Below are positions 1-64,000 of a DNA stretch of 64,000 bases, piece after piece (the first letter of the stretch is position 1; each line of letters begins with the position of its first letter). The DNA is from Myxococcus eversor (lineage in GTDB: Bacteria > Myxococcota > Myxococcia > Myxococcales > Myxococcaceae). The DNA lies in the NCBI RefSeq assembly GCF_010894455.1, contig NZ_JAAIXY010000020.1:119136-183135 (forward strand), in the 5' to 3' direction. The notes under the pieces are model-generated. The model saw only the letters and a program-made list of their open reading frames with translations. It had not been told where the DNA came from and did not search any database. The position numbers and the translations under genes are program-made.

Positions 1-57
1 GTCGCTGGGCCTCTTCGCGTAGCGCGGGCCAGGATGGGGCAGACTGGAGGGACTCTC

Positions 58-867
58 ATGGTCCGGCCACGTCGCGTGCTCCTCATCGTCCTCTCCGTCT
101 TCGCGGTGGTGTACCTGGGCCTGTGTGTCGCGGCCTTCGCGCTCCAGCGTCCGTTGCTCTACCCGGCGCCCAAGGCGCCCATACCGCTGCCAGCGCAGCT
201 CGGCTTCCGGCGCCTGCCGTTGACGGGTGAGGCATACGTGGACGTGCTCCAGCTCCCAGGGCCTCCTGGGGCGCCGACAGTGGTGCACTTCCATGGCAAC
301 GGAGAGCAGCTGCTGGACCAGCTCGACCTGGGCACGGTGATGAACCAGAACGGCCTGGGCTTCCTGGCCGTCGAGTACCCGGGTTATGGCGCGTCGCCCG
401 GACAACCCTCGGAGCAGGGCATCTACGCGGCTGCCGAGGCGGCGCTGGCGATGCTGCGAGGGCAGGGCGTGCCGTCGGAGCGCACCGTGCTCAGTGGCCG
501 CAGTCTGGGCACGGGCGTGGCGGTGGAGATGGCGCGTCGGGGCCACGGCGCGCGCATCATGTTGGTGGCGCCCTACACCTCCATCTGGGAGGTGGCGGGG
601 CTGGCCTTTCCATTCCTCCCCGCGTCCCTGCTGATGAGGGACCGCTTCGACTCCACGTCGAAGGCGCCGGATATCACCCTGCCGGTGCTCATCATCCATG
701 GGGAGCAGGACACGCTCATTCCGGTGGAGATGGGGCGCAGGCTGGGCGCGCGCTTCCCTCACGCCACCGTGGAGACGGTGCCCGGAGCGGGCCACAACGA
801 TGTGCTGGAGCAGTCGGGGCTGGAACGCGTGCGCCGCATGGCCGTGTTCGCCCTGGGCGGAAGCTGA
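58..867 (+). CDS. membrane-anchored alpha/beta hydrolase
   Basis: A 269-residue serine hydrolase of the Bem46/ABHD13-like type. One hydrophobic segment at residues 7-30 anchors it, leaving the hydrolase domain outside the cytoplasm. Visible landmarks are the oxyanion stretch HFHGNG (78-82), the nucleophile elbow SGRSLGTG with Ser149, the acid in HGEQD (Asp218) and the histidine in GAGHND (His246), so the catalytic triad is complete. An in-frame ATG lies at 34, but GGAGGG sits at a good distance before the ATG at 58, which I prefer. The substrate cannot be told; lipid or peptide esterase is typical for the family. It converges on the CBS protein gene. Confidence 0.85.
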   Translation: MVRPRRVLLIVLSVFAVVYLGLCVAAFALQRPLLYPAPKAPIPLPAQLGFRRLPLTGEAYVDVLQLPGPPGAPTVVHFHGNGEQLLDQLDLGTVMNQNGLGFLAVEYPGYGASPGQPSEQGIYAAAEAALAMLRGQGVPSERTVLSGRSLGTGVAVEMARRGHGARIMLVAPYTSIWEVAGLAFPFLPASLLMRDRFDSTSKAPDITLPVLIIHGEQDTLIPVEMGRRLGARFPHATVETVPGAGHNDVLEQSGLERVRRMAVFALGGS

Positions 868-876
868 AGCGGGCCC

Positions 877-907
877 CGGGGCGCGGGTGTCGTTGTCGCG
901 CGCCCCG
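877..907. terminator. bidirectional terminator-like hairpin
   Basis: A perfect 9-bp stem (877-885 with 899-907, CGGGGCGCG/CGCGCCCCG) with a 13-nt loop lies between the convergent hydrolase and CBS genes. There is no U-tract, so it is only a terminator candidate. Confidence 0.45.
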
Positions 908-923
908 AGGGGGTGTCTTCGAT

Positions 924-1364
924 TCAGTGGACCTGCGAGGGGGACTCGGAGTCGACGGACACCTCGCGCATCAGCTCCGCGGTCTCCTCCGCGCCCAACT
1001 GCTTCACCAGGTCCGCCTGCGCCACCATGCCGCAGACGGAGCCTTCGTCATCGAGCACCACCATGCGACGGACCTGGCTCTGCTCCATCAACTCCAGGCA
1101 GTCCTCCAGGCTGGTGTCGCGATACACGGTGGCCGCGGGAGTGGACATCGCATCGCTCACGTTGAGCATGTAGGGGTCCTTCCCCTTGGCGATGATGCGA
1201 CAGGTGATGTCCCTGTCAGTGATGACGCCGATGGGCCTGTTGTCCACGTCGATGATGGGCAGGGCCCCGCAGTCGCATTCCACCATCCACCGCGCCGCCT
1301 GCTCGATGCCGGTGTCCGGCAGGCAGGTGACGGGGTTCTCGGACATGACTTCTTCGACGTTCAT
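924..1364 (-). CDS. CBS-domain protein
   Basis: A 146-residue protein made of two CBS motifs (about residues 7-60 and 72-125), which together form one Bateman module. The first motif opens with VEEVMSENPVTC and contains GVITDRDI; the second has VSDAMSTPAATV and ends GMVAQADLV. CBS pairs usually bind adenine nucleotides and act as energy or redox sensors; no effector domain is attached here, so it is a stand-alone regulator type. The ATG at 1364 has GGGAGG five bases upstream. The frame stays open further upstream, but that stretch lacks protein-like character. Confidence 0.88.
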   Translation of the reverse strand: MNVEEVMSENPVTCLPDTGIEQAARWMVECDCGALPIIDVDNRPIGVITDRDITCRIIAKGKDPYMLNVSDAMSTPAATVYRDTSLEDCLELMEQSQVRRMVVLDDEGSVCGMVAQADLVKQLGAEETAELMREVSVDSESPSQVH

Positions 1365-1510
1365 GGCGGCCTCCCGGGGCGTATGACTCTCCCCGGGAAG
1401 GTGGACCTCTTCGCGGAAGGCGACAGGGTGAGTCCAGAGCGTCCGCCGTTCGGTCGGCCCGGGATGCGGGGGCGTGGTTCGAGGACTGGCCAGCGACGGG
1501 GCGAGGGGCG

Positions 1511-2044
1511 TCAGTCGTGGGGAAGTCGCTGCTCGTACTCGGCTTCGAGTCGGGCATGCGTGGACCAGAAGCCCCGAGGCTCCCGACCGGAGAGACGGTC
1601 GTCGAGGATGCCCAGGTGCGTGTCCCAGCCGCTGGCGACGTTGACCCGGTCGGCGCGAGTGACGAGCCGGCGGTGCGTGAGGACGAGCAGCACCTCGGTG
1701 CCGCGCTCGCTCAGCTCGAACGTCACCTCGGAGGGAGCGCCCGTCTGCTCGGCCCAGGTGTAGCTCAGCGCGTGGGGAGGCTCGTAGCGGGTGACGTGAC
1801 CGATGTGCCGGTGGCCATCGCGCATGACCTCGTAGCGCTTGGGCACGGGCTCGTGGGAGAGCGTGGAGTGGAGGAAGCGCAGCTCGACGCGGCCTCCCTC
1901 GCGCGGCTCCAGCGCTCCTGCCGCCAGCCACTGACCGCGCTTCTCCGAGTCCGTGAGGAACTCCCAGACGCGTTCGATGGGCCCGGGCAACACGCGCTCC
2001 AGGCGCACCGTCTGCGGCTCGGTGACGGCTCCGTACTCAGCCAT
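1511..2044 (-). CDS. SRPBCC/AHSA1-family protein (second copy)
   Basis: A 177-residue START-like (Aha1 C-terminal type) protein. The N-terminal strand-helix signature VRLERVLPGPIERVWEFLTD is followed by GQWLA and the family strand YTWAEQ. Members form a hydrophobic cavity for small ligands; those in ArsR operons are thought to bind or act on the regulator's signal. It is the third gene of an arsR-type operon: its ATG overlaps the end of the preceding SRPBCC gene by 8 bases, so it is probably translationally coupled. The actual ligand is unknown. Confidence 0.85.
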   Translation of the reverse strand: MAEYGAVTEPQTVRLERVLPGPIERVWEFLTDSEKRGQWLAAGALEPREGGRVELRFLHSTLSHEPVPKRYEVMRDGHRHIGHVTRYEPPHALSYTWAEQTGAPSEVTFELSERGTEVLLVLTHRRLVTRADRVNVASGWDTHLGILDDRLSGREPRGFWSTHARLEAEYEQRLPHD

Positions 2045-2510
2045 GGTGCGACTCCTGAGGGACGAGCGCGCGGGTGAGGGCGGTGAGCATGGTGGCCCAG
2101 CCCGCCTGCGTGCGGTCGGCGTACTCGGCCCACTTGGAGGACATGACGTGGGTCAGCGTCAGCTCGCAGCCCGTGCCCTGGGGACGGAAGTCCAGACTCA
2201 CTCGGCTGATGTCCTCTTCCGTCATGACGTCCTCGCGAATGGCCCAGGTGAAGACGAGGCGGCGCGGACGGTCGACCTCCAGGTACGTGCCGATGTGGTC
2301 GATGTCCGTCTCCCCTCGACGCACGAGGAAGGAGAACGTGCCGCCCACGCGAGCGTCGACGTGGAGGTGGAGGACCTGCTCGGTGCGGACGCGCGGGCCG
2401 AACATCCACTGGCCCAGGAGCTTCGCGTCGACCCAGGCGTCGAAGACGCGCTCGGCGGGCGTGTCGAAGTGGCGGACGAGCTGGACCTGGATGGAGGTGT
2501 CGGTGCTCAT
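2037..2510 (-). CDS. SRPBCC/AHSA1-family protein (first copy)
   Basis: A 157-residue START-like protein. It begins with the family pattern VQLVRHFDTPAERVFDAWVD, followed by WMFGP and VFTWA. It lies between the ArsR gene (ATGA overlap at 2507-2510) and a second SRPBCC gene (8-base overlap), so all three are one transcript. The two copies are clearly diverged from each other, which suggests different ligands or a heteromeric role rather than a recent duplication. The start at 2510 follows directly from the overlap and gives a domain-length protein. Confidence 0.88.
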   Translation of the reverse strand: MSTDTSIQVQLVRHFDTPAERVFDAWVDAKLLGQWMFGPRVRTEQVLHLHVDARVGGTFSFLVRRGETDIDHIGTYLEVDRPRRLVFTWAIREDVMTEEDISRVSLDFRPQGTGCELTLTHVMSSKWAEYADRTQAGWATMLTALTRALVPQESHHG

Positions 2511-2878
2511 CGCGAGCGTCCTTTCTTGCGAGGGGATGCAGCGGGGGAAGGTGTGTCTGCTCGAAGGAGCGCCTCCAGGGCGTCCAGGCTCTCGCTCCAG
2601 AAGCGCTCGTAGTAGTGGAGCCAGTCGCGCACCTCCGACAGGGGTTTCGCGTCCAGTCGGCACACGTGCGTGCGGCCCTTCACCTCGCGGCGCACCAGCC
2701 CCGCGCGCTCCAGCACCTTGATGTGCTTGGAGGCGGCGGCCAGGGACATCCGGAAGGGGGCCGCCAACTCGCCCACGCTGCGCTCGTGCGAGGACAGGCT
2801 GCGCAGCATCGCCCGTCGGGTCGGGTCCGACAGCGCGTGGAAGGTATTGTCGAGCTGGGTGGCATGTTGTTCAACCAT
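2507..2878 (-). CDS. ArsR/SmtB-family repressor, leaderless start
   Basis: A 123-residue winged-helix regulator. The core SDPTRRAMLRSL, the recognition helix region MSLAAASKHIKVLERAGLV and the wing REVKGRTHVCRL match the SdpR-like branch of ArsR proteins that partner with SRPBCC proteins. It lacks the CxC metal-binding pattern of true arsenic or zinc sensors, so a metal signal is unlikely. Translation starts at the ATG at 2878, which lies inside the operator palindrome and only 7 nt after the -10 box, with no Shine-Dalgarno; the message is probably leaderless. It is the first gene of the three-gene operon and likely represses itself. Confidence 0.88.
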   Translation of the reverse strand: MVEQHATQLDNTFHALSDPTRRAMLRSLSSHERSVGELAAPFRMSLAAASKHIKVLERAGLVRREVKGRTHVCRLDAKPLSEVRDWLHYYERFWSESLDALEALLRADTPSPAASPRKKGRSR

Positions 2879-2887
2879 AAGGTTGAA
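2870..2887 (-). promoter_or_regulatory. operator palindrome over the arsR start codon
   Basis: A perfect 7-bp inverted repeat, TTCAACC-(4 nt)-GGTTGAA. It overlaps the -10 box on one side and covers the ATG GTT GAA start of the regulator on the other. This is a typical spot for ArsR autorepression. Confidence 0.75.
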
Positions 2888-2913
2888 TATAAACCCGCGC
2901 TCGGGACTGTCAA
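2879..2913 (-). promoter_or_regulatory. sigma-70-type promoter of the arsR operon
   Basis: On the minus strand a perfect -35 TTGACA (2908-2913) is followed after 16 nt by TATATT (2886-2891). The start codon begins 7-8 nt later, which places the transcription start at or next to the A of the ATG. Confidence 0.75.
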
Positions 2914-2985
2914 CCGGCGAAGCTGGGGCCCCGGGTGGGGAGGCTGGTACGCTGGGCGCGCCTTTCATTATCGGGAGACGCGCCC

Positions 2986-3870
2986 ATGTCCCATGCCTCG
3001 ACACCCGTCATCGGCATCATCGGTGGCAGCGGCCTGTACCAGATTGACGGTTTGAAGGACGTCACCTGGAAGAAGGTGGCCTCTCCGTTTGGCGAGCCGT
3101 CCGACGAGCTGTGCTTCGGCACGCTGGAGGGGCAGCGCGTCGTCTTCCTGCCGCGCCATGGCCGGGGCCACCGAATCGCCCCGAGCGACATCAACTTCCG
3201 GGCGAACGTCGACGCGCTCAAGCGCAGCGGGGTGACGGACCTGCTCTCGCTGTCCGCCGTGGGCAGCCTGCGCGAGGACCTGCCGCCGGGCGTCTTCGTG
3301 GTGGTGGACCAGTTCATCGACCGGACCTTCGCGCGGGAGAAGAGCTTCTTCGGCACGGGGCTCGTGGCGCACGTGTCCATGGCGAAGCCGGTGTGCTCGC
3401 GGCTGGGAGACGCGGTGATGTCCGCGTGCGAGACGCTGGGCGTGGCCGCTCGGCGGGGCGGCACCTACCTGGCGATGGAGGGGCCGCAGTTCTCCTCGCT
3501 GGCGGAGAGCCGGCTGTACCGGACGTGGGGCTGTGACGTCATCGGCATGACGAACATGCCGGAGGCGAAGCTCGCCCGGGAAGCGGAGCTCTGTTACGCG
3601 ACGGTGGCCATGGTGACGGACTTCGATTGCTGGCATCCGGACCATGACGCCGTCACCGTGGACCAGGTGGTGTCCGTACTGCTGGGCAACGCGGGCAAGG
3701 CGCGCGGGCTGGTGAAGCAGGTGGCCCCGCTGCTCGGCGGGCACGAGGGGCCCTGTCGCCAGGGTTGCCAGCGCGCCCTGGACCACGCGCTCATCACCGC
3801 GCCCGAGGCTCGGGATTCCGCGCTCGTACAGAAGCTGTCCGCCGTGGCCGGCCGGGTGCTGAGCCGATGA
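2986..3870 (+). CDS. mtnP: S-methyl-5'-thioadenosine phosphorylase
   Basis: A 294-residue nucleoside phosphorylase. It splits methylthioadenosine (and usually 5'-deoxyadenosine) with phosphate into adenine and the pentose-1-phosphate. Family marks are IIGGSGLY near the N-terminus, [20 protein letters not shown] (phosphate/ribose loop), [15 protein letters not shown] (methionine contact region) and [19 protein letters not shown]. Length is normal. The start at 2986 has GGGAGA upstream; an in-frame start at 2935 has no ribosome site. It is the first gene of the mtnP-mtnA-aldolase operon and divergent from arsR. Confidence 0.95.
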
Positions 3871-4973
3871 AGGTCCAGGGCAAGCCCACGCGCTCCCTCT
3901 GGCTGGAGCCCGACGGGCAGGCGGTGGGCATCATCGACCAGACGCGCCTGCCCCATGCCTTCGTCACCGCGCGACTCGTCACGTTGGAAGAGGCCGCGCA
4001 CGCCATCCGCGAGATGCGGGTGCGAGGCGCTCCGCTCATCGGCGCCACCGCCGCGTATGGCGTCTGGCTGGCGCTGCGCGAGGACGCGTCGGACGCGGCG
4101 CTGAGCCGGGCCCTCTCCGTCCTGGGCGCGACGCGTCCCACCGCCGTCAACCTGCACTGGGCGCTGGAGCAGATGCGCCGGCTGCTGGAGCCGCTGCCCG
4201 TCTCCGAGCGAGAGGGCGCCGCGAAGAAGCGCGCGGCCGAGCTGTGCGACGAGGACGTGGCCATCAACCGCGCCATGGGCGGGCACGGCCTGAAGCTGCT
4301 GGAGGCCGCCTGGGCGCGGAAGGGCCGTCGGGGACGGCTGGACGTGCTCACGCACTGCAACGCCGGGTGGCTGGCGACGGTGGACTGGGGCACGGCGCTG
4401 TCGCCCATCTACCTGGCGCACGACGCGGGGCTGCCCGTGCATGTCTGGGTGGACGAGACGCGTCCTCGCAACCAGGGCGCGGGGCTGACGGCCTGGGAGC
4501 TGGGCCAGCACGGCGTCCCGCACACCGTCATCGCCGACAACGTGGGAGGCCACCTGATGCAGCACGGACAGGTGGACCTCTGCATCGTCGGCACGGACCG
4601 CACCACGGCGCACGGGGACGTGGCGAACAAGATTGGCACCTACCTGAAGGCGCTGGCGGCGAAGGACAACGGCGTGCCCTTCTACGTGGCGCTGCCCTCG
4701 CCCACCATCGACTGGAGCCTGAGGGACGGCGTGCGGGAGATTCCGATTGAGCAGCGCGACGGCCGGGAGCTGAGCGACGTCACCGGGCGGCTGGCGTCGG
4801 GTGAAGTGGCCACGGTGCGGGTGACGCCGGAGGGCAGCCCTTCCGCCAACTACGCGTTCGACGTGACTCCAGCGCGGCTGGTGACGGCGCTCATCACCGA
4901 GCGGGGCGTGTGTCCCGCCACCGAGGAGGGGCTGCGCTCGCTCTTCCCGGAGCGCGCGAGGGGTGTGTCGTGA
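3867..4973 (+). CDS. mtnA: S-methyl-5-thioribose-1-phosphate isomerase
   Basis: A 368-residue eIF2B-like isomerase that turns methylthioribose-1-phosphate (or 5-deoxyribose-1-phosphate) into the ribulose form. Hallmarks are [14 protein letters not shown], the catalytic-cysteine motif [33 protein letters not shown] and [19 protein letters not shown] with its catalytic Asp, then [13 protein letters not shown]. The ATG overlaps the mtnP stop (ATGA, 3867-3870), so the two are coupled. It supplies the substrate of the class II aldolase encoded next. Confidence 0.95.
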
Positions 4974-5632
4974 GCGGCCGGGATGACCGCGCCTCGCGCG
5001 AGGCGATGATTGCCACCTGCCGGAAGATGAACGCGTCGGGGCTCAACCAGGGGACATCCGGCAACCTGAGCCTGCGCGTGGAGGAGGGCTTCCTGCTGAC
5101 GCCCACCGGCATGGACTACGACGCACTGACGCCGGAAGACATCGTCCTCATGCGCATGGACGGGAGCCACGAGGGACGCAGGCGCCCCTCGTCGGAGTGG
5201 CAGCTCCACCGGGACATCCTGGTGGCGCGTCCGGAGGTGGGCGCGGTGCTGCACGCGCACTCCATGTTCTGCACCACGCTGGCGTGTCTGCGCCGGGGCA
5301 TTCCCGCCTTCCACTACATGGTCTGCGCGGCGGGAGGCGTGGACGTGCGCTGCGCGGCCTATGCGACGTTCGGCACCGATGCGCTGGCGCGTCACGTGCT
5401 GGAGGCGCTGGAGGGCCGCAAGGCCTGCCTGATGGCGAACCACGGCATGCTCGCGCTGGGGAGCAATCTGGCCGGAGCCTTCAAGCTGGCGGTGGAGGTG
5501 GAGACGCTCGCGGCCATGTACTGGCGGGCGCTTCAAGTGGGCGAGCCCGTGCTGCTCGACGACGCGGAGATGGCGCGGGTGCTGGAGAAGTTCAAGACGT
5601 ACGGGCAGCAGTCGCCGCCCGTGGCGTCCTGA
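4970..5632 (+). CDS. class II (FucA-like) aldolase, probable MTA/5'-dAdo salvage aldolase
   Basis: A 220-residue zinc aldolase/dehydratase of the class II aldolase/adducin family. It shows [11 protein letters not shown] (phosphate loop, 27-36), [17 protein letters not shown], the catalytic Glu in PSSEW (Glu76), zinc ligands in HAHS (His95, His97) and NHGM (His158). The NQGTSGN form resembles fuculose-phosphate aldolase more than the MtnB dehydratase. It starts with a GTG overlapping the mtnA stop (GTGA). With mtnP and mtnA ahead of it, the best role is cleavage of the 5-substituted ribulose-1-phosphate to DHAP plus an aldehyde (DHAP shunt). MtnB activity remains the alternative. Confidence 0.85.
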
Positions 5633-5639
5633 AAAAAGC

Positions 5640-6851
5640 CTACGCCGCGCGCAGCGTGAGCACCGTCACCTCGGGCGGGACGCCCAATCGGAAGGGCAGC
5701 CAGTGGCCGGTGCCGCCGGACACATAGAGCTGATGGTCCCCTCGGCGATAGCGGCCGAGCATGTACTGGAAGGCGAACCAGAACGCGGGCACGCCGAAGA
5801 ACGCCACCTGGCCGCCGTGGGTGTGGCCGGCGAGGGTGAGCCGCGCACCGCGCTCCGCGGCGTTGTTGAAGAAGTCGGGGTGGTGGGACAGGCAGAGGAT
5901 GACTTCGTCGGGGGAGGTGCCCTGGAAGGCCTTCTCGGCGGACTGGAGCATGCGCTCGGCCTTCACGCGGTGGCTGCGGCCGGACATGGGGTAGTCCACG
6001 CCGACGACGCGCACGCGCTGACCGCCGTGCTCGATGACGTGTGACGAGTCCACCAGCAGCCGCACCGGGCCGCCGCGCGCCTGGGACTGCGCATAGGCCC
6101 GCACGACTTCGTCGAGGCCGCGCCAGTGCTCGTGGTTGCCGAGCACCGCCAGCATGCCGTGACGGGCCTTGCACGACTCCAGCGCGGCCATGGTGCCGTC
6201 GAGCTGGTCCAGGTCGTCGATGAGGTCCCCCGTCATCACCTGGAGGTCCACCTGGGCCTCGTTCATCGCCGCCACGGTGTCCCGGAGGTACTGGGTGTCG
6301 ATGAAGGTGCCGACGTGTACGTCGGTAATCTGGCCGATGCGAAACCCGTCCAGCGCGGGGGGCAGCCCAGGCAGGCGCACCTCCACCGACTTCACGGTGA
6401 AGCCCGAGGAGCCGCCCGCGACTCCCATCGTGCTCGTTCCCGCCGCGAACACCGGCACCGCGCGCCCCGCGTGGGTCAGCAGGGTGCGGCGGCTCATCCC
6501 ACCCAGGGCGGGGGGCGGGGTGATGGGGGCAATCACGTCGGAGTCGAGCGGGACGGAGGGCGCGAGCACCGCGTTCTTCCGGTCCACCCACTTTCGCAGC
6601 AGGGCGAGGGGTGAGCCGATGAGCAGGACGATGATGGCGGAGACGGACCACCCCACGGTGAACATCCGGAGCGCGGCGGGCACCTCGACCTGGGGTCCCG
6701 CCAGCAGGGGGACCAGCCACACGACGAGCGAGCCCACCGAGCCGCCCAGCAGCACCCACCGCCGCCATCCACGCAGCAGGTCGGGCCAGAGCGCCCGCAG
6801 CACGCCCCAGGCGCCCACATAGACCAAGAGGAGAAGCAACGGCCTGCCCAT
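5640..6851 (-). CDS. membrane metallophosphoesterase (YkuE-like)
   Basis: A 403-residue protein. The N-terminal part carries about three membrane helices (residues 1-95). A twin-arginine-like stretch SRRTLLTHAGRAVPVFAAG follows, then a calcineurin-like phosphoesterase domain with the metal motifs DVHVG, GDLIDD, GNHEHW, LSHHPD and GHTHGGQ. All metal-binding residues look intact. Relatives act on lipid pyrophosphates or nucleotides at the membrane; the substrate here is not evident. ATG at 6851 is favoured because GGGAG sits seven bases before it; a GTG at 6857 is too close to that site. It converges on the aldolase operon. Confidence 0.88.
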   Translation of the reverse strand: MGRPLLLLLVYVGAWGVLRALWPDLLRGWRRWVLLGGSVGSLVVWLVPLLAGPQVEVPAALRMFTVGWSVSAIIVLLIGSPLALLRKWVDRKNAVLAPSVPLDSDVIAPITPPPALGGMSRRTLLTHAGRAVPVFAAGTSTMGVAGGSSGFTVKSVEVRLPGLPPALDGFRIGQITDVHVGTFIDTQYLRDTVAAMNEAQVDLQVMTGDLIDDLDQLDGTMAALESCKARHGMLAVLGNHEHWRGLDEVVRAYAQSQARGGPVRLLVDSSHVIEHGGQRVRVVGVDYPMSGRSHRVKAERMLQSAEKAFQGTSPDEVILCLSHHPDFFNNAAERGARLTLAGHTHGGQVAFFGVPAFWFAFQYMLGRYRRGDHQLYVSGGTGHWLPFRLGVPPEVTVLTLRAA

Positions 6852-7026
6852 CCACACACTCCCACGCGCTGGAGAGCCCGAGTCATAGCGGCGAATCGTC
6901 GGCCCCGCCGCACGAAGTGGCTCGATGTAGGAGAGAGCAGGGCCCTGGGGCTCGGCCAGGAGCGGCGGAGCGCCGGGCCGTCCTCCCTACGCTGGAGCCC
7001 GACGCGACATTCCCGCCGAGGGCGAA

Positions 7027-7563
7027 TCAGCCCCGGGCGCCGGGGCTGGCCATGCGCAGGTGCGCGTGCAGCGTCTCCGTGCGCAGGTAGAGGAACTGGG
7101 CATCGCCGAAACCCAGCGCGTCTCCATCCGTGAGGAGGACCTCCTGCTCCGGGGTGAGCGACGCGGTGTTGACCCACGTCCCGTTCATCGAGCCCACGTC
7201 CTTCACGGAGCAGTCCCCGCGTGACGCGTGCCACTTCAGCGTGGCGTGGTGCTTGGAGACCGACGGGTCCGGGACGAGCAGCGTGCAGCCCTCAATCCTC
7301 CCCACCGTCAGCTCCTGGCCATCGACGACCGGACGCAGGAAGTGGACCTCCAGCGCATCGAAGCCGCGGAGCATGACGAAGAGGCGGTCCACCAGCCGGC
7401 TGCGATGGGCCATGCCCACGGTGCGCGCCTCGCCCAGCCGCATCGCCACCTGCTGGAAGACGGGTTCGGGCGGCTGCTGGACGAGGACCACGGGCCCGGA
7501 AGCATCGAGGAAGGCTTCCAGGGTTGCCAGGGCGAACGGGCGAAGTTGCTTCACGGACGGCAT
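7027..7563 (-). CDS. FHA-domain protein
   Basis: A 178-residue protein with an FHA phosphothreonine-binding domain at about residues 88-160. The pattern is complete: TVGR...LLVPDPSVSKHHATLKW and VKDVGSMNGTWVN carry the Gly-Arg, Ser-x-x-His and Asn-Gly residues. The first ~85 residues have no recognisable domain. FHA proteins read out Ser/Thr kinase signalling, which is abundant in myxobacteria and represented in this window. The ATG at 7563 gives the complete frame. No operon partner is visible. Confidence 0.9.
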   Translation of the reverse strand: MPSVKQLRPFALATLEAFLDASGPVVLVQQPPEPVFQQVAMRLGEARTVGMAHRSRLVDRLFVMLRGFDALEVHFLRPVVDGQELTVGRIEGCTLLVPDPSVSKHHATLKWHASRGDCSVKDVGSMNGTWVNTASLTPEQEVLLTDGDALGFGDAQFLYLRTETLHAHLRMASPGARG

Positions 7564-7874
7564 GGTGGCCGCAACTTAACCCGGAGCCGCTGGCGGACGC
7601 TCGCGACGTCGGCGCGCCCCCGGCTGTCGTCCACCAGATGACGCTCCCATGCGAGCACACGAGGACGCCCGGGCCCAGGATGGACGGAAGGTTTCATGTC
7701 GAGCGTTCCAGGGCTCAATCCATGCGCAGTGGTTGCGGCGGACTGTAATCCCAGACTTGAGACGGGCCTGAAAACATTTCAGATAGTGGCAATCAACGAT
7801 AGAGGCGAAAAGACAATCATTGCATATGGGTAGCGGGGCTCAGGTCGGTGAGTCCCATCACCCAGGAGAACCAT
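7564..7874. other. intergenic region, probable promoters
   Basis: These 311 bases separate the divergent FHA and small-lipoprotein genes. The right half (about 7760-7835) is clearly richer in A and T than its surroundings, as expected for a promoter of the rightward gene, but I cannot name confident -35/-10 boxes. No conserved reading frame is apparent. Confidence 0.4.
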
Positions 7875-8228
7875 ATGAAGGCGCTGTCATTCATGGTGGT
7901 CGCGGGGCTCGCTGTCGGAATGCTCACGGGGTGTGGACCCGAGGCGTCCTCGCCCGAGGCTGTCTCTGGAGAGCTGGGCCCGCGCTACGAGGCCACGCGC
8001 AGCGACGGCACGCCCGTGACGGTGCGGGATGCCTCGGGAGAGAGCAGCGTGAGCGCGCAGGCCATCGAGGGAGACCGGACTGTCACCCAGGCCGCGTGCT
8101 GGGTGACGCTCCAGTGGTGTAGCGAGCCGGGGACCGGCGACATCGTCTGCACCCAGAACGGCGGCTGCACCACCGCGCAGTTCATCTCGGCGTGCATCTC
8201 GCTGGCCGAGGATATCTGCGGAATCTGA
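7875..8228 (+). CDS. small Cys-rich lipoprotein
   Basis: A 117-residue exported protein. The N-terminus MKALSFMVVAGLAVGMLTGC is a lipoprotein signal with lipobox LTGC. A polar linker without cysteines (to about residue 75) follows, then a compact C-terminal region with six cysteines (CW...WC...VC...GC...AC...IC), probably three disulfides. AGGAG at 7864-7868 sets the ATG at 7875. Small lipoproteins of this two-part build are common in myxobacteria; their function is unknown. A 13-bp hairpin follows the stop. Confidence 0.75.
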   Translation: MKALSFMVVAGLAVGMLTGCGPEASSPEAVSGELGPRYEATRSDGTPVTVRDASGESSVSAQAIEGDRTVTQAACWVTLQWCSEPGTGDIVCTQNGGCTTAQFISACISLAEDICGI

Positions 8229-8242
8229 AACATCCGTGGATA

Positions 8243-8277
8243 GACAGCGTCAGCCTGGAGCTCGGGCTGACGCTGTC
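8243..8277 (+). terminator. terminator hairpin after the small lipoprotein
   Basis: A perfect 13-bp stem (8243-8255 with 8265-8277, GACAGCGTCAGCC/GGCTGACGCTGTC) with a 9-nt loop starts 14 nt after the stop codon. The U-tract is weak, but stem length and position support transcription termination. Confidence 0.7.
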
Positions 8278-8499
8278 GCACTGCTTGCCTGATTCCTCTC
8301 ACTCTCCGTGGAGCCCGAGCCGGCTCCGGGGAGACGTGGGTGTGCGACATTGGACAACCATGCGCGGGGCCTCGCACGCGGGGCGTGTCGTGGCTGTGCG
8401 TGGTGCGCCGCGTCGTGAGACAAGGCTTTGTTCAGGTGACGTCGCAGGTTACATCCTCGTGACACAAACATCTGTGTTCGCACGAGGAGTCCTCGGACC

Positions 8500-10533
8500 A
8501 TGTGGGAGCGAATGAAGAAGCGCGGCGCGTGGGTGCTGGCGTTGTCGTTGCTGGCGATGACCGCGTGCTCGGATTCAGAGGATGACGCGTCGCCGGACGC
8601 AGGGCAGGAGCAGCCCGACGGCGGAGGTACGCCCGACGCGGGGCCTCCGGACGCGGGGCCTCCACTGCCCGCGCTGGAGGTGCCGGAGGGCTGCAACCCG
8701 CTGGCGTCGGAGCATGACTGTCTGTTGCCGTATCCGTCGAACTACTTCCTGCAGGAGGATGCGGCGCTGCCCTCGGGCCACCGCGTGAAGCTGAGCACGG
8801 CGGCGAAGTTGAAGATGAAGGACGGGACGCCCTTCGACTTCACGGACCTGCATCCCGCGGATGGCTATTCGCATGGGACGCAGATGCTCGCGCTCTTCCC
8901 GGGGGGCGTGGACGCGACGAACCTGCCGACGGTGACGCAGCCCATGGCGGCGACGTCGGGGACCACGGTGGTGCTGGACGCGGAGGCGCGCACGGGGGTG
9001 CTGCACTTCGCGGAGTTGGATCCACGCGCGCCGGACGACGCGCACCGGGCGTTGCTGCTGCGGCCGGTGGTGCGGCTGCGCGGTGGGGCTCGCTACATCG
9101 TCGCGTTGCGCGGGCTGAAGGCGAAGGACGGGACGGCGGTGCCCGTGCCGGAGGGCTTCCGCCGCATCCGGGATGGACAGACGGCGGGAGACCCGCTGCT
9201 GGCGCCCCTGGCCGCGCGGTACGAGGCGGACATCTTCCCGGCGCTGGAGGCCGCGGGCGTGGCGCGCTCCGAGTTGCAGCTCGCGTGGGACTTCACCACG
9301 GAGACGGAGGAGAACGTCACCCGGGACATGCTGGAGGTGCGCCGACTGGCGATGGAGGCCATGGAGGCCACGCCGCCCGTCGTCACGGTGACGGAGGTGA
9401 AGGACGAGGTGGACGCGAACATCTTCCGCCGCATCAAGGGGACGTTGCGGGTGCCGCTCTTCATGGAGACTGCGCAGGCGGGTGCGCTGCTGGCGCGTGA
9501 CGAGCAGGGCCGGGTGCGGCGCAATGGCGAGGCGGAGGTGCCCTTCACGCTCCAGATTCCCCGGAGTGTCTGGGGGCAGGCGGTGGCGCCGGTGCGCTTC
9601 CTCCAGTTCGGGCATGGCTTCTTCGGCAGTCAGGGGGAGTCGGATGGCTCGTTCGTCCGGCCCTTCGTGCAGGCGACGAAGATGGTGGTGATGACGGTGG
9701 ACTGGTGGGGAATGTCGCAGGCGGATGCGCCGGGGGTGATTGGCGCGATGTCGCAGCAGCCCGCGCAGACGCTGCGCTTCACCGACCGGGTGCACCAGGG
9801 CATGGTGAACCAGATGGCTGTCACCTACGCGGCGCGGACGACGCTGAAGGAGGTGGCGGAGCTGAAGGACAACGGGGTGCTCGTGTATGACCCGGACCAG
9901 ACGTACTTCTACGGCATCAGCCAGGGGCACATCCTGGGTGGGACGTACGTGGCGCTGTCGCCGCACATCTCCCGGGCGGTGTTCAGCGTGGGTGGAGCGG
10001 ACTTCTCGCTGATGATGTTCCGCGCGAAGCCGTTCGCGATGTTCCTCCAGGCGATCGCGGCGGCGGTGCCGGATGCGTTGGACCAGCAGAAGTTCGCGGC
10101 GCTGACGCAGACGAGCTTCGACCGCATCGACCCGATTACCTACGCGCCACACGTGCTGACGACGCCGTACACGGGTGGACCGGCGTCGCGTCGGGTGCTG
10201 GTGCAGTACGGGCTGGGGGATGCGCAGGTGCCCAACGTGGCCACGGAGCTTCACGCGCGGGCGATGGGCCTGACGCAGCAGCTCCCGGCGACGTGGAGGG
10301 TGCCGGAGCTGCCGGTGTTCGAGGGCGCCATCGAAGGCGCGGCGCTGGTGCAGTTCGACTTCGGGCTGCCCTCGCCGCTTCCGGGCACGGTGGCGGACCT
10401 GCCCGCGCAGGACAACCCGGTGCACGAGGGCGTGCGGCGCAACGTGAAGGGCCGCGAGCAGGTGGACCTCTTCCTGCAACCGGATGGCAAGGTGGAGACC
10501 ACCTGCGGCGGCGTCTGCCTCGGCGCCAACTGA
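8500..10533 (+). CDS. large lipoprotein with alpha/beta-hydrolase-like fold
   Basis: A 677-residue lipoprotein. Signal ALSLLAMTAC at the N-terminus is followed by a D/G/P-rich linker (residues 25-60). The long body contains a probable alpha/beta-hydrolase domain: FLQFGHGFFG as oxyanion region, GISQGHILGGTY as a nucleophile-elbow-like motif, and a late VLVQYGLGDAQVP acid-loop-like segment. The elbow has Gly-x-Ser-x-Gly form, but I cannot place the His with certainty, so activity is unproven. The start at 8500 has GAGGAG ten bases upstream; ATG 8512 is the alternative. Related long lipoproteins recur in myxobacterial genomes with unknown roles. Confidence 0.7.
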   Translation: MWERMKKRGAWVLALSLLAMTACSDSEDDASPDAGQEQPDGGGTPDAGPPDAGPPLPALEVPEGCNPLASEHDCLLPYPSNYFLQEDAALPSGHRVKLSTAAKLKMKDGTPFDFTDLHPADGYSHGTQMLALFPGGVDATNLPTVTQPMAATSGTTVVLDAEARTGVLHFAELDPRAPDDAHRALLLRPVVRLRGGARYIVALRGLKAKDGTAVPVPEGFRRIRDGQTAGDPLLAPLAARYEADIFPALEAAGVARSELQLAWDFTTETEENVTRDMLEVRRLAMEAMEATPPVVTVTEVKDEVDANIFRRIKGTLRVPLFMETAQAGALLARDEQGRVRRNGEAEVPFTLQIPRSVWGQAVAPVRFLQFGHGFFGSQGESDGSFVRPFVQATKMVVMTVDWWGMSQADAPGVIGAMSQQPAQTLRFTDRVHQGMVNQMAVTYAARTTLKEVAELKDNGVLVYDPDQTYFYGISQGHILGGTYVALSPHISRAVFSVGGADFSLMMFRAKPFAMFLQAIAAAVPDALDQQKFAALTQTSFDRIDPITYAPHVLTTPYTGGPASRRVLVQYGLGDAQVPNVATELHARAMGLTQQLPATWRVPELPVFEGAIEGAALVQFDFGLPSPLPGTVADLPAQDNPVHEGVRRNVKGREQVDLFLQPDGKVETTCGGVCLGAN

Positions 10534-10577
10534 CGTCAGGACCCGCCTGAGAAGGGCGTGTTGCTTGCAGGAATCGC

Positions 10578-10606
10578 GGTCCGCGCCCACTCGACGGGCG
10601 CGGACC
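10578..10606 (+). terminator. terminator-like hairpin
   Basis: A perfect 11-bp stem (GGTCCGCGCCC with GGGCGCGGACC, one further G-C pair outside) with a 7-nt loop lies 45 nt after the lipoprotein gene. No U-tract follows. Confidence 0.6.
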
Positions 10607-10793
10607 GTCCAACCTGTGAGACTGCATGCGCCCCTCTATCGAAGCGACTTCCCCGGCCCGTCCTCCTCCGATTCCACGAACTCCGGTAGGCAGTAGACGC
10701 CGCGACCTGGAGGGTGAGAAACAGGGCTCGGACCTCGCGCCTGTGCGGGCCCCCGTTCGTCGGGGTGGTGCACGGCCTCGTCAGGGAGGATGC

Positions 10794-11096
10794 ATGACAC
10801 GGTACTGGCTCTCGTTCGACCTGGGGCTTCGAGGCAACTACGACGACCTCTACAGGTGGCTGGCGAAGCTGGAAGCGCGCGAGTGCGGTGATGGCATGGC
10901 GACCTTCACGACGGCGCTGACGCCCACGCAGCTCAAGCGCGCCCTCAAGCCCATCATCGGGAAGAAGGGTCGGGCCTATCTGATTGGGCCCGACAAGGAT
11001 GGGAAGTGGAGCGGGAAGTGGCTGTTCGGCAGCCGGCGTCCGGCCTCCTGGGTCGGCTACACCGAGGTCGCTGGAGAGGAGCAGGACGACGCATGA
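10794..11096 (+). CDS. small protein with Cas2/VapD-like N-terminus, partner of the PIN gene
   Basis: A 100-residue protein starting at an ATG with AGGGAGG upstream. The N-terminus TRYWLSFDLGLRGNYDDLYR resembles the first beta strand and helix of the small ferredoxin-like Cas2/VapD/SinR-type proteins; the C-terminus is rich in Gly, Lys and Trp. Its stop overlaps the start of a PIN-domain frame (11093), the layout of a toxin-antitoxin pair, so it may neutralise or assist that nuclease. The fold match is by eye only and the role is inferred. Confidence 0.6.
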   Translation: MTRYWLSFDLGLRGNYDDLYRWLAKLEARECGDGMATFTTALTPTQLKRALKPIIGKKGRAYLIGPDKDGKWSGKWLFGSRRPASWVGYTEVAGEEQDDA

Positions 11097-11552
11097 AGGT
11101 CTGCGTCGATGCTTGTTTCCTCATCGCGATGTACGACTCGCGGGACGGGTCTGCACGGTGTCGCGGAGGCCCTCTTCGAGAAGCTCTTCGACTCGGCCAC
11201 GCATGAGCTCGTCGTCCCCTGGCCCATCCTCTATGAAACGGTGTCGACCCGGATGGCCCGGCGCAGTGACTCGCTGGGGCTGATGGAGCGGGACTTGAAA
11301 CGCCTGCGGCAGCGCAACCGGCTGTCGATGTTGTTCGACCGCAAGATGCGGGAGCAGGCGCTGGGCGAGTGCTTCGAGGAGCTGAAGAGGCAAGGAGGCA
11401 GCTACCGCGCCTTGAGTCTGGTGGACCGGGTGGTGCGGCTGATGCTGCTCAACCCGAAGAACCGGTTGCACGGTCTCATCACCTTCAACCGGGGTGACTT
11501 CGAGGATGTGTGCCGGAGCCGGAAGATTCAGCTCATCGACCAGTACGGTTGA
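11093..11552 (+). pseudogene. PIN-domain nuclease (VapC-like), frameshifted
   Basis: The frame from ATG 11093 begins MKVCVDACFLIAMYDSRDG, a typical PIN start with the first metal Asp (Asp6), but stops at 11206. The rest of the domain continues in the +1 frame to 11552. Removing one G from the GGG run near 11147-11149 joins the halves into a 152-residue protein with all four acidic PIN residues (Asp6, Glu48 in LYETV, Asp111 in LSLVD, Asp135 in FNRGDF). It could be a decayed toxin, a sequencing error or, less likely, a recoding site. The rest of the gene is undamaged, so any break is recent. Confidence 0.8.
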
Positions 11553-11606
11553 CGCCCGGACCCACCGCCTCACCACGAGGACGACGGGCCCGGATGTCCG
11601 ATGGAC

Positions 11607-13247
11607 TCACCCAGCGGCGCTGGGCGCGCTCTTGAGCAGGTGGTCGCCGTAATCCTCGCGCAGCTTCGTCTTGAGGAACTTGCCCGTGGACGTGCGCGGA
11701 ATCTGGCCGATGAAGAGGTAGTCGTCCGGCAGCCAGAATTTGGCGAACTGCTTCGCCAGGTGCTCGGCCAGCTCCTCCTTCGTCGCCGTCTGTCCCGGCT
11801 TCAGCACCACCGCCGCCAGTGGACGCTCGTCCCAGCGCGCGTGCCGCCCGGCGAACACCGCCGCCTCCAGCACCGCCGGGTGACTCATCAGCGCGTTCTC
11901 CAACGCCACCGACGAAATCCACTCGCCACCCGACTTGATGACGTCCTTGCTCCGGTCGCAGATGCGGACATACCCATCCGCGTCCAGCGTCACCACGTCA
12001 CCCGTCTTGAACCAGCCGTCCGCCGTGAAGCGGTCCTGCCCCTCGCCGCCGTAGTACGAGCCCGCCACCCACGGCCCGCGCACCTCCAGCTCGCCCATCG
12101 TCGAGCCATCCCACGGCAACGGCTTGCCCTCCTCGCTCATCACCCGCGTCTCCACGAACGGAAGCGCGAAGCCCTGCGAGCCCTGCGCCGCGAGCTGCGT
12201 CTTCGCGTCCGCGTGGCGAAGCTCCTGCTTCACCTTCGCCATGGTGCCCACCGGGTTCATCTCCGTCATGCCCCACGCGTGCGTCACCTCCAGCCCGTGC
12301 CGCTGACGGAAGCCATCAATCATCGCCGGAGGCGCCGCCGAGCCACCAATCAACATGGTGCGCACCGCGCTCAGGTCCCACTTCTTCGGGTCCTGGTCCA
12401 ACAGCGCCAGAATCCCCAGCCAGATGGTCGGCACCCCGCCCGCAATCGTCACCTTCTCCGCCGCCATCAAGTCCAACAGCGACGGCGGGTCCAGGTGCGG
12501 CCCCGGCATCACCATGCGCGCGCCCGTGAGCAGCGCGTCGAACGGCAGGCCCCACGCCGCCGCGTGGAACATGGGCACCACCGGCAGCACCGAGTCCGCC
12601 TCGCCAATGCCCGTCAAATCCTTCATGCAACACACCAGCGTGTGCAACACGATGGAGCGGTGGCTGAACAGCACCCCCTTCGGGTTGCCCGTCGTCCCCG
12701 ACGTGTAGCAGAGCATCGCCGCGCTGTTCTCATCCAGCGTCGGGAAGTCGAAGTCCACCGACTCCTTCGCCAGCAACTGCTCGTAGTCCAGCATCCCCTC
12801 GGGCGCCGGCCCCGCGTCCGGGATGACGATGACGTGGCGGATGCTCGGCACCTGCGCCGCGAACTTCTCGAACAGCGGCAACAACGAGCGGTCCACCAGC
12901 ACCACCGTGTCCTCCGCGTGCCGCGCGATGTACGCCAAATCATTCGGGTGCAGGCGCAGGTTCAGCGTGTGCACCACCGCGCCCATCGCCGGAATGCCGA
13001 AGTACGCCTCCAGGTGCCGGTAGTGGTTCCAGCTCAGCGTCGCCACCCGGTCGCCTGCCTTCACCCCCAGCCGCGTCAGCGCATTCATCAGCTGACACGT
13101 GCGCCGGTGGAAGTCCGCATAGGTATAGCGGTGCGTCGTCTTGTCCGGATTGCGGCTGACGATTTCCGAGCGCGGGAAGTACGTCCGCGCGCGCTCCAGG
13201 AAATGCGTCAGGGTGAGCGGGAAGTCCATCATGCGTCCTGGAAGCAT
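11607..13247 (-). CDS. long/medium-chain acyl-CoA synthetase
   Basis: A 546-residue AMP-binding (ANL superfamily) enzyme that activates a carboxylic acid, usually a fatty acid, to its CoA ester with ATP. It has the P-loop-like motif [12 protein letters not shown], the adenylate contact TEMNPVG, the hinge [19 protein letters not shown] and the C-terminal [14 protein letters not shown]; the catalytic Lys lies in [11 protein letters not shown]. The start at 13247 ([20 protein letters not shown]) has a GGGA site; MMDF at 13232 is the alternative. It stands alone, convergent to the PIN gene. Confidence 0.9.
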
Positions 13248-13347
13248 CGGCACCGTCCCTTCACGGCGAGGGTAGGCCACCGATGCTACCGGATGCGCAC
13301 ACGAGCCAGCGCCCCGCGTCATGTGGCTCGTTTGTTATCGCACTGCG

Positions 13348-14385
13348 TCAGCCGAAGAAGACCTGGGCGACCTCGAAGAACTCCTTGGGCACCTTCTTGA
13401 GTTCCTTCGTCGCGGCGGACAGGTCCACGCTGATGATTTCGTTGCCCTTGAGCGCGGCCATCATCCCGAACTCGCCGCGGGCCACCATGTCGCAGGCGTG
13501 GACGCCGTAGCGGGTGGCGAGCACGCGGTCATGCGCGGTGGGCGCGCCGCCGCGCTGGATGTGGCCCAGCACGGACACGCGCGTCTCGAAGCCAGTGCGT
13601 CGCTCGATTTCGTGCGCGACGATGTTGCCCACGCCGCCCAGGCGCGGCCGGCCTGCCTCGTCCAGCGAGCCGCTGGTGACGAGCTGCTCGTTCTGGTCCG
13701 CCGCCAGCTTGATGCGCGTGCCCTCGGCGACGACGACGATGGAGAAGGTGCGCCCGCCCGCGTGGCGGCGCTGGATGTGCTCGGCCACGCGCTCCAGGTC
13801 GGCCGGAATCTCCGGGACGAGGATGACGTCCGCGCCGCCGGCGATGCCCGCGTAGGTGGCAATCCAGCCCACGTGTCGGCCCATGACCTCGCAGACGATG
13901 ACGCGCTTGTGGGACTCGGCGGTGGAGTGCAGCCGGTCCACGGCCTCCGTCGCAATCGACACGGCGGTGTCGAAGCCGAAGGTGAAGTCCGTGCCGTTGA
14001 GGTCGTTGTCGATGGTCTTCGGCACGCCGACGATGCGCAGGCCCTCTTGCGACATGCGCGTGGCGGCGGACAGCGTGCCCTCGCCGCCGATGGCGATGAC
14101 GGCGTGGATGCCATTGCGCTCAATGGCGCGCTTGACCTTCTCCAGCCCGTTCTCGACCTTGAAGGGGTTGACGCGCGAGGTGCCGAGGATGGTGCCGCCC
14201 CGGTGGAGGATGCCGGAGGTGGTCTCCCGCGTGAGGCGGAAGTGGTTGTCCTCGAGCAGGCCCTTCCACCCGTCTCGAAGGCCCATCATCTCGAAACCGT
14301 GGGCGTTGGCGCGGCGGACGATGGCGCGGATGACGGCGTTCAGGCCGGGGCAGTCACCCCCGCCGGTGAGCACGGCGACTTTCAT
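13348..14385 (-). CDS. pfkA: 6-phosphofructokinase
   Basis: A 345-residue phosphofructokinase. It has the N-terminal LTGGGDCPGLNAVIR, the phosphoryl-donor loop AIGGEGT (99-104), the catalytic PKTIDND (122-128), EVMGRHVGWIA and a late HIQRGGAPTAHDR. Gly at the donor-selecting position of GGEGT points to ATP, while Lys in PKTIDND is the form seen in PPi-type or mixed group III enzymes. The Myxococcus xanthus enzyme is known to be activated by the Ser/Thr kinase Pkn4, so kinase control is plausible here. The gene is monocistronic, with its own ATG at 14385. Confidence 0.94.
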   Translation of the reverse strand: MKVAVLTGGGDCPGLNAVIRAIVRRANAHGFEMMGLRDGWKGLLEDNHFRLTRETTSGILHRGGTILGTSRVNPFKVENGLEKVKRAIERNGIHAVIAIGGEGTLSAATRMSQEGLRIVGVPKTIDNDLNGTDFTFGFDTAVSIATEAVDRLHSTAESHKRVIVCEVMGRHVGWIATYAGIAGGADVILVPEIPADLERVAEHIQRRHAGGRTFSIVVVAEGTRIKLAADQNEQLVTSGSLDEAGRPRLGGVGNIVAHEIERRTGFETRVSVLGHIQRGGAPTAHDRVLATRYGVHACDMVARGEFGMMAALKGNEIISVDLSAATKELKKVPKEFFEVAQVFFG

Positions 14386-14463
14386 GGGGAGGGTTCTATC
14401 GCGCCCGGCGGCACGCGTGCTCGCGAAGTTTGCCCGAGCGCTCTCCGACGGACGTGGCGACCC

Positions 14464-15891
14464 CTAGCCGAACACCGCGGGGCGCCTGTGAGTCCAGGGG
14501 TGCGCCGACTCGAGCTGAGAGGCCAGTCGGAAGAGGGTGGCCTCGTCGCCGTGGCGGGCGATGAACTGGACGCCCACGGGCAGCCCCTCCGGGCTCCAGT
14601 GGAGGGGGACGCTCATGGCCGGGTTGCCCGCCATGTTGGCCATGGGGCAGTAGGGCGTGAAGGCCGCCGCGCGGAACAGCGGCCCGAGCGGCTCGTCGGG
14701 CGGGGCGGCGAACGTGCCGAGCAGGGGCGCGGGCTCGGTGACGGTGGGCAAGAGCCACACGTCCACGTCGGTGAAGCGCCGGGCGAAGGCGCGGCCGAAG
14801 CGCAGACCCTCGGCCTGGGCGTGCAGGTAGGCCGACAGGCCCTGGCTCAGGCCGAACTGGTAGAGCGCCCAGGTGAAGGGCTCGAAGTCCTCGGGTGACG
14901 GGGCGCGGCGCATGCGCCGGCCCAGGCCCTCGATGCTGTTCACCACGCTGGCGGCCCAGGCGGTCATGAAGTGCTGCCCCAGCTCCTCGTCGCCCGGTAT
15001 CTGCAAGCTGCCTTCGAGGACGGAGTGGCCCAGGCCCTCCAGCAATCGCGCGGTGGCGACGACGGCGGCCAGGCACTCGGGGTGGACGGGGGCGCCCACG
15101 GCGTTGCGCAGCGTCAGGCCGACGCGCAGGCGGCCAGGCGGTGCGCCGACCTCCATGAGGTAAGGCCGCGTCTTCGGCGGGGCGACGTAGGGCGCGCCCA
15201 CGTCGGGGCCCTCGGTGGCGTCCAGCAGGGCGGCGCTGTCCCTCACCGTGCGGGTGAGTGCATGCTCGCCCACCAGCCAGTGGACGCCGTCCGCCAGCTC
15301 CGGGCCCGTGGGGTTGCGGCCCCGGCTGGGCTTGAGGCCGAACAGGCCGCAGGCCGACGCGGGGATGCGGATGGAGCCGCCGCCGTCCGACGCGTGCGCG
15401 AAGGGCACCATGCCGCTGGCCACCGCCGCCGCCGCGCCGCCACTGGAGCCTCCTGGAGAGCGCGTCACGTCCCACGGGTTGCGACAGGGGCCGTGCAGCG
15501 TGCCCTCCGTCGTCGGCAACAGGCCCAGCTCCGGCGTGTTCGTGGTGCCCAGCATGACGAGCCCCGCGCGCAGGTGGCGCTTGACGAGCTCGCTGTCGTG
15601 CTCGGGGATGAAGTCCTTCGTGAAGCGCGAGCCGAAGCGCAGCGGGGAGCCCTCCTGCGCGGCGAGCAGGTCCTTGAGCAGGAAGGGCACGCCGGTGAAG
15701 GGGCCCTGGGGCAGGGGCGTCTTCGCCCGCGCGCGCGCCGTGTCGAACTGCGTGTGCACGACGGCGTTGAGCTTCGGGTTGTGGCGCTCGATGCGAGCGA
15801 TGGCCGCGTCCACCAGCTCCAGTGGCGTGACTTCCCCACCGCGGACGAGCTCGGCCTGGGCGGTGGCGTCGAGGCTGACGAAGGGGTCCAT
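14464..15891 (-). CDS. amidase signature family hydrolase
   Basis: A 475-residue amidase. The Ser-cisSer-Lys triad is readable: Lys in PFLLKDL, cis-Ser in [16 protein letters not shown] and the nucleophile in [10 protein letters not shown]. The family ending [20 protein letters not shown] is intact. It is full length for stand-alone amidases (peptide or aryl amidases); GatA is less likely because no gatB or gatC is near. There is no signal peptide, so it is cytoplasmic. It is divergent from the nagB-like gene across a 207-nt region that holds an inverted repeat. Confidence 0.9.
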
Positions 15892-15976
15892 CCGTCGACT
15901 CTACCGCCGTTCCGCGCTGACGCCCGCGCGCGCGAAGCCCGCGGCATGACGCGTTGCGTTTGTGCATTATCGGAAA

Positions 15977-15999
15977 GTGACAGTTGCCACATCTGTCAC
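15977..15999. promoter_or_regulatory. inverted repeat between amidase and deaminase genes
   Basis: GTGACAG (15977-15983) and CTGTCAC (15993-15999) form a perfect 7-bp inverted repeat with centres 16 bp apart, about one and a half helical turns. It lies in the divergent promoter region and may be an operator for one or both genes. No regulator gene is adjacent. Confidence 0.45.
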
Positions 16000-16098
16000 A
16001 GACGTGCCGCACGGTGAACGCGTTCCCGACTCGGGGCTCGTGTTGAAGGTGTGGCTTCTATGCTCGTGTGCGCGCCTTCTTCGCGAGCGGGAGCCTCC

Positions 16099-16842
16099 TT
16101 GAACCTTCGAGTCTTCGAGTCCGAGCAGGAAGCGGCCATCGCCTGCGCCGCGCGCGTCGCGGAGGCGGTGACGTCTCATCCGTCGCTGGTGTTGGGGCTG
16201 CCCACGGGGCGCTCGCCGCTCAACGTGTACCGGGAGCTGGTGGCGTTGCACGAGCGAAGGGCGCTGGACTGGTCTCGTGCGCGGACGTTCAACCTGGACG
16301 AGCTGCTCGGGGTGTCGGGCGAGGACGGAGGCAGCTTTCGCGCGTACATGGAGCGGCACTTCTTCCGGAAGGTGAACCTGTCGGAGGAGCGCATCCACTT
16401 CCTCGACGGCGCGGCGCCGGACGCGGAGGTCGAGTGCGCACGCTACGAGGCGGAGCTTGTCGCCGAGGGTGGGCTGGGATTGGTGTTGCTGGGCATTGGC
16501 GCCAACGGGCACCTGGCCTTCAACGAGCCGGCCGACCACCTGTTGGCGCGGTGTCACCGGACGCGGCTGAGTCGGGCGACGCGCGAGGCGAATGCGATGC
16601 TCTTCGGCGATGACCCGAGCCGCGTGCCGCTGGAGGCGCTGACCCTGGGCATGGGAGCGCTCATCCAGTCGCGGCGCGCGATGTTGCTGGCGTTTGGCGA
16701 GGGCAAGGCGGAGGCGGTGAAGGCCATGGCGGAGGGCCCCGTGACTCCGCGCTGCCCCGCCTCCTTCCTGCAACTGCACCGCGACGTGGAGGTGTGGTTG
16801 GACCGGGACGCGGCGAGCGCGCTGTCGTCGCGGACTCAGTAG
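16099..16842 (+). CDS. nagB: glucosamine-6-phosphate deaminase-like protein
   Basis: A 247-residue sugar-phosphate isomerase of the NagB/RpiA/SgcQ group. It converts glucosamine-6-phosphate to fructose-6-phosphate and ammonia, feeding amino sugars into glycolysis. Motifs are LGLPTGRSPLNVYREL (phosphate loop), TFNLDELLG (catalytic Asp) and LGIGANGHLAFNEP. I chose the TTG at 16099 because GGGAG lies at the right distance and homology starts there; upstream in-frame ATG 16060 and GTG 16051 lack ribosome sites. It overlaps the convergent VWA gene by seven bases. Confidence 0.85.
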   Translation: MNLRVFESEQEAAIACAARVAEAVTSHPSLVLGLPTGRSPLNVYRELVALHERRALDWSRARTFNLDELLGVSGEDGGSFRAYMERHFFRKVNLSEERIHFLDGAAPDAEVECARYEAELVAEGGLGLVLLGIGANGHLAFNEPADHLLARCHRTRLSRATREANAMLFGDDPSRVPLEALTLGMGALIQSRRAMLLAFGEGKAEAVKAMAEGPVTPRCPASFLQLHRDVEVWLDRDAASALSSRTQ

Positions 16843-18482
16843 GTGTTCGAGTTGGCGACGCGGGGTGACATCAGCGCGCGCAGCTTGCCGAGCAGGGTGA
16901 GGAACTCCGCGCGGTCTTCCTGACCGTCCACCGCGTCCTCCGCGAGCGAGTGGATGCGCGAGAAGCCCCGGTCATCGGTGGGCGCGGTGCCGCGCAGAAG
17001 GTCCGCGGTGCCAGCGACGGCGACGGCGAAGCGCAGGTCGGAGGATGCCCTCGTCAGGGATTCACGCACCCGGTTGCGCGGGAGGGCGAAGCGCTGCTCG
17101 GAGACCTCGGAGTCGCCGGGCTTCTTGGCGCGCACGCGGACGGTGGCGACGGTGGAGCCTTCGCCCGTCAAGTCGAGTTCGTACAGCGCGGTGACGGTGT
17201 GGCCCGCGCCGATTTCGCCCGCGTCGACGGCGTCCTCGCGGAAGTCCTTGTCGGCGATGGCGCGGTTCTCGTAGCCGAGCAGCCGGTAGCCGCGCACGGC
17301 GGCCGGGTCGAACTCCACCTGGATTTTGACGTCCTGGGCGATGACCTCCATGGTGCCGCCGAGCTGCTCCTGGAAGACGCGGCGGGCCTCGCGCTCGGAG
17401 TCGATGTAGAAACAGTTGCCGTTGCCCTTGTTGGCCAGACGCTCCATCAGGTCATCGCGGTAGTTGCCCATGCCGAAGCCGATGGTGGAGAGGGTGACGC
17501 CTTCCTTCACGTAGCGGCTGATGCTCTCCAGCATGGAGTCCGCCGTCTGATTGCGGCCGAGGTTGGTGTCGCCGTCGGTGAGGACGACGACGCGCGAGAC
17601 GCGGTTGGCGCCGGCCATGCGCACGGCGTGCTGATAGGCCAGCTCCAGGCCGCTGCCCATGGCGGTGCCGCCGCCCGAGGAGAGCTCGTCGATGACGGAC
17701 TCGATGTGCTTGCGTTGGCTCGCGGGGGTGGTGTCGAGCACGGTGCGCACGTCGCCCGCGTAGGTGGAGATGGTGACGGTGTCGGTGGGGTTGAGGCCGG
17801 CGACGGCGAGCTTCATCGACGTCTTGGCGAGCTCCAGTCGGTCCGTGCCGGACATGGAGCCGCTGGTGTCCACGAGGAACACGAGGTGCGTGGACTTGCG
17901 CTGGGCCTGGGCGACGTGGCGGCCCTGGAGGCTCACCTTGAGGATGTGCTGGCTCGGGGTGAAGGGGGAGGGCGCGGCCTCCAGCGCGACGTGGAAGGCG
18001 CCTTCGCCGGGGGCGGGCTCGGGGACGCGGTAGCGGAAGTAGTTGACCCATTCCTCGACGCGGACGGTGTGGGCGGAGGGCAGCCGGTTGTTTTGCACGG
18101 CGCGGCGGAAGAGGGCGTAGGAGGCGGTGTCCACGTCCACGGCGAAGGTGGAGAGCGCGTCATCTGCGGTGCGGGTGTAGGCGTTGGGGGCGAGGCGCTC
18201 CACGGGATAGGATGGGGAGATCGCCGGCTCCGAGGCGCCCGGGTTGAAGTGCTGCATCGACTTGCGGGGCAGGGATGGCGAGGAGGACGCGCCGTCATAT
18301 TCGGAGTTCGCTCCGAAGCTGCGCAGGGTCTTCTGGCGCGCCACCACGTCCGGGCTGCCGGCGAGCGCCCCGCAGGTCGCGCCGAAGTGCTTGCGGATGT
18401 TGTCGCCGAACAGCGTGACTCCGGCCACAAAGGCGAGCGCCGCCGACAGCAGGGTGAAGGTGACCTTCAAGGACTTGCTCAT
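16836..18482 (-). CDS. VWA-domain protein (YfbK-like)
   Basis: A 548-residue membrane-anchored protein. A hydrophobic N-terminus (about residues 5-25) precedes a VWA N-terminal region (TFAVDVDTASYALFRRAV), then a von Willebrand A domain with an intact MIDAS DTSGSMSG and VLTDGDTNLG, and a C-terminal DUF3520-type region ending in RAEFLTLLGKLRAL. MIDAS proteins bind divalent metal and a partner's acidic residue. Start 18482 has GAGG nearby; ATG 18512 adds ten residues and is possible. The partner is unknown; no MoxR gene is adjacent. Confidence 0.85.
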   Translation of the reverse strand: MSKSLKVTFTLLSAALAFVAGVTLFGDNIRKHFGATCGALAGSPDVVARQKTLRSFGANSEYDGASSSPSLPRKSMQHFNPGASEPAISPSYPVERLAPNAYTRTADDALSTFAVDVDTASYALFRRAVQNNRLPSAHTVRVEEWVNYFRYRVPEPAPGEGAFHVALEAAPSPFTPSQHILKVSLQGRHVAQAQRKSTHLVFLVDTSGSMSGTDRLELAKTSMKLAVAGLNPTDTVTISTYAGDVRTVLDTTPASQRKHIESVIDELSSGGGTAMGSGLELAYQHAVRMAGANRVSRVVVLTDGDTNLGRNQTADSMLESISRYVKEGVTLSTIGFGMGNYRDDLMERLANKGNGNCFYIDSEREARRVFQEQLGGTMEVIAQDVKIQVEFDPAAVRGYRLLGYENRAIADKDFREDAVDAGEIGAGHTVTALYELDLTGEGSTVATVRVRAKKPGDSEVSEQRFALPRNRVRESLTRASSDLRFAVAVAGTADLLRGTAPTDDRGFSRIHSLAEDAVDGQEDRAEFLTLLGKLRALMSPRVANSNTY

Positions 18483-18627
18483 GGAGCCTCGGGGCGTGGA
18501 AGGAGTCGTCATGCGTGAGCTACTCGTCGCACGAGTGCTTCACGCCGCGCGTCCGTCATTCGCCCGAGGTCGGTCAACGGGAGGAGGTCGGTCATCCGCC
18601 CGATGCGGCCTCGCGCTCACGCCGAGT

Positions 18628-18855
18628 TCACCTTCGTCTTGGCTCCTCGGGTGGGAGGCGGCGCAGGCGCCACACGTTCCAGGCCTCCAGGGCCGTCGTG
18701 GCCGTGAAGAAGAGAGCCAGGGCCCCTGTGATTTTCGCGGCCCATGTCACGCTGAAGAGCATCGCGCACAGCCACAGGGCCAACATGAACAGGACCAGTC
18801 GGGTGCCGCTGCGGAAGGCGACCTCGGACTGACGGATGCGGGTGGCTCGCTTCAT
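18628..18855 (-). CDS. small two-helix membrane protein
   Basis: A 75-residue protein with two predicted membrane helices (about residues 19-37 and 40-60) and an arginine-rich C-terminal tail (WRLRRLPPEEPRRR), which places the termini in the cytoplasm. No family is recognised. The frame has protein-like composition and an ATG at 18855, but the ribosome site is weak. It lies between the VWA gene and the lytic transglycosylase, same strand, without obvious coupling. Confidence 0.6.
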   Translation of the reverse strand: MKRATRIRQSEVAFRSGTRLVLFMLALWLCAMLFSVTWAAKITGALALFFTATTALEAWNVWRLRRLPPEEPRRR

Positions 18856-19041
18856 GGTCGACCCGGGACTCGTTTCATTGCACCTCGGGTTGTCGAGCCT
18901 GTCACGAAACCAGGGCTCGCCTACGATGCCATCGAGCAGTTGGTTCCCGTCGACGAATGACGTTGGTGGAATCTCGAATGGCCAAGGCCACCTGTTCGAG
19001 GGCCTTGATGGTGGGGCTCTCCCGCGACAACTCGGGAGGCC

Positions 19042-19947
19042 TCAACCCGGGCGCGTGTTCACCGTGACGGAGGGCTTCGCCTGCGTCGCACGAGTCGGCG
19101 CCTTCGCGGGAGCAGCCTCTGTCTTCGGCTTCGCCTTGGGGGCCACCGGCTTGGCGACGACCGTGGTGCGCGCTGGCGCCGCCACTGGCTTCGCAACGGC
19201 CTTGGGCCACACAGGCGCCACGGGCTTCGCCGCCACCTTGGCCACCGTCTTCTTGCTCACAGCCGCCACGGCGGGCCGCACAGGCGCCACGGGCTTCGCC
19301 ACCGCAGCCACCACGGGCCGAGCACGGGCCGCAACCACCGGCACAGGACGCGGCGGCTCCGGCGGCCTCGTCTGCACCCACGCCGTGAGCACCTTGGGCA
19401 CGTAGTACTCCGTCTCCCCGTTCCTCGGCACGCGCCCATTCACGGAACCGGGCCCCGCGTTGTACGCGGCCACCGCGAGCTTCACGTCCCGAAACCTTCG
19501 AAGCTGCTCGGCCAGATACCGCGCGCTTCCATCCAACGCCGGCTCCGGGTCGAACGGGTCAGCCACCCCCAGCATCACCGCCGTGGTGGGCATCAACTGC
19601 CCGGGCCCCATCGCTCCCGCCGGAGAGATGCGGTGCACCCGCCCCTCCGACTCCACCAGCACCAGCGCCTGCAACAACCCCGGAGGCAGCCCGTGCCGCC
19701 GCTCCGCCCGCGCGATGAGCGGCTCCAGCGGCTCGTGCCCATCCCACAGACACGACGGCCGGTGCGCCACATACGTGCCCAGCGCGTTCACCTTCATCTC
19801 CAGGAACGACAGCGACAACGGCGACACATGCGTGTCACCCAGCCACGAGATGGCCCCGTTGATGAGGACCACCGGCACGACGGCCGCCAGCCCCACCCAC
19901 GCCCACCACGGAATGCTGAAGCCACCCAGGGCCCGCTTGCGCGCCAC
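19042..19947 (-). CDS. membrane-anchored lytic transglycosylase with A/K/P/V tail
   Basis: A 301-residue SLT-type lytic transglycosylase that cuts peptidoglycan glycan strands. One membrane helix (residues 12-33) precedes the catalytic domain, with Glu in ALVLVESEGR, then SPAGAMGPGQLMP and LAVAAYNAGPGSVNG. From about residue 205 the protein is an Ala/Lys/Pro/Val tail with repeated AKPVAP-like units, probably a wall-spanning spacer. It starts with a GTG; AAGGG lies upstream. It begins nine bases after the TetR gene, so the two are probably cotranscribed. Confidence 0.88.
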   Translation of the reverse strand: MARKRALGGFSIPWWAWVGLAAVVPVVLINGAISWLGDTHVSPLSLSFLEMKVNALGTYVAHRPSCLWDGHEPLEPLIARAERRHGLPPGLLQALVLVESEGRVHRISPAGAMGPGQLMPTTAVMLGVADPFDPEPALDGSARYLAEQLRRFRDVKLAVAAYNAGPGSVNGRVPRNGETEYYVPKVLTAWVQTRPPEPPRPVPVVAARARPVVAAVAKPVAPVRPAVAAVSKKTVAKVAAKPVAPVWPKAVAKPVAAPARTTVVAKPVAPKAKPKTEAAPAKAPTRATQAKPSVTVNTRPG

Positions 19948-19956
19948 ACTCCACCC

Positions 19957-20682
19957 TTAAGTGCGCCTGGCCCCTCCGTCCAACTTCCGGCGCCCCTCCC
20001 GTGTCCCAGGCGGCACTCGCAGCCCATCCAACACCAGCGTCGTCAGCGCATCCGGCAACTCCAGCGGATTGCCGATGTCCTCCTCACTCAACACCGCGAG
20101 CAACAACCGCTCCACCGCCCCCACCACCGCGAGCCCGCTCACCGCCGGCCGTATCGGCCGCAACAGCCCATGCGTGTGCGCCTTCTGGGTGATGTCCACC
20201 GCGTGCCGCGACACCTCCCGCGCCAGCTCCGCCACCTTCTGCCGCGCCCCCACCGCCGGCCCCCGACTCTCCTGGAGGTACAGCCGCACCACCCCCGGGT
20301 ACTGCAACAACGCGCTCGCGATGACAGCCGCCATCGCCCGGTACGCCTCGAACATCGCCTCCACGCCGCGCGCCTTCCCGAGCGCCTGGCCGCACGCCTC
20401 CAACCCCGAGAGCAGCTCGCCCCGCACCGGCTCCAACAGCGCCTCCACCAGCCCCGCCTTGTCGACGAAGTACCGGTAGAACGTCCCCTTGGCCACGCCC
20501 GCCGCCTGGGTGATGTCGTCGATGGTCACCGCGTCCAGCCCCCGCTCCACGAAGAGCTTCAGCGCCGCGTCCTCCAACTCCTTCGTCCGCTCCCGCCGCG
20601 CAGTCTCCCTCGGGCCACCCGGCCTCCCCGGCCGCTTGTCCGCCTCCACGCCCCTGTCTCTCGTGCCGTCGCGGCTCACCAT
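19957..20682 (-). CDS. TetR/AcrR-family regulator
   Basis: A 241-residue one-component regulator. The N-terminal helix-turn-helix reads LKLFVERGLDAVTIDDITQA then AGVAKGTFYRYFVDK, a standard TetR DNA-binding domain; the rest is an all-helical ligand/dimer domain. ATG 20682 has GGAG upstream. It is divergent from a fatty-acid-hydroxylase-like gene and upstream of the transglycosylase. A 14-bp imperfect palindrome in the divergent gap is a candidate operator. The ligand is unknown; fatty acyl compounds would fit the neighbour. Confidence 0.9.
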   Translation of the reverse strand: MVSRDGTRDRGVEADKRPGRPGGPRETARRERTKELEDAALKLFVERGLDAVTIDDITQAAGVAKGTFYRYFVDKAGLVEALLEPVRGELLSGLEACGQALGKARGVEAMFEAYRAMAAVIASALLQYPGVVRLYLQESRGPAVGARQKVAELAREVSRHAVDITQKAHTHGLLRPIRPAVSGLAVVGAVERLLLAVLSEEDIGNPLELPDALTTLVLDGLRVPPGTREGRRKLDGGARRT

Positions 20683-20717
20683 CGTGCGCTCCGACTCATT
20701 GCGTGATAGATAAAGAG

Positions 20718-20731
20718 TGACCAAATAGTCA
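20718..20731. promoter_or_regulatory. candidate TetR operator
   Basis: TGACCAAATAGTCA is a partial palindrome (TGAC...GTCA) in the only AT-rich patch between the divergent TetR and hydroxylase-like genes. TetR proteins typically bind short palindromes of this kind. Confidence 0.5.
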
Positions 20732-20779
20732 TGATATTGAGGGTGGGGTGTCGGCCGGGCGCCCCCCTGGAGAGCGACG

Positions 20780-21322
20780 ATGATCGGCATCCCTCTGGGC
20801 TGGGCGTACTCCAATTTCGGTGAATGGGCGCTGCACAAGTACGTGCTGCATGGCCTGGGACGACGCCGGGGAAGCTTCTGGGGCTTCCACTGGCACGAGC
20901 ACCACCAGGCGTCCCGCAAGCACGACATGCTGGATGACCAGTACCTGCGTTCGCTGTGGACGTGGTCCGCGCAGACGAAGGAGCTGCTCGGGCTGGCCGC
21001 CGTGGCCCTGGCGCACGCGCCGCTGTTCCCGGTGGCGCCCTTCTTCGTGGGCACCGTGTGGGCCTGCGCGGTGAACTACTACCGAGTCCACCGCCGCGCG
21101 CACCTGGAGCCCCAGTGGGCCCGGGAGCACCTGCCCTGGCACTATGACCACCACCTGGGCTCGGACCAGAACGCGAACTGGTGCGTGACGCACCCGTTCT
21201 TCGACAACGTGCTGGGCACTCGGCGCGAGTACCTGGGCGTGCAGCCCTCGGCCTCCGCGGTACCGGTGGTGCCCATTGGCACGGGGGAGCGCCTGACGTC
21301 CGCGTCCCCCGCGCACCCGTGA
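20780..21322 (+). CDS. fatty acid hydroxylase/sterol desaturase-like membrane protein
   Basis: A 180-residue protein with histidine clusters of the di-iron membrane hydroxylase family: ALHKYVLHG, FHWHEHHQ, YYRVHRRAH and LPWHYDHHLG. Two hydrophobic segments lie at about residues 70-100. It is short compared with full-length sterol desaturases (over 250 residues), but the His motifs that bind the iron pair are present. Likely role: hydroxylation or desaturation of a lipid chain. GGAG sits seven bases before the ATG. Divergent from TetR, which probably controls it. Confidence 0.8.
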   Translation: MIGIPLGWAYSNFGEWALHKYVLHGLGRRRGSFWGFHWHEHHQASRKHDMLDDQYLRSLWTWSAQTKELLGLAAVALAHAPLFPVAPFFVGTVWACAVNYYRVHRRAHLEPQWAREHLPWHYDHHLGSDQNANWCVTHPFFDNVLGTRREYLGVQPSASAVPVVPIGTGERLTSASPAHP

Positions 21323-21329
21323 CGCGGGT

Positions 21330-21875
21330 CTAGAAGACCAGGTCGAAGTAGTTCGCCTTGGCGCGCACGCCCGCGCACGCCTCCAGCCGCGCGTTCCAGT
21401 CCCGCGTGGGCAGCGAGCCGCGGGCATCGAAGACCAGCTCCAGCGAGTCCTCGCGGGCCATGTCCAGCAGGTTCACCGCGCCGCTGCCGGTGAGCCGGAT
21501 GGACTGCGTGGGCGACGTGTTGGCGCGGCGGTACTCGCCGATGAGGATGCTCTCGCTGGTGCCCGGACGGACCACCGAGACGCTCGCGCGCTCGATTCCG
21601 CTCAGGTCCGTGCTGGACGTCACCTCGAAGACCTTGAGGCGCAGCTCCGTCTCCACGTCGGTGTCCTGCGGGAGCACCTCGTCGAAGTCACCCAGGGGGA
21701 AGTCGAGCGAGTACTGGAGGCTGAGGGTGCCGGGGAGGGCGGCGGGGAAGTCGACGTCGGGCTCGGCCTTGCAGATCTCCTCGGCCTCCGCCTCGATGAA
21801 GAAGAGGGAGTCGCAGCCGGTGGCGGCCAGCGCACAGGTGGAGAGCACCAGGGCGCGGAAGGTATTCGTTCGCAT
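21330..21875 (-). CDS. lipoprotein of unknown function
   Basis: A 181-residue lipoprotein: signal RALVLSTCALAATGC with the lipobox Cys at residue 21. The mature part is beta-rich with no family I recognise; two further cysteines (residues 35 and about 167) could pair. It starts 15 bases after the beta-barrel protein gene, so the two are probably one operon and may act together in the outer membrane. Confidence 0.75.
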   Translation of the reverse strand: MRTNTFRALVLSTCALAATGCDSLFFIEAEAEEICKAEPDVDFPAALPGTLSLQYSLDFPLGDFDEVLPQDTDVETELRLKVFEVTSSTDLSGIERASVSVVRPGTSESILIGEYRRANTSPTQSIRLTGSGAVNLLDMAREDSLELVFDARGSLPTRDWNARLEACAGVRAKANYFDLVF

Positions 21876-21890
21876 GGTGTGTCTCCAGAC

Positions 21891-22520
21891 TCAGAAGAAA
21901 TAGAAGAGGAAGCCCACCTTCACGGAGGGGATGGTGGCGCGCACGGTGAGGTTGCGCGCGGTGATGTCCGACTCGCCCGTGGCGTCTTCGATGAGCGCGC
22001 TCGCGTCGTCCACGCCCATGCGCACGTAGCTCAGGCCCAGGTGCAGGAAGAAGTTGAAGCGGCTGGAGGCGCCGATTTCGAGCCCCACGCTGCCGGCGAC
22101 GTAGTCGTAGCTGATGTCGCGGATGGAGGACGTGGCCGACGTGGGCGTGGCCCCCAGCCAGTCCACCACGTCGTTGTAGTCGGAGCCGAGGTAGTGCCCG
22201 CCCTCCACGTTGATGGAAGGGGAGATGAACGTCTGCATCGGCAGGATGCTGAGGCCGCCGCGCAGGCCCAGGCTCAGCGTGTTGGTGGTGGGGCCCGCCT
22301 GCAGTCGCAGCCAGGGCAAGGGCTTGAAGACCGCGGACACGCCGATGCCATGGGGCGCGCCCGCATCCACCAGCAGTCCCAGGCGGTAGTGCTCCGAGCC
22401 CCCCGTCTCCTGTGCGTGCGCGGCGCCGCCGGTGGCGACCGCCACGAGGCCAGCCAGGGCCGCGCCATGTCGTCGGAGGAATGCCGCACGTCGTCTCGTC
22501 GAAGGTGTTGCCGTCGTCAT
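21891..22520 (-). CDS. outer-membrane beta-barrel-like protein
   Basis: A 209-residue secreted protein. The signal peptide has an arginine-rich start (TRRRAAFLRR) and ends at GAAHA-Q near residue 36. The mature part alternates hydrophobic and polar residues in strands and ends in KVGFLFYFF; the terminal Phe is the usual outer-membrane barrel signature. About eight strands are expected at this size. ATG 22520 has GGAA upstream; a GTG at 22532 is less likely. It is followed closely by a lipoprotein gene. Confidence 0.75.
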   Translation of the reverse strand: MTTATPSTRRRAAFLRRHGAALAGLVAVATGGAAHAQETGGSEHYRLGLLVDAGAPHGIGVSAVFKPLPWLRLQAGPTTNTLSLGLRGGLSILPMQTFISPSINVEGGHYLGSDYNDVVDWLGATPTSATSSIRDISYDYVAGSVGLEIGASSRFNFFLHLGLSYVRMGVDDASALIEDATGESDITARNLTVRATIPSVKVGFLFYFF

Positions 22521-22624
22521 GTGCTGTTCCACGAAGGATGTCCGGCCCGGCGACCATCATTCGGCGGCACGCGCTGAAACGGAAGTCGCGTGGACGAAAA
22601 TGATGTGCCCTCGTGTCCGAGGCG

Positions 22625-22644
22625 GGGAAAGCCCTGGCTTTCCC
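22625..22644. repeat. GGGAAAGCC/GGCTTTCCC inverted repeat
   Basis: A near-continuous 9-bp inverted repeat (22625-22633 with 22636-22644) in the 279-nt gap between the divergent barrel and OmpA-domain genes. Could be an operator or an RNA hairpin; nothing decides between them. Confidence 0.4.
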
Positions 22645-22799
22645 GCGCGGGTTTTCCCGGCGGAGCGGAGCGCTGCCGTGACATGCGGGGCAGGCGGGCG
22701 CGAGCCACCCACGCGCTCCGACTTCTCAACGCGGAGACTCGCACGCGCGGTGAAGAAGCGGTTAGAGTTCAGCTTCCAACAGAGCTCCAGGGGGCGAGG

Positions 22800-23681
22800 A
22801 TGTCTCACAACAAGGTCACCGCGCGGAAGCTCACGTCGGGCCTCGGGTTGCCGACGGGTGAGGCCCACACCCTGGTCCTCAAGCGCCGCGCGGCCGTCGT
22901 GGTGGAGCTGGACGACCTCAACTTCCACTCCGGCAGCGCCGTGCTCCTACCCGCGCCCCATGCGCGCGAGAACTGGCGCGAGGGCCACACGGGGGGACTG
23001 ACGTGTGTCATCCGCGCGCTCGAGTACGCGCTGGAGAAGAAGCAGACGCTGCTCGTCGCCGGGCACACCGACAGCGTCGGAGGGGATGGCTCCAACCGCG
23101 CCCTGTCGAAGGCCCGCGCCGAGAACGTCCACCACTTCCTCACGGGCGACAAGGCGGGCTGGGCGGCCTCCTGCGCCGAGCACACCGTGCAGGACTATCA
23201 GACGGTCCTCACCTGGGTGGCGGACGAGTACGGCTGGAGCTGCGACCCGGGTGGCATCGATGGGCGGCACGGCTCGCGCACCACGGCGGCGCTCACCGCG
23301 TTCCGCAAGGGCGTGGAGGCCGCGCACGGCTCGAAGCCGCCGGACTCCCGTGCGCCGGGCGTGGAGGACTGGAAGGCCGTCTTCCAGCTCTATGAGACGT
23401 ATGTCGCCGGCCGCGTGGACCTGAAGGCCGCGAGGGGCGCGCTGAGCTTCGCCACGCCCGCGGTGCTCGGGTGCGGCGAGGACTGGCCCATCGAAGGGCA
23501 GGGCCAGGACAACCTGCGCTCGCAGGTCAACCGACGCGTGGAGCTGGTCTTCTTCGAGGAGCCGCCGCCGGACTTCTCCCGCCAGAGTCCTCCGGGCGCG
23601 CAGCTCTACGGTGCCCAGGCCGGCTACCAGCGCAGCTATCTGCCCATCACCCCGCGCCACACCTTCTTCTTCTCCGTCTGA
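22800..23681 (+). CDS. OmpA-like peptidoglycan-binding protein without signal peptide
   Basis: A 293-residue protein. An OmpA C-terminal domain begins near residue 33 (ELDDLNFHSGSAVLLP), contains LLVAGHTDSVGGDGSN and is completed near the end by NLRSQVNRRVELVFFE. Between these halves (about 130-215) sits a peptidoglycan-binding-type insert (GIDGRHGSRTTAALTAFRKG). No signal peptide or membrane segment is visible, which is unusual for a wall-binding protein. The start at 22800 has a G-rich ribosome site. It lies 36 bases before the three-domain wall hydrolase gene and upstream of a contractile injection locus, so delivery by that machine is possible. Confidence 0.85.
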   Translation: MSHNKVTARKLTSGLGLPTGEAHTLVLKRRAAVVVELDDLNFHSGSAVLLPAPHARENWREGHTGGLTCVIRALEYALEKKQTLLVAGHTDSVGGDGSNRALSKARAENVHHFLTGDKAGWAASCAEHTVQDYQTVLTWVADEYGWSCDPGGIDGRHGSRTTAALTAFRKGVEAAHGSKPPDSRAPGVEDWKAVFQLYETYVAGRVDLKAARGALSFATPAVLGCGEDWPIEGQGQDNLRSQVNRRVELVFFEEPPPDFSRQSPPGAQLYGAQAGYQRSYLPITPRHTFFFSV

Positions 23682-23717
23682 GGCGCTTGTCGCGCCGTCA
23701 CCTCGCGTGGAGCCACC

Positions 23718-26390
23718 ATGCCCGTTCCGGAAGTCCTGAGACTCTACGGACGTACCGACGTGTTGACCGCGGTGGGAGACCAGCAGCCGCCCACCAGCGC
23801 CCCGGCGTGGAACGCGGCGACGCGCCACCGCGACGTCACGCGGACCATCACCCTGCACTACACCCACGGCTGGGTGGCGGGGAACTGGCAGGCGCCCTCC
23901 ACGGACTGGTACGGCGCCACCTTCAACATCGACCTGGATGGGACGCTGTTCCAGTGCGAGGAGATGATTGTCCGCACCAACCACGTGGGCGGTGCGCCCG
24001 ACTTCTCCGGGCAGTACAGCTTCGTCAACCTCACGTCCATCGGCGTGGAGCTGGCGCGCTTCGGCAAGATTCAGCAGGGCCCCGCGCTCTACAGCGTCAA
24101 TGGCTATCCTGGCATCGACTTCCAGACGGTGGCCACCTTCCCGGACGAGTGCGACTACAGCATGCATCCGGGCTCGAAGACGGGCGGCACGCGCCGCTTC
24201 AAGCTGGGCAAAATCAATGGCGGGACGGTGCTCCAGAGCACCAGCGCCAACCGCGCCTACTACTACATCAAAGTCGCCACGTTCGACGACGCGCGCAATG
24301 ACAACCGCGCCACGTACCCGCTGGACGTGCTCTTCACCGAGGAGCAGTACCAGACGCTGGTGAAGTGGGCGAAGTGCATGTGCGAGATGAATCGCATCCC
24401 CAAGGCCTTCCTGCTGCATCCGGCCACCGGCGTCGAGCAGCCCTGGATTGACGTCCAGGACCTCATCGAGCTCAACACTCCCGCGGTGCTCCAGAACAAG
24501 GAGCGGGTGCGCTCCTTCCAGGGAATCATCGGGCACAACAACATCCAGGCGGACCGCTCGGACCCGGGCGCGTCCATGGACTTCTACCGGCTCAAGCGCG
24601 GCGTCAGCGACGAGTGGTGGTACCCCGTCAACCTGGACGACACGACGCGGGCGCTGAACTACCTGGAGACGGCGCGCTCCGCCGACTACATCGCGATGAC
24701 GGCGTACAACGTCGCCAGCCGTCGCGAGGACTACTTCACCGCCTGCGAGGGCACGGGCGGCGGCTACTTCCCGGTGGGCCTCAATCGCCTGTGGCACGGC
24801 GGCGTCCACCTGGCTTCGGGGGAGAACGCGCGGCCCGTCTACGCCATGGCCAATGGCCGCATCGTCGCCGCGCGCGTCGCCAACGGGCTGGTGCAGGGAG
24901 TCGAGCCTCGCTACAGCCGCTGCTTCGTGCTCGTGCGCCACGAGGTGCACGTGCGCGAGGACGCGAACCGCGCGGGGGAAATCGACTACGGGGCCGACTC
25001 CACCGAGACGGTCTATTCGCTCTACATGCACCTGCGGCCGAACGTGATTGCGCGGAGCGATGTGGGGGCGCCGGTGGTGGACTACGCGGCGCATCCGGAC
25101 TGGCTCAATCACTACCTCATCGACCATCCGACGGACCGGGCGCCCGACAACGGCGACATCTTCTATCCCGACCAGACCGTGCTGCTCAGTGACCTGGTGG
25201 GCCACTCGGGCACGTACATCACCGGACTGGATGCCACCGGGCCCGTGTATGGGCCCACGGTGCACGTGGAGGTCTTCACCACCGCGGACGTGTCCCGGTT
25301 CGCCGACAGCCCGTGGGTGGAAGCCGCCAACCGGATGGAGGACACCACCGAGGACCTGGTCTGTGATTTGCCCGCGTTGGATGACTGGCTCCAGGGGCGG
25401 GGCTATCCGCCCATCACCCAGGTCGATGTCCGCACCGCGGTGAGCGACTTGCGCCAGGTGGCCGTGCGCTTCCGCAGCGAGTGGAGCCTGGAGACGCGGG
25501 AGCAGCTCACGCAGACCATCGTCGTGGGGCAGCCGGCCGTCGAGGTGGCGCTGACGCAGGCGCTCACCAACGAGCAGTGGGAGGCGAACATCCGTCCCCT
25601 GTGCTTCCACACGGACATGCAGGCAGCCGCCACCGAGGCCGTCATCGGGCCCTTCCTGGGCGACTCGCACGTCTGGCACCTGCACCCGCTCGTATTCATG
25701 CAGTGGATGAACGAGCGCGTCGCGCGGCACGAGCAGATTCTGCGCTCCCAGGACAAGACGCGCGGACAGGTGGCGAGCACCATCGCCGTGGAGAACGGGT
25801 ACGTGGTGCGCTTCGTGAATCCCGTGCCCTCCGTGGCGCCGGCGCAGGGGTACGCGGAGGTCCGGTGGAATGACAACCTCTATGAAGTCACGGTGGACCG
25901 TCTCTGTGATTTGACGGCGCTGGCCGCGGCGCCGCAGCAGACGACGCGCTTCCGGATGCGCCTGTTGGATGCGCTGGAGATGATCAACGACCGTCAGCAC
26001 GGCGTCACGGTGCTGCTGAGCCATGTGGCGGTGGAGGTCAACGCGCTGAGTGCCCGGGCGGGACAGCACCTCGCGGGGAACGCCGTGGATGTGCGCCCCG
26101 GCAATGGCACCACGGTGGCGAACTGGTTCGAGTTCTTCCAGACGGTGCAGCGCGTGGTGACGTACCTGAACAACCGCGAGGGCGCGGGCTCCGTCGTGCT
26201 GGAGATGTTGCAGGACGCCGACGGGACGGTTCGAGCCCAGGTGGACGCGACGGCGAACAGCCGGGAGTGGCTGACGCGGCTGCGCGCGGCGACGGCCGCC
26301 ACGGATGCGCTCCTGACGGCCGTCACCCCCGAGTCCGCCACGCTCCAGGCCGAGCTGGGACAGATGCGCCTCCACCTGCACGCACCCTGA
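23718..26390 (+). CDS. three-domain peptidoglycan hydrolase-like protein
   Basis: An 890-residue protein with no signal peptide. Domain 1 (about 40-295) is an N-acetylmuramoyl-L-alanine amidase_2 type: His47, His272 and Asp282 in IIGHNNIQADRSDPG are the zinc-type residues. Domain 2 (about 355-520) is LytM/M23-like (LWHGGVHL, ARPVYAMANGRIVAA, SLYMHLRP, GPTVHVEV), but the usual HxxxD is HxxxH and the first His of HxH is Thr. Domain 3 (about 740-815) resembles M15 carboxypeptidases (GQHLAGNAVDV, His784 and Asp791). It could attack glycan-peptide and peptide bonds together. Cotranscribed with the OmpA-type gene; a candidate cargo of the adjacent contractile system. Confidence 0.85.
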   Translation: MPVPEVLRLYGRTDVLTAVGDQQPPTSAPAWNAATRHRDVTRTITLHYTHGWVAGNWQAPSTDWYGATFNIDLDGTLFQCEEMIVRTNHVGGAPDFSGQYSFVNLTSIGVELARFGKIQQGPALYSVNGYPGIDFQTVATFPDECDYSMHPGSKTGGTRRFKLGKINGGTVLQSTSANRAYYYIKVATFDDARNDNRATYPLDVLFTEEQYQTLVKWAKCMCEMNRIPKAFLLHPATGVEQPWIDVQDLIELNTPAVLQNKERVRSFQGIIGHNNIQADRSDPGASMDFYRLKRGVSDEWWYPVNLDDTTRALNYLETARSADYIAMTAYNVASRREDYFTACEGTGGGYFPVGLNRLWHGGVHLASGENARPVYAMANGRIVAARVANGLVQGVEPRYSRCFVLVRHEVHVREDANRAGEIDYGADSTETVYSLYMHLRPNVIARSDVGAPVVDYAAHPDWLNHYLIDHPTDRAPDNGDIFYPDQTVLLSDLVGHSGTYITGLDATGPVYGPTVHVEVFTTADVSRFADSPWVEAANRMEDTTEDLVCDLPALDDWLQGRGYPPITQVDVRTAVSDLRQVAVRFRSEWSLETREQLTQTIVVGQPAVEVALTQALTNEQWEANIRPLCFHTDMQAAATEAVIGPFLGDSHVWHLHPLVFMQWMNERVARHEQILRSQDKTRGQVASTIAVENGYVVRFVNPVPSVAPAQGYAEVRWNDNLYEVTVDRLCDLTALAAAPQQTTRFRMRLLDALEMINDRQHGVTVLLSHVAVEVNALSARAGQHLAGNAVDVRPGNGTTVANWFEFFQTVQRVVTYLNNREGAGSVVLEMLQDADGTVRAQVDATANSREWLTRLRAATAATDALLTAVTPESATLQAELGQMRLHLHAP

Positions 26391-26625
26391 GGTCGGTGCC
26401 AAGATGGTCCCCATGCGCGCGAGCGACGAACGTCAACGGTCCAAGTGGTGTCCGCCTGGGAGGCTCGTCATGGCGAGCGGATTCGTGACGGAGGGCCGAC
26501 GCAATCCCGCGCTGCTCGGGAGTCGCGGGAGGTCGTCCATGGGGCGTCGGGTGAGCGTGGTTCCTTCGCGAGGGGCCGGAGCCCGAGGCGGGGCAGTGTC
26601 GTCCTGGCGAACGTCGGAGGGCGTG

Positions 26626-28026
26626 GTGTGGCGTCTGGCGCTCGGGTGGATGGTGGTGGTGCTTCCGCTGCTGACCGGTGCCTGTCGGCAGGCGGTCGCC
26701 GCCGAGTCGTCCCCGCCCGCGCCTGTCCTCCAACAGCGGTCCTCGGTGGCGACGCCTGGCACCCCACCGTCCTCGACCGGACCCGTTCCTCCGCCACAGG
26801 CCGTGGGGACGCCACCCGCCACCGCGTCCGCTCAAGTCCCGCTGTTGCTCGGCGTGGACCCCACCCAGGCCATCCAGGACACGGAGTCGGCGTTGCAGTC
26901 CGTGCGCGCCGCCGTCGGACGCAAGGACTTCGCCTCGGCGGCACGGGACATCGAAGCACTCCTCCAGGCCGACCTCCCGCGCTTCGCCTCCCTCTGGACG
27001 AATGACGCCGGGCTCGCGCCGCTGCGTGACAGCGAGCCCGGACGGGCGTTGGCGGCGCGACTGCCTCGGCTCGAGGCCTCCTGGCGCACGGCGCTGAACC
27101 AGGGCCTTCCCCTGGTGTGGTGGAAGCCCGCCGCGCCACGGAGCGAGGAGGGCGACGACTCGGAGGCGTTCACGACGCCGCCTCCCGCGTTGCTCCGCGC
27201 GGGTGTCTATCTGCCCAAGCAGCGTCGCTTCCTGCCGGCGGGGCCCCAGGAACCCGGCGTCATCCTCGCGCGTCTGTCGGTCGACCGCGCGAGTGTGCTG
27301 CTCGTCCGGGGAACCCTGGGGTTGGGCCTGACGTCGATGCTCACGGACCTGGAGGTGAGCATCCGTGATGCCGTGACAGGCAACCCGATGACTCCCGTGC
27401 GGAGCCCCGCTCCGGACTATCGCGGCCCGGAGGCGCTCCAGTGGAGCGAGGCCCGAGGCAAGTGGGCCTTCCGCGTCCAGAACGGCGACCAGACGAATCC
27501 CACGCTGCCCCAGTTCAGTGGATGGCGCGACGTGGCCACCGACGGCAAGTGGAGCATTCGCTCGGTGTCGGCCCACGGAGAGCTCATCTCCGAGGGCTCG
27601 GTGCTGCTCGGGCTCCCCGATGGCTGGGTGAGGGATGGGAAGATGCTCGTCGAGGAGTCGACGCGTCGGAGCATTCCGCACAACACCGAGCCGGCGAAGC
27701 ACCGCTTCCTCCAGGCCGTGATGGTGGGCGACACGCTCTGGTTGTCGGCCGTGGAGTCCTGGTGCGACGCCTCGACGCCGGAGCCGACGAGCATCCTCCG
27801 CCATGTTGTGGAGCGCATCACCCGCGACAACAAGCGCGTGCGCGTCCATGAAGGGCCCGGCGGCGCTTCGCTCATGTCGCTGGGGGAAGGAGGCCTCATC
27901 GTGCAGGTCGACAAGGAGGCCCGGCGGTTTCTCGCGAGCGTGACGACATGGAAGGAAGCGACGGCCCTGCCGGAGGGCGTGCTGCTGACCACGCCCCTCC
28001 AGCCCAAGGTCTGTCACTCGCTCTGA
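26626..28026 (+). CDS. lipoprotein of unknown function
   Basis: About 466 residues. The frame is open from 26404, but a GTG at 26626 with GGAGG five bases upstream begins a clean lipoprotein signal (WRLALGWMVVVLPLLTGAC), so I take it as the start. A Pro/Ser/Thr-rich linker follows, then a helical stretch with a TPR-like look (VGRKDFASAARDIEALLQAD) and a beta-rich remainder. No family is recognised. It sits between the wall hydrolase and the contractile locus on the same strand; a role there is only guilt by association. Confidence 0.65.
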   Translation: MWRLALGWMVVVLPLLTGACRQAVAAESSPPAPVLQQRSSVATPGTPPSSTGPVPPPQAVGTPPATASAQVPLLLGVDPTQAIQDTESALQSVRAAVGRKDFASAARDIEALLQADLPRFASLWTNDAGLAPLRDSEPGRALAARLPRLEASWRTALNQGLPLVWWKPAAPRSEEGDDSEAFTTPPPALLRAGVYLPKQRRFLPAGPQEPGVILARLSVDRASVLLVRGTLGLGLTSMLTDLEVSIRDAVTGNPMTPVRSPAPDYRGPEALQWSEARGKWAFRVQNGDQTNPTLPQFSGWRDVATDGKWSIRSVSAHGELISEGSVLLGLPDGWVRDGKMLVEESTRRSIPHNTEPAKHRFLQAVMVGDTLWLSAVESWCDASTPEPTSILRHVVERITRDNKRVRVHEGPGGASLMSLGEGGLIVQVDKEARRFLASVTTWKEATALPEGVLLTTPLQPKVCHSL

Positions 28027-28562
28027 CGCTGTCCATCCTCCACGCGAGTCCCTGGCTCAGGGCCGCGTGGGTGCTGTCGGCTCGCGCCACAGGGGCAGGG
28101 TGATGCGGCTGCCTCCGAGCCAGGTGATGTCGAGCGGCACTTTCGCGTCGGCGATGGACTCGCTGCTGACGTCCTTGCCGGTGCCGTCATTGAGTTGCGC
28201 CTGCTTGTTGATGGCGAGCATGTCGGGGCATGGAGGCTCGGCGAGAGGGTCGCGAAGATGACGCTCGAGCGGGCGCTTCTTGTGGCTTCGTGTGCGGAGA
28301 GCGCTTCACGGACATGCGCGTCCACCGGAGCCGCGCGCGGTGGAGGTGTGCGGGGGGCGCACCCGTTCGGTTCACGAGTTCGCGTTGGCTCTGTGCTCCG
28401 TCCGACGAAGCACGTGTCACGCGCGCCAGCGTGTTGAGCCCGCGACGGCGGCTCCGTCCTTCGGACCAATTACCGCGGCCCGCAGCCGATGCCACCTTGC
28501 CTGCCCGGACGTCACTGGCGATGCAGGCACGTGAGCACCGGCCCAGGACCTCGGGGGACCGG
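28027..28562. other. 536-nt gap before the contractile locus
   Basis: This gap holds a coding-looking minus-strand remnant (28057-28305) and otherwise no supported gene. The stretch before 28563 presumably contains the promoter of the injection-system operon, but no convincing boxes stand out; a G-rich ribosome site lies immediately before 28563. Confidence 0.4.
28057..28305 (-). pseudogene. possible gene remnant without start codon
   Basis: A minus-strand frame is open for 83 codons between a stop at 28306-28308 and the stop at 28057. Its last ~60 residues look like real protein (PCPDMLAINKQAQLNDG and LDITWLGGSRITLPLWRE), unlike the overlapping frames. The only ATG lies inside (residue M of PDML), giving 54 residues without a ribosome site. 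I read it as the 3' end of a lost gene, perhaps deleted when flanking DNA was inserted. Family unknown. Confidence 0.35.
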
Positions 28563-29246
28563 ATGATCGACGAAGTCGATCTGCGTTTGAAGTCGTGGGC
28601 AGGCCGAATCGCTGGCGATGCACCCGTGCATCTGGGGGCACCGGACCGTGAGGCCGTTGAGCGCGGCGTGTGTCTGTACCTGCTGGAGCTGGGGCCCGCG
28701 CCTCCCGCTCGAGGCGGGCGCCGGGTGCCGCTGCAGATCTCCGTCTGCTACCTGGTCACCGCGGGCGCGGAGTCACCCGAGCTCGCCCACCGCCTGTTGG
28801 GGGAGCTGGTCTTCTCGGCCATGGAGGAGTCGGAGTTCGAGGTGGACCTCACGCCCGTGCCCGCCACCGTCTGGGCGGGGCTGCGCATCCCTCCGCGTCC
28901 CGGCTTCCGGGTGCGCCTGCCCGTGCGCCGCGAGCGTCCGCAGCCCATCGTCCACCGCGTGCGCTTCCCCGTCATCACCCAGGCGGTGCCCGCCGAGGCG
29001 CTGCTCGGCTGTGTCGTCGGGCCCGGTGACGTGCCCATCCCCGGTGCGTTGGTGGAATTGCCCGGGCTGAGCCTGGTCACTCGCACCGACGACAAGGGCT
29101 GCTTTCGTTTTCCCCGCGTGCCGCCAGTGGCCACGCTGGGGCGGCTGGAGGTGCGAGCGAAGGGGGAGTTGCTCGCGCTGGGGCCGGAGGCGCTCGCCTC
29201 CGAGCCTCAACCACTGCTCATTCGCCTGCCGCTGAAGGAGGACTGA
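28563..29246 (+). CDS. Pvc16/DUF4255-like cap or terminator protein
   Basis: A 227-residue protein at the head of the contractile locus. The N-terminal ~130 residues follow the DUF4255 (Pvc16_N) pattern: a short helix, then LQISVCYLVTAGAESPELAH and a conserved multi-strand domain. This family caps the distal end of the sheath/tube in Pvc-type particles. Residues ~150-225 form a carboxypeptidase-regulatory-like beta sandwich (VPIPGALVELPGLSL, KGCFRFPRVP), an add-on not needed for capping. ATG 28563 follows a GGGGGA site; the longer open frame upstream lacks protein character. Confidence 0.7.
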   Translation: MIDEVDLRLKSWAGRIAGDAPVHLGAPDREAVERGVCLYLLELGPAPPARGGRRVPLQISVCYLVTAGAESPELAHRLLGELVFSAMEESEFEVDLTPVPATVWAGLRIPPRPGFRVRLPVRRERPQPIVHRVRFPVITQAVPAEALLGCVVGPGDVPIPGALVELPGLSLVTRTDDKGCFRFPRVPPVATLGRLEVRAKGELLALGPEALASEPQPLLIRLPLKED

Positions 29247-29247
29247 C

Positions 29248-30429
29248 GTGCCGACGAGCTACCTGACGCCTGGCGTCTATGTGGAGGAGGTTCCCAGCGG
29301 AACACGCTCCATCCAGGGCGTGGGCACCACCACCGCCGCCTTCGTGGGCCGGGCGCCCGCTCACGGCGCCCGGCTGAATCAGGCGGTGCCCGTCAATGGC
29401 TGGGCGCAGTTCGTGAAGGAGTTCGCGCCTCCCGGCACGCCAGGCACGGCCCTGGCCCGCGCGGTGTATGGCTTCTTCGAGAACGGTGGCCGGCGCTGCT
29501 TCATCGTCAACATCGGCGACAGCGAGAGCATCGTCGGCGACGCGCGCAAGCGGCAGGGCGTGGCGGTGTTGGAAGAGGTCAGCGAGGTGGCCATGGTGGC
29601 CGCGCCCGGCTTCACGAACCCCGCGGCGTGGGACGCGCTCCTGTCCCACTGCGAAAAGATGAGAGACCGCATCGCCATCCTCGACGCGCCCGAGGACGTC
29701 GAGGAGGTGGAGCGCCTCACGAAAATCTACTCGGGCGACGAGGGCGCCGGCATCCGCTGCCGCATGTCCGACCAGGGCTACGGCGCCTTCTACTACCCGT
29801 GGTTCTCCACGCCGGACCCGCTCGGCGACGGGAAGACCATGGTCAACGTGCCGCCGTCCGGGCACATCGCGGGCATCTACGCGCGCACGGACGTCACCCG
29901 GGGCGTGCACAAGGCGCCCGCCAACGAGGTGGTGCGCGGGGCGATGCGGCTGGTGCGCGACGTGACGCCGGAGGAGCAGGGCGAGCTGAACCAGATGGGC
30001 GTCAACTGCATCCGCTACTTCCCGCGCGGCGGCATCCGCGTGTGGGGCGCGCGCACGGTGGCGGACGCCGCCAGCGAGTGGCGCTACGTCAACGTGCGCA
30101 GGCTCTTCAACTTCGTGGAGGAGTCCATCGCGCTGGGCACCAACTGGACGGTGTTCGAGCCGAACGACCCCACGCTGTGGAAGTCCATCCACCGCGACGT
30201 GAGCGCGTTCCTGCTGCGGCTGTGGCGCGACGGCGCGCTGATGGGCCGCACCAAGGAAGAGGCGTTCTTCGTGCAGTGCGACGAGCAGACGAACACGCAG
30301 GAGACCATCGACGAGGGCCAGGTCATCGCCGTCATCGGCCTGGCACCGGTGAAGCCCGCGGAGTTCATCATCTTCCGAATCGGCCAGCATGCGGGCGGGG
30401 CGGAAGTGGAGGAGGTGTCCAATGGCTGA
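29248..30429 (+). CDS. contractile tail sheath protein
   Basis: A 393-residue sheath subunit. The N-terminus SYLTPGVYVEEVPSGTRSI is the classic start of phage-tail and Pvc/Afp sheath proteins, and the C-terminal half (YFPRGGIRVWGARTVADAA, YVNVRRLFNFVEESI) is the conserved sheath core. Sheath polymers contract to drive the inner tube outward. It starts at GTG 29248 with AAGGAGG upstream. Only one sheath gene is present, whereas Pvc loci carry three. It overlaps the tube gene by eight bases. Confidence 0.95.
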   Translation: MPTSYLTPGVYVEEVPSGTRSIQGVGTTTAAFVGRAPAHGARLNQAVPVNGWAQFVKEFAPPGTPGTALARAVYGFFENGGRRCFIVNIGDSESIVGDARKRQGVAVLEEVSEVAMVAAPGFTNPAAWDALLSHCEKMRDRIAILDAPEDVEEVERLTKIYSGDEGAGIRCRMSDQGYGAFYYPWFSTPDPLGDGKTMVNVPPSGHIAGIYARTDVTRGVHKAPANEVVRGAMRLVRDVTPEEQGELNQMGVNCIRYFPRGGIRVWGARTVADAASEWRYVNVRRLFNFVEESIALGTNWTVFEPNDPTLWKSIHRDVSAFLLRLWRDGALMGRTKEEAFFVQCDEQTNTQETIDEGQVIAVIGLAPVKPAEFIIFRIGQHAGGAEVEEVSNG

Positions 30430-30910
30430 AGCCAAGGCTCCCGAGGCGGCCCCGCCGGAGCAGGAGGCGGGCGCGCAGCCCGGCGCGCGCGCGGACCCGT
30501 TCCGCGCGTACAACTTCAAGCTGCTCATCGACGGGGTGAACGAGGGGCACTTCACCCAGTGCACCGGCCTGGAGGTCGAAGTCGCCGCGCTGCACTACCG
30601 CGAGGGCGGCGCGGGACCGGTGACGCGCAGGCTGGCGGGGCCCGTCACGCACGGCGACATGACGCTGCGCTATGGCGTCACCCAGTCGCCGGAGCTGTGG
30701 AACTGGTTCCTCGCGTCGATGAACGGCGTGCCGCAGTGCAAGAACGTGTCGGTGCTGCTCTTGGACATGGATGGGGTGACGGAGAGGCTGCGCTGGAACC
30801 TCAACGATGCCTGGCCGAAGAAGTGGCGGGCGGCGCCGCTGGATGCGCTCGGCCAGCAGATCGCCATCGACTCACTCACCCTCGTCTTCGAGTCCATCAC
30901 CCGTGGCTGA
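30422..30910 (+). CDS. contractile tail tube protein
   Basis: A 162-residue gp19/T4-like tube subunit. After an Ala/Pro/Glu-rich N-terminal extension of about 25 residues it has the family core: DPFRAYNFKLLIDGVNEGHF, TQCTGLEVEVA and WNWFLASMNG. It forms the inner tube through which cargo passes. Its start overlaps the sheath stop. Pvc-type loci have two tube proteins; this locus shows one. The extension could line or face the tube lumen. Confidence 0.93.
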   Translation: MAEAKAPEAAPPEQEAGAQPGARADPFRAYNFKLLIDGVNEGHFTQCTGLEVEVAALHYREGGAGPVTRRLAGPVTHGDMTLRYGVTQSPELWNWFLASMNGVPQCKNVSVLLLDMDGVTERLRWNLNDAWPKKWRAAPLDALGQQIAIDSLTLVFESITRG

Positions 30911-32159
30911 GCCCGCGCGCGGACCCGTGCCCGGCGCGTGGCTGCGCGCCGTTGCCCGGAAGATGAAGGCGTGGGCGGAGTCCGTCCTCTCCGAGGAGGA
31001 GAGCGACTTCGCCGCCGCGCTCGCCCAGGCGCGCGTGCCGCCCGAGCTCGCGAGCCCCTCTTCCATCGACGGTGCCTCCACCGCCTCCACGCCCGTCACG
31101 GTGACGGCGCCTCCCACGGGGCTGAGTCCGCCGGAGCACTGGATCCGCGATGTCCAGGGGCGGCGCACCCAGACGCCTCCCGCGGACTGGGTGGCCCGGG
31201 TGCGCAAGGTCGCGCCCCATCTCGTGGAGGGACTGGCGGAGCCGGAGGCGCCGCTCCCGGTGAGTGAGTCCCACCAGTCGTTCCGGGCGCGGATGCTGCG
31301 CGCGAGCGAGCCCGACAAGTCCGCCTCCGCGCGGCCCGCGCCGGTTCGCGACGCCTCGCGGCCCGCCGTGCTCCCCGCGCCCTCCTCCCGCCGCGTCGCG
31401 CCGGGTGCTCCCGTGGAGCCTGTTGCCCCGGTGTCGATGCGGCGCGAGGTCAGCGGCCAGGGCCCCGTGAGCGCTCATCACGAAGAGCCGTCGCGGGCCT
31501 CGAAGCTGAAGCCCCTGGCGCCGGCGCATCCCTTCTCATCGCCTCCCGCGACACCTGCTCCCGTGGTGTCGGGGCGGTCCTCCAGTGAGGGGCCCGTCAC
31601 TCCCGTCCCCACGCCGATGATGGGAGGGCCGCCCTTCGCCAATCCGGTGATGGTGGCCGCCTCGCCCGCGTCTCCCTGCGAGGTGTGCGTGCCTCCGCTG
31701 GGTGAAGAGGACCGAGAGCGGAGCCTGTGCGCCTCCGGATTTCACCAGGGCATCTCCGCGTCCCAGGCGCTGGAGTTGCAACGCGAGGGCACGAGCGGAA
31801 TGTCCTTGCCTCCGCCGCGTGCCTTGCCCCGGTCCACGGGCGAGCCGTGGCGTGTGCGTCGAGGCCCGGACGAAGTCCAGGCGCGGGAGGCCGAGGCGGT
31901 GCGCCGGGATGTGTCCCACGAACCCACGCCTCCGTTCGCGCCACGCACCTGGACGGATGCGGAGGAGCACTCCGCCTCGCGCTTCGCCACCCCGGTGGGA
32001 GATGAGCCACATGGAGCCTCCGAGGATGCCGCCCCGTCCGAGCACGCCTCCTGGCCGGAGCTCCCCACCGCCCTGACTCCGGAGTCTCCGGACGTCGCCG
32101 AGGAGATTCGGCTGTGGACGCGGCTGCGCCGGCTCGAGCGCGAGCAGCGGGGTGACTGA
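30903..32159 (+). CDS. Pro/Ala/Ser-rich protein in the Pvc6 position
   Basis: About 418 residues from a GTG overlapping the tube stop. Apart from a short N-terminal helix (KAWAESVLSEEESDFAAALA) and a charged C-terminal helix (EEIRLWTRLRRLEREQR), it is a long low-complexity Pro/Ala/Ser/Val-rich chain, likely disordered. It sits between tube and LysM genes, where Pvc/Afp loci have the small gene 6. The C-terminal helix could dock to the baseplate while the linker reaches elsewhere. No homologue is recognised. ATG 30963 is an alternative start. Confidence 0.75.
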   Translation: MAEPARGPVPGAWLRAVARKMKAWAESVLSEEESDFAAALAQARVPPELASPSSIDGASTASTPVTVTAPPTGLSPPEHWIRDVQGRRTQTPPADWVARVRKVAPHLVEGLAEPEAPLPVSESHQSFRARMLRASEPDKSASARPAPVRDASRPAVLPAPSSRRVAPGAPVEPVAPVSMRREVSGQGPVSAHHEEPSRASKLKPLAPAHPFSSPPATPAPVVSGRSSSEGPVTPVPTPMMGGPPFANPVMVAASPASPCEVCVPPLGEEDRERSLCASGFHQGISASQALELQREGTSGMSLPPPRALPRSTGEPWRVRRGPDEVQAREAEAVRRDVSHEPTPPFAPRTWTDAEEHSASRFATPVGDEPHGASEDAAPSEHASWPELPTALTPESPDVAEEIRLWTRLRRLEREQRGD

Positions 32160-32908
32160 TGGAGCGCGTGGCCTTCCTCATCGAGCCGAGCGGTGAGCGC
32201 ATCGGGTGTCTGCTCAACCCGGAGACGCTCGTCCTGCGCCGGGAGGCGGGCCTGCGTCCGAGGCGCGCGCTGGGCGGCTCGTTGCCATGGGGTGGGCCCG
32301 GGGATGACCCGCTGCTCTTCACCGGAGGAGGCACCACCGAGCTGACGTTGGACCTGCTCTTCGACGTCTCGCTGTCCGGCTCCACGTTGGAGACGGCGGA
32401 CGTGCGTGACTTGACCGAGCCCTTGTGGCGGCTGGCGGAGAACGGCCTGCGCGAGGACGGTGGCATGCGGCCGTCGCTGGCGCGGGTGGTGTGGGGCAAG
32501 CGGACCCAGTTCCTGGGCGTGGTGGCCGCGATCGCCGAACGCCTGGAGCACTTCACCGCGACGGGAGCACCGCGTCGCTCGTGGCTGCGCCTGCGAATGG
32601 TGCGCGTGGAGGACGAGACAGGTGTGCGGCAGCCGGTGACGAGCGGCGAGCCTCCGGACCCGGACGTGGTGGCCGCGGCCCTGACACCGGAGGACTACGA
32701 GGCGCACACGGTGCTCGGGGCCCAGGAGGGCGAGGACGGCACGCCCGCCTCGGGACAGCGCCTGGATGAAATCGCATACCAACGCTACGGCGACCCGTCG
32801 ATGTGGCGCCTCATCGCCGGGCTCAATGGCATCGCCGACCCCTCGCGCGTTCCTCCTGGACAGGTGCTGCGCCTGCCCACTCCAGAGGCGCTCCGGAGGG
32901 TGCTGTGA
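32159..32908 (+). CDS. LysM-domain baseplate protein (Pvc7-like)
   Basis: A 249-residue protein. The N-terminal ~180 residues match the T4 gp53/Pvc7-type (VAFLIEPSGERIGCLLNPET, TTELTLDLLFDVS), and the C-terminus is a LysM domain (LDEIAYQRYGDPSMWRLIAG then LNGIADP and GQVLRLP). In related machines this protein clamps the hub spike to the baseplate; the LysM fold is used here structurally rather than for wall binding. Its ATG overlaps the preceding stop by one base. Confidence 0.88.
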   Translation: MERVAFLIEPSGERIGCLLNPETLVLRREAGLRPRRALGGSLPWGGPGDDPLLFTGGGTTELTLDLLFDVSLSGSTLETADVRDLTEPLWRLAENGLREDGGMRPSLARVVWGKRTQFLGVVAAIAERLEHFTATGAPRRSWLRLRMVRVEDETGVRQPVTSGEPPDPDVVAAALTPEDYEAHTVLGAQEGEDGTPASGQRLDEIAYQRYGDPSMWRLIAGLNGIADPSRVPPGQVLRLPTPEALRRVL

Positions 32909-34422
32909 GCCAGGTGCGGGGGCTGCCCGAGCTGCGCATCGAGGTGGGCGGCGCGCCGCTGCCGACGGGGGACTTGCGCTCCCTCGCGTCCATCCAGGTG
33001 TCGCAGCGACTGGCGCTGCCCACGCAGTGCGAGCTGACCTTCACCGACCCGCGCGGCGTGCTCGCCACGTCGGGCCTTCCTCCGGGAACCTCGCTGCGCG
33101 TGGCGGCCTCGTCCTCGCTGGAGGACCTCTTCCTGGGAGAGGTGACGGCCGTCGAGTTCTCCCATGCGCGGGGCGGAGCGCGCGAGGTGCGGGTGCGCGG
33201 CTATGACGTCCTGCACCGCCTGCGCAAGCGGCAGCCGGTGCGCGCGCACGTGCAGGTGACGTTGGAGGACCTGGCGAAAGAACTCGTCTCGGGGCTGGGC
33301 CTCTCCGTGAAGGCGGCGTCACCCGGGCCGCTGTGGCGCTACCTCATCCAGCATGGCCAATCCGATTTGGAATTGCTGGTGGAGTACGCGGACCGCTGTG
33401 GCCTGTTCCCGGTGCTCCATGGCGACACGCTGCGGTTGATGACGCTGGAGGGCGAGGGCGCGCCCGTGTCGCTGCTCCTGGGCGAGTCGCTGCTGGAGGC
33501 GTCCATCGAGATGAATGGCGACGCGGCCTGCCGCGAGGTGTCCGCCGAGGGTTGGGACGTGCTGCGCGCGGAGGCGCACGCGGGGCGCGCGGATGTACCT
33601 CGCGTGGGGCGGGACGTGGAGGCGGGAGTCTCGCCAGAGTGCGTGGGCGGAGAGTCGCGTCGCTCGCTGGTGGACGAGGCGGCGGAGGGTATCCCCCACG
33701 TCGAGGCCGCGGCGCAGGCGGAGCTGGACCACCGGGGCGCACGCGAGGTGGTGCTCACCGCCCTGGCCGAGGGCGACGCTCGGCTGCGGCCGGGCACGCG
33801 GGTGGACGTGGCGGGTGTGGCCGCGCTGGTGGCGGGCCGCTACGTGCTCACCAGCGTCATGCATCGCATCGACGCGCGGCAGGGCTTCGTCTCGGAGCTG
33901 TCCTCCGCGCCGCCTCCGCGAAGGCCTCGGGCTCGCGCCTCCGCGGTGACGCTGGGCGTGGTGAGCCGGGTGGATGACCCGGATGGACGGGGCCGCGTGC
34001 GCGCGACGCTGCCCGCATACGGAGGCGTGGAGACGGACTGGATGCAGGTGCTGGCGGCGGGCGGCGGCTCCGGCAAGGGGCTGATGCTGCTGCCCGACGT
34101 GGGAGACACGGTGCTGCTCGCCTTGGGCGGCGAGGACCCGGCGCGCGGCGTGGTGGTGGGCGGGCTGTACGGAGGCGGGGGGCCTCCGGACGCGGGCGTC
34201 GAGGGCGGTTCGGTGAGGCGCTACACGCTGCTGACGACGGGCGGGCACCGGCTGAAGCTGGACGACGAGAGCCGCACGCTGCGCCTGGAGGACGGCACCG
34301 GCAGCTACCTGGAGTTGTCACCGAAGGGGGTGCGGCTGCACTCGAAGGTGGCGATGGAGTTGGAGGCACCCGGGCAGGACGTGGTCATCCGTGGACGGTC
34401 CATTGACTTCCGGAGGGGCTGA
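32905..34422 (+). CDS. spike protein (VgrG/gp27-gp5-like, Pvc8)
   Basis: A 505-residue spike. The first ~340 residues form the gp27-like hub (phage late control D type: LTFTDPRGVLA, RGYDVLHRLRKRQPV, LEDLAKELV). An OB-fold gp5 domain follows (GVVSRVDDPDGRGRVRATLP, VGDTVLLALGGEDPARGVVV), then a short beta-helical end. It trimerises at the tip of the tube. There is no lysozyme insert, unlike T4 gp5. GTG start at 32905 overlaps the LysM gene stop (GTGA). Confidence 0.92.
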   Translation: MSQVRGLPELRIEVGGAPLPTGDLRSLASIQVSQRLALPTQCELTFTDPRGVLATSGLPPGTSLRVAASSSLEDLFLGEVTAVEFSHARGGAREVRVRGYDVLHRLRKRQPVRAHVQVTLEDLAKELVSGLGLSVKAASPGPLWRYLIQHGQSDLELLVEYADRCGLFPVLHGDTLRLMTLEGEGAPVSLLLGESLLEASIEMNGDAACREVSAEGWDVLRAEAHAGRADVPRVGRDVEAGVSPECVGGESRRSLVDEAAEGIPHVEAAAQAELDHRGAREVVLTALAEGDARLRPGTRVDVAGVAALVAGRYVLTSVMHRIDARQGFVSELSSAPPPRRPRARASAVTLGVVSRVDDPDGRGRVRATLPAYGGVETDWMQVLAAGGGSGKGLMLLPDVGDTVLLALGGEDPARGVVVGGLYGGGGPPDAGVEGGSVRRYTLLTTGGHRLKLDDESRTLRLEDGTGSYLELSPKGVRLHSKVAMELEAPGQDVVIRGRSIDFRRG

Positions 34423-34764
34423 ATGCGCCTGCTGACCGTGGACGCGCTGGTGGTGTGTGCCCATGAGCTGGGGCGCGTGGGGCTGGTGAACTCGCAGCCC
34501 TGGGTGACGGTGGAGCGCCGGCCGCTGCTCGTGCGCGCGGACCCGGAGGGCCGTCCCATTGGCGGGTGTCCCAACATCGGCCCCACCATCAAGCCCTGCA
34601 CCACCACGTTGAAGGTGCAACAGGGTTACTCAACGCTCGTCACCATCGACGGCAAGCCCGTCTGCCTGGACACGTTGATGGGGCTGACGGACGGCACCCC
34701 GCCCGGCATCGTGAAGTACAAGGTCAACGCGCCCGGCCAGACGCTGGTGACGGAGGAGCGATGA
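34423..34764 (+). CDS. PAAR-like spike tip protein (Pvc10-like)
   Basis: A 113-residue protein directly after the spike gene. Three segments, LVVCAHELG, GGCPNIGPTIKPCTTTLKV and PVCLDTLMGLTDGTPPG, hold four cysteines and one histidine in places where PAAR-type proteins carry metal ligands and Pro-Ala-Ala-Arg-like turns. It most likely sharpens the spike with a bound metal ion. A classic PAAR motif is absent, so this is the variant found in phage-like and Pvc-type systems. No effector extension. Confidence 0.75.
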   Translation: MRLLTVDALVVCAHELGRVGLVNSQPWVTVERRPLLVRADPEGRPIGGCPNIGPTIKPCTTTLKVQQGYSTLVTIDGKPVCLDTLMGLTDGTPPGIVKYKVNAPGQTLVTEER

Positions 34765-35189
34765 GCGGGCCTCGCTTCCGCACCTGGCGCTTCGCGCACC
34801 CGGACTTCGAGATGGCGGAGAAGTCCGGCCTGCGCGTGGCTCCCACCGGCCGCGTGGAGATGGTGGAGGAGCACGCCTCCATCCGTCAGGCCGTGCTGCT
34901 GCTGCTCACCACGGTGCCAGGGGAGCGGGTGATGCGCCCGGACTATGGCTGTGAGCTGCACAAGCTGCTCTTCGCCAACAACGACGACACCACGGCGGGG
35001 CTCGCCATCCACTACGTGCGCCGCGCCCTGGACCGGTGGGAGCCGCGCATCCAGGTGCTGCACCTGGACGCCACCCGGAGCGCGGAGGACGGCTTCCGCC
35101 TGGACGTGTCCGTGGAGTACCGCGTGCGCTCCACCGGCCGCACGGAGCGGCTGGCGTATCCCTACTCGCTCTCGGGAGGCCCGACATGA
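34761..35189 (+). CDS. gp25-like baseplate protein (Pvc9)
   Basis: A 142-residue baseplate wedge protein of the gp25/TssE family. After a lead of about 40 residues it shows ASIRQAVLLLLTTVPGERVM and RPDYGCELHKLLF, the conserved motif of the family. gp25 nucleates sheath assembly on the baseplate. ATGA overlaps on both sides (34761 and 35186) tie it to the PAAR-like and J-like genes. Confidence 0.92.
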   Translation: MSGPRFRTWRFAHPDFEMAEKSGLRVAPTGRVEMVEEHASIRQAVLLLLTTVPGERVMRPDYGCELHKLLFANNDDTTAGLAIHYVRRALDRWEPRIQVLHLDATRSAEDGFRLDVSVEYRVRSTGRTERLAYPYSLSGGPT

Positions 35190-37777
35190 CGTCGTTGCCG
35201 ACACCCCGGCTCGACGACCGGAGCTTCGCGCAGCTCGTGGAGCAGGCGCGCTCGCGCATCCTCGCCCTGTGTCCCGAGTGGACGGACCTCACGCCGCACG
35301 ACCCGGGCATGGTGCTGGTGGAGGTCTTCTCCCACCTCACCGAGACGATGCTCTACCGGCTCAACCGGCTGCCGGAGAAGGCGTACGTGGAGTTCCTCCG
35401 GCTGCTCGGCGTGCGCCTCCAGCCGCCCGCCGCCGCGTCGGTGCGCCTGCGCTTCTCCCTGGCCCGCGCCTCCGAGCGCCCCACGGAGATTCCGCGCAAC
35501 ACGCCCGTCACCCTGTCGCGCGCCGGCGCGGGCGTGGAGCCCGTCGTCTTCCACACGGCGGACGCGGTGACGATTCCGCCCGGTGCCACCCAGGTGGAGG
35601 TGCTCGCCTACCACTGCGACCCGGTGGACGGAGAGAAGGTGGGCGTGGGCACGGGCCTGCCGGGCCTCACCGTGCAGGTGAAGCGTCCGCCCATCGTCGC
35701 GCCCACTGGGGACTCGCTGGACCTCGTCGTGGGCGTGGAGGCGGGACCCGGCGAGCTGGATGCGCGAGCGCCGGCCCGTCGCCATGACGGCCGCACCTTC
35801 CGCATCTGGCGCGAGGTGGAGAACTTCGCGGCGCTGGGCCCGGACGAGCCGGCCTATGTCGCGGACCGGATGACGGGCACCCTCACCTTCGCGTCCTCGG
35901 TGCGACTGGCGAACGAGGCGGGCGAGCTGAACGAGCCGCGCACGCTGGCGGCGGTGCCCGGCGTGGGGCGGGAGATTCGCGTCTGGTACCGGCGCGGGGG
36001 TGGCGCCTCGGGCAACGTGGCGGCGGGCACGCTGGAGGTGCTCAAGGCGCCCCTTCCGGGCTTGAAGGTCACCAACCCCCGCCCCGCCACGGGCGGTCGG
36101 GTGGCGGAGACGCTGGAGAACGCGCTCCTGCGCGGGCCCCAGGAATTGCACTCGCTGCGGCGCGCCGTCACCGCCGGGGACTTCGAGCTGCTGGCGCTGC
36201 GCAGCTCCGGCGCGGTGGCGCGCGCCAGGGCCGTCACGCTGGCGCAGCTCTGGTCGCATGCCCCCGCGGGCACGGTGGAGGTGTTGCTCGTCCCGCATCT
36301 GCCGCCGGAGGTGCGCGGCGCTTCGGGCGAGGGAATCACCGAGGCGGCGCTGCGCGAGCACGAGACGGAGGAGGCCCGCGCGCGCATCCACACGGAGCTC
36401 GATTTGCGCCGTCCGCTGGGCACCACCTGCCATGTGGAGTGGGCGCGCTACAAGACGGTGCGCGTGCAGGCGCGAGTGGTGGCGCACCGCGAGGAGGACA
36501 CGGCGGCGCTGCGCTCGCGCCTCACCGAGCGGCTCCACCAGGTGCTCACGCCGCTGCCCTCGGCGCTGCAGCCGGAGGGCTGGCGCTTCGGCCAGGCTCT
36601 GCGGGCCTCGCACGTATACGACGCGCTCCTGGCCGAGCCGGGCGTCAGCTACCTCGACAAGGTGCGCCTGCTGGTGGACGAGGTGCCCCGCGAGGTGCGC
36701 ACGCTCGCCGCCGACAGCTTCCAGCCGGGCACCTTCTACGCGGGCGGCGGCGAGACGTTGTTCCGCACGGTGAACGACGCGGACGGCTGGGAGCGGGCGG
36801 GCCTCTTCCCCGGCGAGGACGTGGACGCGGTGGAGGCGCATCCCCAGCGCGCGGGCCTCGTCGCCGCGTGCGCGCGGCTCGTCTCCGACTCGAAGCGCTC
36901 CCGCATCCACATGTCCTACGACTGCGGCGAGACGTGGGACGACACCACGCACACGCTGGACGCGGTGGAGGACCTGACGTGGGCGGAGCGCGACGGCGTG
37001 CCGGTGCTGCTGCTGGCCACGCGCGTGGGTCTGTTCGAGCTGGTGTCGCGTCCGGGGGCCACGCCCATCCAGGTGCTGGTGGACCCCGCCAATCAAGACC
37101 TGGGCTTCTACGCGGTGGCCGCGACGACGGACGTGCGCGGCGCGGTGAACGTCGCGGTGGCGGCCATGGGCACGCGGGGCGTCTTCCTGTCGAGCGGCGG
37201 TGGACGCGGAGGCACCTTCCGTCCCATCGGCCCCAAGGGCCAGGACGTGCGCGTGCTGGAGGTCCAGAAGGACGGGCCTCGCTCCTTCCTCTGGGCGGGC
37301 CTGGCCGCGGCCAGTGGCGCGGACCCGGGCAAGGGCGCGCTCTGCTGGGAGCTGATGGGCAGCGCGGACCCTCCGGATGGGTGGCGCCCCTTCGACAGGA
37401 ACTGGGATGGCGGAAGCTGTCTGGCGCTCGCGTTCAGCGGCTCCACGGTGTACGCGGGCAGCCACCGCGTGGGCGTGTTGTGGGTGGACTCGAGTCGCCC
37501 GGGCGCTTCCTGGCGGCGTCCCGACGTGGGCTGCGGCCTGCCGCTGCGCGAGGCGGAGCGCCTGTTCCAGCCCGTGTTCGCGCTGGCGGCCTCGCCCACG
37601 GGTGCGCCGCTGCTCGCGGGAGGACCGGACGGCGTCTTCCGGCGTCCCCGGGGCAGCGAGCGCTATGAGCCCGTCTCCACGCGCGAGTTCACCGAGAAGG
37701 TGACGCTGCCGCCCACGTGGCTCCTCAGCTCCGGCGCGCATACGCTGGAAGTGGTGACGGACGATGCGGAGCCCTGA
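35186..37777 (+). CDS. J-like baseplate protein fused to a beta-propeller
   Basis: An 863-residue protein. The N-terminal ~520 residues are a gp6/P2-J-like baseplate wedge (CPEWTDLTPHDPGMVLVEVF, LYRLNRLPEKAYVEFLRLLG, GRTFRIWREVENF), as in Pvc11. From about residue 530 the sequence changes to a BNR/sialidase-type beta-propeller (MSYDCGETWDD, LLLATRVGLFEL, MGTRGVFLSSGGG, TVYAGSHRVGVLWVD), about six blades. Baseplate proteins of this family do not normally carry a propeller, so it may give surface recognition or docking. ATG overlaps gp25 (ATGA). Confidence 0.85.
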   Translation: MTSLPTPRLDDRSFAQLVEQARSRILALCPEWTDLTPHDPGMVLVEVFSHLTETMLYRLNRLPEKAYVEFLRLLGVRLQPPAAASVRLRFSLARASERPTEIPRNTPVTLSRAGAGVEPVVFHTADAVTIPPGATQVEVLAYHCDPVDGEKVGVGTGLPGLTVQVKRPPIVAPTGDSLDLVVGVEAGPGELDARAPARRHDGRTFRIWREVENFAALGPDEPAYVADRMTGTLTFASSVRLANEAGELNEPRTLAAVPGVGREIRVWYRRGGGASGNVAAGTLEVLKAPLPGLKVTNPRPATGGRVAETLENALLRGPQELHSLRRAVTAGDFELLALRSSGAVARARAVTLAQLWSHAPAGTVEVLLVPHLPPEVRGASGEGITEAALREHETEEARARIHTELDLRRPLGTTCHVEWARYKTVRVQARVVAHREEDTAALRSRLTERLHQVLTPLPSALQPEGWRFGQALRASHVYDALLAEPGVSYLDKVRLLVDEVPREVRTLAADSFQPGTFYAGGGETLFRTVNDADGWERAGLFPGEDVDAVEAHPQRAGLVAACARLVSDSKRSRIHMSYDCGETWDDTTHTLDAVEDLTWAERDGVPVLLLATRVGLFELVSRPGATPIQVLVDPANQDLGFYAVAATTDVRGAVNVAVAAMGTRGVFLSSGGGRGGTFRPIGPKGQDVRVLEVQKDGPRSFLWAGLAAASGADPGKGALCWELMGSADPPDGWRPFDRNWDGGSCLALAFSGSTVYAGSHRVGVLWVDSSRPGASWRRPDVGCGLPLREAERLFQPVFALAASPTGAPLLAGGPDGVFRRPRGSERYEPVSTREFTEKVTLPPTWLLSSGAHTLEVVTDDAEP

Positions 37778-38279
37778 CATCCAGCGGCTCCTGCCGGGCG
37801 TCTTCCAGCGCACCGTGCTTTCGGGCTCGCCGCTCACCGCGCTCCTGGCGGTGATGGAGGCGCTGCACGCGCCCAGCGAGGACGTGCTCATGCGGTTGGA
37901 GTCCCACTTCGACCCGCGTCGGGCGCCGGACCGCTTCGTGCCGTTCCTCGCCCGTTGGGTGGGCATGGACCTGCCCGTGTCGACGGGCCTGGGGCGGCTG
38001 CGCGAGCTGGTGGCGCAGGCGGTGGAGATATCGCGCTGGCGCGGCACCGCGCGCGGCCTGCGGTTGTTCCTCACCACCGCCACCGGCCGCACCGACTTCC
38101 AGGTGGACGACGCGGTGCCCGGCGCCGACGGCAGGCCCCGGCCCTTCCACGTGCTGGTGCTCGCGCCCTCGGCGGTGGCCACCCACCGGCTGCTGCTGGA
38201 ACGAATCATCGAGCGGGAGAAGCCCGCGTACGTCACCTATGAGCTGCGCTTCGCGCAGCCGCCTCAAGGAGCCCGTTGA
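37764..38279 (+). CDS. tail protein I-like baseplate protein (Pvc12-like)
   Basis: A 171-residue protein of the P2 gpI/phage tail I type: LLPGVFQRTV near the start, then FDPRRAPDRFVPFLARWVGM and RWRGTARGLRLFL. It completes the wedge together with the J-like protein. Shorter than full Pvc12, which has a large extra region; here the propeller on the J-like protein may replace that mass. It overlaps the J-like gene by 14 bases. Confidence 0.88.
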   Translation: MRSPDIQRLLPGVFQRTVLSGSPLTALLAVMEALHAPSEDVLMRLESHFDPRRAPDRFVPFLARWVGMDLPVSTGLGRLRELVAQAVEISRWRGTARGLRLFLTTATGRTDFQVDDAVPGADGRPRPFHVLVLAPSAVATHRLLLERIIEREKPAYVTYELRFAQPPQGAR

Positions 38280-39382
38280 TGCCCCGCGCCTTCGACATCA
38301 CCGCCGTGACGGACTCCGTCCGTCTGAACGCGACGGGACAAGGGGAGGTGGCCTTCACGGTGTCCAACGCGCTGCGTGCCCCCGTCCGCGCGCGGGCGTC
38401 CGTCGTCCCAGGCCCCGGCGCGAAGGCGGAGTGGGCCACCATCGCGAACGGCGACGAGCGGGACTTCGCGCCGGACGGCACCCAGCAGCTCAACGTGCAG
38501 CTGCGCGTCCCGCCAGGGACACCGCCGGGCCGCTTCACCTTCCACCTGCTGGTGGTGGACGTGACGAACCCGGACGAGCGCTACGCGGAGGGGCCCGCCA
38601 CCGCCTTCGAAGTCGTCGCCGCGCCACCGCCCAAGAAGCCCTTCCCGTGGATGTGGGTCGCGCTGGCGGCGGGCGTCATCCTGATTCTGGGGACGGTGAT
38701 TGGCCTCCTCTCGGGGGGCGGCGCGAAGCTGAACGAGCCCTGCCCGGATGGGGAATGCGACAAGGGGCTCACGTGCACGAGTCCGGATGGCGGCGCGTGC
38801 CTGGTGTCCGCGGGCAAGGCCTGTGACGGCGGCGCGATGTGCTCCACCGGCTTCTGCGACAGGCGGGGCGAGTGCCAGCTGGCGCTGGGCCAGACGTGCG
38901 CGAGTCAGGGTGACTGCCCGGGACCGCTGAAGTGCACGGAGGTGCCCGGCTCCCGGCTGTGTCTGCTCGAGTCCCAGCAGGACTGCGAGCGCGACAGCGA
39001 CTGCTCCAGCTTCTACTGCCGCGCCGACGGCAAGTGCAGTCGGGATGACGGGCGCTGCGAGAGCAACGTGGACTGCCGCCAACCGGCGATTTGCGGCACC
39101 ACGAAGCTCTGCCAGCTCCCGGATGGCCAGCCGTGCCGGTCCAACGAGGTCTGCCTCTCCGGCTTCTGCGCGGGCACCTGCCAGGTCGCCCCGCTGGGCT
39201 TCCAATGCCCGGGCCCGTGCCCCAACTTCACCGTCTGCAGCAATGGCCAGTGTGTCTTCATCCGAGGCCAGGTCCTCAACCAGGAGATGCTGCAGGTGTC
39301 CCCCCAGAATGCGGAAATCATGCGGCAGATGCAGCGACAACAGCGTCTGCAACAGGAGCTGCGCCAGCCGCAGGTCCAATAA
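38279..39382 (+). CDS. Ig-like/membrane/Cys-rich protein, candidate anchor
   Basis: A 367-residue protein, ATG overlapping the preceding stop. Residues 1-112 look like an immunoglobulin-type sandwich (EVAFTVSNALRAPVRARASV, QLRVPPGTPPGRFTFHLLV), then a Pro-rich stretch, one membrane helix (123-144), and a region with about 30 cysteines (155-330) in EGF/dickkopf-like spacing (CDSDCSS-type pairs). The end is Gln-rich. Because it is translationally linked to baseplate genes, it could hold the baseplate at the inner membrane through the cytoplasmic Ig part, with the Cys-rich part outside. No family name can be given. Confidence 0.75.
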   Translation: MPRAFDITAVTDSVRLNATGQGEVAFTVSNALRAPVRARASVVPGPGAKAEWATIANGDERDFAPDGTQQLNVQLRVPPGTPPGRFTFHLLVVDVTNPDERYAEGPATAFEVVAAPPPKKPFPWMWVALAAGVILILGTVIGLLSGGGAKLNEPCPDGECDKGLTCTSPDGGACLVSAGKACDGGAMCSTGFCDRRGECQLALGQTCASQGDCPGPLKCTEVPGSRLCLLESQQDCERDSDCSSFYCRADGKCSRDDGRCESNVDCRQPAICGTTKLCQLPDGQPCRSNEVCLSGFCAGTCQVAPLGFQCPGPCPNFTVCSNGQCVFIRGQVLNQEMLQVSPQNAEIMRQMQRQQRLQQELRQPQVQ

Positions 39383-39391
39383 GCCCGCGCC

Positions 39392-39868
39392 ATGCCCGAG
39401 CTGAAGCCCATCCATGTCGTGCTCATCCTGGCCATCGTCGCCATCGTCGCGCTCTATGTCCTGGGTGTGGGCCTGGGCGCGAGGGATGAGTCCGCGAGCC
39501 GCGAGAGTCCCACGAAGAGCGCGCAGGAGCTCCGGGCTCGGTTCATCAAGCCCAAGCCCGTGGACGCCGCGGAGCTGGCCGCGACGTGTCCCCTCCAGGA
39601 GGGCGTGTTGACGCTGCCAAGCGGCGGCGGCTGTCGGGTGGACGTGAAGGCGTCCGACACGCGGCTGCGCACCCTGGAGCTGGTGCTCCGGCCTCCCGGC
39701 GTGGTCAGGGTGGAGCTGGTGTCCCGGGGCAAGCCGTCCGTGCCGGCGAAGTTCGATCCGCTCAAGGAGTCGAAGAAGCTGGATGTCATGCAGGAGGGCG
39801 CGGACCTCCAGGTGACGTGCCTGGGGGCTCCGCCACAGCGCCCCATCTGCGAGCTGGGCCTGCGGTGA
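39392..39868 (+). CDS. single-pass membrane protein of the injection locus
   Basis: A 158-residue protein: membrane helix at residues 7-29 (VVLILAIVAIVALYVLGVGL), then a periplasmic-type beta-rich domain with four cysteines (TCPLQEG, GGCRVD, VTCLG, PICELG), probably two disulfides. It begins nine bases after the Ig/Cys-rich gene and is the last gene of the operon. Unknown family; a second membrane part of the same machine is plausible. Confidence 0.7.
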   Translation: MPELKPIHVVLILAIVAIVALYVLGVGLGARDESASRESPTKSAQELRARFIKPKPVDAAELAATCPLQEGVLTLPSGGGCRVDVKASDTRLRTLELVLRPPGVVRVELVSRGKPSVPAKFDPLKESKKLDVMQEGADLQVTCLGAPPQRPICELGLR

Positions 39869-39880
39869 GCCTCGGGTGCT

Positions 39881-40708
39881 TCAGGCCGGCGCCGCGCGCT
39901 TGAGGCGCAGCACCTTGACGATGGACACCAGCGCGCCCACCAGCAGCAGCACGGCCCAGATGAGGCCGAGGATGGCGACGATGATGGCGCCCACCGCGTC
40001 GGTGATGCTGACGAGGATGATGGGCACCAGCCCGTGGAGGAAGGACACCACGGCGTTGGCCAGGAGCGACGTGAGGTAGAGCAGCACCAGGCCCTTGTTC
40101 TGGAGGAAGCGCTGGTGCGCGAGCACCAGGCACACGCCCGCGGCGAGCTTGAGGAACATCAAGAATCCCAGCGTGCCGGCCGCGCCTCCCCGGTTGAAGA
40201 ATCCCCACACGGCCAGATAGGCCAGCGTGCCGAAGGGCACCGAGGCCACGAGCGTTATCATCGTGAGCGTCAGCGCGATGGCGGCCAGCAGCAGGCCGAA
40301 GCCGGTGAGCAGCGCCACGACTGCGCCGATGAGCGTGGCCAGGCCCTGCACGCGTCCCTGCACCCGCTCGGGGATGATGAGGCTCGCGCCCATGAGGGCG
40401 AGCGTGAGCAAGAGGAGCGCGTCCACCAGGGCCAGATAGGGAATGCCCAGGCCCGGCGTGGGCGGGTTCTCCTTCTGCGTGCGCACCACGTCGGAGGGGT
40501 CCACGTCCTCGCCGTCGCAGATGGCGGCGTGCAGGGGACGGCAGTCCTCCGGGAGCCCGGGAATGGAAGCGCAGGGCTTCGTGCCGCTCAGCGCCGAGCA
40601 GTCCGGCGACTTCTGGGGCAGCAGGATGGGCGAGCCCACTTCCACGAGCACGCAGAGCGCCAGCAACACCAGCGAGGCGATGAGGAAGGGTCTTCGCATG
40701 CGGTCCAT
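39881..40708 (-). CDS. multi-pass membrane protein
   Basis: A 275-residue protein with about six to seven hydrophobic helices (for example residues 9-30, 90-110, 125-155, 165-215, 225-265). A Cys-containing loop of ~60 residues (PDCSAL, KPCASI, EDCRPL, AICDGED) follows the first helix and is probably periplasmic. No family is recognised. It is on the opposite strand, converging on the injection operon, with its own GGGGGG ribosome site. Confidence 0.7.
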   Translation of the reverse strand: MDRMRRPFLIASLVLLALCVLVEVGSPILLPQKSPDCSALSGTKPCASIPGLPEDCRPLHAAICDGEDVDPSDVVRTQKENPPTPGLGIPYLALVDALLLLTLALMGASLIIPERVQGRVQGLATLIGAVVALLTGFGLLLAAIALTLTMITLVASVPFGTLAYLAVWGFFNRGGAAGTLGFLMFLKLAAGVCLVLAHQRFLQNKGLVLLYLTSLLANAVVSFLHGLVPIILVSITDAVGAIIVAILGLIWAVLLLVGALVSIVKVLRLKRAAPA

Positions 40709-40862
40709 GCCGCGCCCCCCGGCAAGGCGCGCCCCGAGCGGCGCGTGAGCGCGAGCCTAGGCATGGTGGATGGGGATTCCCTCGTGTCGCCGTCGGGACT
40801 GTCCTGGGTCGCACGGGCCCTGCTCCCGGGGGGAGGGCCCGGCGGGCTATGCTGCGAGGGCA

Positions 40863-42227
40863 ATGTCCGAACGCAACCGAATCGGCGCGGTGACGACCGA
40901 GTCGCGCCCGTCCGAGGGGGACCTGCGCCGCCGCCTGGAGGGGCGCGTGGAGTTGATTGAGTCCGCCCTCCACCGCTATCGCCTGCTCCACGGGACACTG
41001 GCCTCGCGCGGCTGGTGGCGGACGCTGCGGGAAGACCCCTCGCTGATTCAGGGCGTCCTGGATGTGGAGCCGACGCTGCTGGAGGCGCTGGAGCGCACCG
41101 AGCGGCGCGGCGGACAGGAGGGCTGGCTGGAGGGCTCGTCGATTCCGAGGACCGTGGGTCAGGTGCGCGAGGTCCGCGAGCGACTGACGCTGCGCGTGCG
41201 GAGCGTGCTGTTGCGCCGGAGCCTCGCGCCGGAGTCCCTGTCGCTGGAGGATGGGCTGCGAAAGCTGGAGGAGGTCAGCTCCCAGGAGGTCTCCCTCAAG
41301 CGGATGCCGGGAGAGCCCTTCTCGCTGCGCATCGGCGCGCCGGACGGGTCGTCGCAGTCCGTGGCGTCCCTCGTCCTGGCCCTGGGCTGGTTGGTCCTCC
41401 TGGTGGGGATGTTCGTGCTGCTGGTGCTCGGCGAGAGGGGCGTGGCGCTGGTGGGTGGCGGACCGGCGCTGGGCGGGTTGTTGATAGCGACGGTGGTGTT
41501 GCAGCGAAGGAGTGCCCCGGGCGTCGTCTGGCTCACGCCGGAGCGCCTGGTGTGGATTGCGCCTGGAAACGAGCCCCCGGCGGCCGTGCGGTTGGACTCG
41601 CTGGCGGACAATGGAGTCATGCTGGATGGACCCGAGGGAACGGTCTGCGTGCGCGGAGACCAGTTCATCCGGTTGAAGGGGTTCACTGTCGCGGGCGCCA
41701 GTCGGCTGCGCGTCCTGCTGGAACTGTTTCGCGATGCCCGCATCCGGGAGCAAGCGTCCCGGGTGGACCGGCAGGTGGAGCTGGTGTCCTTCGAGGCGCG
41801 GCTGCGTCGCGACGGGGCGTGGCTCTCGGGCCGCGCCGTGTTGCTGGGCCGTGGCGTCTTCTTCCTCCGGGACTTCGACCAAGGCGCGGTCTTGTTTCAC
41901 GCGGCAACGGGACGGAATCTGCCGTTTCATTTCGACTTGGGGTTGGTTCTGGAGGGACTGAGCTGGCAGCCCGAGGCGGAGCTGGATGCGTACCTCGCGA
42001 GGGCCGCGGCGGCGACGGGGGGCGCGGCCTGGTCCTCGGGGGATGCACGGGTGGCCCAGGACACTCCTTTGGAGCAGCAGGTTCACATCACCCGGGGCGC
42101 GGAGGTCCTCGTCGGCCGGTTGGCGCCATCGGATCTGGAGAGCGGCTATCGTCTGGTGCGTGCCTGGCGCGAGGGCCGCCAGGGTTCGAGCGATGAGGAC
42201 CGGCGCAAGGTGGGCAGCGGCTCATGA
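40863..42227 (+). CDS. membrane protein, first of a tandem paralogue pair
   Basis: A 454-residue protein. The N-terminal ~150 residues are helical and charged (LRRRLEGRVELIESALHRYR, VRERLTLRVRSVLLRRSL). Two membrane helices follow (about 165-215), then a PH-like/beta-rich domain (VVWLTPERLVWIAPGNEPPA). The last ~150 residues repeat in the next gene's protein (TGGAAWSSGD, RGAEVLVGRL). It resembles that neighbour along its length, so they arose by duplication. The function is unknown; location beside the injection locus is the only hint. Confidence 0.75.
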   Translation: MSERNRIGAVTTESRPSEGDLRRRLEGRVELIESALHRYRLLHGTLASRGWWRTLREDPSLIQGVLDVEPTLLEALERTERRGGQEGWLEGSSIPRTVGQVREVRERLTLRVRSVLLRRSLAPESLSLEDGLRKLEEVSSQEVSLKRMPGEPFSLRIGAPDGSSQSVASLVLALGWLVLLVGMFVLLVLGERGVALVGGGPALGGLLIATVVLQRRSAPGVVWLTPERLVWIAPGNEPPAAVRLDSLADNGVMLDGPEGTVCVRGDQFIRLKGFTVAGASRLRVLLELFRDARIREQASRVDRQVELVSFEARLRRDGAWLSGRAVLLGRGVFFLRDFDQGAVLFHAATGRNLPFHFDLGLVLEGLSWQPEAELDAYLARAAAATGGAAWSSGDARVAQDTPLEQQVHITRGAEVLVGRLAPSDLESGYRLVRAWREGRQGSSDEDRRKVGSGS

Positions 42228-43543
42228 GCGAAGGTATCCGCACCCGGGCGGAGTCGTCGGAAGGACCCACACCCGAGGATGTTCGCGTCCAGCTCGAGGG
42301 CCGCGCGGAGGTGTTGGAGGCGGCGCTGCGGCGCGACGCCCTTCTGGAGTCGGTGCTGAGCGGCCCGGGGTGGAAGCGGCGGTGGCGCGAGCAGCCCATG
42401 CTCGTCCCGGAGTGGCTGGAGCAGGAGTCCACCGTCGAGGAGGCGCTGGAGCGAACGAGTCGGCGCGCGCGGGTGGAAGGCTGGGCCGACACGCTGCCGG
42501 TGATGAAGGGGCTGCGGAAGCTGGAGGCTCGCCGGGAGCGACTGCGGACGCTGGTGCGCAAGCGACTGTCCCGGCTGGTGTCCGTGGCCGGTGCCCCCGT
42601 GCTGAAGGTGGAGCTGGCGCGGCTGGACGGGTTGGTGCGCAAGCGGACGATGCTGTCGCTCGGACCCGGAGAGGTGCTGCTGTTCCAGTCGGCCCGGTCC
42701 TCGCCGATCTCCCTGGGGCAGACGGTCCCGCGCTCCCTGGCCCTGCTGTATTCGCTCGTGTGTGTGCTCCTCCTGCCGCTGCTGGGGAAGGGCTGGGCGA
42801 TGGTGGCGCTGGTCGCGCTCATCCTTTCTCCGGTGTTCTGGCTGTGGGCCCGGTCGGGTCGCGTCTGGATGACGAGCAAGCGGCTGTTGTGGATGCCGAC
42901 GCTCGGAGAGGCGGTCTCCGTCCCCCTGTCCACGATTGCTCCCGGAGGTGTCCACCTGGGGAAGGGCCCCGCGTTCGATTTGAAGGTGGACGGTGAGCCA
43001 CGGTTCCAGATGTCAGAGCTCGCGGACTCGGAGGCGCTCGCGACGCTCCTGGAGCTGCACAGCCAGCCACCCCTGCGCGGGCTGGTGCGCTCCGGGGTGC
43101 GGCTCGGGGATGTGGTGGTCTTCTTCGGTTCGCTGGAGGAGGAGGGGAAGGTGGCCCGCCCCGGGTGGGCCGTGTTGCGTCCTGGCGGGGTGAGCTTCCT
43201 TCCGGATGAAGCGGGTCGTCAGGTGCTCTCGGTGGTGACGGGGCGGGAGTCCGCGCTGGAGGCGGAGGTGGGCCAGGTGGTGGAGCAGCTCCGCTGGTTG
43301 TCCGGCGAGGAGTTCGACGCCTGGCTGACGAAGCTGGTGACGTCCACTGGGGGCGTGAGCTGGTCGGCCCAGGACTCCTTGTTGAAGCGGGACAACACAC
43401 CCCTGACTCAGGTGTTCCGCGTCAGCCGCGGCTCGCAGGTCCTGAAAGGGGAGGTGGAGTGGTCCGCGCAATCCAACGCCGAGTGGATTCTCCGCACCTG
43501 GCCGGACGCCGCCACACGAGAGCAGAAGAGCGCCCGGAAGTGA
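42224..43543 (+). CDS. membrane protein, second of a tandem paralogue pair
   Basis: A 439-residue paralogue of the preceding gene, with ATGA overlap. Same layout: charged helical N-terminus (VRVQLEGRAEVLEAALRRDA, RRERLRTLVRKRLSRLVSVA), two membrane helices (about 170-210), a PH-like domain (SGRVWMTSKRLLWMPTLGE) and a C-terminal part with TGGVSWSAQD and RGSQVLKGEV matching its partner. The two have diverged widely, so they may form a heteromeric complex. Family unknown. Confidence 0.75.
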   Translation: MSEGIRTRAESSEGPTPEDVRVQLEGRAEVLEAALRRDALLESVLSGPGWKRRWREQPMLVPEWLEQESTVEEALERTSRRARVEGWADTLPVMKGLRKLEARRERLRTLVRKRLSRLVSVAGAPVLKVELARLDGLVRKRTMLSLGPGEVLLFQSARSSPISLGQTVPRSLALLYSLVCVLLLPLLGKGWAMVALVALILSPVFWLWARSGRVWMTSKRLLWMPTLGEAVSVPLSTIAPGGVHLGKGPAFDLKVDGEPRFQMSELADSEALATLLELHSQPPLRGLVRSGVRLGDVVVFFGSLEEEGKVARPGWAVLRPGGVSFLPDEAGRQVLSVVTGRESALEAEVGQVVEQLRWLSGEEFDAWLTKLVTSTGGVSWSAQDSLLKRDNTPLTQVFRVSRGSQVLKGEVEWSAQSNAEWILRTWPDAATREQKSARK

Positions 43544-43580
43544 GTGCATCCCCTTCCGGGGCGCCCAGGCGCGCGAGGGC

Positions 43581-43796
43581 TCAGCGCGTGACGGCGTACT
43601 GGAGCAGCACGACGCCGGTCTGGTAGACCTTGGTCGACAGCAGCTCCAGATTGACGTGCGAGCCCAGCCGCGAGACGAGGGGGATGCCCGCGCCGAGCAG
43701 CACCGGGTTCAGCTTGACGAGGACCTCGTCGACGAGGCCCTCGGTGAGCAGTTGAGCGGCAAGGGTTCGCCTGTCGTCAGCGCGCGGGAATGCGAA
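43581..43796 (-). pseudogene. dihydrofolate-reductase-like (RibD C-terminal) remnant
   Basis: The last ~60 codons of a DHFR/RibD_C-type protein remain: LAAQLLTEGLVDEVLVKLNP, VLLGAGIPLVS, then TKVYQTGVVLLQYAVTR and a stop at 43581. Similarity begins near 43770 and there is no start codon or N-terminal half. It lies in the same frame as, and directly after, the stop of the repeat lipoprotein gene, so a deletion or rearrangement removed the front of the gene. Confidence 0.7.
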
Positions 43797-45605
43797 TCAC
43801 ATCCCCAGGATGAGCCCCACCTGGAGGTCGTCCTCCGCGTCCACGTTCACCTCCGGGTCGCTGTCGTCCACGTCGTAGCCGTGGAGGGACATTCCCGGAG
43901 GCAGCGCCGCGCCGAGGCACGGAATCTGTCGAGGCTCCGCGCCCACGCCGTCGCCATCCAGGTCCGGATAGAGAACCACCCAGCGCGAGCGCTCCACGTC
44001 CGCGTCGTCGCAGTCGTTGCCCGTGGCCTTCGTGAAGTAGGGCGCGGGCAGGGTGTCCGCCGCGCAGAGTCCACCCTGTTCGGGTGTCGTGGCGCCATCT
44101 TCATCGCGGTCCACATGGGCGTAGGCGTGCTGCCGCCAGCGCGTGGCATCGTCATCCGCGCAGTCAGTCCCCAAAGCCGACCCAGGGGCGGGTACCTGGC
44201 CGTTGGTGCACAGCGACTCGGGCTCTCCAGCGCCCACGCCGTCTCCATCCTCGTCACTCCAGGACTGGACCAGGGTGTGTCGCGCGGCGCTCGTGTCGTC
44301 GCAGTCCCGGCGTTGCTCGAACACCTGGTAGCCCGGAGGCAGCGCCGCGCCCGTGCAGAGTTCTCCCGACTGGGGCACCGTGTAGCCGTCCCCATCCGCG
44401 TCGCGATGCGCGTACGTCAGCCGCTGCCAGTCGCTGGGGACCGTGGGAGCGCAGTCCGTGTCCACCGTCGAGTAGCCCGCCGGCACCGTCATTCCCGCGC
44501 ACACCGTCACCCGCGCGCCCGCGCCCACGGTGTCCCCATCCTCGTCGGGGTGGACGCTCCAACTCACCCGGACGGAGGCGTCGTGGTCGTCACAGTCGAG
44601 TCCGTTCGGCCAGAGGGCGTAACCCGTGGGCAGGGCCGCCCCGCTGCACCGCACGCCATTCTCCGGCACGGTGTCCCCATCTCCGTCCGCGTCCCGGTGC
44701 GCGTAGCCCCGCCACTGCCAGAGCGTCCTGTCCTCCGGGGCGCAGTCCTCGCCCTGGAGTGAATGGTCCGGGGGAAGCCGGGCACCCAGGCACTGGAACG
44801 ACAAGGGCCCGGCGCCGAAGCCGTCGCCATCCGTGTCCACGAAGACGCCGCGCTCCTGCCACGTCGACGGGTCCATGTCATCGCAGTCCGCACCTTGAGG
44901 TTGGGTGGAGTAACCCGAGGGCAGGGGCTGTCGGTCGCCCAGGCACAGCGTCCCCGAGGACTCCACGGTGTGGCCGTCTCCGTCATTGTCCACGTACGCG
45001 TAGGCGCGGAGCACGGAGCGCGTGGCATCAAGAGGCGCGCAGTCCCCCTCCACGAGCGAGAAGCCGGTGGGCGCGGGCCTGCCAGCACAGGCGACGACGC
45101 GAGGTCCTTCTCCGACGTCGTCCCCATCCGGGTCGGGCCAGGCCCAGGTGGCCGCCTGGAACCGTCCATCCTGGTCGTCACAGTCCGAGGGCCCCGCCTG
45201 CTGGAGGTATCCGGAGAGGGCCGCTCCCGCGCAGACGTCCACGGGGCCCGGGGCGGTGGCCCCGTCGCCATCCAGGTCCGGGTACAGGCCCGTGAGCAGC
45301 AACCACCGGCTGGCATCCGCCGGAGCGCAGTCCCCGGTCCGTGGGGCCCAACCCGGAGGCAGGACATTGGGCGCGCACACCGTCTGCGCGGGGCCTTCGC
45401 CCCAGCCATCACCGTCCGTGTCCTGGAAGGCCGACACCTCGCGCCAGCGCATCCTGTCCTCCGGGGCGCAGTCCTTGTCGTCCGGGACGTTGTCCCGGTC
45501 CCGGTCTGGTTGCTCCGCGCCGCCGCCCAGGCCATCGCCGCAGCCAGCCTGAAGGCCGGCCATGGCCAGCGCGAGCGCCAGCCAGACTCCTCGCATCGTG
45601 TCCAT
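43797..45605 (-). CDS. lipoprotein with 11 calcium-binding-type repeats
   Basis: A 602-residue lipoprotein (signal ALAMAGLQAGC). Almost the whole mature protein consists of about 11 repeats of ~50 residues, each with a Cys-bearing start (DCAP or DCDD), a DxDGDGxG calcium-loop-like core and a second Cys near GxxLPxGY. From the second unit on, DCAP and DCDD/DCAD starts alternate, so the true unit is a two-repeat block. It is expected to form a rigid calcium-stabilised, disulfide-braced rod outside the cell. It follows the upstream exported-protein gene by 18 bases. Confidence 0.85.
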   Translation of the reverse strand: MDTMRGVWLALALAMAGLQAGCGDGLGGGAEQPDRDRDNVPDDKDCAPEDRMRWREVSAFQDTDGDGWGEGPAQTVCAPNVLPPGWAPRTGDCAPADASRWLLLTGLYPDLDGDGATAPGPVDVCAGAALSGYLQQAGPSDCDDQDGRFQAATWAWPDPDGDDVGEGPRVVACAGRPAPTGFSLVEGDCAPLDATRSVLRAYAYVDNDGDGHTVESSGTLCLGDRQPLPSGYSTQPQGADCDDMDPSTWQERGVFVDTDGDGFGAGPLSFQCLGARLPPDHSLQGEDCAPEDRTLWQWRGYAHRDADGDGDTVPENGVRCSGAALPTGYALWPNGLDCDDHDASVRVSWSVHPDEDGDTVGAGARVTVCAGMTVPAGYSTVDTDCAPTVPSDWQRLTYAHRDADGDGYTVPQSGELCTGAALPPGYQVFEQRRDCDDTSAARHTLVQSWSDEDGDGVGAGEPESLCTNGQVPAPGSALGTDCADDDATRWRQHAYAHVDRDEDGATTPEQGGLCAADTLPAPYFTKATGNDCDDADVERSRWVVLYPDLDGDGVGAEPRQIPCLGAALPPGMSLHGYDVDDSDPEVNVDAEDDLQVGLILGM

Positions 45606-45608
45606 GGA

Positions 45609-45621
45609 GAAGACCGTCTTC
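45609..45621. repeat. GAAGACCGTCTTC palindrome at the ribosome site
   Basis: A perfect 13-nt palindrome with a central base in the 18-nt gap before the repeat-lipoprotein gene. In the mRNA it could fold over the start region; its role is unknown. Confidence 0.35.
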
Positions 45622-45623
45622 CG

Positions 45624-46007
45624 TCAGGGTGCCGGCGTCGCGGCCCGGCGAGTCAGCTTGCAAGTGACCATCTGCCCCCGGAGCTTGAGCGTCATCTCGA
45701 GGAGGTAGGCCCCGGGCTTGTTCATCACCAGCAAGGCCATCCGGTCACAGCGGGAGATGTGCTGGCTGTTGTCGTAGTTGCTGGGCGAGTAGGGGAAGCT
45801 GAACTCCAGCGTCCGGGGGGCGCTCTCTCCCTGGAGGACGCCGGTCACCTGGATGGTGTCCGCGTGGACGACCTCGTAGCTGTCCACCGTCTCGAAGACG
45901 TAGGGCAGGTCGAACTGGGGCTCCTCGGCCGCCGCCAGCGCGGAGGGCGTCAACGTCAGGGTGGCGAGCAGCAGGGTGGCGGCGCGGAGGACTCGGCTCG
46001 GGTGCAT
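45624..46007 (-). CDS. small exported protein
   Basis: A 127-residue protein with a Sec signal peptide (RAATLLLATLTLTPSALA, cleavage near residue 25) and a beta-rich mature part with two cysteines (SRCDRM, VTCKL), probably paired. No family is recognised. It precedes the repeat lipoprotein by 18 bases, so the two probably share a transcript and compartment. Start 46007 has AGGA upstream; the frame stays open upstream but without protein character. Confidence 0.7.
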   Translation of the reverse strand: MHPSRVLRAATLLLATLTLTPSALAAAEEPQFDLPYVFETVDSYEVVHADTIQVTGVLQGESAPRTLEFSFPYSPSNYDNSQHISRCDRMALLVMNKPGAYLLEMTLKLRGQMVTCKLTRRAATPAP

Positions 46008-46189
46008 CTTCGGGAATCCTGAAGGTGGGTGGGATACGGGGACGCCCCGGCAGTCCGACAGGCGTCGCCTGCGTATACGCAGCGAGCCCATTTTCCTGGG
46101 CCGTCCGGGGTGATTTCCGGGCGACCTCCCACGCGCCGGGGCCCTCGCCGCACCTTGTCACGGGGTGGGACCTGCAATACGCCTGGGGC

Positions 46190-47596
46190 ATGTCCAGCGC
46201 CTCGCTCCCCGCCGACTTCCTCCGCGCTCTCTCCGAGGGCTTTCCCGCCGACTTCCTCACCCAGGACGCGGAGGAGTTGAAGGAGTACGGGCGCGACTGG
46301 ACGCGCGTATACGCCCCGGCCCCCAGCGCGGTGGCGCTGCCCCGCACCACGGACGAGGTCGCCCGACTGCTCGCCCTGTGCCACCAGCACGCCGTGGCGG
46401 TGGTGCCCTCCGGCGGGCGCACGGGCCTGGCGGGCGGCGCGGTGGCGGCGAAGGGCGAGGTGGTGCTGTCGCTCCAGCGCATGGCGCGCCTGGGCCCGGT
46501 GGACCTGCTCGGCAACACGGTCCGCGTGCAGGCGGGCGCGGTGACGGAGGCGGTGCACCGCCACTGCGCCGAGCATGGCCTGACGTGGCCGGTGGACTTC
46601 GCCTCCAAGGGCTCCAGCACGGTGGGCGGCAACATCGCCACCAACGCGGGTGGGGTGAAGGTCATCCGCTACGGCCTCACCCGCAACTGGGTGTTGGGCC
46701 TCCAGGTGGTGACGGCGGACGGCCGCGTGCTCGAGCTCAACGGCGCGCTGGAGAAGAACAACACCGGCCTGGATTTGCGCCAGCTCTTCATCGGCAGCGA
46801 GGGCACGCTGGGCGTCATCACCGAGGCCACCCTCAAGCTGACGCAGTTGCCCGGCAAGCAGGACGTCTTCCTCTTCGCCGTGCCGGACGTGGCCTCCGTG
46901 CTGCGGCTGTTCCGGGACGCGCGCCAGCAGACGGCCTTCCTCATCTCCGCCTACGAGTTCTTCACGGACCGGTGCCTTTCGCGCGTGCAGCGCCACCGCA
47001 AGCTGCGCTCCCCCTTCGAAGCGCCCAGCGGCTGCTACGTGCTGCTGGAGGCGGAGCCCCGCGACGCGGCGGCGGTGGAGGCGTGGCTGGGCTCGCTCTT
47101 CGAGCGGGGGCTGGTGACGGACGGCACGCAGGCGCAGGGCGCGGCCCAGGCCGCGGAGCTGTGGGCGCTGCGCGAGGGCATCAGCGAGAGCCTGTCCGCC
47201 ACGGGCCTGCCCCACAAGAACGACATCTCCCTGCCCGTCGCGGGCCTGGAGGCGTTCTGCGCGGAGCTGGAGGCCGTCTTCCAGTCGCGCTACCCGGGGT
47301 GGGAGATCTGCCTCTTCGGCCACATCGGCGACGGCAACCTGCACGTCAACGTGATGAAGCCGGACGCGCTGGACAAGGCGGAGTTCCTGGCCCACACGAA
47401 GCAGGCGGACCCCACCATGTTCGAGCTGGTGCGCAAGCACGCGGGCAGCATCTCCGCGGAGCACGGCATCGGCCTGTTGAAGAAGGACTACCTGGGCTAC
47501 TCGCGCTCCGAGGAGGAGCTGGCCCTCTTGCGCGCGCTCAAGCGGACCCTGGACCCCCGGGGCGTGCTCAACCCCGGCAAAATCCTGGACGCCTGA
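46190..47596 (+). CDS. FAD-linked D-2-hydroxyacid dehydrogenase (D2HGDH-like)
   Basis: A 468-residue FAD_binding_4 oxidoreductase. FAD motifs are VPSGGRTGLAGG, GGNIATNAGGVKVIRYG and LFIGSEGTLGVITEATL. The catalytic C-terminal domain has HKNDISLPVAG, FGHIGDGNLHVNVM and ISAEHGIGLLKK with its metal and substrate residues. The layout fits D-2-hydroxyglutarate dehydrogenase or D-lactate dehydrogenase. It converges on serA, whose product can make D-2-hydroxyglutarate as a by-product, which favours the first. ATG at 46190; electrons would pass to an electron-transfer flavoprotein or quinone. Confidence 0.87.
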   Translation: MSSASLPADFLRALSEGFPADFLTQDAEELKEYGRDWTRVYAPAPSAVALPRTTDEVARLLALCHQHAVAVVPSGGRTGLAGGAVAAKGEVVLSLQRMARLGPVDLLGNTVRVQAGAVTEAVHRHCAEHGLTWPVDFASKGSSTVGGNIATNAGGVKVIRYGLTRNWVLGLQVVTADGRVLELNGALEKNNTGLDLRQLFIGSEGTLGVITEATLKLTQLPGKQDVFLFAVPDVASVLRLFRDARQQTAFLISAYEFFTDRCLSRVQRHRKLRSPFEAPSGCYVLLEAEPRDAAAVEAWLGSLFERGLVTDGTQAQGAAQAAELWALREGISESLSATGLPHKNDISLPVAGLEAFCAELEAVFQSRYPGWEICLFGHIGDGNLHVNVMKPDALDKAEFLAHTKQADPTMFELVRKHAGSISAEHGIGLLKKDYLGYSRSEEELALLRALKRTLDPRGVLNPGKILDA

Positions 47597-47620
47597 GCGC
47601 GCCTGCGGGCTCGCGTCACG

Positions 47621-48874
47621 TCAGGAGACGATGCGCGTCTTGATGTCCGTCGTCAGGCCGGCGATGGCGTCACAGACGGGGCGCGACACGTCCTGGTCCA
47701 GGTCCATGACCAGGTAGCCGATGTTCGCGTCCGTGCTGAGGACCTGCGCGTGGATGTTGGCGTTCAAGTCGGAGACGATGCGGTTGATGTCGCGCAGCAC
47801 GCCGGGGATGTTCCGGTGCACGTTGAGGATGCGGTGGGTGCCGGGGATGAGCGGCGCCTCCACCATGGGGAAGTTCACCGAGCCCGTCGTCGCGCCCGTC
47901 CGGAAGAACTTGGAGAGGCTGACGGCCACCTCCCTGCCGATGGACGCCTGTGCCTCCTCCGTGGAGCCGCCGATGTGCGGCGTCAGGATGACGTTGGGCA
48001 GGTTCTGCAACTCGGTAACGAATCCATCCGAGTTGCCCTCGGGCTCCTCCGGGTAGACGTCCACCGCGGCGCCGCCCAGGTGCTTGGAGCGCAGCGCCGC
48101 CGCGAGCGCGGGGATGTCCACCACCGTGCCCCGGCTGGCGTTGATGAGGCAGGCGCCCTGCTTCATCTTCGCGAGCTGCTCGGCGCCCATCATCATGTGC
48201 GTGGACGTCAGCGCCGGGACATGGAGCGTGACGAAGTCGGATTCGGCGAGCAGCTCGTCCAGCGTGCCCACCGCGCGCGAGTTGCCCAGGGGCAGCTTCG
48301 TCATGACATCGAAGTAGAGCACCCGCAGGCCCAGGGACTCCGCGAGCACGCCGAGCTGCGAGCCGATGTGGCCATAGCCGATGATGCCCAGCGTCTTGCC
48401 GCGCACCTCGTGGCTGCCGGTGGCGACCTTGCGCCACTGGCCCGTGTGCACCTCGCGGCTGCGGTCGAAGAGCTGCCGCGTCAGGGCGATGATTTCGGCG
48501 ATGACCATCTCCGCCACGCTGCGCGTGTTGCTGAACGGCGCGTTGAAGACGGGGATGCCGTGCGTGTTGGCGGACGTCAGGTCCACCTGGTTGGTGCCGA
48601 TGCAGAAGGCGCCGATGGCGAGCAGCTCGTCCGCGTGCACCAGCGACTCCGCCGGCACCGTCGTCTTGCTGCGGATGCCCAACAGGTGCACGCCCTTGAG
48701 GCGCTCGGCCAGCTCCGCCGGCTTGAGCGCGGAGGACGTGCGCTCCACCACGAAGCCCTCGGCGGCCAGCAGCACCTCGGCCGAGGGGTGGATGTTCTCC
48801 AGCAGCAGGGCGCGGAACGGACCCTCGTTGAGAATCGGGCGCGTCGGGGACGGCGGGAACCGGGCAGTGCTCAT
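47621..48874 (-). CDS. serA: D-3-phosphoglycerate dehydrogenase
   Basis: A 417-residue SerA, the first enzyme of serine synthesis (3-phosphoglycerate to phosphohydroxypyruvate, NAD-dependent). It has the Rossmann loop GIIGYGHIGSQLG, catalytic Arg in INASRGTVVD, Glu in YPEEPEG and His in LTPHIGGST, then an ACT domain (about 345-417, HRNIPGVLRDINRIVSD) that usually senses serine. This is the E. coli-like type, which can reoxidise NADH with 2-oxoglutarate. Stop codons of the convergent FAD enzyme and serA lie 24 bases apart. Confidence 0.94.
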   Translation of the reverse strand: MSTARFPPSPTRPILNEGPFRALLLENIHPSAEVLLAAEGFVVERTSSALKPAELAERLKGVHLLGIRSKTTVPAESLVHADELLAIGAFCIGTNQVDLTSANTHGIPVFNAPFSNTRSVAEMVIAEIIALTRQLFDRSREVHTGQWRKVATGSHEVRGKTLGIIGYGHIGSQLGVLAESLGLRVLYFDVMTKLPLGNSRAVGTLDELLAESDFVTLHVPALTSTHMMMGAEQLAKMKQGACLINASRGTVVDIPALAAALRSKHLGGAAVDVYPEEPEGNSDGFVTELQNLPNVILTPHIGGSTEEAQASIGREVAVSLSKFFRTGATTGSVNFPMVEAPLIPGTHRILNVHRNIPGVLRDINRIVSDLNANIHAQVLSTDANIGYLVMDLDQDVSRPVCDAIAGLTTDIKTRIVS

Positions 48875-49000
48875 GTCGCCGTGCGTTAGACCCCGGCCCC
48901 CAGGCTGTCAAGCGCGGGGTGAGGGGGCTGGAGGACCCTGTGTCGAAGGCCGGGAAGGTGGGCGGCCCGCCGTGCGCGACGTGGGGGGTGGGGTGTCCGG

Positions 49001-49039
49001 AAAAAGAAAGCGGGCGGCCCGGCTTCCCGGACCGCCCGC
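49001..49039 (-). terminator. intrinsic terminator of the protease gene
   Basis: On the minus strand a 13-bp GC stem with one mismatch (arms 49027-49039 and 49010-49022, CTTC-type 4-nt loop) is followed by a T-rich run (reverse of 49001-49009). It lies 30 nt after the protease stop and is a textbook rho-independent terminator. Confidence 0.9.
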
Positions 49040-49068
49040 GAGGGACTGTGTGCGTCAGGACCCCGGAG

Positions 49069-50730
49069 CTACTGGACGGTCCACGCCACGGTGCCGGTGC
49101 AGGAGGTGCTGCCGTAGCAGCCCGCGCGGACCTGGTAGGTGCCGCCCGCGCCCGCGGGCACGGTGTAGTTGGCGTAGGACAGCGCGCCGCAGGAGTCGTC
49201 GTTGCTCGTCACCTGCTGGCCCGCGCTGTTGTACAGGCGCAGGTAGGTGTCGCCGGTGCCGGTGGAGCCCGCCACGGTGCAGGTGCCGAAGGAGATGCTC
49301 TGGCCAGCGGCCACGGTGATGTCCCGGTTCGTGGTGCCCGTCTGCGCGCTGTTGGTGGCGCTGCCGGTGTACGTGAAGGAGCCGTTCGACGGCGTCGGGC
49401 CGGTGCCGCCGCCCTCGAGCGTCCAGGCCACCGTGCCGGAGCAGGCGCCGGAGGAGTAGCAGCCCGCGCGGACCTCGAAAGTCCCCGCAGCCGTCGCGGT
49501 GAAGGTCAGCTTCGAGCCCCGGCCGCCGCACTCGTCATCGTTGCTGGCGACCTCGCCCCCGCTGGGGCCGAACAGGCGCAGGAAGGAGTCACCCGTCACG
49601 GAGGCGCCGGTGACGCCGCAGGTGCCCAGGGTGATTTTCTGGCCGGCCGTCAGGGCCACCGTCTTGTTGGCGGTGTTGGTGGTGGCGCTGGCGGTGTTGC
49701 TGGCGGAGAAGGTGAAGCTGCTGCCGCCCGTGGGCGGCGGGCCGGAGCCGCACAGCCGCGTGCTGGTGGACGCCTGGCACAGCGCGGTGATGGCGTTGTT
49801 CACGTAGGTGATTTCCTCGCCGCCGCAGCCCGTCTCCGAGCAGGTGTTCACGACGTAGCAGCTCCCGCTGCGCACGTAGTCCGTGTCGCCGCGCACGAGG
49901 ATGCCCGCCAGGGTGTGGCCCGCCGTCTCGTACACGCCCGAGCCGGAGTTGCCGGCGAAGGTGTCCGTCGTCGCGACGAAGTAGTCCAGCGTGGTGGCGT
50001 TGGGCGTGCGCACCGAGCCGCCGGAGTCAATCTTGAAGGGGATGCCGCTGCCGGAGCCGATGACGGCCACGTTGGCGCCAGAAGCCAGCGCCGTGTTGCC
50101 AGCGCGCACGGGCGCGGGCGTGAAGCGCGGCGCCGCGGAGCGGTCCAGCTTGAGGATGGCGAAGTCCAAGTCGCGGCCGCCCGTCGTCTCCAGCTTCTGC
50201 ACGACGATGGACTGGCAGGAGAAGATGTCCGCGGTCGTCACCGTCTTCAGCGCGGTGGCGGACGTACGGTAGTAGTTGAAGACGAAGCGCGTGTTGCGGC
50301 AGTCCGCCGCCGTCTCCACGCAGTGGCCGGCCGTCAGCACCAGGTCATCGTCGATGAGGGTGCCCGAGCACCACGCCGCCGTGGGGTCCGTCCGGAAGCG
50401 CTGGTTGGTGCAGAGGTTCTCGTACGTGCCCAGGTTCGGGCCGTTGAAGGTGACGTTGTTGGGGTTGGTCGCGTTGAAGTCCGACGGGGACATCAGCGCC
50501 ACGGTGGCCTGCTCGGCCCGGGCCCTCAGCGTGGCGTCGGTGTGCTCGAACACGTCCTTGCGGTCATCGTTGCCGTAGACCACGGGCTGCTCGCCGGTCT
50601 CCGTCTCAGGAGTCTGCGGAGCCTCCTCGCCAGGCGAGGCCTCGGGGCCCGGCTGACAGGCGGTGAAGGCGAAGGTACACAGCAGCGCGCCAAGGAACTT
50701 CCGGGCGGCGCCATTCCGGGTGTTGGACAT
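49069..50730 (-). CDS. secreted trypsin-like serine protease lipoprotein with two PPC domains
   Basis: A 553-residue lipoprotein (lipobox AFTAC, residue 25). A Pro/Glu-rich linker leads to an S1-type protease domain (about 50-330) with His136 in LTAGHCV, Asp189 in RDLDFAIL and Ser262 in FAGNSGSGV, so the triad is complete. Two ~100-residue pre-peptidase C-terminal-like beta sandwiches (about 345-445 and 455-553) follow, similar to each other, each with two cysteine pairs. Probably an outer-membrane or extracellular protease used in predation. It has its own terminator. Confidence 0.9.
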   Translation of the reverse strand: MSNTRNGAARKFLGALLCTFAFTACQPGPEASPGEEAPQTPETETGEQPVVYGNDDRKDVFEHTDATLRARAEQATVALMSPSDFNATNPNNVTFNGPNLGTYENLCTNQRFRTDPTAAWCSGTLIDDDLVLTAGHCVETAADCRNTRFVFNYYRTSATALKTVTTADIFSCQSIVVQKLETTGGRDLDFAILKLDRSAAPRFTPAPVRAGNTALASGANVAVIGSGSGIPFKIDSGGSVRTPNATTLDYFVATTDTFAGNSGSGVYETAGHTLAGILVRGDTDYVRSGSCYVVNTCSETGCGGEEITYVNNAITALCQASTSTRLCGSGPPPTGGSSFTFSASNTASATTNTANKTVALTAGQKITLGTCGVTGASVTGDSFLRLFGPSGGEVASNDDECGGRGSKLTFTATAAGTFEVRAGCYSSGACSGTVAWTLEGGGTGPTPSNGSFTYTGSATNSAQTGTTNRDITVAAGQSISFGTCTVAGSTGTGDTYLRLYNSAGQQVTSNDDSCGALSYANYTVPAGAGGTYQVRAGCYGSTSCTGTVAWTVQ

Positions 50731-50837
50731 GTGAAGACGACTCCTGATGGGGGACCGATGCCCGCCGCGGGGACAGGCAGGTCGCCACTATAAAGGAGCC
50801 GGCCAGCGGAAGGGCAGCCGCCCTCCGAGGTGATTGC

Positions 50838-51215
50838 TCAGTCCGCGTCGGGATTGCGCAGCCACTCCAGGGCATCCTGCCGCGTCTCGAAGGTGCGCGT
50901 GGGGATGGTCAGCATGGCCCGCTTCGTCATGCGCCAGGCCTGCAGGCCGGAGGGGGCGTCAGTGACGACCCGCGCCGAGCGCTGCATCCCATGCAACTGC
51001 GCGTACGCATTGAGCCCCGCCATGGAGGCCACGACGTCCGTGGGCATCACCCTCAACTGGGACTGGTCCACCAGCGCGGACCACTCCCCCGCGAACGCGA
51101 CAATCGCCTTCTTCACCTCCGTCAGGTACTCGGCCAGGTCGGCGGAGGTGACCTGGGGGGGATAGACGACCTCGAGGATGCGGTCCTGCGCGTGAACGTT
51201 GATCTGGAATGGCAT
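50838..51215 (-). CDS. STAS-like/SpoIIAA-like protein
   Basis: A 125-residue cytoplasmic protein. The pattern (MPFQINVHAQDRILEVVYPP, a helix, then SALVDQSQLRVMP and a C-terminal DALEWLR) matches the SpoIIAA-like/STAS-like group found singly in many myxobacterial genomes. These bind hydrophobic ligands or partner proteins; no phosphorylatable Ser motif of true anti-anti-sigma factors is evident. Single gene, divergent from the pseudokinase. Confidence 0.75.
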   Translation of the reverse strand: MPFQINVHAQDRILEVVYPPQVTSADLAEYLTEVKKAIVAFAGEWSALVDQSQLRVMPTDVVASMAGLNAYAQLHGMQRSARVVTDAPSGLQAWRMTKRAMLTIPTRTFETRQDALEWLRNPDAD

Positions 51216-52465
51216 GAGTGGTGACGGCTCCGAAGGCCCGGCATCCTAGCCTCAGCCGGTGACACTCCGATACCCGACGCTTCCAATGTCCTGGGGGGAG
51301 GTAGGTCCTCCCGCCCTGTCCGGAAGCGCCCGGAATGTCAGACCCCCCGGCTAATGACGTCCCTGCCGCCGACCCGGTATGGCCGCGCTGAAGGCGTGGC
51401 CCCGGGTTCCCAGGTGTCGCGTCGTGTTGTCGGGGCCGTCACGGGCGCTCGACGTCGTCGTGACGAGCGCCTGGGAGTGTTCCGAGGAGATTCCGCCATG
51501 CAGACCGAGCACCCCACCCCTTCGCAGGCATCCCCTCCGTGGGGCGTGGACCCGCTCGTGGGCGGGGAGCTGCATGGCCGCTTCCAGGTGCTGGAGGCGG
51601 TGAGCGAAAGCGCCTCCACGCCGCTGTACCGGGCCCTCCAGCTCCCGCTGGAGCGGGAAGTGGCGCTCCGGGTGCTGACGGCGCCGTCCGAGGACCTGGA
51701 GGCACGGCAGCGCTTCTTCCAGGAGGCCCGTGACGCCGCCAGGCTGGGCCACCCCAACACCGTCACCGTGCTCGACGCGGGCAGCACGGACGTGGGTACG
51801 CCCTACGTCGCCCTGGAGTGGCTGGAGGGGCGCACGCTGGCCCAGGTGCTCGCCTCGGGGCCGCTGCCGTGGGCGCGCGCGGTGGAGCTGGCCCGTGGCA
51901 TGGGGCGCTCGCTGCGACAGGCGCACCAGCGGGGCGTGGTGCACGGGGACGTGACGCCGGCCCACGTCACGCTGGTGACGGATGCGTCCGGGCGCGAGTC
52001 CTCGCATGTGAAGGTGCGCGGGTTCGGTCGGCTGCGGCCCGTCGCCGCGGAGTCGAAGCGGCTCTCGGTGCCGGAAATCACCGTGAGCGGCTCGTTCCAT
52101 GGCGCGCACGCGTACATGGCGCCAGAGCGGGCCCGTGGCGTCGCCGACGCGCGCGGGGACATCTATTCGCTGGGCGTCGTCCTCTTCCAGATGCTGGTGG
52201 GGCGCGCGCCCTTCGAGTCGGAGGACCCGCTGGAGCTGGTCTTCGCCCACCACAAGGAGCCGGTGCCGGCCTTCCGTGAAGTGCGGCCGGAGCTGTCCAT
52301 CCCACAGGCCGTGGAGGCGGTGGTGCGCCGCTGCCTGGAGAAGCGGCCCGAAGAGCGCTTCGCCTCCATGGACGCGGTGCTGGAGGCGCTGCGGGACGTC
52401 GGAGGGGAAGAGGAGGTGGCGGAGCCGGTGCGCGCCCCTTCGAGCGCGCACCGGACGCGGACGGC

Positions 52466-54427
<1,962 letters not shown>

Positions 54428-54690
54428 GACGGCTCCGGGGGAAGTGGGGTGCGCAGGGGAGACACTCGCGCGGTGGTGCTGGCGCGGTGTCCCGTGCCTT
54501 CTACACGAATGGCCCAGGGCGCCATTGCCTGGACGCCTCCCGCCGCGAGCCGCCTCGGGGCTGTCTCCAGGGGAGCGCGAGTCCAGGAGGGCTCCAGGGG
54601 CGCGCTCGGATGCCTGCTTCTGGGACCGGGCTGGCAAGAGGGCCTCGAAGCGGGAAGTGCATACATACCCCTCCCGGGTTGTGTTGGACG

Positions 54691-55731
54691 ATGCACGACC
54701 CCCAGACGACGCCCCGCCTGCCGAGGCCAACGCCTGTCCCCTCACCTGTCCCCTCTGTCGAGCGCAACCAACTGGTCCTCCCCATCCCGGAGCGTCCAGC
54801 CCACGAAGCACTCGCGGAAGCCCGAGGGTGGCTCGATGGCATCCACGAGCGGATGATGGCCGCCGAGGACGAAGTGCTCCATCAGGACATGCACTCGCTC
54901 CACCTGGGCCTGCTCACCTTGCGGCGCCGCTGGAACGAGGAGGACTGGAAGTCCTTCTGCATGGACACCGCGCGAAAGCACCCGCTCCGCTCGTTCGTCC
55001 ACCAGTGTCCCTTCACCCGGAGGGCCTTCGAACGCCCCCGGGGTTATGCGGGAGACGCGGCCCTCATCGACTACCTGTACATGGACCGGGCCGCCGACGA
55101 GCTTCACGCGGGCCGTGAGGTCTACCGGTACATGCATCAGCAACCCAGCGCGGTCAGCGTGCGCGAGCGACGTGAGCTGCTGGCGCGCGCCCTCGACGCG
55201 ACGGCCGAGCGCGTTCCCCAGGGCGCGCGCATCCTCTCCGTCGCGTGTGGCCACCTGCGCGAGGCCGAGTCCTCCGCGGCGGTGCGCGAGCGCCGCGTTC
55301 AAGAACTCATCGCGTTCGACCAGGACCCGCTGAGCCTCGCTGAGATTTCGCACCACCAGCCGCTCGACGTGGTGCGCCCCCACTGCGGCTCGGTGCGCGC
55401 GCTGCTCGCCGGCAAGGTGGCCTTCAGCGAGTTGGACTTCGTCTACTCCGCGGGCCTCTACGACTACCTCTCCGCCTCCGTCGCCACGCGGCTCACCGGG
55501 CTGCTCTTCGGCATGCTGCGCTCGGGGGGACGGCTGCTGGTGGCCAACTTCGCGCGCTTTCCTCCGGAGACGGGCTACATGGAGGCCTTCATGGACTGGT
55601 GGCTCACCTACCGGGAGGAGGACGACATGCGCGCCCTGCTCGCCGAGGTGCCGCTGGAGTTGATCGACTCCGTGCGGCTGTTCCGCGACAGCCAGGACAA
55701 CGTCATCTATCTGGAGCTGACCCGCCGCTGA
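54691..55731 (+). CDS. class I SAM-dependent methyltransferase-like protein
   Basis: A 346-residue protein. After a Pro-rich lead and a helical region, PFTRRAFERPRGYAGDAALI and DYLYM precede a Rossmann methyltransferase core: ILSVACGHLREAE (SAM loop), IAFDQDPLSL (ribose acid), DFVYSAGLYDYLS and GGRLLVANF. The same architecture appears in proteins annotated for bacterial fatty-acid methyl ester signals, but the substrate cannot be told. The ribosome site before 54691 is weak. It converges on the hybrid kinase gene with a 16-base gap. Confidence 0.78.
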   Translation: MHDPQTTPRLPRPTPVPSPVPSVERNQLVLPIPERPAHEALAEARGWLDGIHERMMAAEDEVLHQDMHSLHLGLLTLRRRWNEEDWKSFCMDTARKHPLRSFVHQCPFTRRAFERPRGYAGDAALIDYLYMDRAADELHAGREVYRYMHQQPSAVSVRERRELLARALDATAERVPQGARILSVACGHLREAESSAAVRERRVQELIAFDQDPLSLAEISHHQPLDVVRPHCGSVRALLAGKVAFSELDFVYSAGLYDYLSASVATRLTGLLFGMLRSGGRLLVANFARFPPETGYMEAFMDWWLTYREEDDMRALLAEVPLELIDSVRLFRDSQDNVIYLELTRR

Positions 55732-55747
55732 GGCCTGGGGCTCGCTT

Positions 55748-58700
55748 TCAGTGCACGGGCGGCCCGGGTGGCTCGAGCTGCGAGGGTGGCCCGGAGCAGG
55801 GCAGGGTGACGGTGAAGGTGGAGCCTTCGCCCGGCGTGCTCTCCACGTCGATGGTGCCGCCCAGGGCCTGGACGATTTCCCGCACAATCCACAGGCCCAG
55901 GCCGAAGCCGCCGTAGTGGCGCACGGACACCGCGCGCTCGAAGCGGCCGAAGATGCGCGAGCGGTCCTCGTCGGCGATGCCGATGCCGAAGTCCCTGACC
56001 CGCAGTCGCGCGTGGCTGCCCCGCTGCTCCAGGGTGATTTCAATCGGCTGGCCGGCGCCGTACTTCATCGCGTTGGACAGGAGATTTCCCACCACCTGCT
56101 CCAGGCGCATGGCGTCCCAGTAGCCCGCGAGGCGGTGCTCGGGGGCGAGGAGTCGCACCGGGCACTCGGCGCGAGCGAGCGCCTCGCGGCTGCGCTCCAA
56201 CTGCCCGTGGACGAGGGCCACCAGGTCCACCTCGGAGAGCTTGATGTGGAGCTGGCCCTGGGCGAGCCGGGAGATGTCCAGCAAGTCACTCACCAATCGC
56301 CCCAGGCGCTGCGTCTGGGCGGAGGCGGACTCCAGCTTGGCGGTGAGCTTCTCCGGCGGCAGGTGGCCGCCCGTGGCGCGGGCCTGGACCTGGAGGCCCT
56401 GGATGTGGAGCTGGAGCGAGGTGAGCGGCGTCTTCAGCTCGTGCGCGGCGATGGAGAGGAAGTCATCGCGGCGGCGCACCGCCTCCTGCTCGGCGCGGTA
56501 CAGGCGGCCCTGCTCCTCGGAGAGCGCGGCGATGCGCGCGAAGTTCTCCGCGTTCTCCAGCGCGGCGCCGGCCAGCACCGTGACGAACTCCGCCAGGTGC
56601 TCCTCCAGCTCGCCGAACAGCGCGCCCACCTGCCGGTGCGTGGCGACGACGCACGCCACCGTCTTGCCGCGCACCTGGAGGGGGGCGCAGAGCAGCGAGC
56701 GCACGCCGAGCAGCTCCATGCTCTCGCTCACGCCTCCGGGCAGCCCCTGTCCGAGCACGGTGATTCGGCCCGTCTCCATCGCGCGAGCGAGGGCGGTGCG
56801 GCTGATGCCCACCGCGTCCGCGTCCTCGTCGTGGGGCAAATCCCGAGGGTCCACCACCGCGCAGTGCTCGGCGCGCAGCAACTCCAGCATGGACTGTCGG
56901 GCGGCCTCGAACACGGCCTCGCGCGAGAGGGCGGACGCGAGCCTGCGGCCAGCCTCCAGCACGCGCGGGAAGCGGTCCACCAGGGAGAGGGTGCGGGTGC
57001 CTCCCCGCGCGGCGACCTCCGGTGACAGGCCCTCCTCCATCTCCTCCAGCGCCCGGGTGGCCGTGGCCAGGTCCGCCGCCGCGTCGGCCTGGCCCAGCGC
57101 GCGGCCCAGCTCTCCGCGGGCCTTGAGGCTCTGGGCATGCTCGTGCCGCATCTGCTGGGCATCGGCCACTTGCAGAGACTGCTCCAGGAAGCGCCTGGCC
57201 GCGCGGGGCTGGCCTCGCAGGGCGGCCACCAGTCCCCGCTCGCGCAGCGCATGGGGGAGGTTGTTGCGGTAGGTGCGCGCCAGCGCATGGGCGCGTCGGG
57301 CCGTGTCGTCGGCGCGCTTGAGCAGGGCCTCGCGTCGCGCGGCGGCCAGGGGCGACGTGCTCTCCGCGAGTAGGCGCAGCGCCGTCGCCAGCAGCGGGCC
57401 GATGGGGGCCACGTACTCCTGACGCAGGTGTGCCTCGTCCACCAGACGCGAGGCGCGCTCCAGCACCTCCACCGCGCCCGCGGCATCGCCCTGACGCATC
57501 CGGCGCAGCGCCTCCGCTTGAAGCACGCCCGCGTAGCTCTGCGGGTCCGGCTGGTCGGAGTTGTTCAGCTCGCCGTCCAGCAGCGTGCCCGGAATCCTCC
57601 CGCCGGACGCCTTGGCCCACGCCTCCAGGCCCAGGCGCGCCGAGTAGCGGTCTCCCAGCGCAAGGGCGGCTGCGTGCAGCCGTTGGCTCGTCTCCAGCGA
57701 CTCGCGCAGCCGGCCCAGCCGATAGAGCGCCATGGCCACCTGGAACGTGGCGTTGTTCACCTCCCACGGGTCGCCGGTGCGCTCCAGCAGTCGAATCGCC
57801 TCGTTGCACTTCTCGATGCAGTCGTGGAAGCGCGAGGCCGCGTAGCAGGCCAGCCCGTAGAAGTGCAGCGTCTGGCCCTGGCCCCACAAGTCACTCTGCT
57901 CCTGGCGCATCGCCAGGGACTTCTCCGCGTAGGCGAAGGCGCGCTGGAACCAGGGCACCGTGGTGAGCGCGGGCGAGTGCTCCGAGTACGCCTGCGCGAG
58001 CTCCGGCGTCGGCGGGTAGCGCTCCGCGAGGTTCAAGTCCCGCAGGTGCGCCCACAGCACCGCCATGCGTCCGCGCCGGTACCAGTAGCCATAGGCGAGC
58101 CGGCTGTAGAGGCGCACCGCCTGGAGGTCGCTCTCCCCGCCCGCGAGCGGCCTGCGGGAGAGGAACCTGCGCGGCGCCACCGTGTGCGCCGCCTGCGCCA
58201 GGATTTCCCAGACGGCGCTGGCGCCGGTGAGCACGCCCCCGGGAGGCACCCACCGCCCCATCAACTTGAGGCCCTGCTCCAGCGCGAGCGTCGCCTCACC
58301 GAAGTCGCCGCGCTTGAAGGCCAGCTCTCCCAGGTGGCCCAGGACGCGCGCCTGCTCCTGTTTGTCCCGCGCCAGGGCCTGGGCGCGCTCCAGTTGCTGG
58401 CGGGACTCCTCGTAGCGTCCGCGCAGCATGAGGACGTTGCCCAGTCCGGAGGCGACGCGGAAGCGCGTGCCCGCGTCCGCGCCCGCCGCGCCCCGTTCGG
58501 CGATGCGGTAGTTCAGCTCCGCCGTCTCCAGCGCGAAGCGCCTGCGCGCCAGCTCCGCGGCCACCAGCGCGTGGGGCAGCGCCTGTGCGTACTCACCCGC
58601 CGCGTCGAAGTGATAGGCCAGCTCGAACGAGTCCTGCGGCAACTGGCTCGCCGCGGAGCGCGCCGCAAGCCGATGCAGCTCCCGTCGCCGCTGCGGCGTC

Positions 58701-60736
58701 AGCATGTCCAGCAGCACCTCGCGCAGCTTGTCGTGCACGAAGGTGTAGCGCGTGCCTTCTCCCCACAACATGTGCCGGCGGCGAGGCTCCTCCAGCGCGG
58801 CGCCCAGCTCCTCCGGCGAGGTGCCCGACAGCGCCGCCACTCGCGCCAGCTCGAAGGACTTGCCCAGCACCGCGCCCACTGACAAGAGCCGCCGCGCCAC
58901 CAGGGGAAGCAAACGCAAGCGGCGCACGAGGAAGGTGGCGGCCTGCCGCGACGAGCGCGCGTGCGCCATGGCCTCCGGCTGCACCTGCCACCCGGAGGTG
59001 CCGGACACGAGCACGCCGTCCTCCACCAGCCCGTGCAGCACCGCGCTGGCCATGAAGGGATTGCCCTCGGACAACCGCGCCACCAGCTCCGTCGCCTCCG
59101 GCGGCAGCGCGCCGGCCATGGACTCCGCCAGCCGCGTCACCTCCGCGGCGCCGAAGGAGGCCAGCTTCAGGTGCGCGGTGGGCGCGAGTCTGCGCAGCAG
59201 GTGCGTGGGGCCGATGTCCTCGCCGCGAAACGCGAGGACGACGAGCACGCGTCCCTTCCCCTGTCGCCGCGCCTGAGACCAGGCCTCCAACGCCCGCAGC
59301 GTCAGCTCATCCGCCCACTGGCAATCATCCAGCACCACCACGGTGGGCTCATCCCGTGTGCCCAGCGCGGACAGGAGCGCGGTGAGCGCCCAGATGCTCC
59401 GGCTCTCGCCCAGGGACTCCGGCCCCAGGCCTCGCGCGGGCGCGGCGGACCGCGCGCACAACACGGGCTCCAGTTGCGGCAGCACCGCGCACAGGCTGAC
59501 CTCTTGTCCCGCGAGCCTCTCGCGTAAAGGTTCCGTGAGGGTCGGCCTCGACTGGAGGACCTGGGCGATGCCCGTGGCCACGCCGGCGAAGAGCTGGAAC
59601 GGACGGCGCGCGGCCTGGTCCTGCGCCTGGCCCTGCAACACCCACGCATGGTGGCGGGCCGCCCTGGCCGCGAGTTCGTCGAGCAGCCGGCTCTTGCCTC
59701 CCCCCGACTCGGCCTCGACGAGGACGAGCCGTCCCGGCTCCGTCAGCGTCTGCTCCAGCTCCCGCTCCAGCGTGGCCACCTCTTCGTGACGGCCCACGAA
59801 GGACGGCTCGGCCAGGCTGCGTCGCGCATCCCTGGCGCCCGTGACGAGCGCGGGCTCCACCTGGCCCCGCGCGAGCGCCTCCTCCAACTCCATCAGGTCC
59901 GCGAGCGCGGAGCTGGCCGCCTGGTAGCGGTCCGACGGGTCCGTCTGCAGCAGCCGGGAGATGACCTCCTCGAGCGCGCGCGGCGCCTCCACGCCCACGG
60001 CGCGCAGTCGGGGCCGGGCCGCCAGATGCTGGCGCAGCACCTCGCCCACGGAGTCGCCCGCGAAGACGGGCCCTCCGGAGAGGGCCTCGAACAGGACGAC
60101 GCCCGCCGAGTACAGGTCCGACGTGGCCTCCACCGGTCGATGCAGCAGGCCGGCCTGCTCCGGCGACAGATAGCGCGCGGTGCCCACCGGCAAATCCCTC
60201 AGCGAAGGGTCCAACCGCTCGCTGCGCGCGAGACCGAAGTCAATCAACGTGGCGCTGGAGAGCGGATGGCCGGAGACGATGAGGTTGGTGGGCTTCACGT
60301 CCCGATGCAGGACGCCATGGCGGTGGGCCTCGGCCAGCGCGGACAGCAAGTCGCGACCCAGCGCGAGTGCTTCCGGGACGCTCAGGACACCGCGCGACAG
60401 GCGTGCCTCCAGCGTCTCTCCCTGGAGCCAGGGCGTCACCAGATAGAGCCAGTCCCCGGAGGTGCCCAGGTGCCGCACGGGGACGATGAAGGGACTGTCC
60501 AGGTGGGCGAGGACCGCGGCCTCGTGCTCCAGCCGGTGCCGCGCCGCCGGGACGAGCGCCGTGGACGACGTCACCTTGACGGCGATGCGCTCCCCGGTGC
60601 GGAGGTCCACCCCATCCCAGGTGGAGATTCCACGTCCGGCCTTCAGGCGTTGGGCCAGCTCGAACCGGTTGCCCAGTCGGCGGCCGGACTGTGGCTCTCC
60701 TGGAACGGCGCCGGCGTATTGGAAGCCTTCAGCCAT
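55748..60736 (-). CDS. Ser/Thr kinase-AAA-TPR-GAF-histidine kinase hybrid
   Basis: A 1662-residue signalling protein. An N-terminal Ser/Thr kinase (about 24-285) has Lys54, HRDVKPTN (144-151) and DFG (166-168), so it looks active. An ATPase domain follows (Walker A ESGGGKS near 350, Walker B VVVLDDCQWAD), then a long TPR region (~700-1200), a GAF domain (~1240-1400), HisKA with His1432 in AAHELKTPLTSL, and HATPase (NLLSNAMKYG, DFGIGI, GFGLGLW). It has no receiver domain or membrane helix. Both kinase activities in one chain allow cross-talk between phosphorylation systems. GAGGA precedes the ATG. Confidence 0.92.
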   Translation of the reverse strand: MAEGFQYAGAVPGEPQSGRRLGNRFELAQRLKAGRGISTWDGVDLRTGERIAVKVTSSTALVPAARHRLEHEAAVLAHLDSPFIVPVRHLGTSGDWLYLVTPWLQGETLEARLSRGVLSVPEALALGRDLLSALAEAHRHGVLHRDVKPTNLIVSGHPLSSATLIDFGLARSERLDPSLRDLPVGTARYLSPEQAGLLHRPVEATSDLYSAGVVLFEALSGGPVFAGDSVGEVLRQHLAARPRLRAVGVEAPRALEEVISRLLQTDPSDRYQAASSALADLMELEEALARGQVEPALVTGARDARRSLAEPSFVGRHEEVATLERELEQTLTEPGRLVLVEAESGGGKSRLLDELAARAARHHAWVLQGQAQDQAARRPFQLFAGVATGIAQVLQSRPTLTEPLRERLAGQEVSLCAVLPQLEPVLCARSAAPARGLGPESLGESRSIWALTALLSALGTRDEPTVVVLDDCQWADELTLRALEAWSQARRQGKGRVLVVLAFRGEDIGPTHLLRRLAPTAHLKLASFGAAEVTRLAESMAGALPPEATELVARLSEGNPFMASAVLHGLVEDGVLVSGTSGWQVQPEAMAHARSSRQAATFLVRRLRLLPLVARRLLSVGAVLGKSFELARVAALSGTSPEELGAALEEPRRRHMLWGEGTRYTFVHDKLREVLLDMLTPQRRRELHRLAARSAASQLPQDSFELAYHFDAAGEYAQALPHALVAAELARRRFALETAELNYRIAERGAAGADAGTRFRVASGLGNVLMLRGRYEESRQQLERAQALARDKQEQARVLGHLGELAFKRGDFGEATLALEQGLKLMGRWVPPGGVLTGASAVWEILAQAAHTVAPRRFLSRRPLAGGESDLQAVRLYSRLAYGYWYRRGRMAVLWAHLRDLNLAERYPPTPELAQAYSEHSPALTTVPWFQRAFAYAEKSLAMRQEQSDLWGQGQTLHFYGLACYAASRFHDCIEKCNEAIRLLERTGDPWEVNNATFQVAMALYRLGRLRESLETSQRLHAAALALGDRYSARLGLEAWAKASGGRIPGTLLDGELNNSDQPDPQSYAGVLQAEALRRMRQGDAAGAVEVLERASRLVDEAHLRQEYVAPIGPLLATALRLLAESTSPLAAARREALLKRADDTARRAHALARTYRNNLPHALRERGLVAALRGQPRAARRFLEQSLQVADAQQMRHEHAQSLKARGELGRALGQADAAADLATATRALEEMEEGLSPEVAARGGTRTLSLVDRFPRVLEAGRRLASALSREAVFEAARQSMLELLRAEHCAVVDPRDLPHDEDADAVGISRTALARAMETGRITVLGQGLPGGVSESMELLGVRSLLCAPLQVRGKTVACVVATHRQVGALFGELEEHLAEFVTVLAGAALENAENFARIAALSEEQGRLYRAEQEAVRRRDDFLSIAAHELKTPLTSLQLHIQGLQVQARATGGHLPPEKLTAKLESASAQTQRLGRLVSDLLDISRLAQGQLHIKLSEVDLVALVHGQLERSREALARAECPVRLLAPEHRLAGYWDAMRLEQVVGNLLSNAMKYGAGQPIEITLEQRGSHARLRVRDFGIGIADEDRSRIFGRFERAVSVRHYGGFGLGLWIVREIVQALGGTIDVESTPGEGSTFTVTLPCSGPPSQLEPPGPPVH

Positions 60737-61046
60737 TCAGTGTCCTCGAGCTCCACCTCCGCAGCGCCCCTGCGATGCGGTTGGCCGCGCGTTCCGTCCT
60801 TCCGGCAAGGTTGGGTGTCGGACGGGACGCCGCCAAGGGGAGGGGCCGACGCACGTCCCCCGTGTGCCGACTCAGCCTTCAACAGCCGCGCGCGCTCCGT
60901 TTCCCTCCTGCTCGACGAGCGTGCGGGGAAGCCTGCCCGTCCAGCGGCCGACGAGGCGAGCGCGCGGTCTTCCGACACGTGGGGGGCACATGCTACGCCG
61001 GCGAGTGAACTTCCGTGCCCCTTCGCTCCTGCTCGAGGTCCCACCG
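60737..61046. other. intergenic region, nothing recognised
   Basis: These 310 bases between the divergent hybrid kinase and secreted-protein genes contain no supported gene. Frames open here belong to no protein-like sequence. It must hold both promoters, but no boxes are convincing. Confidence 0.4.
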
Positions 61047-61631
61047 ATGAAGCTCTCGCAGACGTTCCTGGCCGTGCTCGCGCTGTCCGTGCTGCTCCCC
61101 GTCTCTTCCGCGCGCGCCTCCGACTATCCGCCCGACTACCCCATCTGCAGCGTGTACGACTCCGCGACGACGGGGCCCTTCGAGGTCATCCGCCACACGC
61201 GCCGGCTGCCCGGCCGCCTGGCGACGCTCACCGTCGCGTACCGGGGCTACCTGCGCGGCCTGTACCCGGACAATCAAATCTCCATCTACATCCAGCTCAA
61301 CGGTCGTCAGCAGACGCTGGCCGCCAGCGCGGGCACGAACAACGATGCCTATGTCTTCCTGAACGCGGGGCCGCGCGCCTGCATCAAGTGCATGCAGTAC
61401 CAGAACCTGCCCCAGTGCGCTGAGCACTTCGCCAACGGTGGCCAGGACGGCGTCTGGGTGTGCCAGCAGCCCACGGCGGTGGAGAGCGACCTCTTCTTCT
61501 ACGCCTTCAACTCCAACGGGAATCAGAACGCGTGGGACATCTCCCTGGCGGCGACGTCCCATGGCCAGTGGGACAGCAACCTGGGCAACAACTACTTCGC
61601 GCAGCTGCCGGCACGCTCCAGCTGCTGGTAG
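61047..61631 (+). CDS. secreted Cys-containing protein
   Basis: A 194-residue exported protein: signal peptide FLAVLALSVLLPVSSARA, cleavage near residue 25. The mature part is rich in Tyr, Asn and Gln with six cysteines (YPICSV, ACIKCM, PQCAEH, WVCQQ, SSCW) and a predicted beta-rich fold (LTVAYRGYLRGLYPDNQISI). No family is recognised. GAGG precedes the ATG; further upstream open frame is non-coding. No operon partner. Confidence 0.75.
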   Translation: MKLSQTFLAVLALSVLLPVSSARASDYPPDYPICSVYDSATTGPFEVIRHTRRLPGRLATLTVAYRGYLRGLYPDNQISIYIQLNGRQQTLAASAGTNNDAYVFLNAGPRACIKCMQYQNLPQCAEHFANGGQDGVWVCQQPTAVESDLFFYAFNSNGNQNAWDISLAATSHGQWDSNLGNNYFAQLPARSSCW

Positions 61632-61752
61632 ATTTCCGCCGCGAGCGGTCCGCATTTTCTGAGCGGCCTGGACAGGACTTCGCTTCACGGGCCGCCATGG
61701 GGACACTTTTTTCGCGCCGTGACGATTGCCGCGGCGCATTCGCGCCCTGTGC

Positions 61753-61781
61753 TTGACACCCTGGGGGCCCCGGCGGAAAAG
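61753..61781 (+). promoter_or_regulatory. possible promoter of the fumarylacetoacetase operon
   Basis: A perfect -35 hexamer TTGACA (61753-61758) is followed after 17 bases by GAAAAG, a poor -10 match but the only A-rich spot nearby. It lies 55 nt before the TTG start. Confidence 0.4.
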
Positions 61782-61835
61782 CCGAGCACATGAGGCGGCC
61801 CCCGCTGTTTCCACCGGGCCGCGGGGAGCCCGGGA

Positions 61836-62816
61836 TTGAAGCTCGCGACGCTCAAGGATGGAACCCGTGACGGGCGGCTCATCGTCGTCAAGCGGGACAA
61901 CTCGGCCTATGCGCTGGCCACCAACGTCGCCCTGACGCTGCAGGCGGCGCTGGACGACTGGGACACGAAGGAGCCGCTGCTCCGCGCGCTCGCCACGCAA
62001 TTGGAGGCTGGCGCGGTGCAGAGCCGCCCGTTGGACCAGTCGGCCCTGCATGCGCCGCTGCCGCGCGCCTACGAGTGGATTGATGGCAGTGCCTACATCA
62101 ACCACGTCCTGCTGGTGCGCAAGGCGCGCAACGCGGAGCCGCCGGCCACGCTGAAGACGGACCCGCTGGTGTACCAGGGTGGCTCCGGCGAGTTCCTGGC
62201 GCCCACCGCGGACATTCCCCTGCCGGACGAGGCGTGGGGCCTGGATTTCGAGAGCGAGGTCTGCGTCATCCTGGGCGACACGCCTCGGGGCACGAAGGCC
62301 GCGGACGCGGACAAGCACGTCAAGCTGCTGATGCTGGCCAACGACGTGTCGCTGCGCAACCTCATCCCGGACGAGCTGGCCAAGGGCTTCGGCTTCTTCC
62401 AGAGCAAGCCCGCCACGGCCTTCAGTCCGTTCGCGGTGACGCCGGACGAGATTGGACCGGCCTGGCGCGAGGGCCGCATCCACCTGCGCCTGCGCTCGGT
62501 GCTCAACGGCGTCCAGGTGGGTGACACCGACGCGGGCCCGGAGATGCACTTCTCCTTCTTCGAGCTCATCCAGCACCTGTGCAAGACGCGCGGCTACACG
62601 GCGGGCACCATCCTGGGCAGCGGCACCGTGTCCAACGTGGACCGCGCCCGGGGCATCTCCTGCCTCGCCGAGCAGCGCATGATTGAGACGATTGAAGAGG
62701 GCAAGCCGAAGACGCCCTTCATGAAGCCCGGCGACACCATCGACATCGAGATGACGGGCGAGGACGGGCAGAGCGTCTTCGGTCGCATCTCCCAGAAGGT
62801 GGTGAAGCCGTCATGA
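61836..62816 (+). CDS. fumarylacetoacetate hydrolase family protein
   Basis: A 326-residue FAH-family enzyme, the two-domain bacterial type. The catalytic domain has LPDEAWGLDFESEVCVILGD (metal-binding Glu residues), LMLANDVSLRNLIP, GFGFFQSKPATAFSPF and GYTAGTILGSGTVSN. It hydrolyses fumarylacetoacetate to fumarate and acetoacetate at the end of tyrosine/homogentisate breakdown. It starts at a TTG (61836) with GGGGAG upstream, a codon likely to lower expression. ATGA overlap with the maleylacetoacetate isomerase gene confirms the pathway. Confidence 0.9.
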   Translation: MKLATLKDGTRDGRLIVVKRDNSAYALATNVALTLQAALDDWDTKEPLLRALATQLEAGAVQSRPLDQSALHAPLPRAYEWIDGSAYINHVLLVRKARNAEPPATLKTDPLVYQGGSGEFLAPTADIPLPDEAWGLDFESEVCVILGDTPRGTKAADADKHVKLLMLANDVSLRNLIPDELAKGFGFFQSKPATAFSPFAVTPDEIGPAWREGRIHLRLRSVLNGVQVGDTDAGPEMHFSFFELIQHLCKTRGYTAGTILGSGTVSNVDRARGISCLAEQRMIETIEEGKPKTPFMKPGDTIDIEMTGEDGQSVFGRISQKVVKPS

Positions 62817-63472
62817 AGGCCCCTCGGCTGCACAACTACTGGCGCTCCTCCGCCTCGTGGCGGGTGCGGCTGGGCCTGCGCCTCAAGGGCGTGGACTTCG
62901 AGTACGTGCCGGTGCACCTGCTCCAGGATGGTGGCCAGCAGCACTCGGATGCGTACCGCGCGCTCAACCCGATGCGGACGGTGCCCACGCTGGAGTGGAC
63001 GGAGGCCGATGGCACCGTGCGCCGGCTGTCCCAGTCGCTGGCCATCCTCGACTACCTCCAGGAGACCTTCCCGTCGCCGTCGTTCTTCCCGGAGGACACG
63101 TACCTGCGCGCCCGCGCGCGGATGCTGGCCGAGTACGTCAACTCCGGCATCCAGCCCCTGCACAACCTGGGCGTGCTCCAGCGCGTCAAGCACGAGCTCA
63201 ACGGCGATGACAAGGCGTGGGGCGCGCACTGGTGCACCCGAGGTTTGGAGGCGCTGGAGAAGATGGTGCAGCCCACCGTCGGGCGCTATTGCGTGGGTGA
63301 CACGGTGACGCTGGCGGACGTGTGCCTCGTCCCCCAGTTGTACGGCGCGCGCCGGTTCGCGCTGGACATGACGCCGTACCCCACGCTGCTGCGAATCGAA
63401 GCGGCCTGTGCCGAGCTTCCCGCGTTCCAGGCGTCTCACCCGGACCGGCAGCCCGACGCGGCGCCGGCCTGA
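62813..63472 (+). CDS. maiA: maleylacetoacetate isomerase (zeta-class GST)
   Basis: A 219-residue zeta-class glutathione transferase. The N-terminal signature YWRSSASWRVRLGLRLKG carries the active-site Ser pair, with Ala in place of the first Cys of the usual SSCSWRVR; NPMRTVPTLEW and LSQSLAILDYLQETFP complete the glutathione site. The C-terminal helical domain includes GDTVTLADVCLVPQLY. It isomerises maleylacetoacetate to fumarylacetoacetate, the substrate of the preceding gene's product. Confidence 0.93.
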   Translation: MKAPRLHNYWRSSASWRVRLGLRLKGVDFEYVPVHLLQDGGQQHSDAYRALNPMRTVPTLEWTEADGTVRRLSQSLAILDYLQETFPSPSFFPEDTYLRARARMLAEYVNSGIQPLHNLGVLQRVKHELNGDDKAWGAHWCTRGLEALEKMVQPTVGRYCVGDTVTLADVCLVPQLYGARRFALDMTPYPTLLRIEAACAELPAFQASHPDRQPDAAPA

Positions 63473-63566
63473 GCTTCGCTCGACTCCTCCAGGCCCGCGA
63501 GCCTGGGGGCACGTCGTCAATGAGCGGCGGGGCGGCCGTCTCTCACTGACGACGTGAAGCGCGGAC

Positions 63567-64000
63567 TCACTCGTCGCGCAGGGCGATGATGGGGTCCACG
63601 CGGATGGCGTGACGGACGGGAATCAGCGTGGCCAGCAGCGCCACGATGACGAGGAAGAGGGCCATGCCCGCGAAGAGCACGGGCTCGAAGGCGCTCACGC
63701 CGTAGAGCAGCCCGGACATGGCCCGAGCCGCGCCGATGGCGCCGACCAGTCCCAGCCCCACTCCGATGAGGGTGGGTTGCAGGCCCTGGCGCAGCACCAG
63801 CCACACCACGTCCGACTGCTTGGCGCCCAGCGCCATCCGGACGCCAATCTCGTGCGTGCGCTGGCTGACGCTGTACGAGATGACGCCGTAGACGCCCACC
63901 GCGCTGAGCGCGAGCGCCACGCCCGCGAAGACGAGCAGCAGCACCACCGCGAGGCGGGGGGCCAGCAGCGTCTCGCTGACGACCTGGGTCATCGGCTTCA
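63567..64000 (-). CDS. MacB/FtsX-type ABC transporter permease, C-terminal part
   Basis: The last ~144 residues of a permease cut by the window edge. Three membrane helices are visible (about LAVVLLLVFAGVALALSAVG, the ~70-90 region and LFAGMALFLVIVALLATLIP). The motifs VYGVISYSVSQRTHEIGVRM, ALGA and RVDPIIALRDE are typical of the FtsX/MacB family ending. Such permeases transmit ATP-driven force to periplasmic partners for export of peptides or lipids. The start lies beyond 64000. Confidence 0.9.
   Translation of the reverse strand, partial: KPMTQVVSETLLAPRLAVVLLLVFAGVALALSAVGVYGVISYSVSQRTHEIGVRMALGAKQSDVVWLVLRQGLQPTLIGVGLGLVGAIGAARAMSGLLYGVSAFEPVLFAGMALFLVIVALLATLIPVRHAIRVDPIIALRDE

Follow-up and report, generated by a model that had tools for sequence, protein, structure and literature searches.

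A candidate wall-targeting effector-immunity cassette in a variable slot upstream of a Myxococcus contractile injection system

Three genes (ORF A, ORF B and ORF C, here called the trio, positions 22800-28026) stand upstream of a contractile injection system (CIS, from 28230) in Myxococcus eversor, and we give an even chance to the reading that they form an effector-immunity cassette, seated in a variable cargo slot and carried by a contractile machine. The window is the whole 64,000-nt stretch analysed, from the genome designated G000, and the comparisons drew on 100 relatives and on 27 genomes of the genus Myxococcus. The cassette reading is put forward because of spike, hub and PAAR fusions in relatives, the confinement of the trio to CIS-bearing genomes, the variability of the slot and the pattern of export signals. 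These genes are best read as encoding cargo of a contractile machine, and the adjacent CIS is a likelier carrier than the T6SSs of G000. What we infer, namely that the cargo is loaded, that this CIS delivers it, that it is enzymatically active and that ORF C confers immunity, can be put as a mechanism: ORF A would be a spike-associated peptidoglycan-binding module and ORF B a peptidoglycan amidase, both bypassing Sec and Tat and riding on or in the contractile tube; upon release into the target envelope, ORF A would tether to peptidoglycan and ORF B would cut the stem-peptide amide bond, and ORF C, as a Sec-exported lipoprotein, would shield the producer and its kin from within the periplasm.

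Two proteins with wall-directed domains and a predicted lipoprotein partner

ORF A (22800..23681, + strand, 293 aa) and ORF B (23718..26390, + strand, 890 aa) are 36 bp apart and share the strand of the CIS locus; coordinates, lengths and strand were rechecked, and a preliminary description of this DNA, which had singled out the two genes as a pair on the CIS strand, proved exact in coordinates and gap. It had also assigned an OmpA/peptidoglycan-binding domain to the first gene and amidase, M23-like and M15-like domains to the second. OmpA and Amidase_2 are borne out, the M23-like domain survives as a divergent family and not as M23 proper, and the M15-like domain finds no support.

In ORF A, an OmpA-type peptidoglycan-binding domain is followed by a PG_binding_1-like region, as read from Pfam and A1, an alignment of ORF A with five proteins of f7 (another family of the same order), the profile of which was used in genome searches. 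The Pfam OmpA match (PF00691) has an E-value of 7e-7, scores 30 bits against a cut-off of 27.2 and covers residues 73-115 only; PG_binding_1 (PF01471) has no Pfam match in ORF A at E 0.01, and both families are matched in three A1 homologues in one search and in one homologue in another. The aspartate and arginine of the OmpA site, which we take to be the DAP-binding residues of the OmpA C-terminal domain, are invariant in 6/6 A1 sequences, and dN/dS values of 0.02 and 0.10 against two orthologues show purifying selection. On visual inspection ORF A and seven f7 proteins seemed to share an N-terminal loading motif; the idea was rejected, as a profile of those seven proteins left ORF A unreported at E 10 and reported some shuffled copies of it.

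ORF B has an N-terminal Amidase_2 domain (PF01510; 8.4e-8, 33.1 bits against a cut-off of 26) and, by alignment, a divergent M23-like domain in its middle. Residues H47, E111, H273 and D282, presumably the zinc ligands and catalytic glutamate after AmpD/AmiD, are invariant in 3 orthologues, the assignment being by reading without structural alignment; PHROGs gives a weak amidase match (1.4e-3), and dN/dS is 0.15 and 0.17 against two orthologues, again purifying selection. M23, the motifs of which we take to be HxxxD plus HxH, has no Pfam match in ORF B. Its middle-domain family carries HxGxH in 9/9 aligned members, with the first His of HxH absent by reading, and a homologue of this domain in another protein (L091) matches M23 below threshold (22.6 bits against a cut-off of 28.7). 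For the C-terminus, M15 was tried and rejected: neither Pfam (at E 0.01) nor NCBIfam gave a match, and hhalign against a related M15_4 domain gave a probability of 0.1% over 10 columns. Searches of solved structures returned nothing convincing for any part: no match at E 1 for the N-terminal part; an M23 peptidase (0.49) and lysostaphin (0.8) behind two hydrogenase matches for the middle; and three matches at 0.68-0.8, unrelated to wall enzymes, for the C-terminal part. The predicted structure, from an alignment of three near-identical sequences, has a pLDDT of 27.3 and a pTM of 0.20, too low to give a fold and a point against the cassette reading, and phage records and viral contigs held no ORF B homologue.

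By hydropathy, the one measure used here, neither ORF A nor ORF B has an N-terminal hydrophobic stretch, in agreement with the earlier claim that both lack an export signal. A missed upstream start that adds a signal peptide, which the preliminary description had named as a possible refutation, was found for neither gene: ORF A extended to the upstream GTG at 22590 still has no hydrophobic stretch on the same scan, and the frame of ORF B is open for only 12 codons 5′ of its ATG. The scan was positive for 15 further called genes in the window, a result that need not mean export in every case. ORF C (26626..28026, + strand, 466 aa from its GTG) did not figure in the pair originally described. 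Its frame is open from 26404 with the start placed at GTG 26626, an LTGAC was read as lipobox, and hydropathy and this start reading predict a lipoprotein; it has no Pfam match, evolves faster than ORF A and ORF B and is a candidate periplasmic immunity protein.

The contractile locus

The CIS occupies the + strand downstream of the trio. Its first gene (28230..29246), of cap/terminator type by reading and with a CarboxypepD_reg-like end (Pfam, sub-threshold), is one that we take to be Pvc16/DUF4255-like, and a relative stands at the same place in 27/27 genus genomes. There follow the sheath (29248..30429, + strand; Pfam Phage_sheath_1 and _1C; PDB 8bky/8bl4 at 1e-109 and 7e-107), the inner tube (30422..30910, + strand; Pfam Phage_T4_gp19 at 2.5e-31; TIGR02241), a CIS_tube protein with a LysM-like end (32159..32908, + strand; Pfam CIS_tube; weak NCBIfam LysM match) and a VgrG-related hub/spike with GPD and gpV OB domains (32905..34422, + strand; Pfam gpV above and GPD below cut-off; NCBIfam VgrG_rel below). 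The baseplate genes (34423..39868, + strand; Pfam Baseplate_J and Tail_P2_I; NCBIfam TssE-like, TIGR02243 and TIGR02242) comprise 34423, gp25 (34761), J (35186), I (37764), 38279 and 39392, all on the + strand; gene 34423 is PAAR-like by reading with no profile match, and gene 39392 encodes a small protein in which hydropathy shows a single hydrophobic stretch, at the N-terminus. With same-strand sheath, tube, hub, gp25, J and I all downstream, ORF A and ORF B lie beside a complete CIS operon, as genes of eCIS-associated toxins (EATs) lie in or beside one. A promoter and terminator scan gave nothing above chance.

Spike and hub fusions outside the genus

In one f7 genome (G084), a single 962-aa protein (L087) joins a hub (Phage_GPD/YQBQ) to OmpA, PG_binding_1 and Amidase_2, an order that matches the gene order ORF A then ORF B. 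Its hub is homologous to that of the window CIS at 32905 (24% over 349 aa, 4e-17), and its amidase has no relation to that of ORF B detectable by BLAST (E 0.16). In a second protein of the same genome, a region matched by the A1 profile occurs together with a gpV spike domain, Amidase_2 and three stretches of PG_binding_1, and a third protein combines PAAR, OmpA and PG_binding_1. In G088, a gpV protein carries an A-type region (BLAST 7e-13; Pfam OmpA sub-threshold), and its spike part is 75% identical to a spike encoded next to the G084 sheath and tube genes. These fusion-bearing relatives have CIS sheaths, and no T6SS sheath was detected in them. The f7 fusions (L087, L129 and L088) carry an A-type domain, PG_binding_1 and Amidase_2 on a CIS hub or spike; they resemble the trio in the A-type domain and Amidase_2, but are one polypeptide where the window has two genes. 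At E 1e-20, the A1 profile matched five genomes outside the genus, all with CIS sheath homologues and none with a match to the T6SS sheath VipB.

A variable slot and its occupants

Full-length ORF A, ORF B and ORF C occur in the same 3/100 relatives only, each time upstream of this CIS. Against the cassette reading, insertions interrupt their adjacency to it in two of the three. In G004 roughly 3.5 kb with three genes on the opposite strand, a fatty acid desaturase gene among them, comes between trio and CIS. In G025 the intervening DNA, about 7 kb, holds a peptidase gene and a T6SS-type cassette (DUF2169/PAAR-like/TsiV), the latter downstream of ORF C and with a TsiV-type immunity gene of its own. 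A Tox-REase-5 plus Imm52 toxin-immunity pair sits in the same slot in 5/27 genus genomes. The cassette families tested occupy the slot in 8/12 genus genomes with this sheath and 0/15 without it (Fisher p 0.0002), a value we do not trust because intact loci supplied the families and the species share ancestry. Pairing that takes the tree into account leaves just 2 pairs, neither of them contrary (p 0.5), and the trio is one lineage, with independent events too few for a test. The co-occurrence proposed as a check in the preliminary description holds in that the trio is always with this CIS, but within a single lineage. Moreover, 14/15 genus genomes lacking this sheath keep other sheath homologues elsewhere and therefore do not show the state of having no machine. 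The slot also holds genes that do not look like toxins, an alpha/beta hydrolase and the fatty acid desaturase in G004 and similar-looking genes in G003 and G005.

ORF A and ORF B might be a passenger hydrolase pair at a hot spot, serving cytoplasmic recycling or exported by some other route and unrelated to any contractile machine. Such slot genes fit that notion, as do 8/13 of the A-type places fetched in f7, where no tip gene was recognised; the other 5/13 lie in or beside a spike, hub or PAAR gene. The fusions of A-type and Amidase_2 domains to spike, hub and PAAR proteins and the lipoprotein partner ORF C speak against it, and the searched genomes that lack this CIS yielded no full-length ORF A or ORF B, so that the spread of homologues without a contractile locus, named beforehand as refuting the cargo proposal, was not seen. 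We regard a passenger pair as improbable.

Which machine, and which wall

The preliminary description had the two proteins exported through the contractile tube. That idea has gained from the fusions, the toxin-immunity pairs in the slot and the restriction of full-length ORF A and ORF B to CIS bearers; the carrier may nevertheless be another machine, since G000 also encodes T6SS sheaths, with VipB matched in full at two loci and in divergent form at a third, as well as other homologues of the CIS sheath among a total of 6 sheath matches, and one lineage carries the case. Delivery of ORF A and ORF B as T6SS effectors, by a T6SS of G000, with their genes lying by chance in a toxin hot spot next to the CIS, would draw on those two full VipB matches, on the G025 cassette inserted in the same slot and on L091, the relative of the ORF B middle domain, which in G093 stands directly after two VgrG genes and near DUF2169 and a PAAR-like Het-C protein. 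L091 is like ORF B in its HxGxH M23-like domain and lack of an N-terminal hydrophobic segment, and is followed, as at the trio, by a protein with one such segment; unlike the window, its locus has VgrG, PAAR-like and DUF2169 genes nearby, in a genome with VipB and without a CIS sheath match. Around ORF A and ORF B, by contrast, the CIS hub aside, scans of window genes 14464-28026 and of the three genes inserted in G004 gave no match to VgrG, a PAAR-like protein or DUF2169, and ORF A and ORF B have no adjacent gene of the kind that marks T6SS effectors. The nearest non-genus relatives of ORF A are in five genomes with no VipB match, and VipB, present in 10/10 of the genus genomes searched (of 27), does not account for where ORF A and ORF B occur. 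T6SS delivery is unlikely in our judgement.

It is improbable that ORF A and ORF B are instead a lysis or egress module, cutting the producer's wall for release of CIS particles or lysing its own cell from inside. The closest solved sheath does belong to the Streptomyces CIS, described as cytoplasmic and mediating its own cell's death, and R-tailocins are released with a holin and a lysin, according to PMC10598620. On the other side, a general Pfam scan of neighbouring genes, not specific to lysis genes, turned up no match to a holin or spanin family; sister loci hold nuclease-type toxin and immunity genes in the slot, not lysins; the fusion of A-type domains to spikes suggests loading at the tip; and a lipoprotein such as ORF C would better fit immunity.

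Relation to known systems and implications

Geller et al. 2021 (PMC8213781) describe EATs within or beside CIS operons, some as toxin-immunity pairs, and EAT10, a predicted peptidoglycan hydrolase, was cloned in two forms, one bearing a Tat leader and one lacking it. The trio is like these EATs in the placing of its candidate toxin genes, a predicted peptidoglycan hydrolase included, and unlike them in having wall binding and hydrolase as two genes, a lipoprotein partner and a slot whose content varies among related species; "Myxococc", "OmpA" and "amidase" have no match in the main text of that paper. In PMC13277306, a Sle1-type effector lies beside an SLP-like actinobacterial CIS and a downstream gene relieves the growth inhibition that the effector causes (RS14790/RS14785). 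It resembles the trio in having an effector gene, a candidate one here, beside a CIS and with a downstream partner, but the effector is tape-measure-related and the hosts are actinobacteria; "amidase" and "M23" have no match in its text. The Streptomyces coelicolor CIS (PDB 8BKY/8BL4; PMC10066040), with a cluster related to CIS IId subtype, offers the closest solved sheath, and differs from the window in its Gram-positive host, cytoplasmic particle and, in that account, no described effector like ORF A or ORF B. Antibacterial CIS cargo with matching immunity is thinly documented: the 2023 review PMC10598620 states that no immunity proteins for such cargo had been identified, PMC8213781 has some pairs and PMC13277306 (2026) one.

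More tentatively, and with the greater weight of our doubt against it, Myxococcus CIS loci may carry a dedicated, interchangeable cargo slot in which each lineage keeps its own signal-less effector and immunity gene, the cargo being lost when the machine decays. The examples are the wall amidase and lipoprotein here and an REase-fold nuclease with Imm52 elsewhere, with ORF A as a split spike module that would steer cargo to peptidoglycan. If that is true, the machine would serve as a weapon against bacteria or for kin discrimination, and not against eukaryotes. Effector-immunity cassettes swapped between related species, beside a CIS that is missing from other species of the genus, would make a tractable test system for asking what myxobacterial CISs carry, what they target and whether separate wall-binding modules may act as loading adaptors.

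Results

The arrangement of the two wall-targeting genes was as the preliminary description had it. ORF A (22800-23681; Pfam OmpA), a peptidoglycan-binding protein, and ORF B (23718-26390; Pfam Amidase_2) lie 36 bp apart on the same strand as the downstream contractile injection system (CIS), on contig C37 of an 11.4-Mb assembly in 124 contigs. The claim that neither protein carries an export signal also held: a hydropathy scan, used in place of SignalP, detected no hydrophobic segment at the N-terminus of B or of A, whether A is read from its called start or from the upstream GTG 22590, and the same scan flagged 15 other called window genes. Nor was an overlooked upstream start found that would add a signal peptide to B, the frame of which opens 12 codons before its ATG. 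Upstream of the pair lies an SLT transglycosylase gene (19042-19947, minus strand), the product of which is a wall enzyme of the conventional kind with a hydrophobic N-terminus; this gene is kept with or without an intact CIS.

The proposed composition of B, an amidase followed by M23-like and M15-like domains, survives only in part. The amidase is recognized by Pfam, and its residues H47, E111, H273, and D282, Amidase_2-type by reading, are invariant in three orthologues. Residues 333-445, approximately, belong to an M23-like family with members encoded in other genomes, mostly as parts of proteins longer than 1000 residues, but the family motif is HxGxH with YMHL in 9 of 9 aligned sequences, and the first His of HxH is absent by reading of the alignment; for these reasons, M23-type activity of B is uncertain. 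The same family, with HxGxH replacing the M23 HxxxD, includes a protein at locus L091 (12258-14549) and the large proteins of L092-L097 and L104, and may possibly bind a metal through an altered ligand. For the C-terminal third, where the M15-like domain had been placed, no convincing match emerged from the searches run.

Downstream of B is a 540-codon frame (26404-28026), gene C, with a likely start at GTG 26626 that yields a hydrophobic stretch ending LTGAC, by reading a putative lipoprotein signal; C has no match in Pfam or NCBIfam. Full-length A and full-length B occur in the same 3 of 100 relatives, the host included: G000 (the host), G004, and G025, sister species in a tree of the locus proteins. 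Partial matches raise the tally for A to 39, and the middle domain of B alone is matched in 18 further genomes. Across 195 genomes of the phylum, the N-terminal part of B is found in 3 (E 1e-3; plus one weak extra place in G004) and the C-terminal part likewise in 3. Two relatives of A in the genome collection carry species names, Myxococcus qinghaiensis (100%) and M. llanfairpwllgwyngyllgogerychwyrndrobwllllantysiliogogogochensis (96%). C occurs in the same three genomes, and G012 adds a partial match (56%), making 4 of 100; this relative (L127, G012:C444) sits in a genome lacking full-length A or B, and the gene list of the surrounding 19 kb contains no relative of either. Identity to the G025 copies is 96.2% for A, 95.1% for B, and 84.6% over the last 390 residues of C. 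Since dS against G025 for A (0.20) and B (0.16) is close to that of two neighbours (0.17 and 0.22) and the sheath (0.24), the two genes have the same history as the locus itself in these species; C stands at 0.29.

A profile from A and five homologues (alignment A1), run against 195 genomes at E 1e-20, matched 17 places in 8 genomes, the three Myxococcus and five from another family of the order (f7). All five carry CIS sheath homologues, and none has a match to VipB, the T6SS sheath. Because 11 of the 12 f7 genomes in the sheath search have sheath homologues, it is the fusions, not sheath co-occurrence, that carry weight. Thirteen of the 14 f7 places were examined (all except G094:C648), and 5 lie in or beside tip genes: a hub-OmpA-PG_binding-Amidase_2 fusion (L087), a gpV spike protein with an A-type region (L088), two proteins at L129 (gpV with an A1 match, Amidase_2, and PG_binding_1; and PAAR-OmpA-PG_binding), and an A-type gene adjoining a hub gene (L132). 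The domain order of L087 mirrors the gene order A then B, and its hub is homologous to that of the window CIS (4e-17). At the other 8 places (L086, L089, L090, L128, L130, L131, L133, and L134), several on short contigs, neither the protein nor the called genes beside it showed a recognizable tip domain by Pfam (four places) or BLAST against tip proteins (other places). Seven of these proteins (all but that of L128) have in common an N-terminal header of roughly 34 residues, possibly serving in loading, to which A shows no match.

The slot, bounded by a beta-barrel-like gene that is conserved (starting at 21891) and by the first CIS gene (28230), differs in content among the 27 genus genomes surveyed (G000-G026). 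The orthologous sheath is kept in 12, of which 9 also have hub, gp25, J, and I; the G025 contig ends within the hub, and G011 and G016 keep the sheath without hub to I in the fetched stretches. The slot holds A-B-C in 3 genomes and Tox-REase-5 (Pfam) in 5 (G002, G010, G012, G022, and G026), with Imm52 by Pfam in G010, G002, and G012 and by tblastn in G022 and G026; that of G020 has no cassette and that of G019 other genes. In G025, a predicted T6SS-type effector-immunity cassette (DUF2169, ketoacyl-synthase-like, Tox-PAAR-like, and TsiV genes; L071 12299-16718) is inserted between A-B-C and the CIS. None of the families tested (A, B, C, Tox-REase-5, Imm52, and the G025 DUF2169 and PAAR-like proteins) was found in the slot of G011, G016, or the 15 genomes lacking this sheath, 14 of which carry other, less similar sheath homologues elsewhere. 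The tie between slot content and sheath is suggestive, not significant, since the families were picked from intact loci and tree-aware pairing yields only 2 independent pairs, neither contrary.

At the place matching 28230-43543 (L144-L158), those 15 genomes have all retained a gene related to the first CIS gene (cap type by reading; the G015 contig ends just after it), often accompanied by relatives of the tube or of genes starting at 38279 or at 40863 and 42311. The latter two, unannotated (40863-43543; 454 and 410 aa) and without a match in Pfam, NCBIfam, or PHROGs, lie downstream of the CIS; their relatives elsewhere in the set of loci are 31-54% identical to them, rising to 79% and 87% in G004, and in G033 a gene related to the second (L084 16658-17932) sits just before the first CIS gene. 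The gene directly after the baseplate genes, 39392-39868, has no Pfam match; its small product, hydrophobic in one stretch at the N-terminus, has relatives (57-95%) in each of the 8 other complete CIS loci of the genus and may be a membrane anchor comparable to Streptomyces CisA.

Discussion

A peptidoglycan-binding domain is listed for 68 predicted eCIS toxins in PMC11297309. The titles, abstract openings, and passages covered (among them PMC8213781, PMC13277306, PMC10066040, PMC10598620, and PMC10020575) did not describe a cargo slot in any myxobacterial CIS.

The closest solved sheath to that of the window belongs to the Streptomyces CIS (PDB codes in PMC10066040), in that paper a cytoplasmic machine linked to self-lysis. 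This likeness keeps alive the second idea of the preliminary description, that A and B cut the producer's own wall, which we consider quite improbable. As for the machine, the A family points to the CIS and the middle domain of B to T6SS. The host genome, G000, has 6 sheath matches in all. Delivery by a T6SS of the host, rather than by the adjacent CIS, would fit the two full VipB matches in G000 (with a divergent third) and the T6SS-type locus that holds the M23-like relative at L091; we consider it unlikely. The fusions and the slot weigh more, and we therefore give an even chance to the reading that the adjacent CIS delivers A and B.
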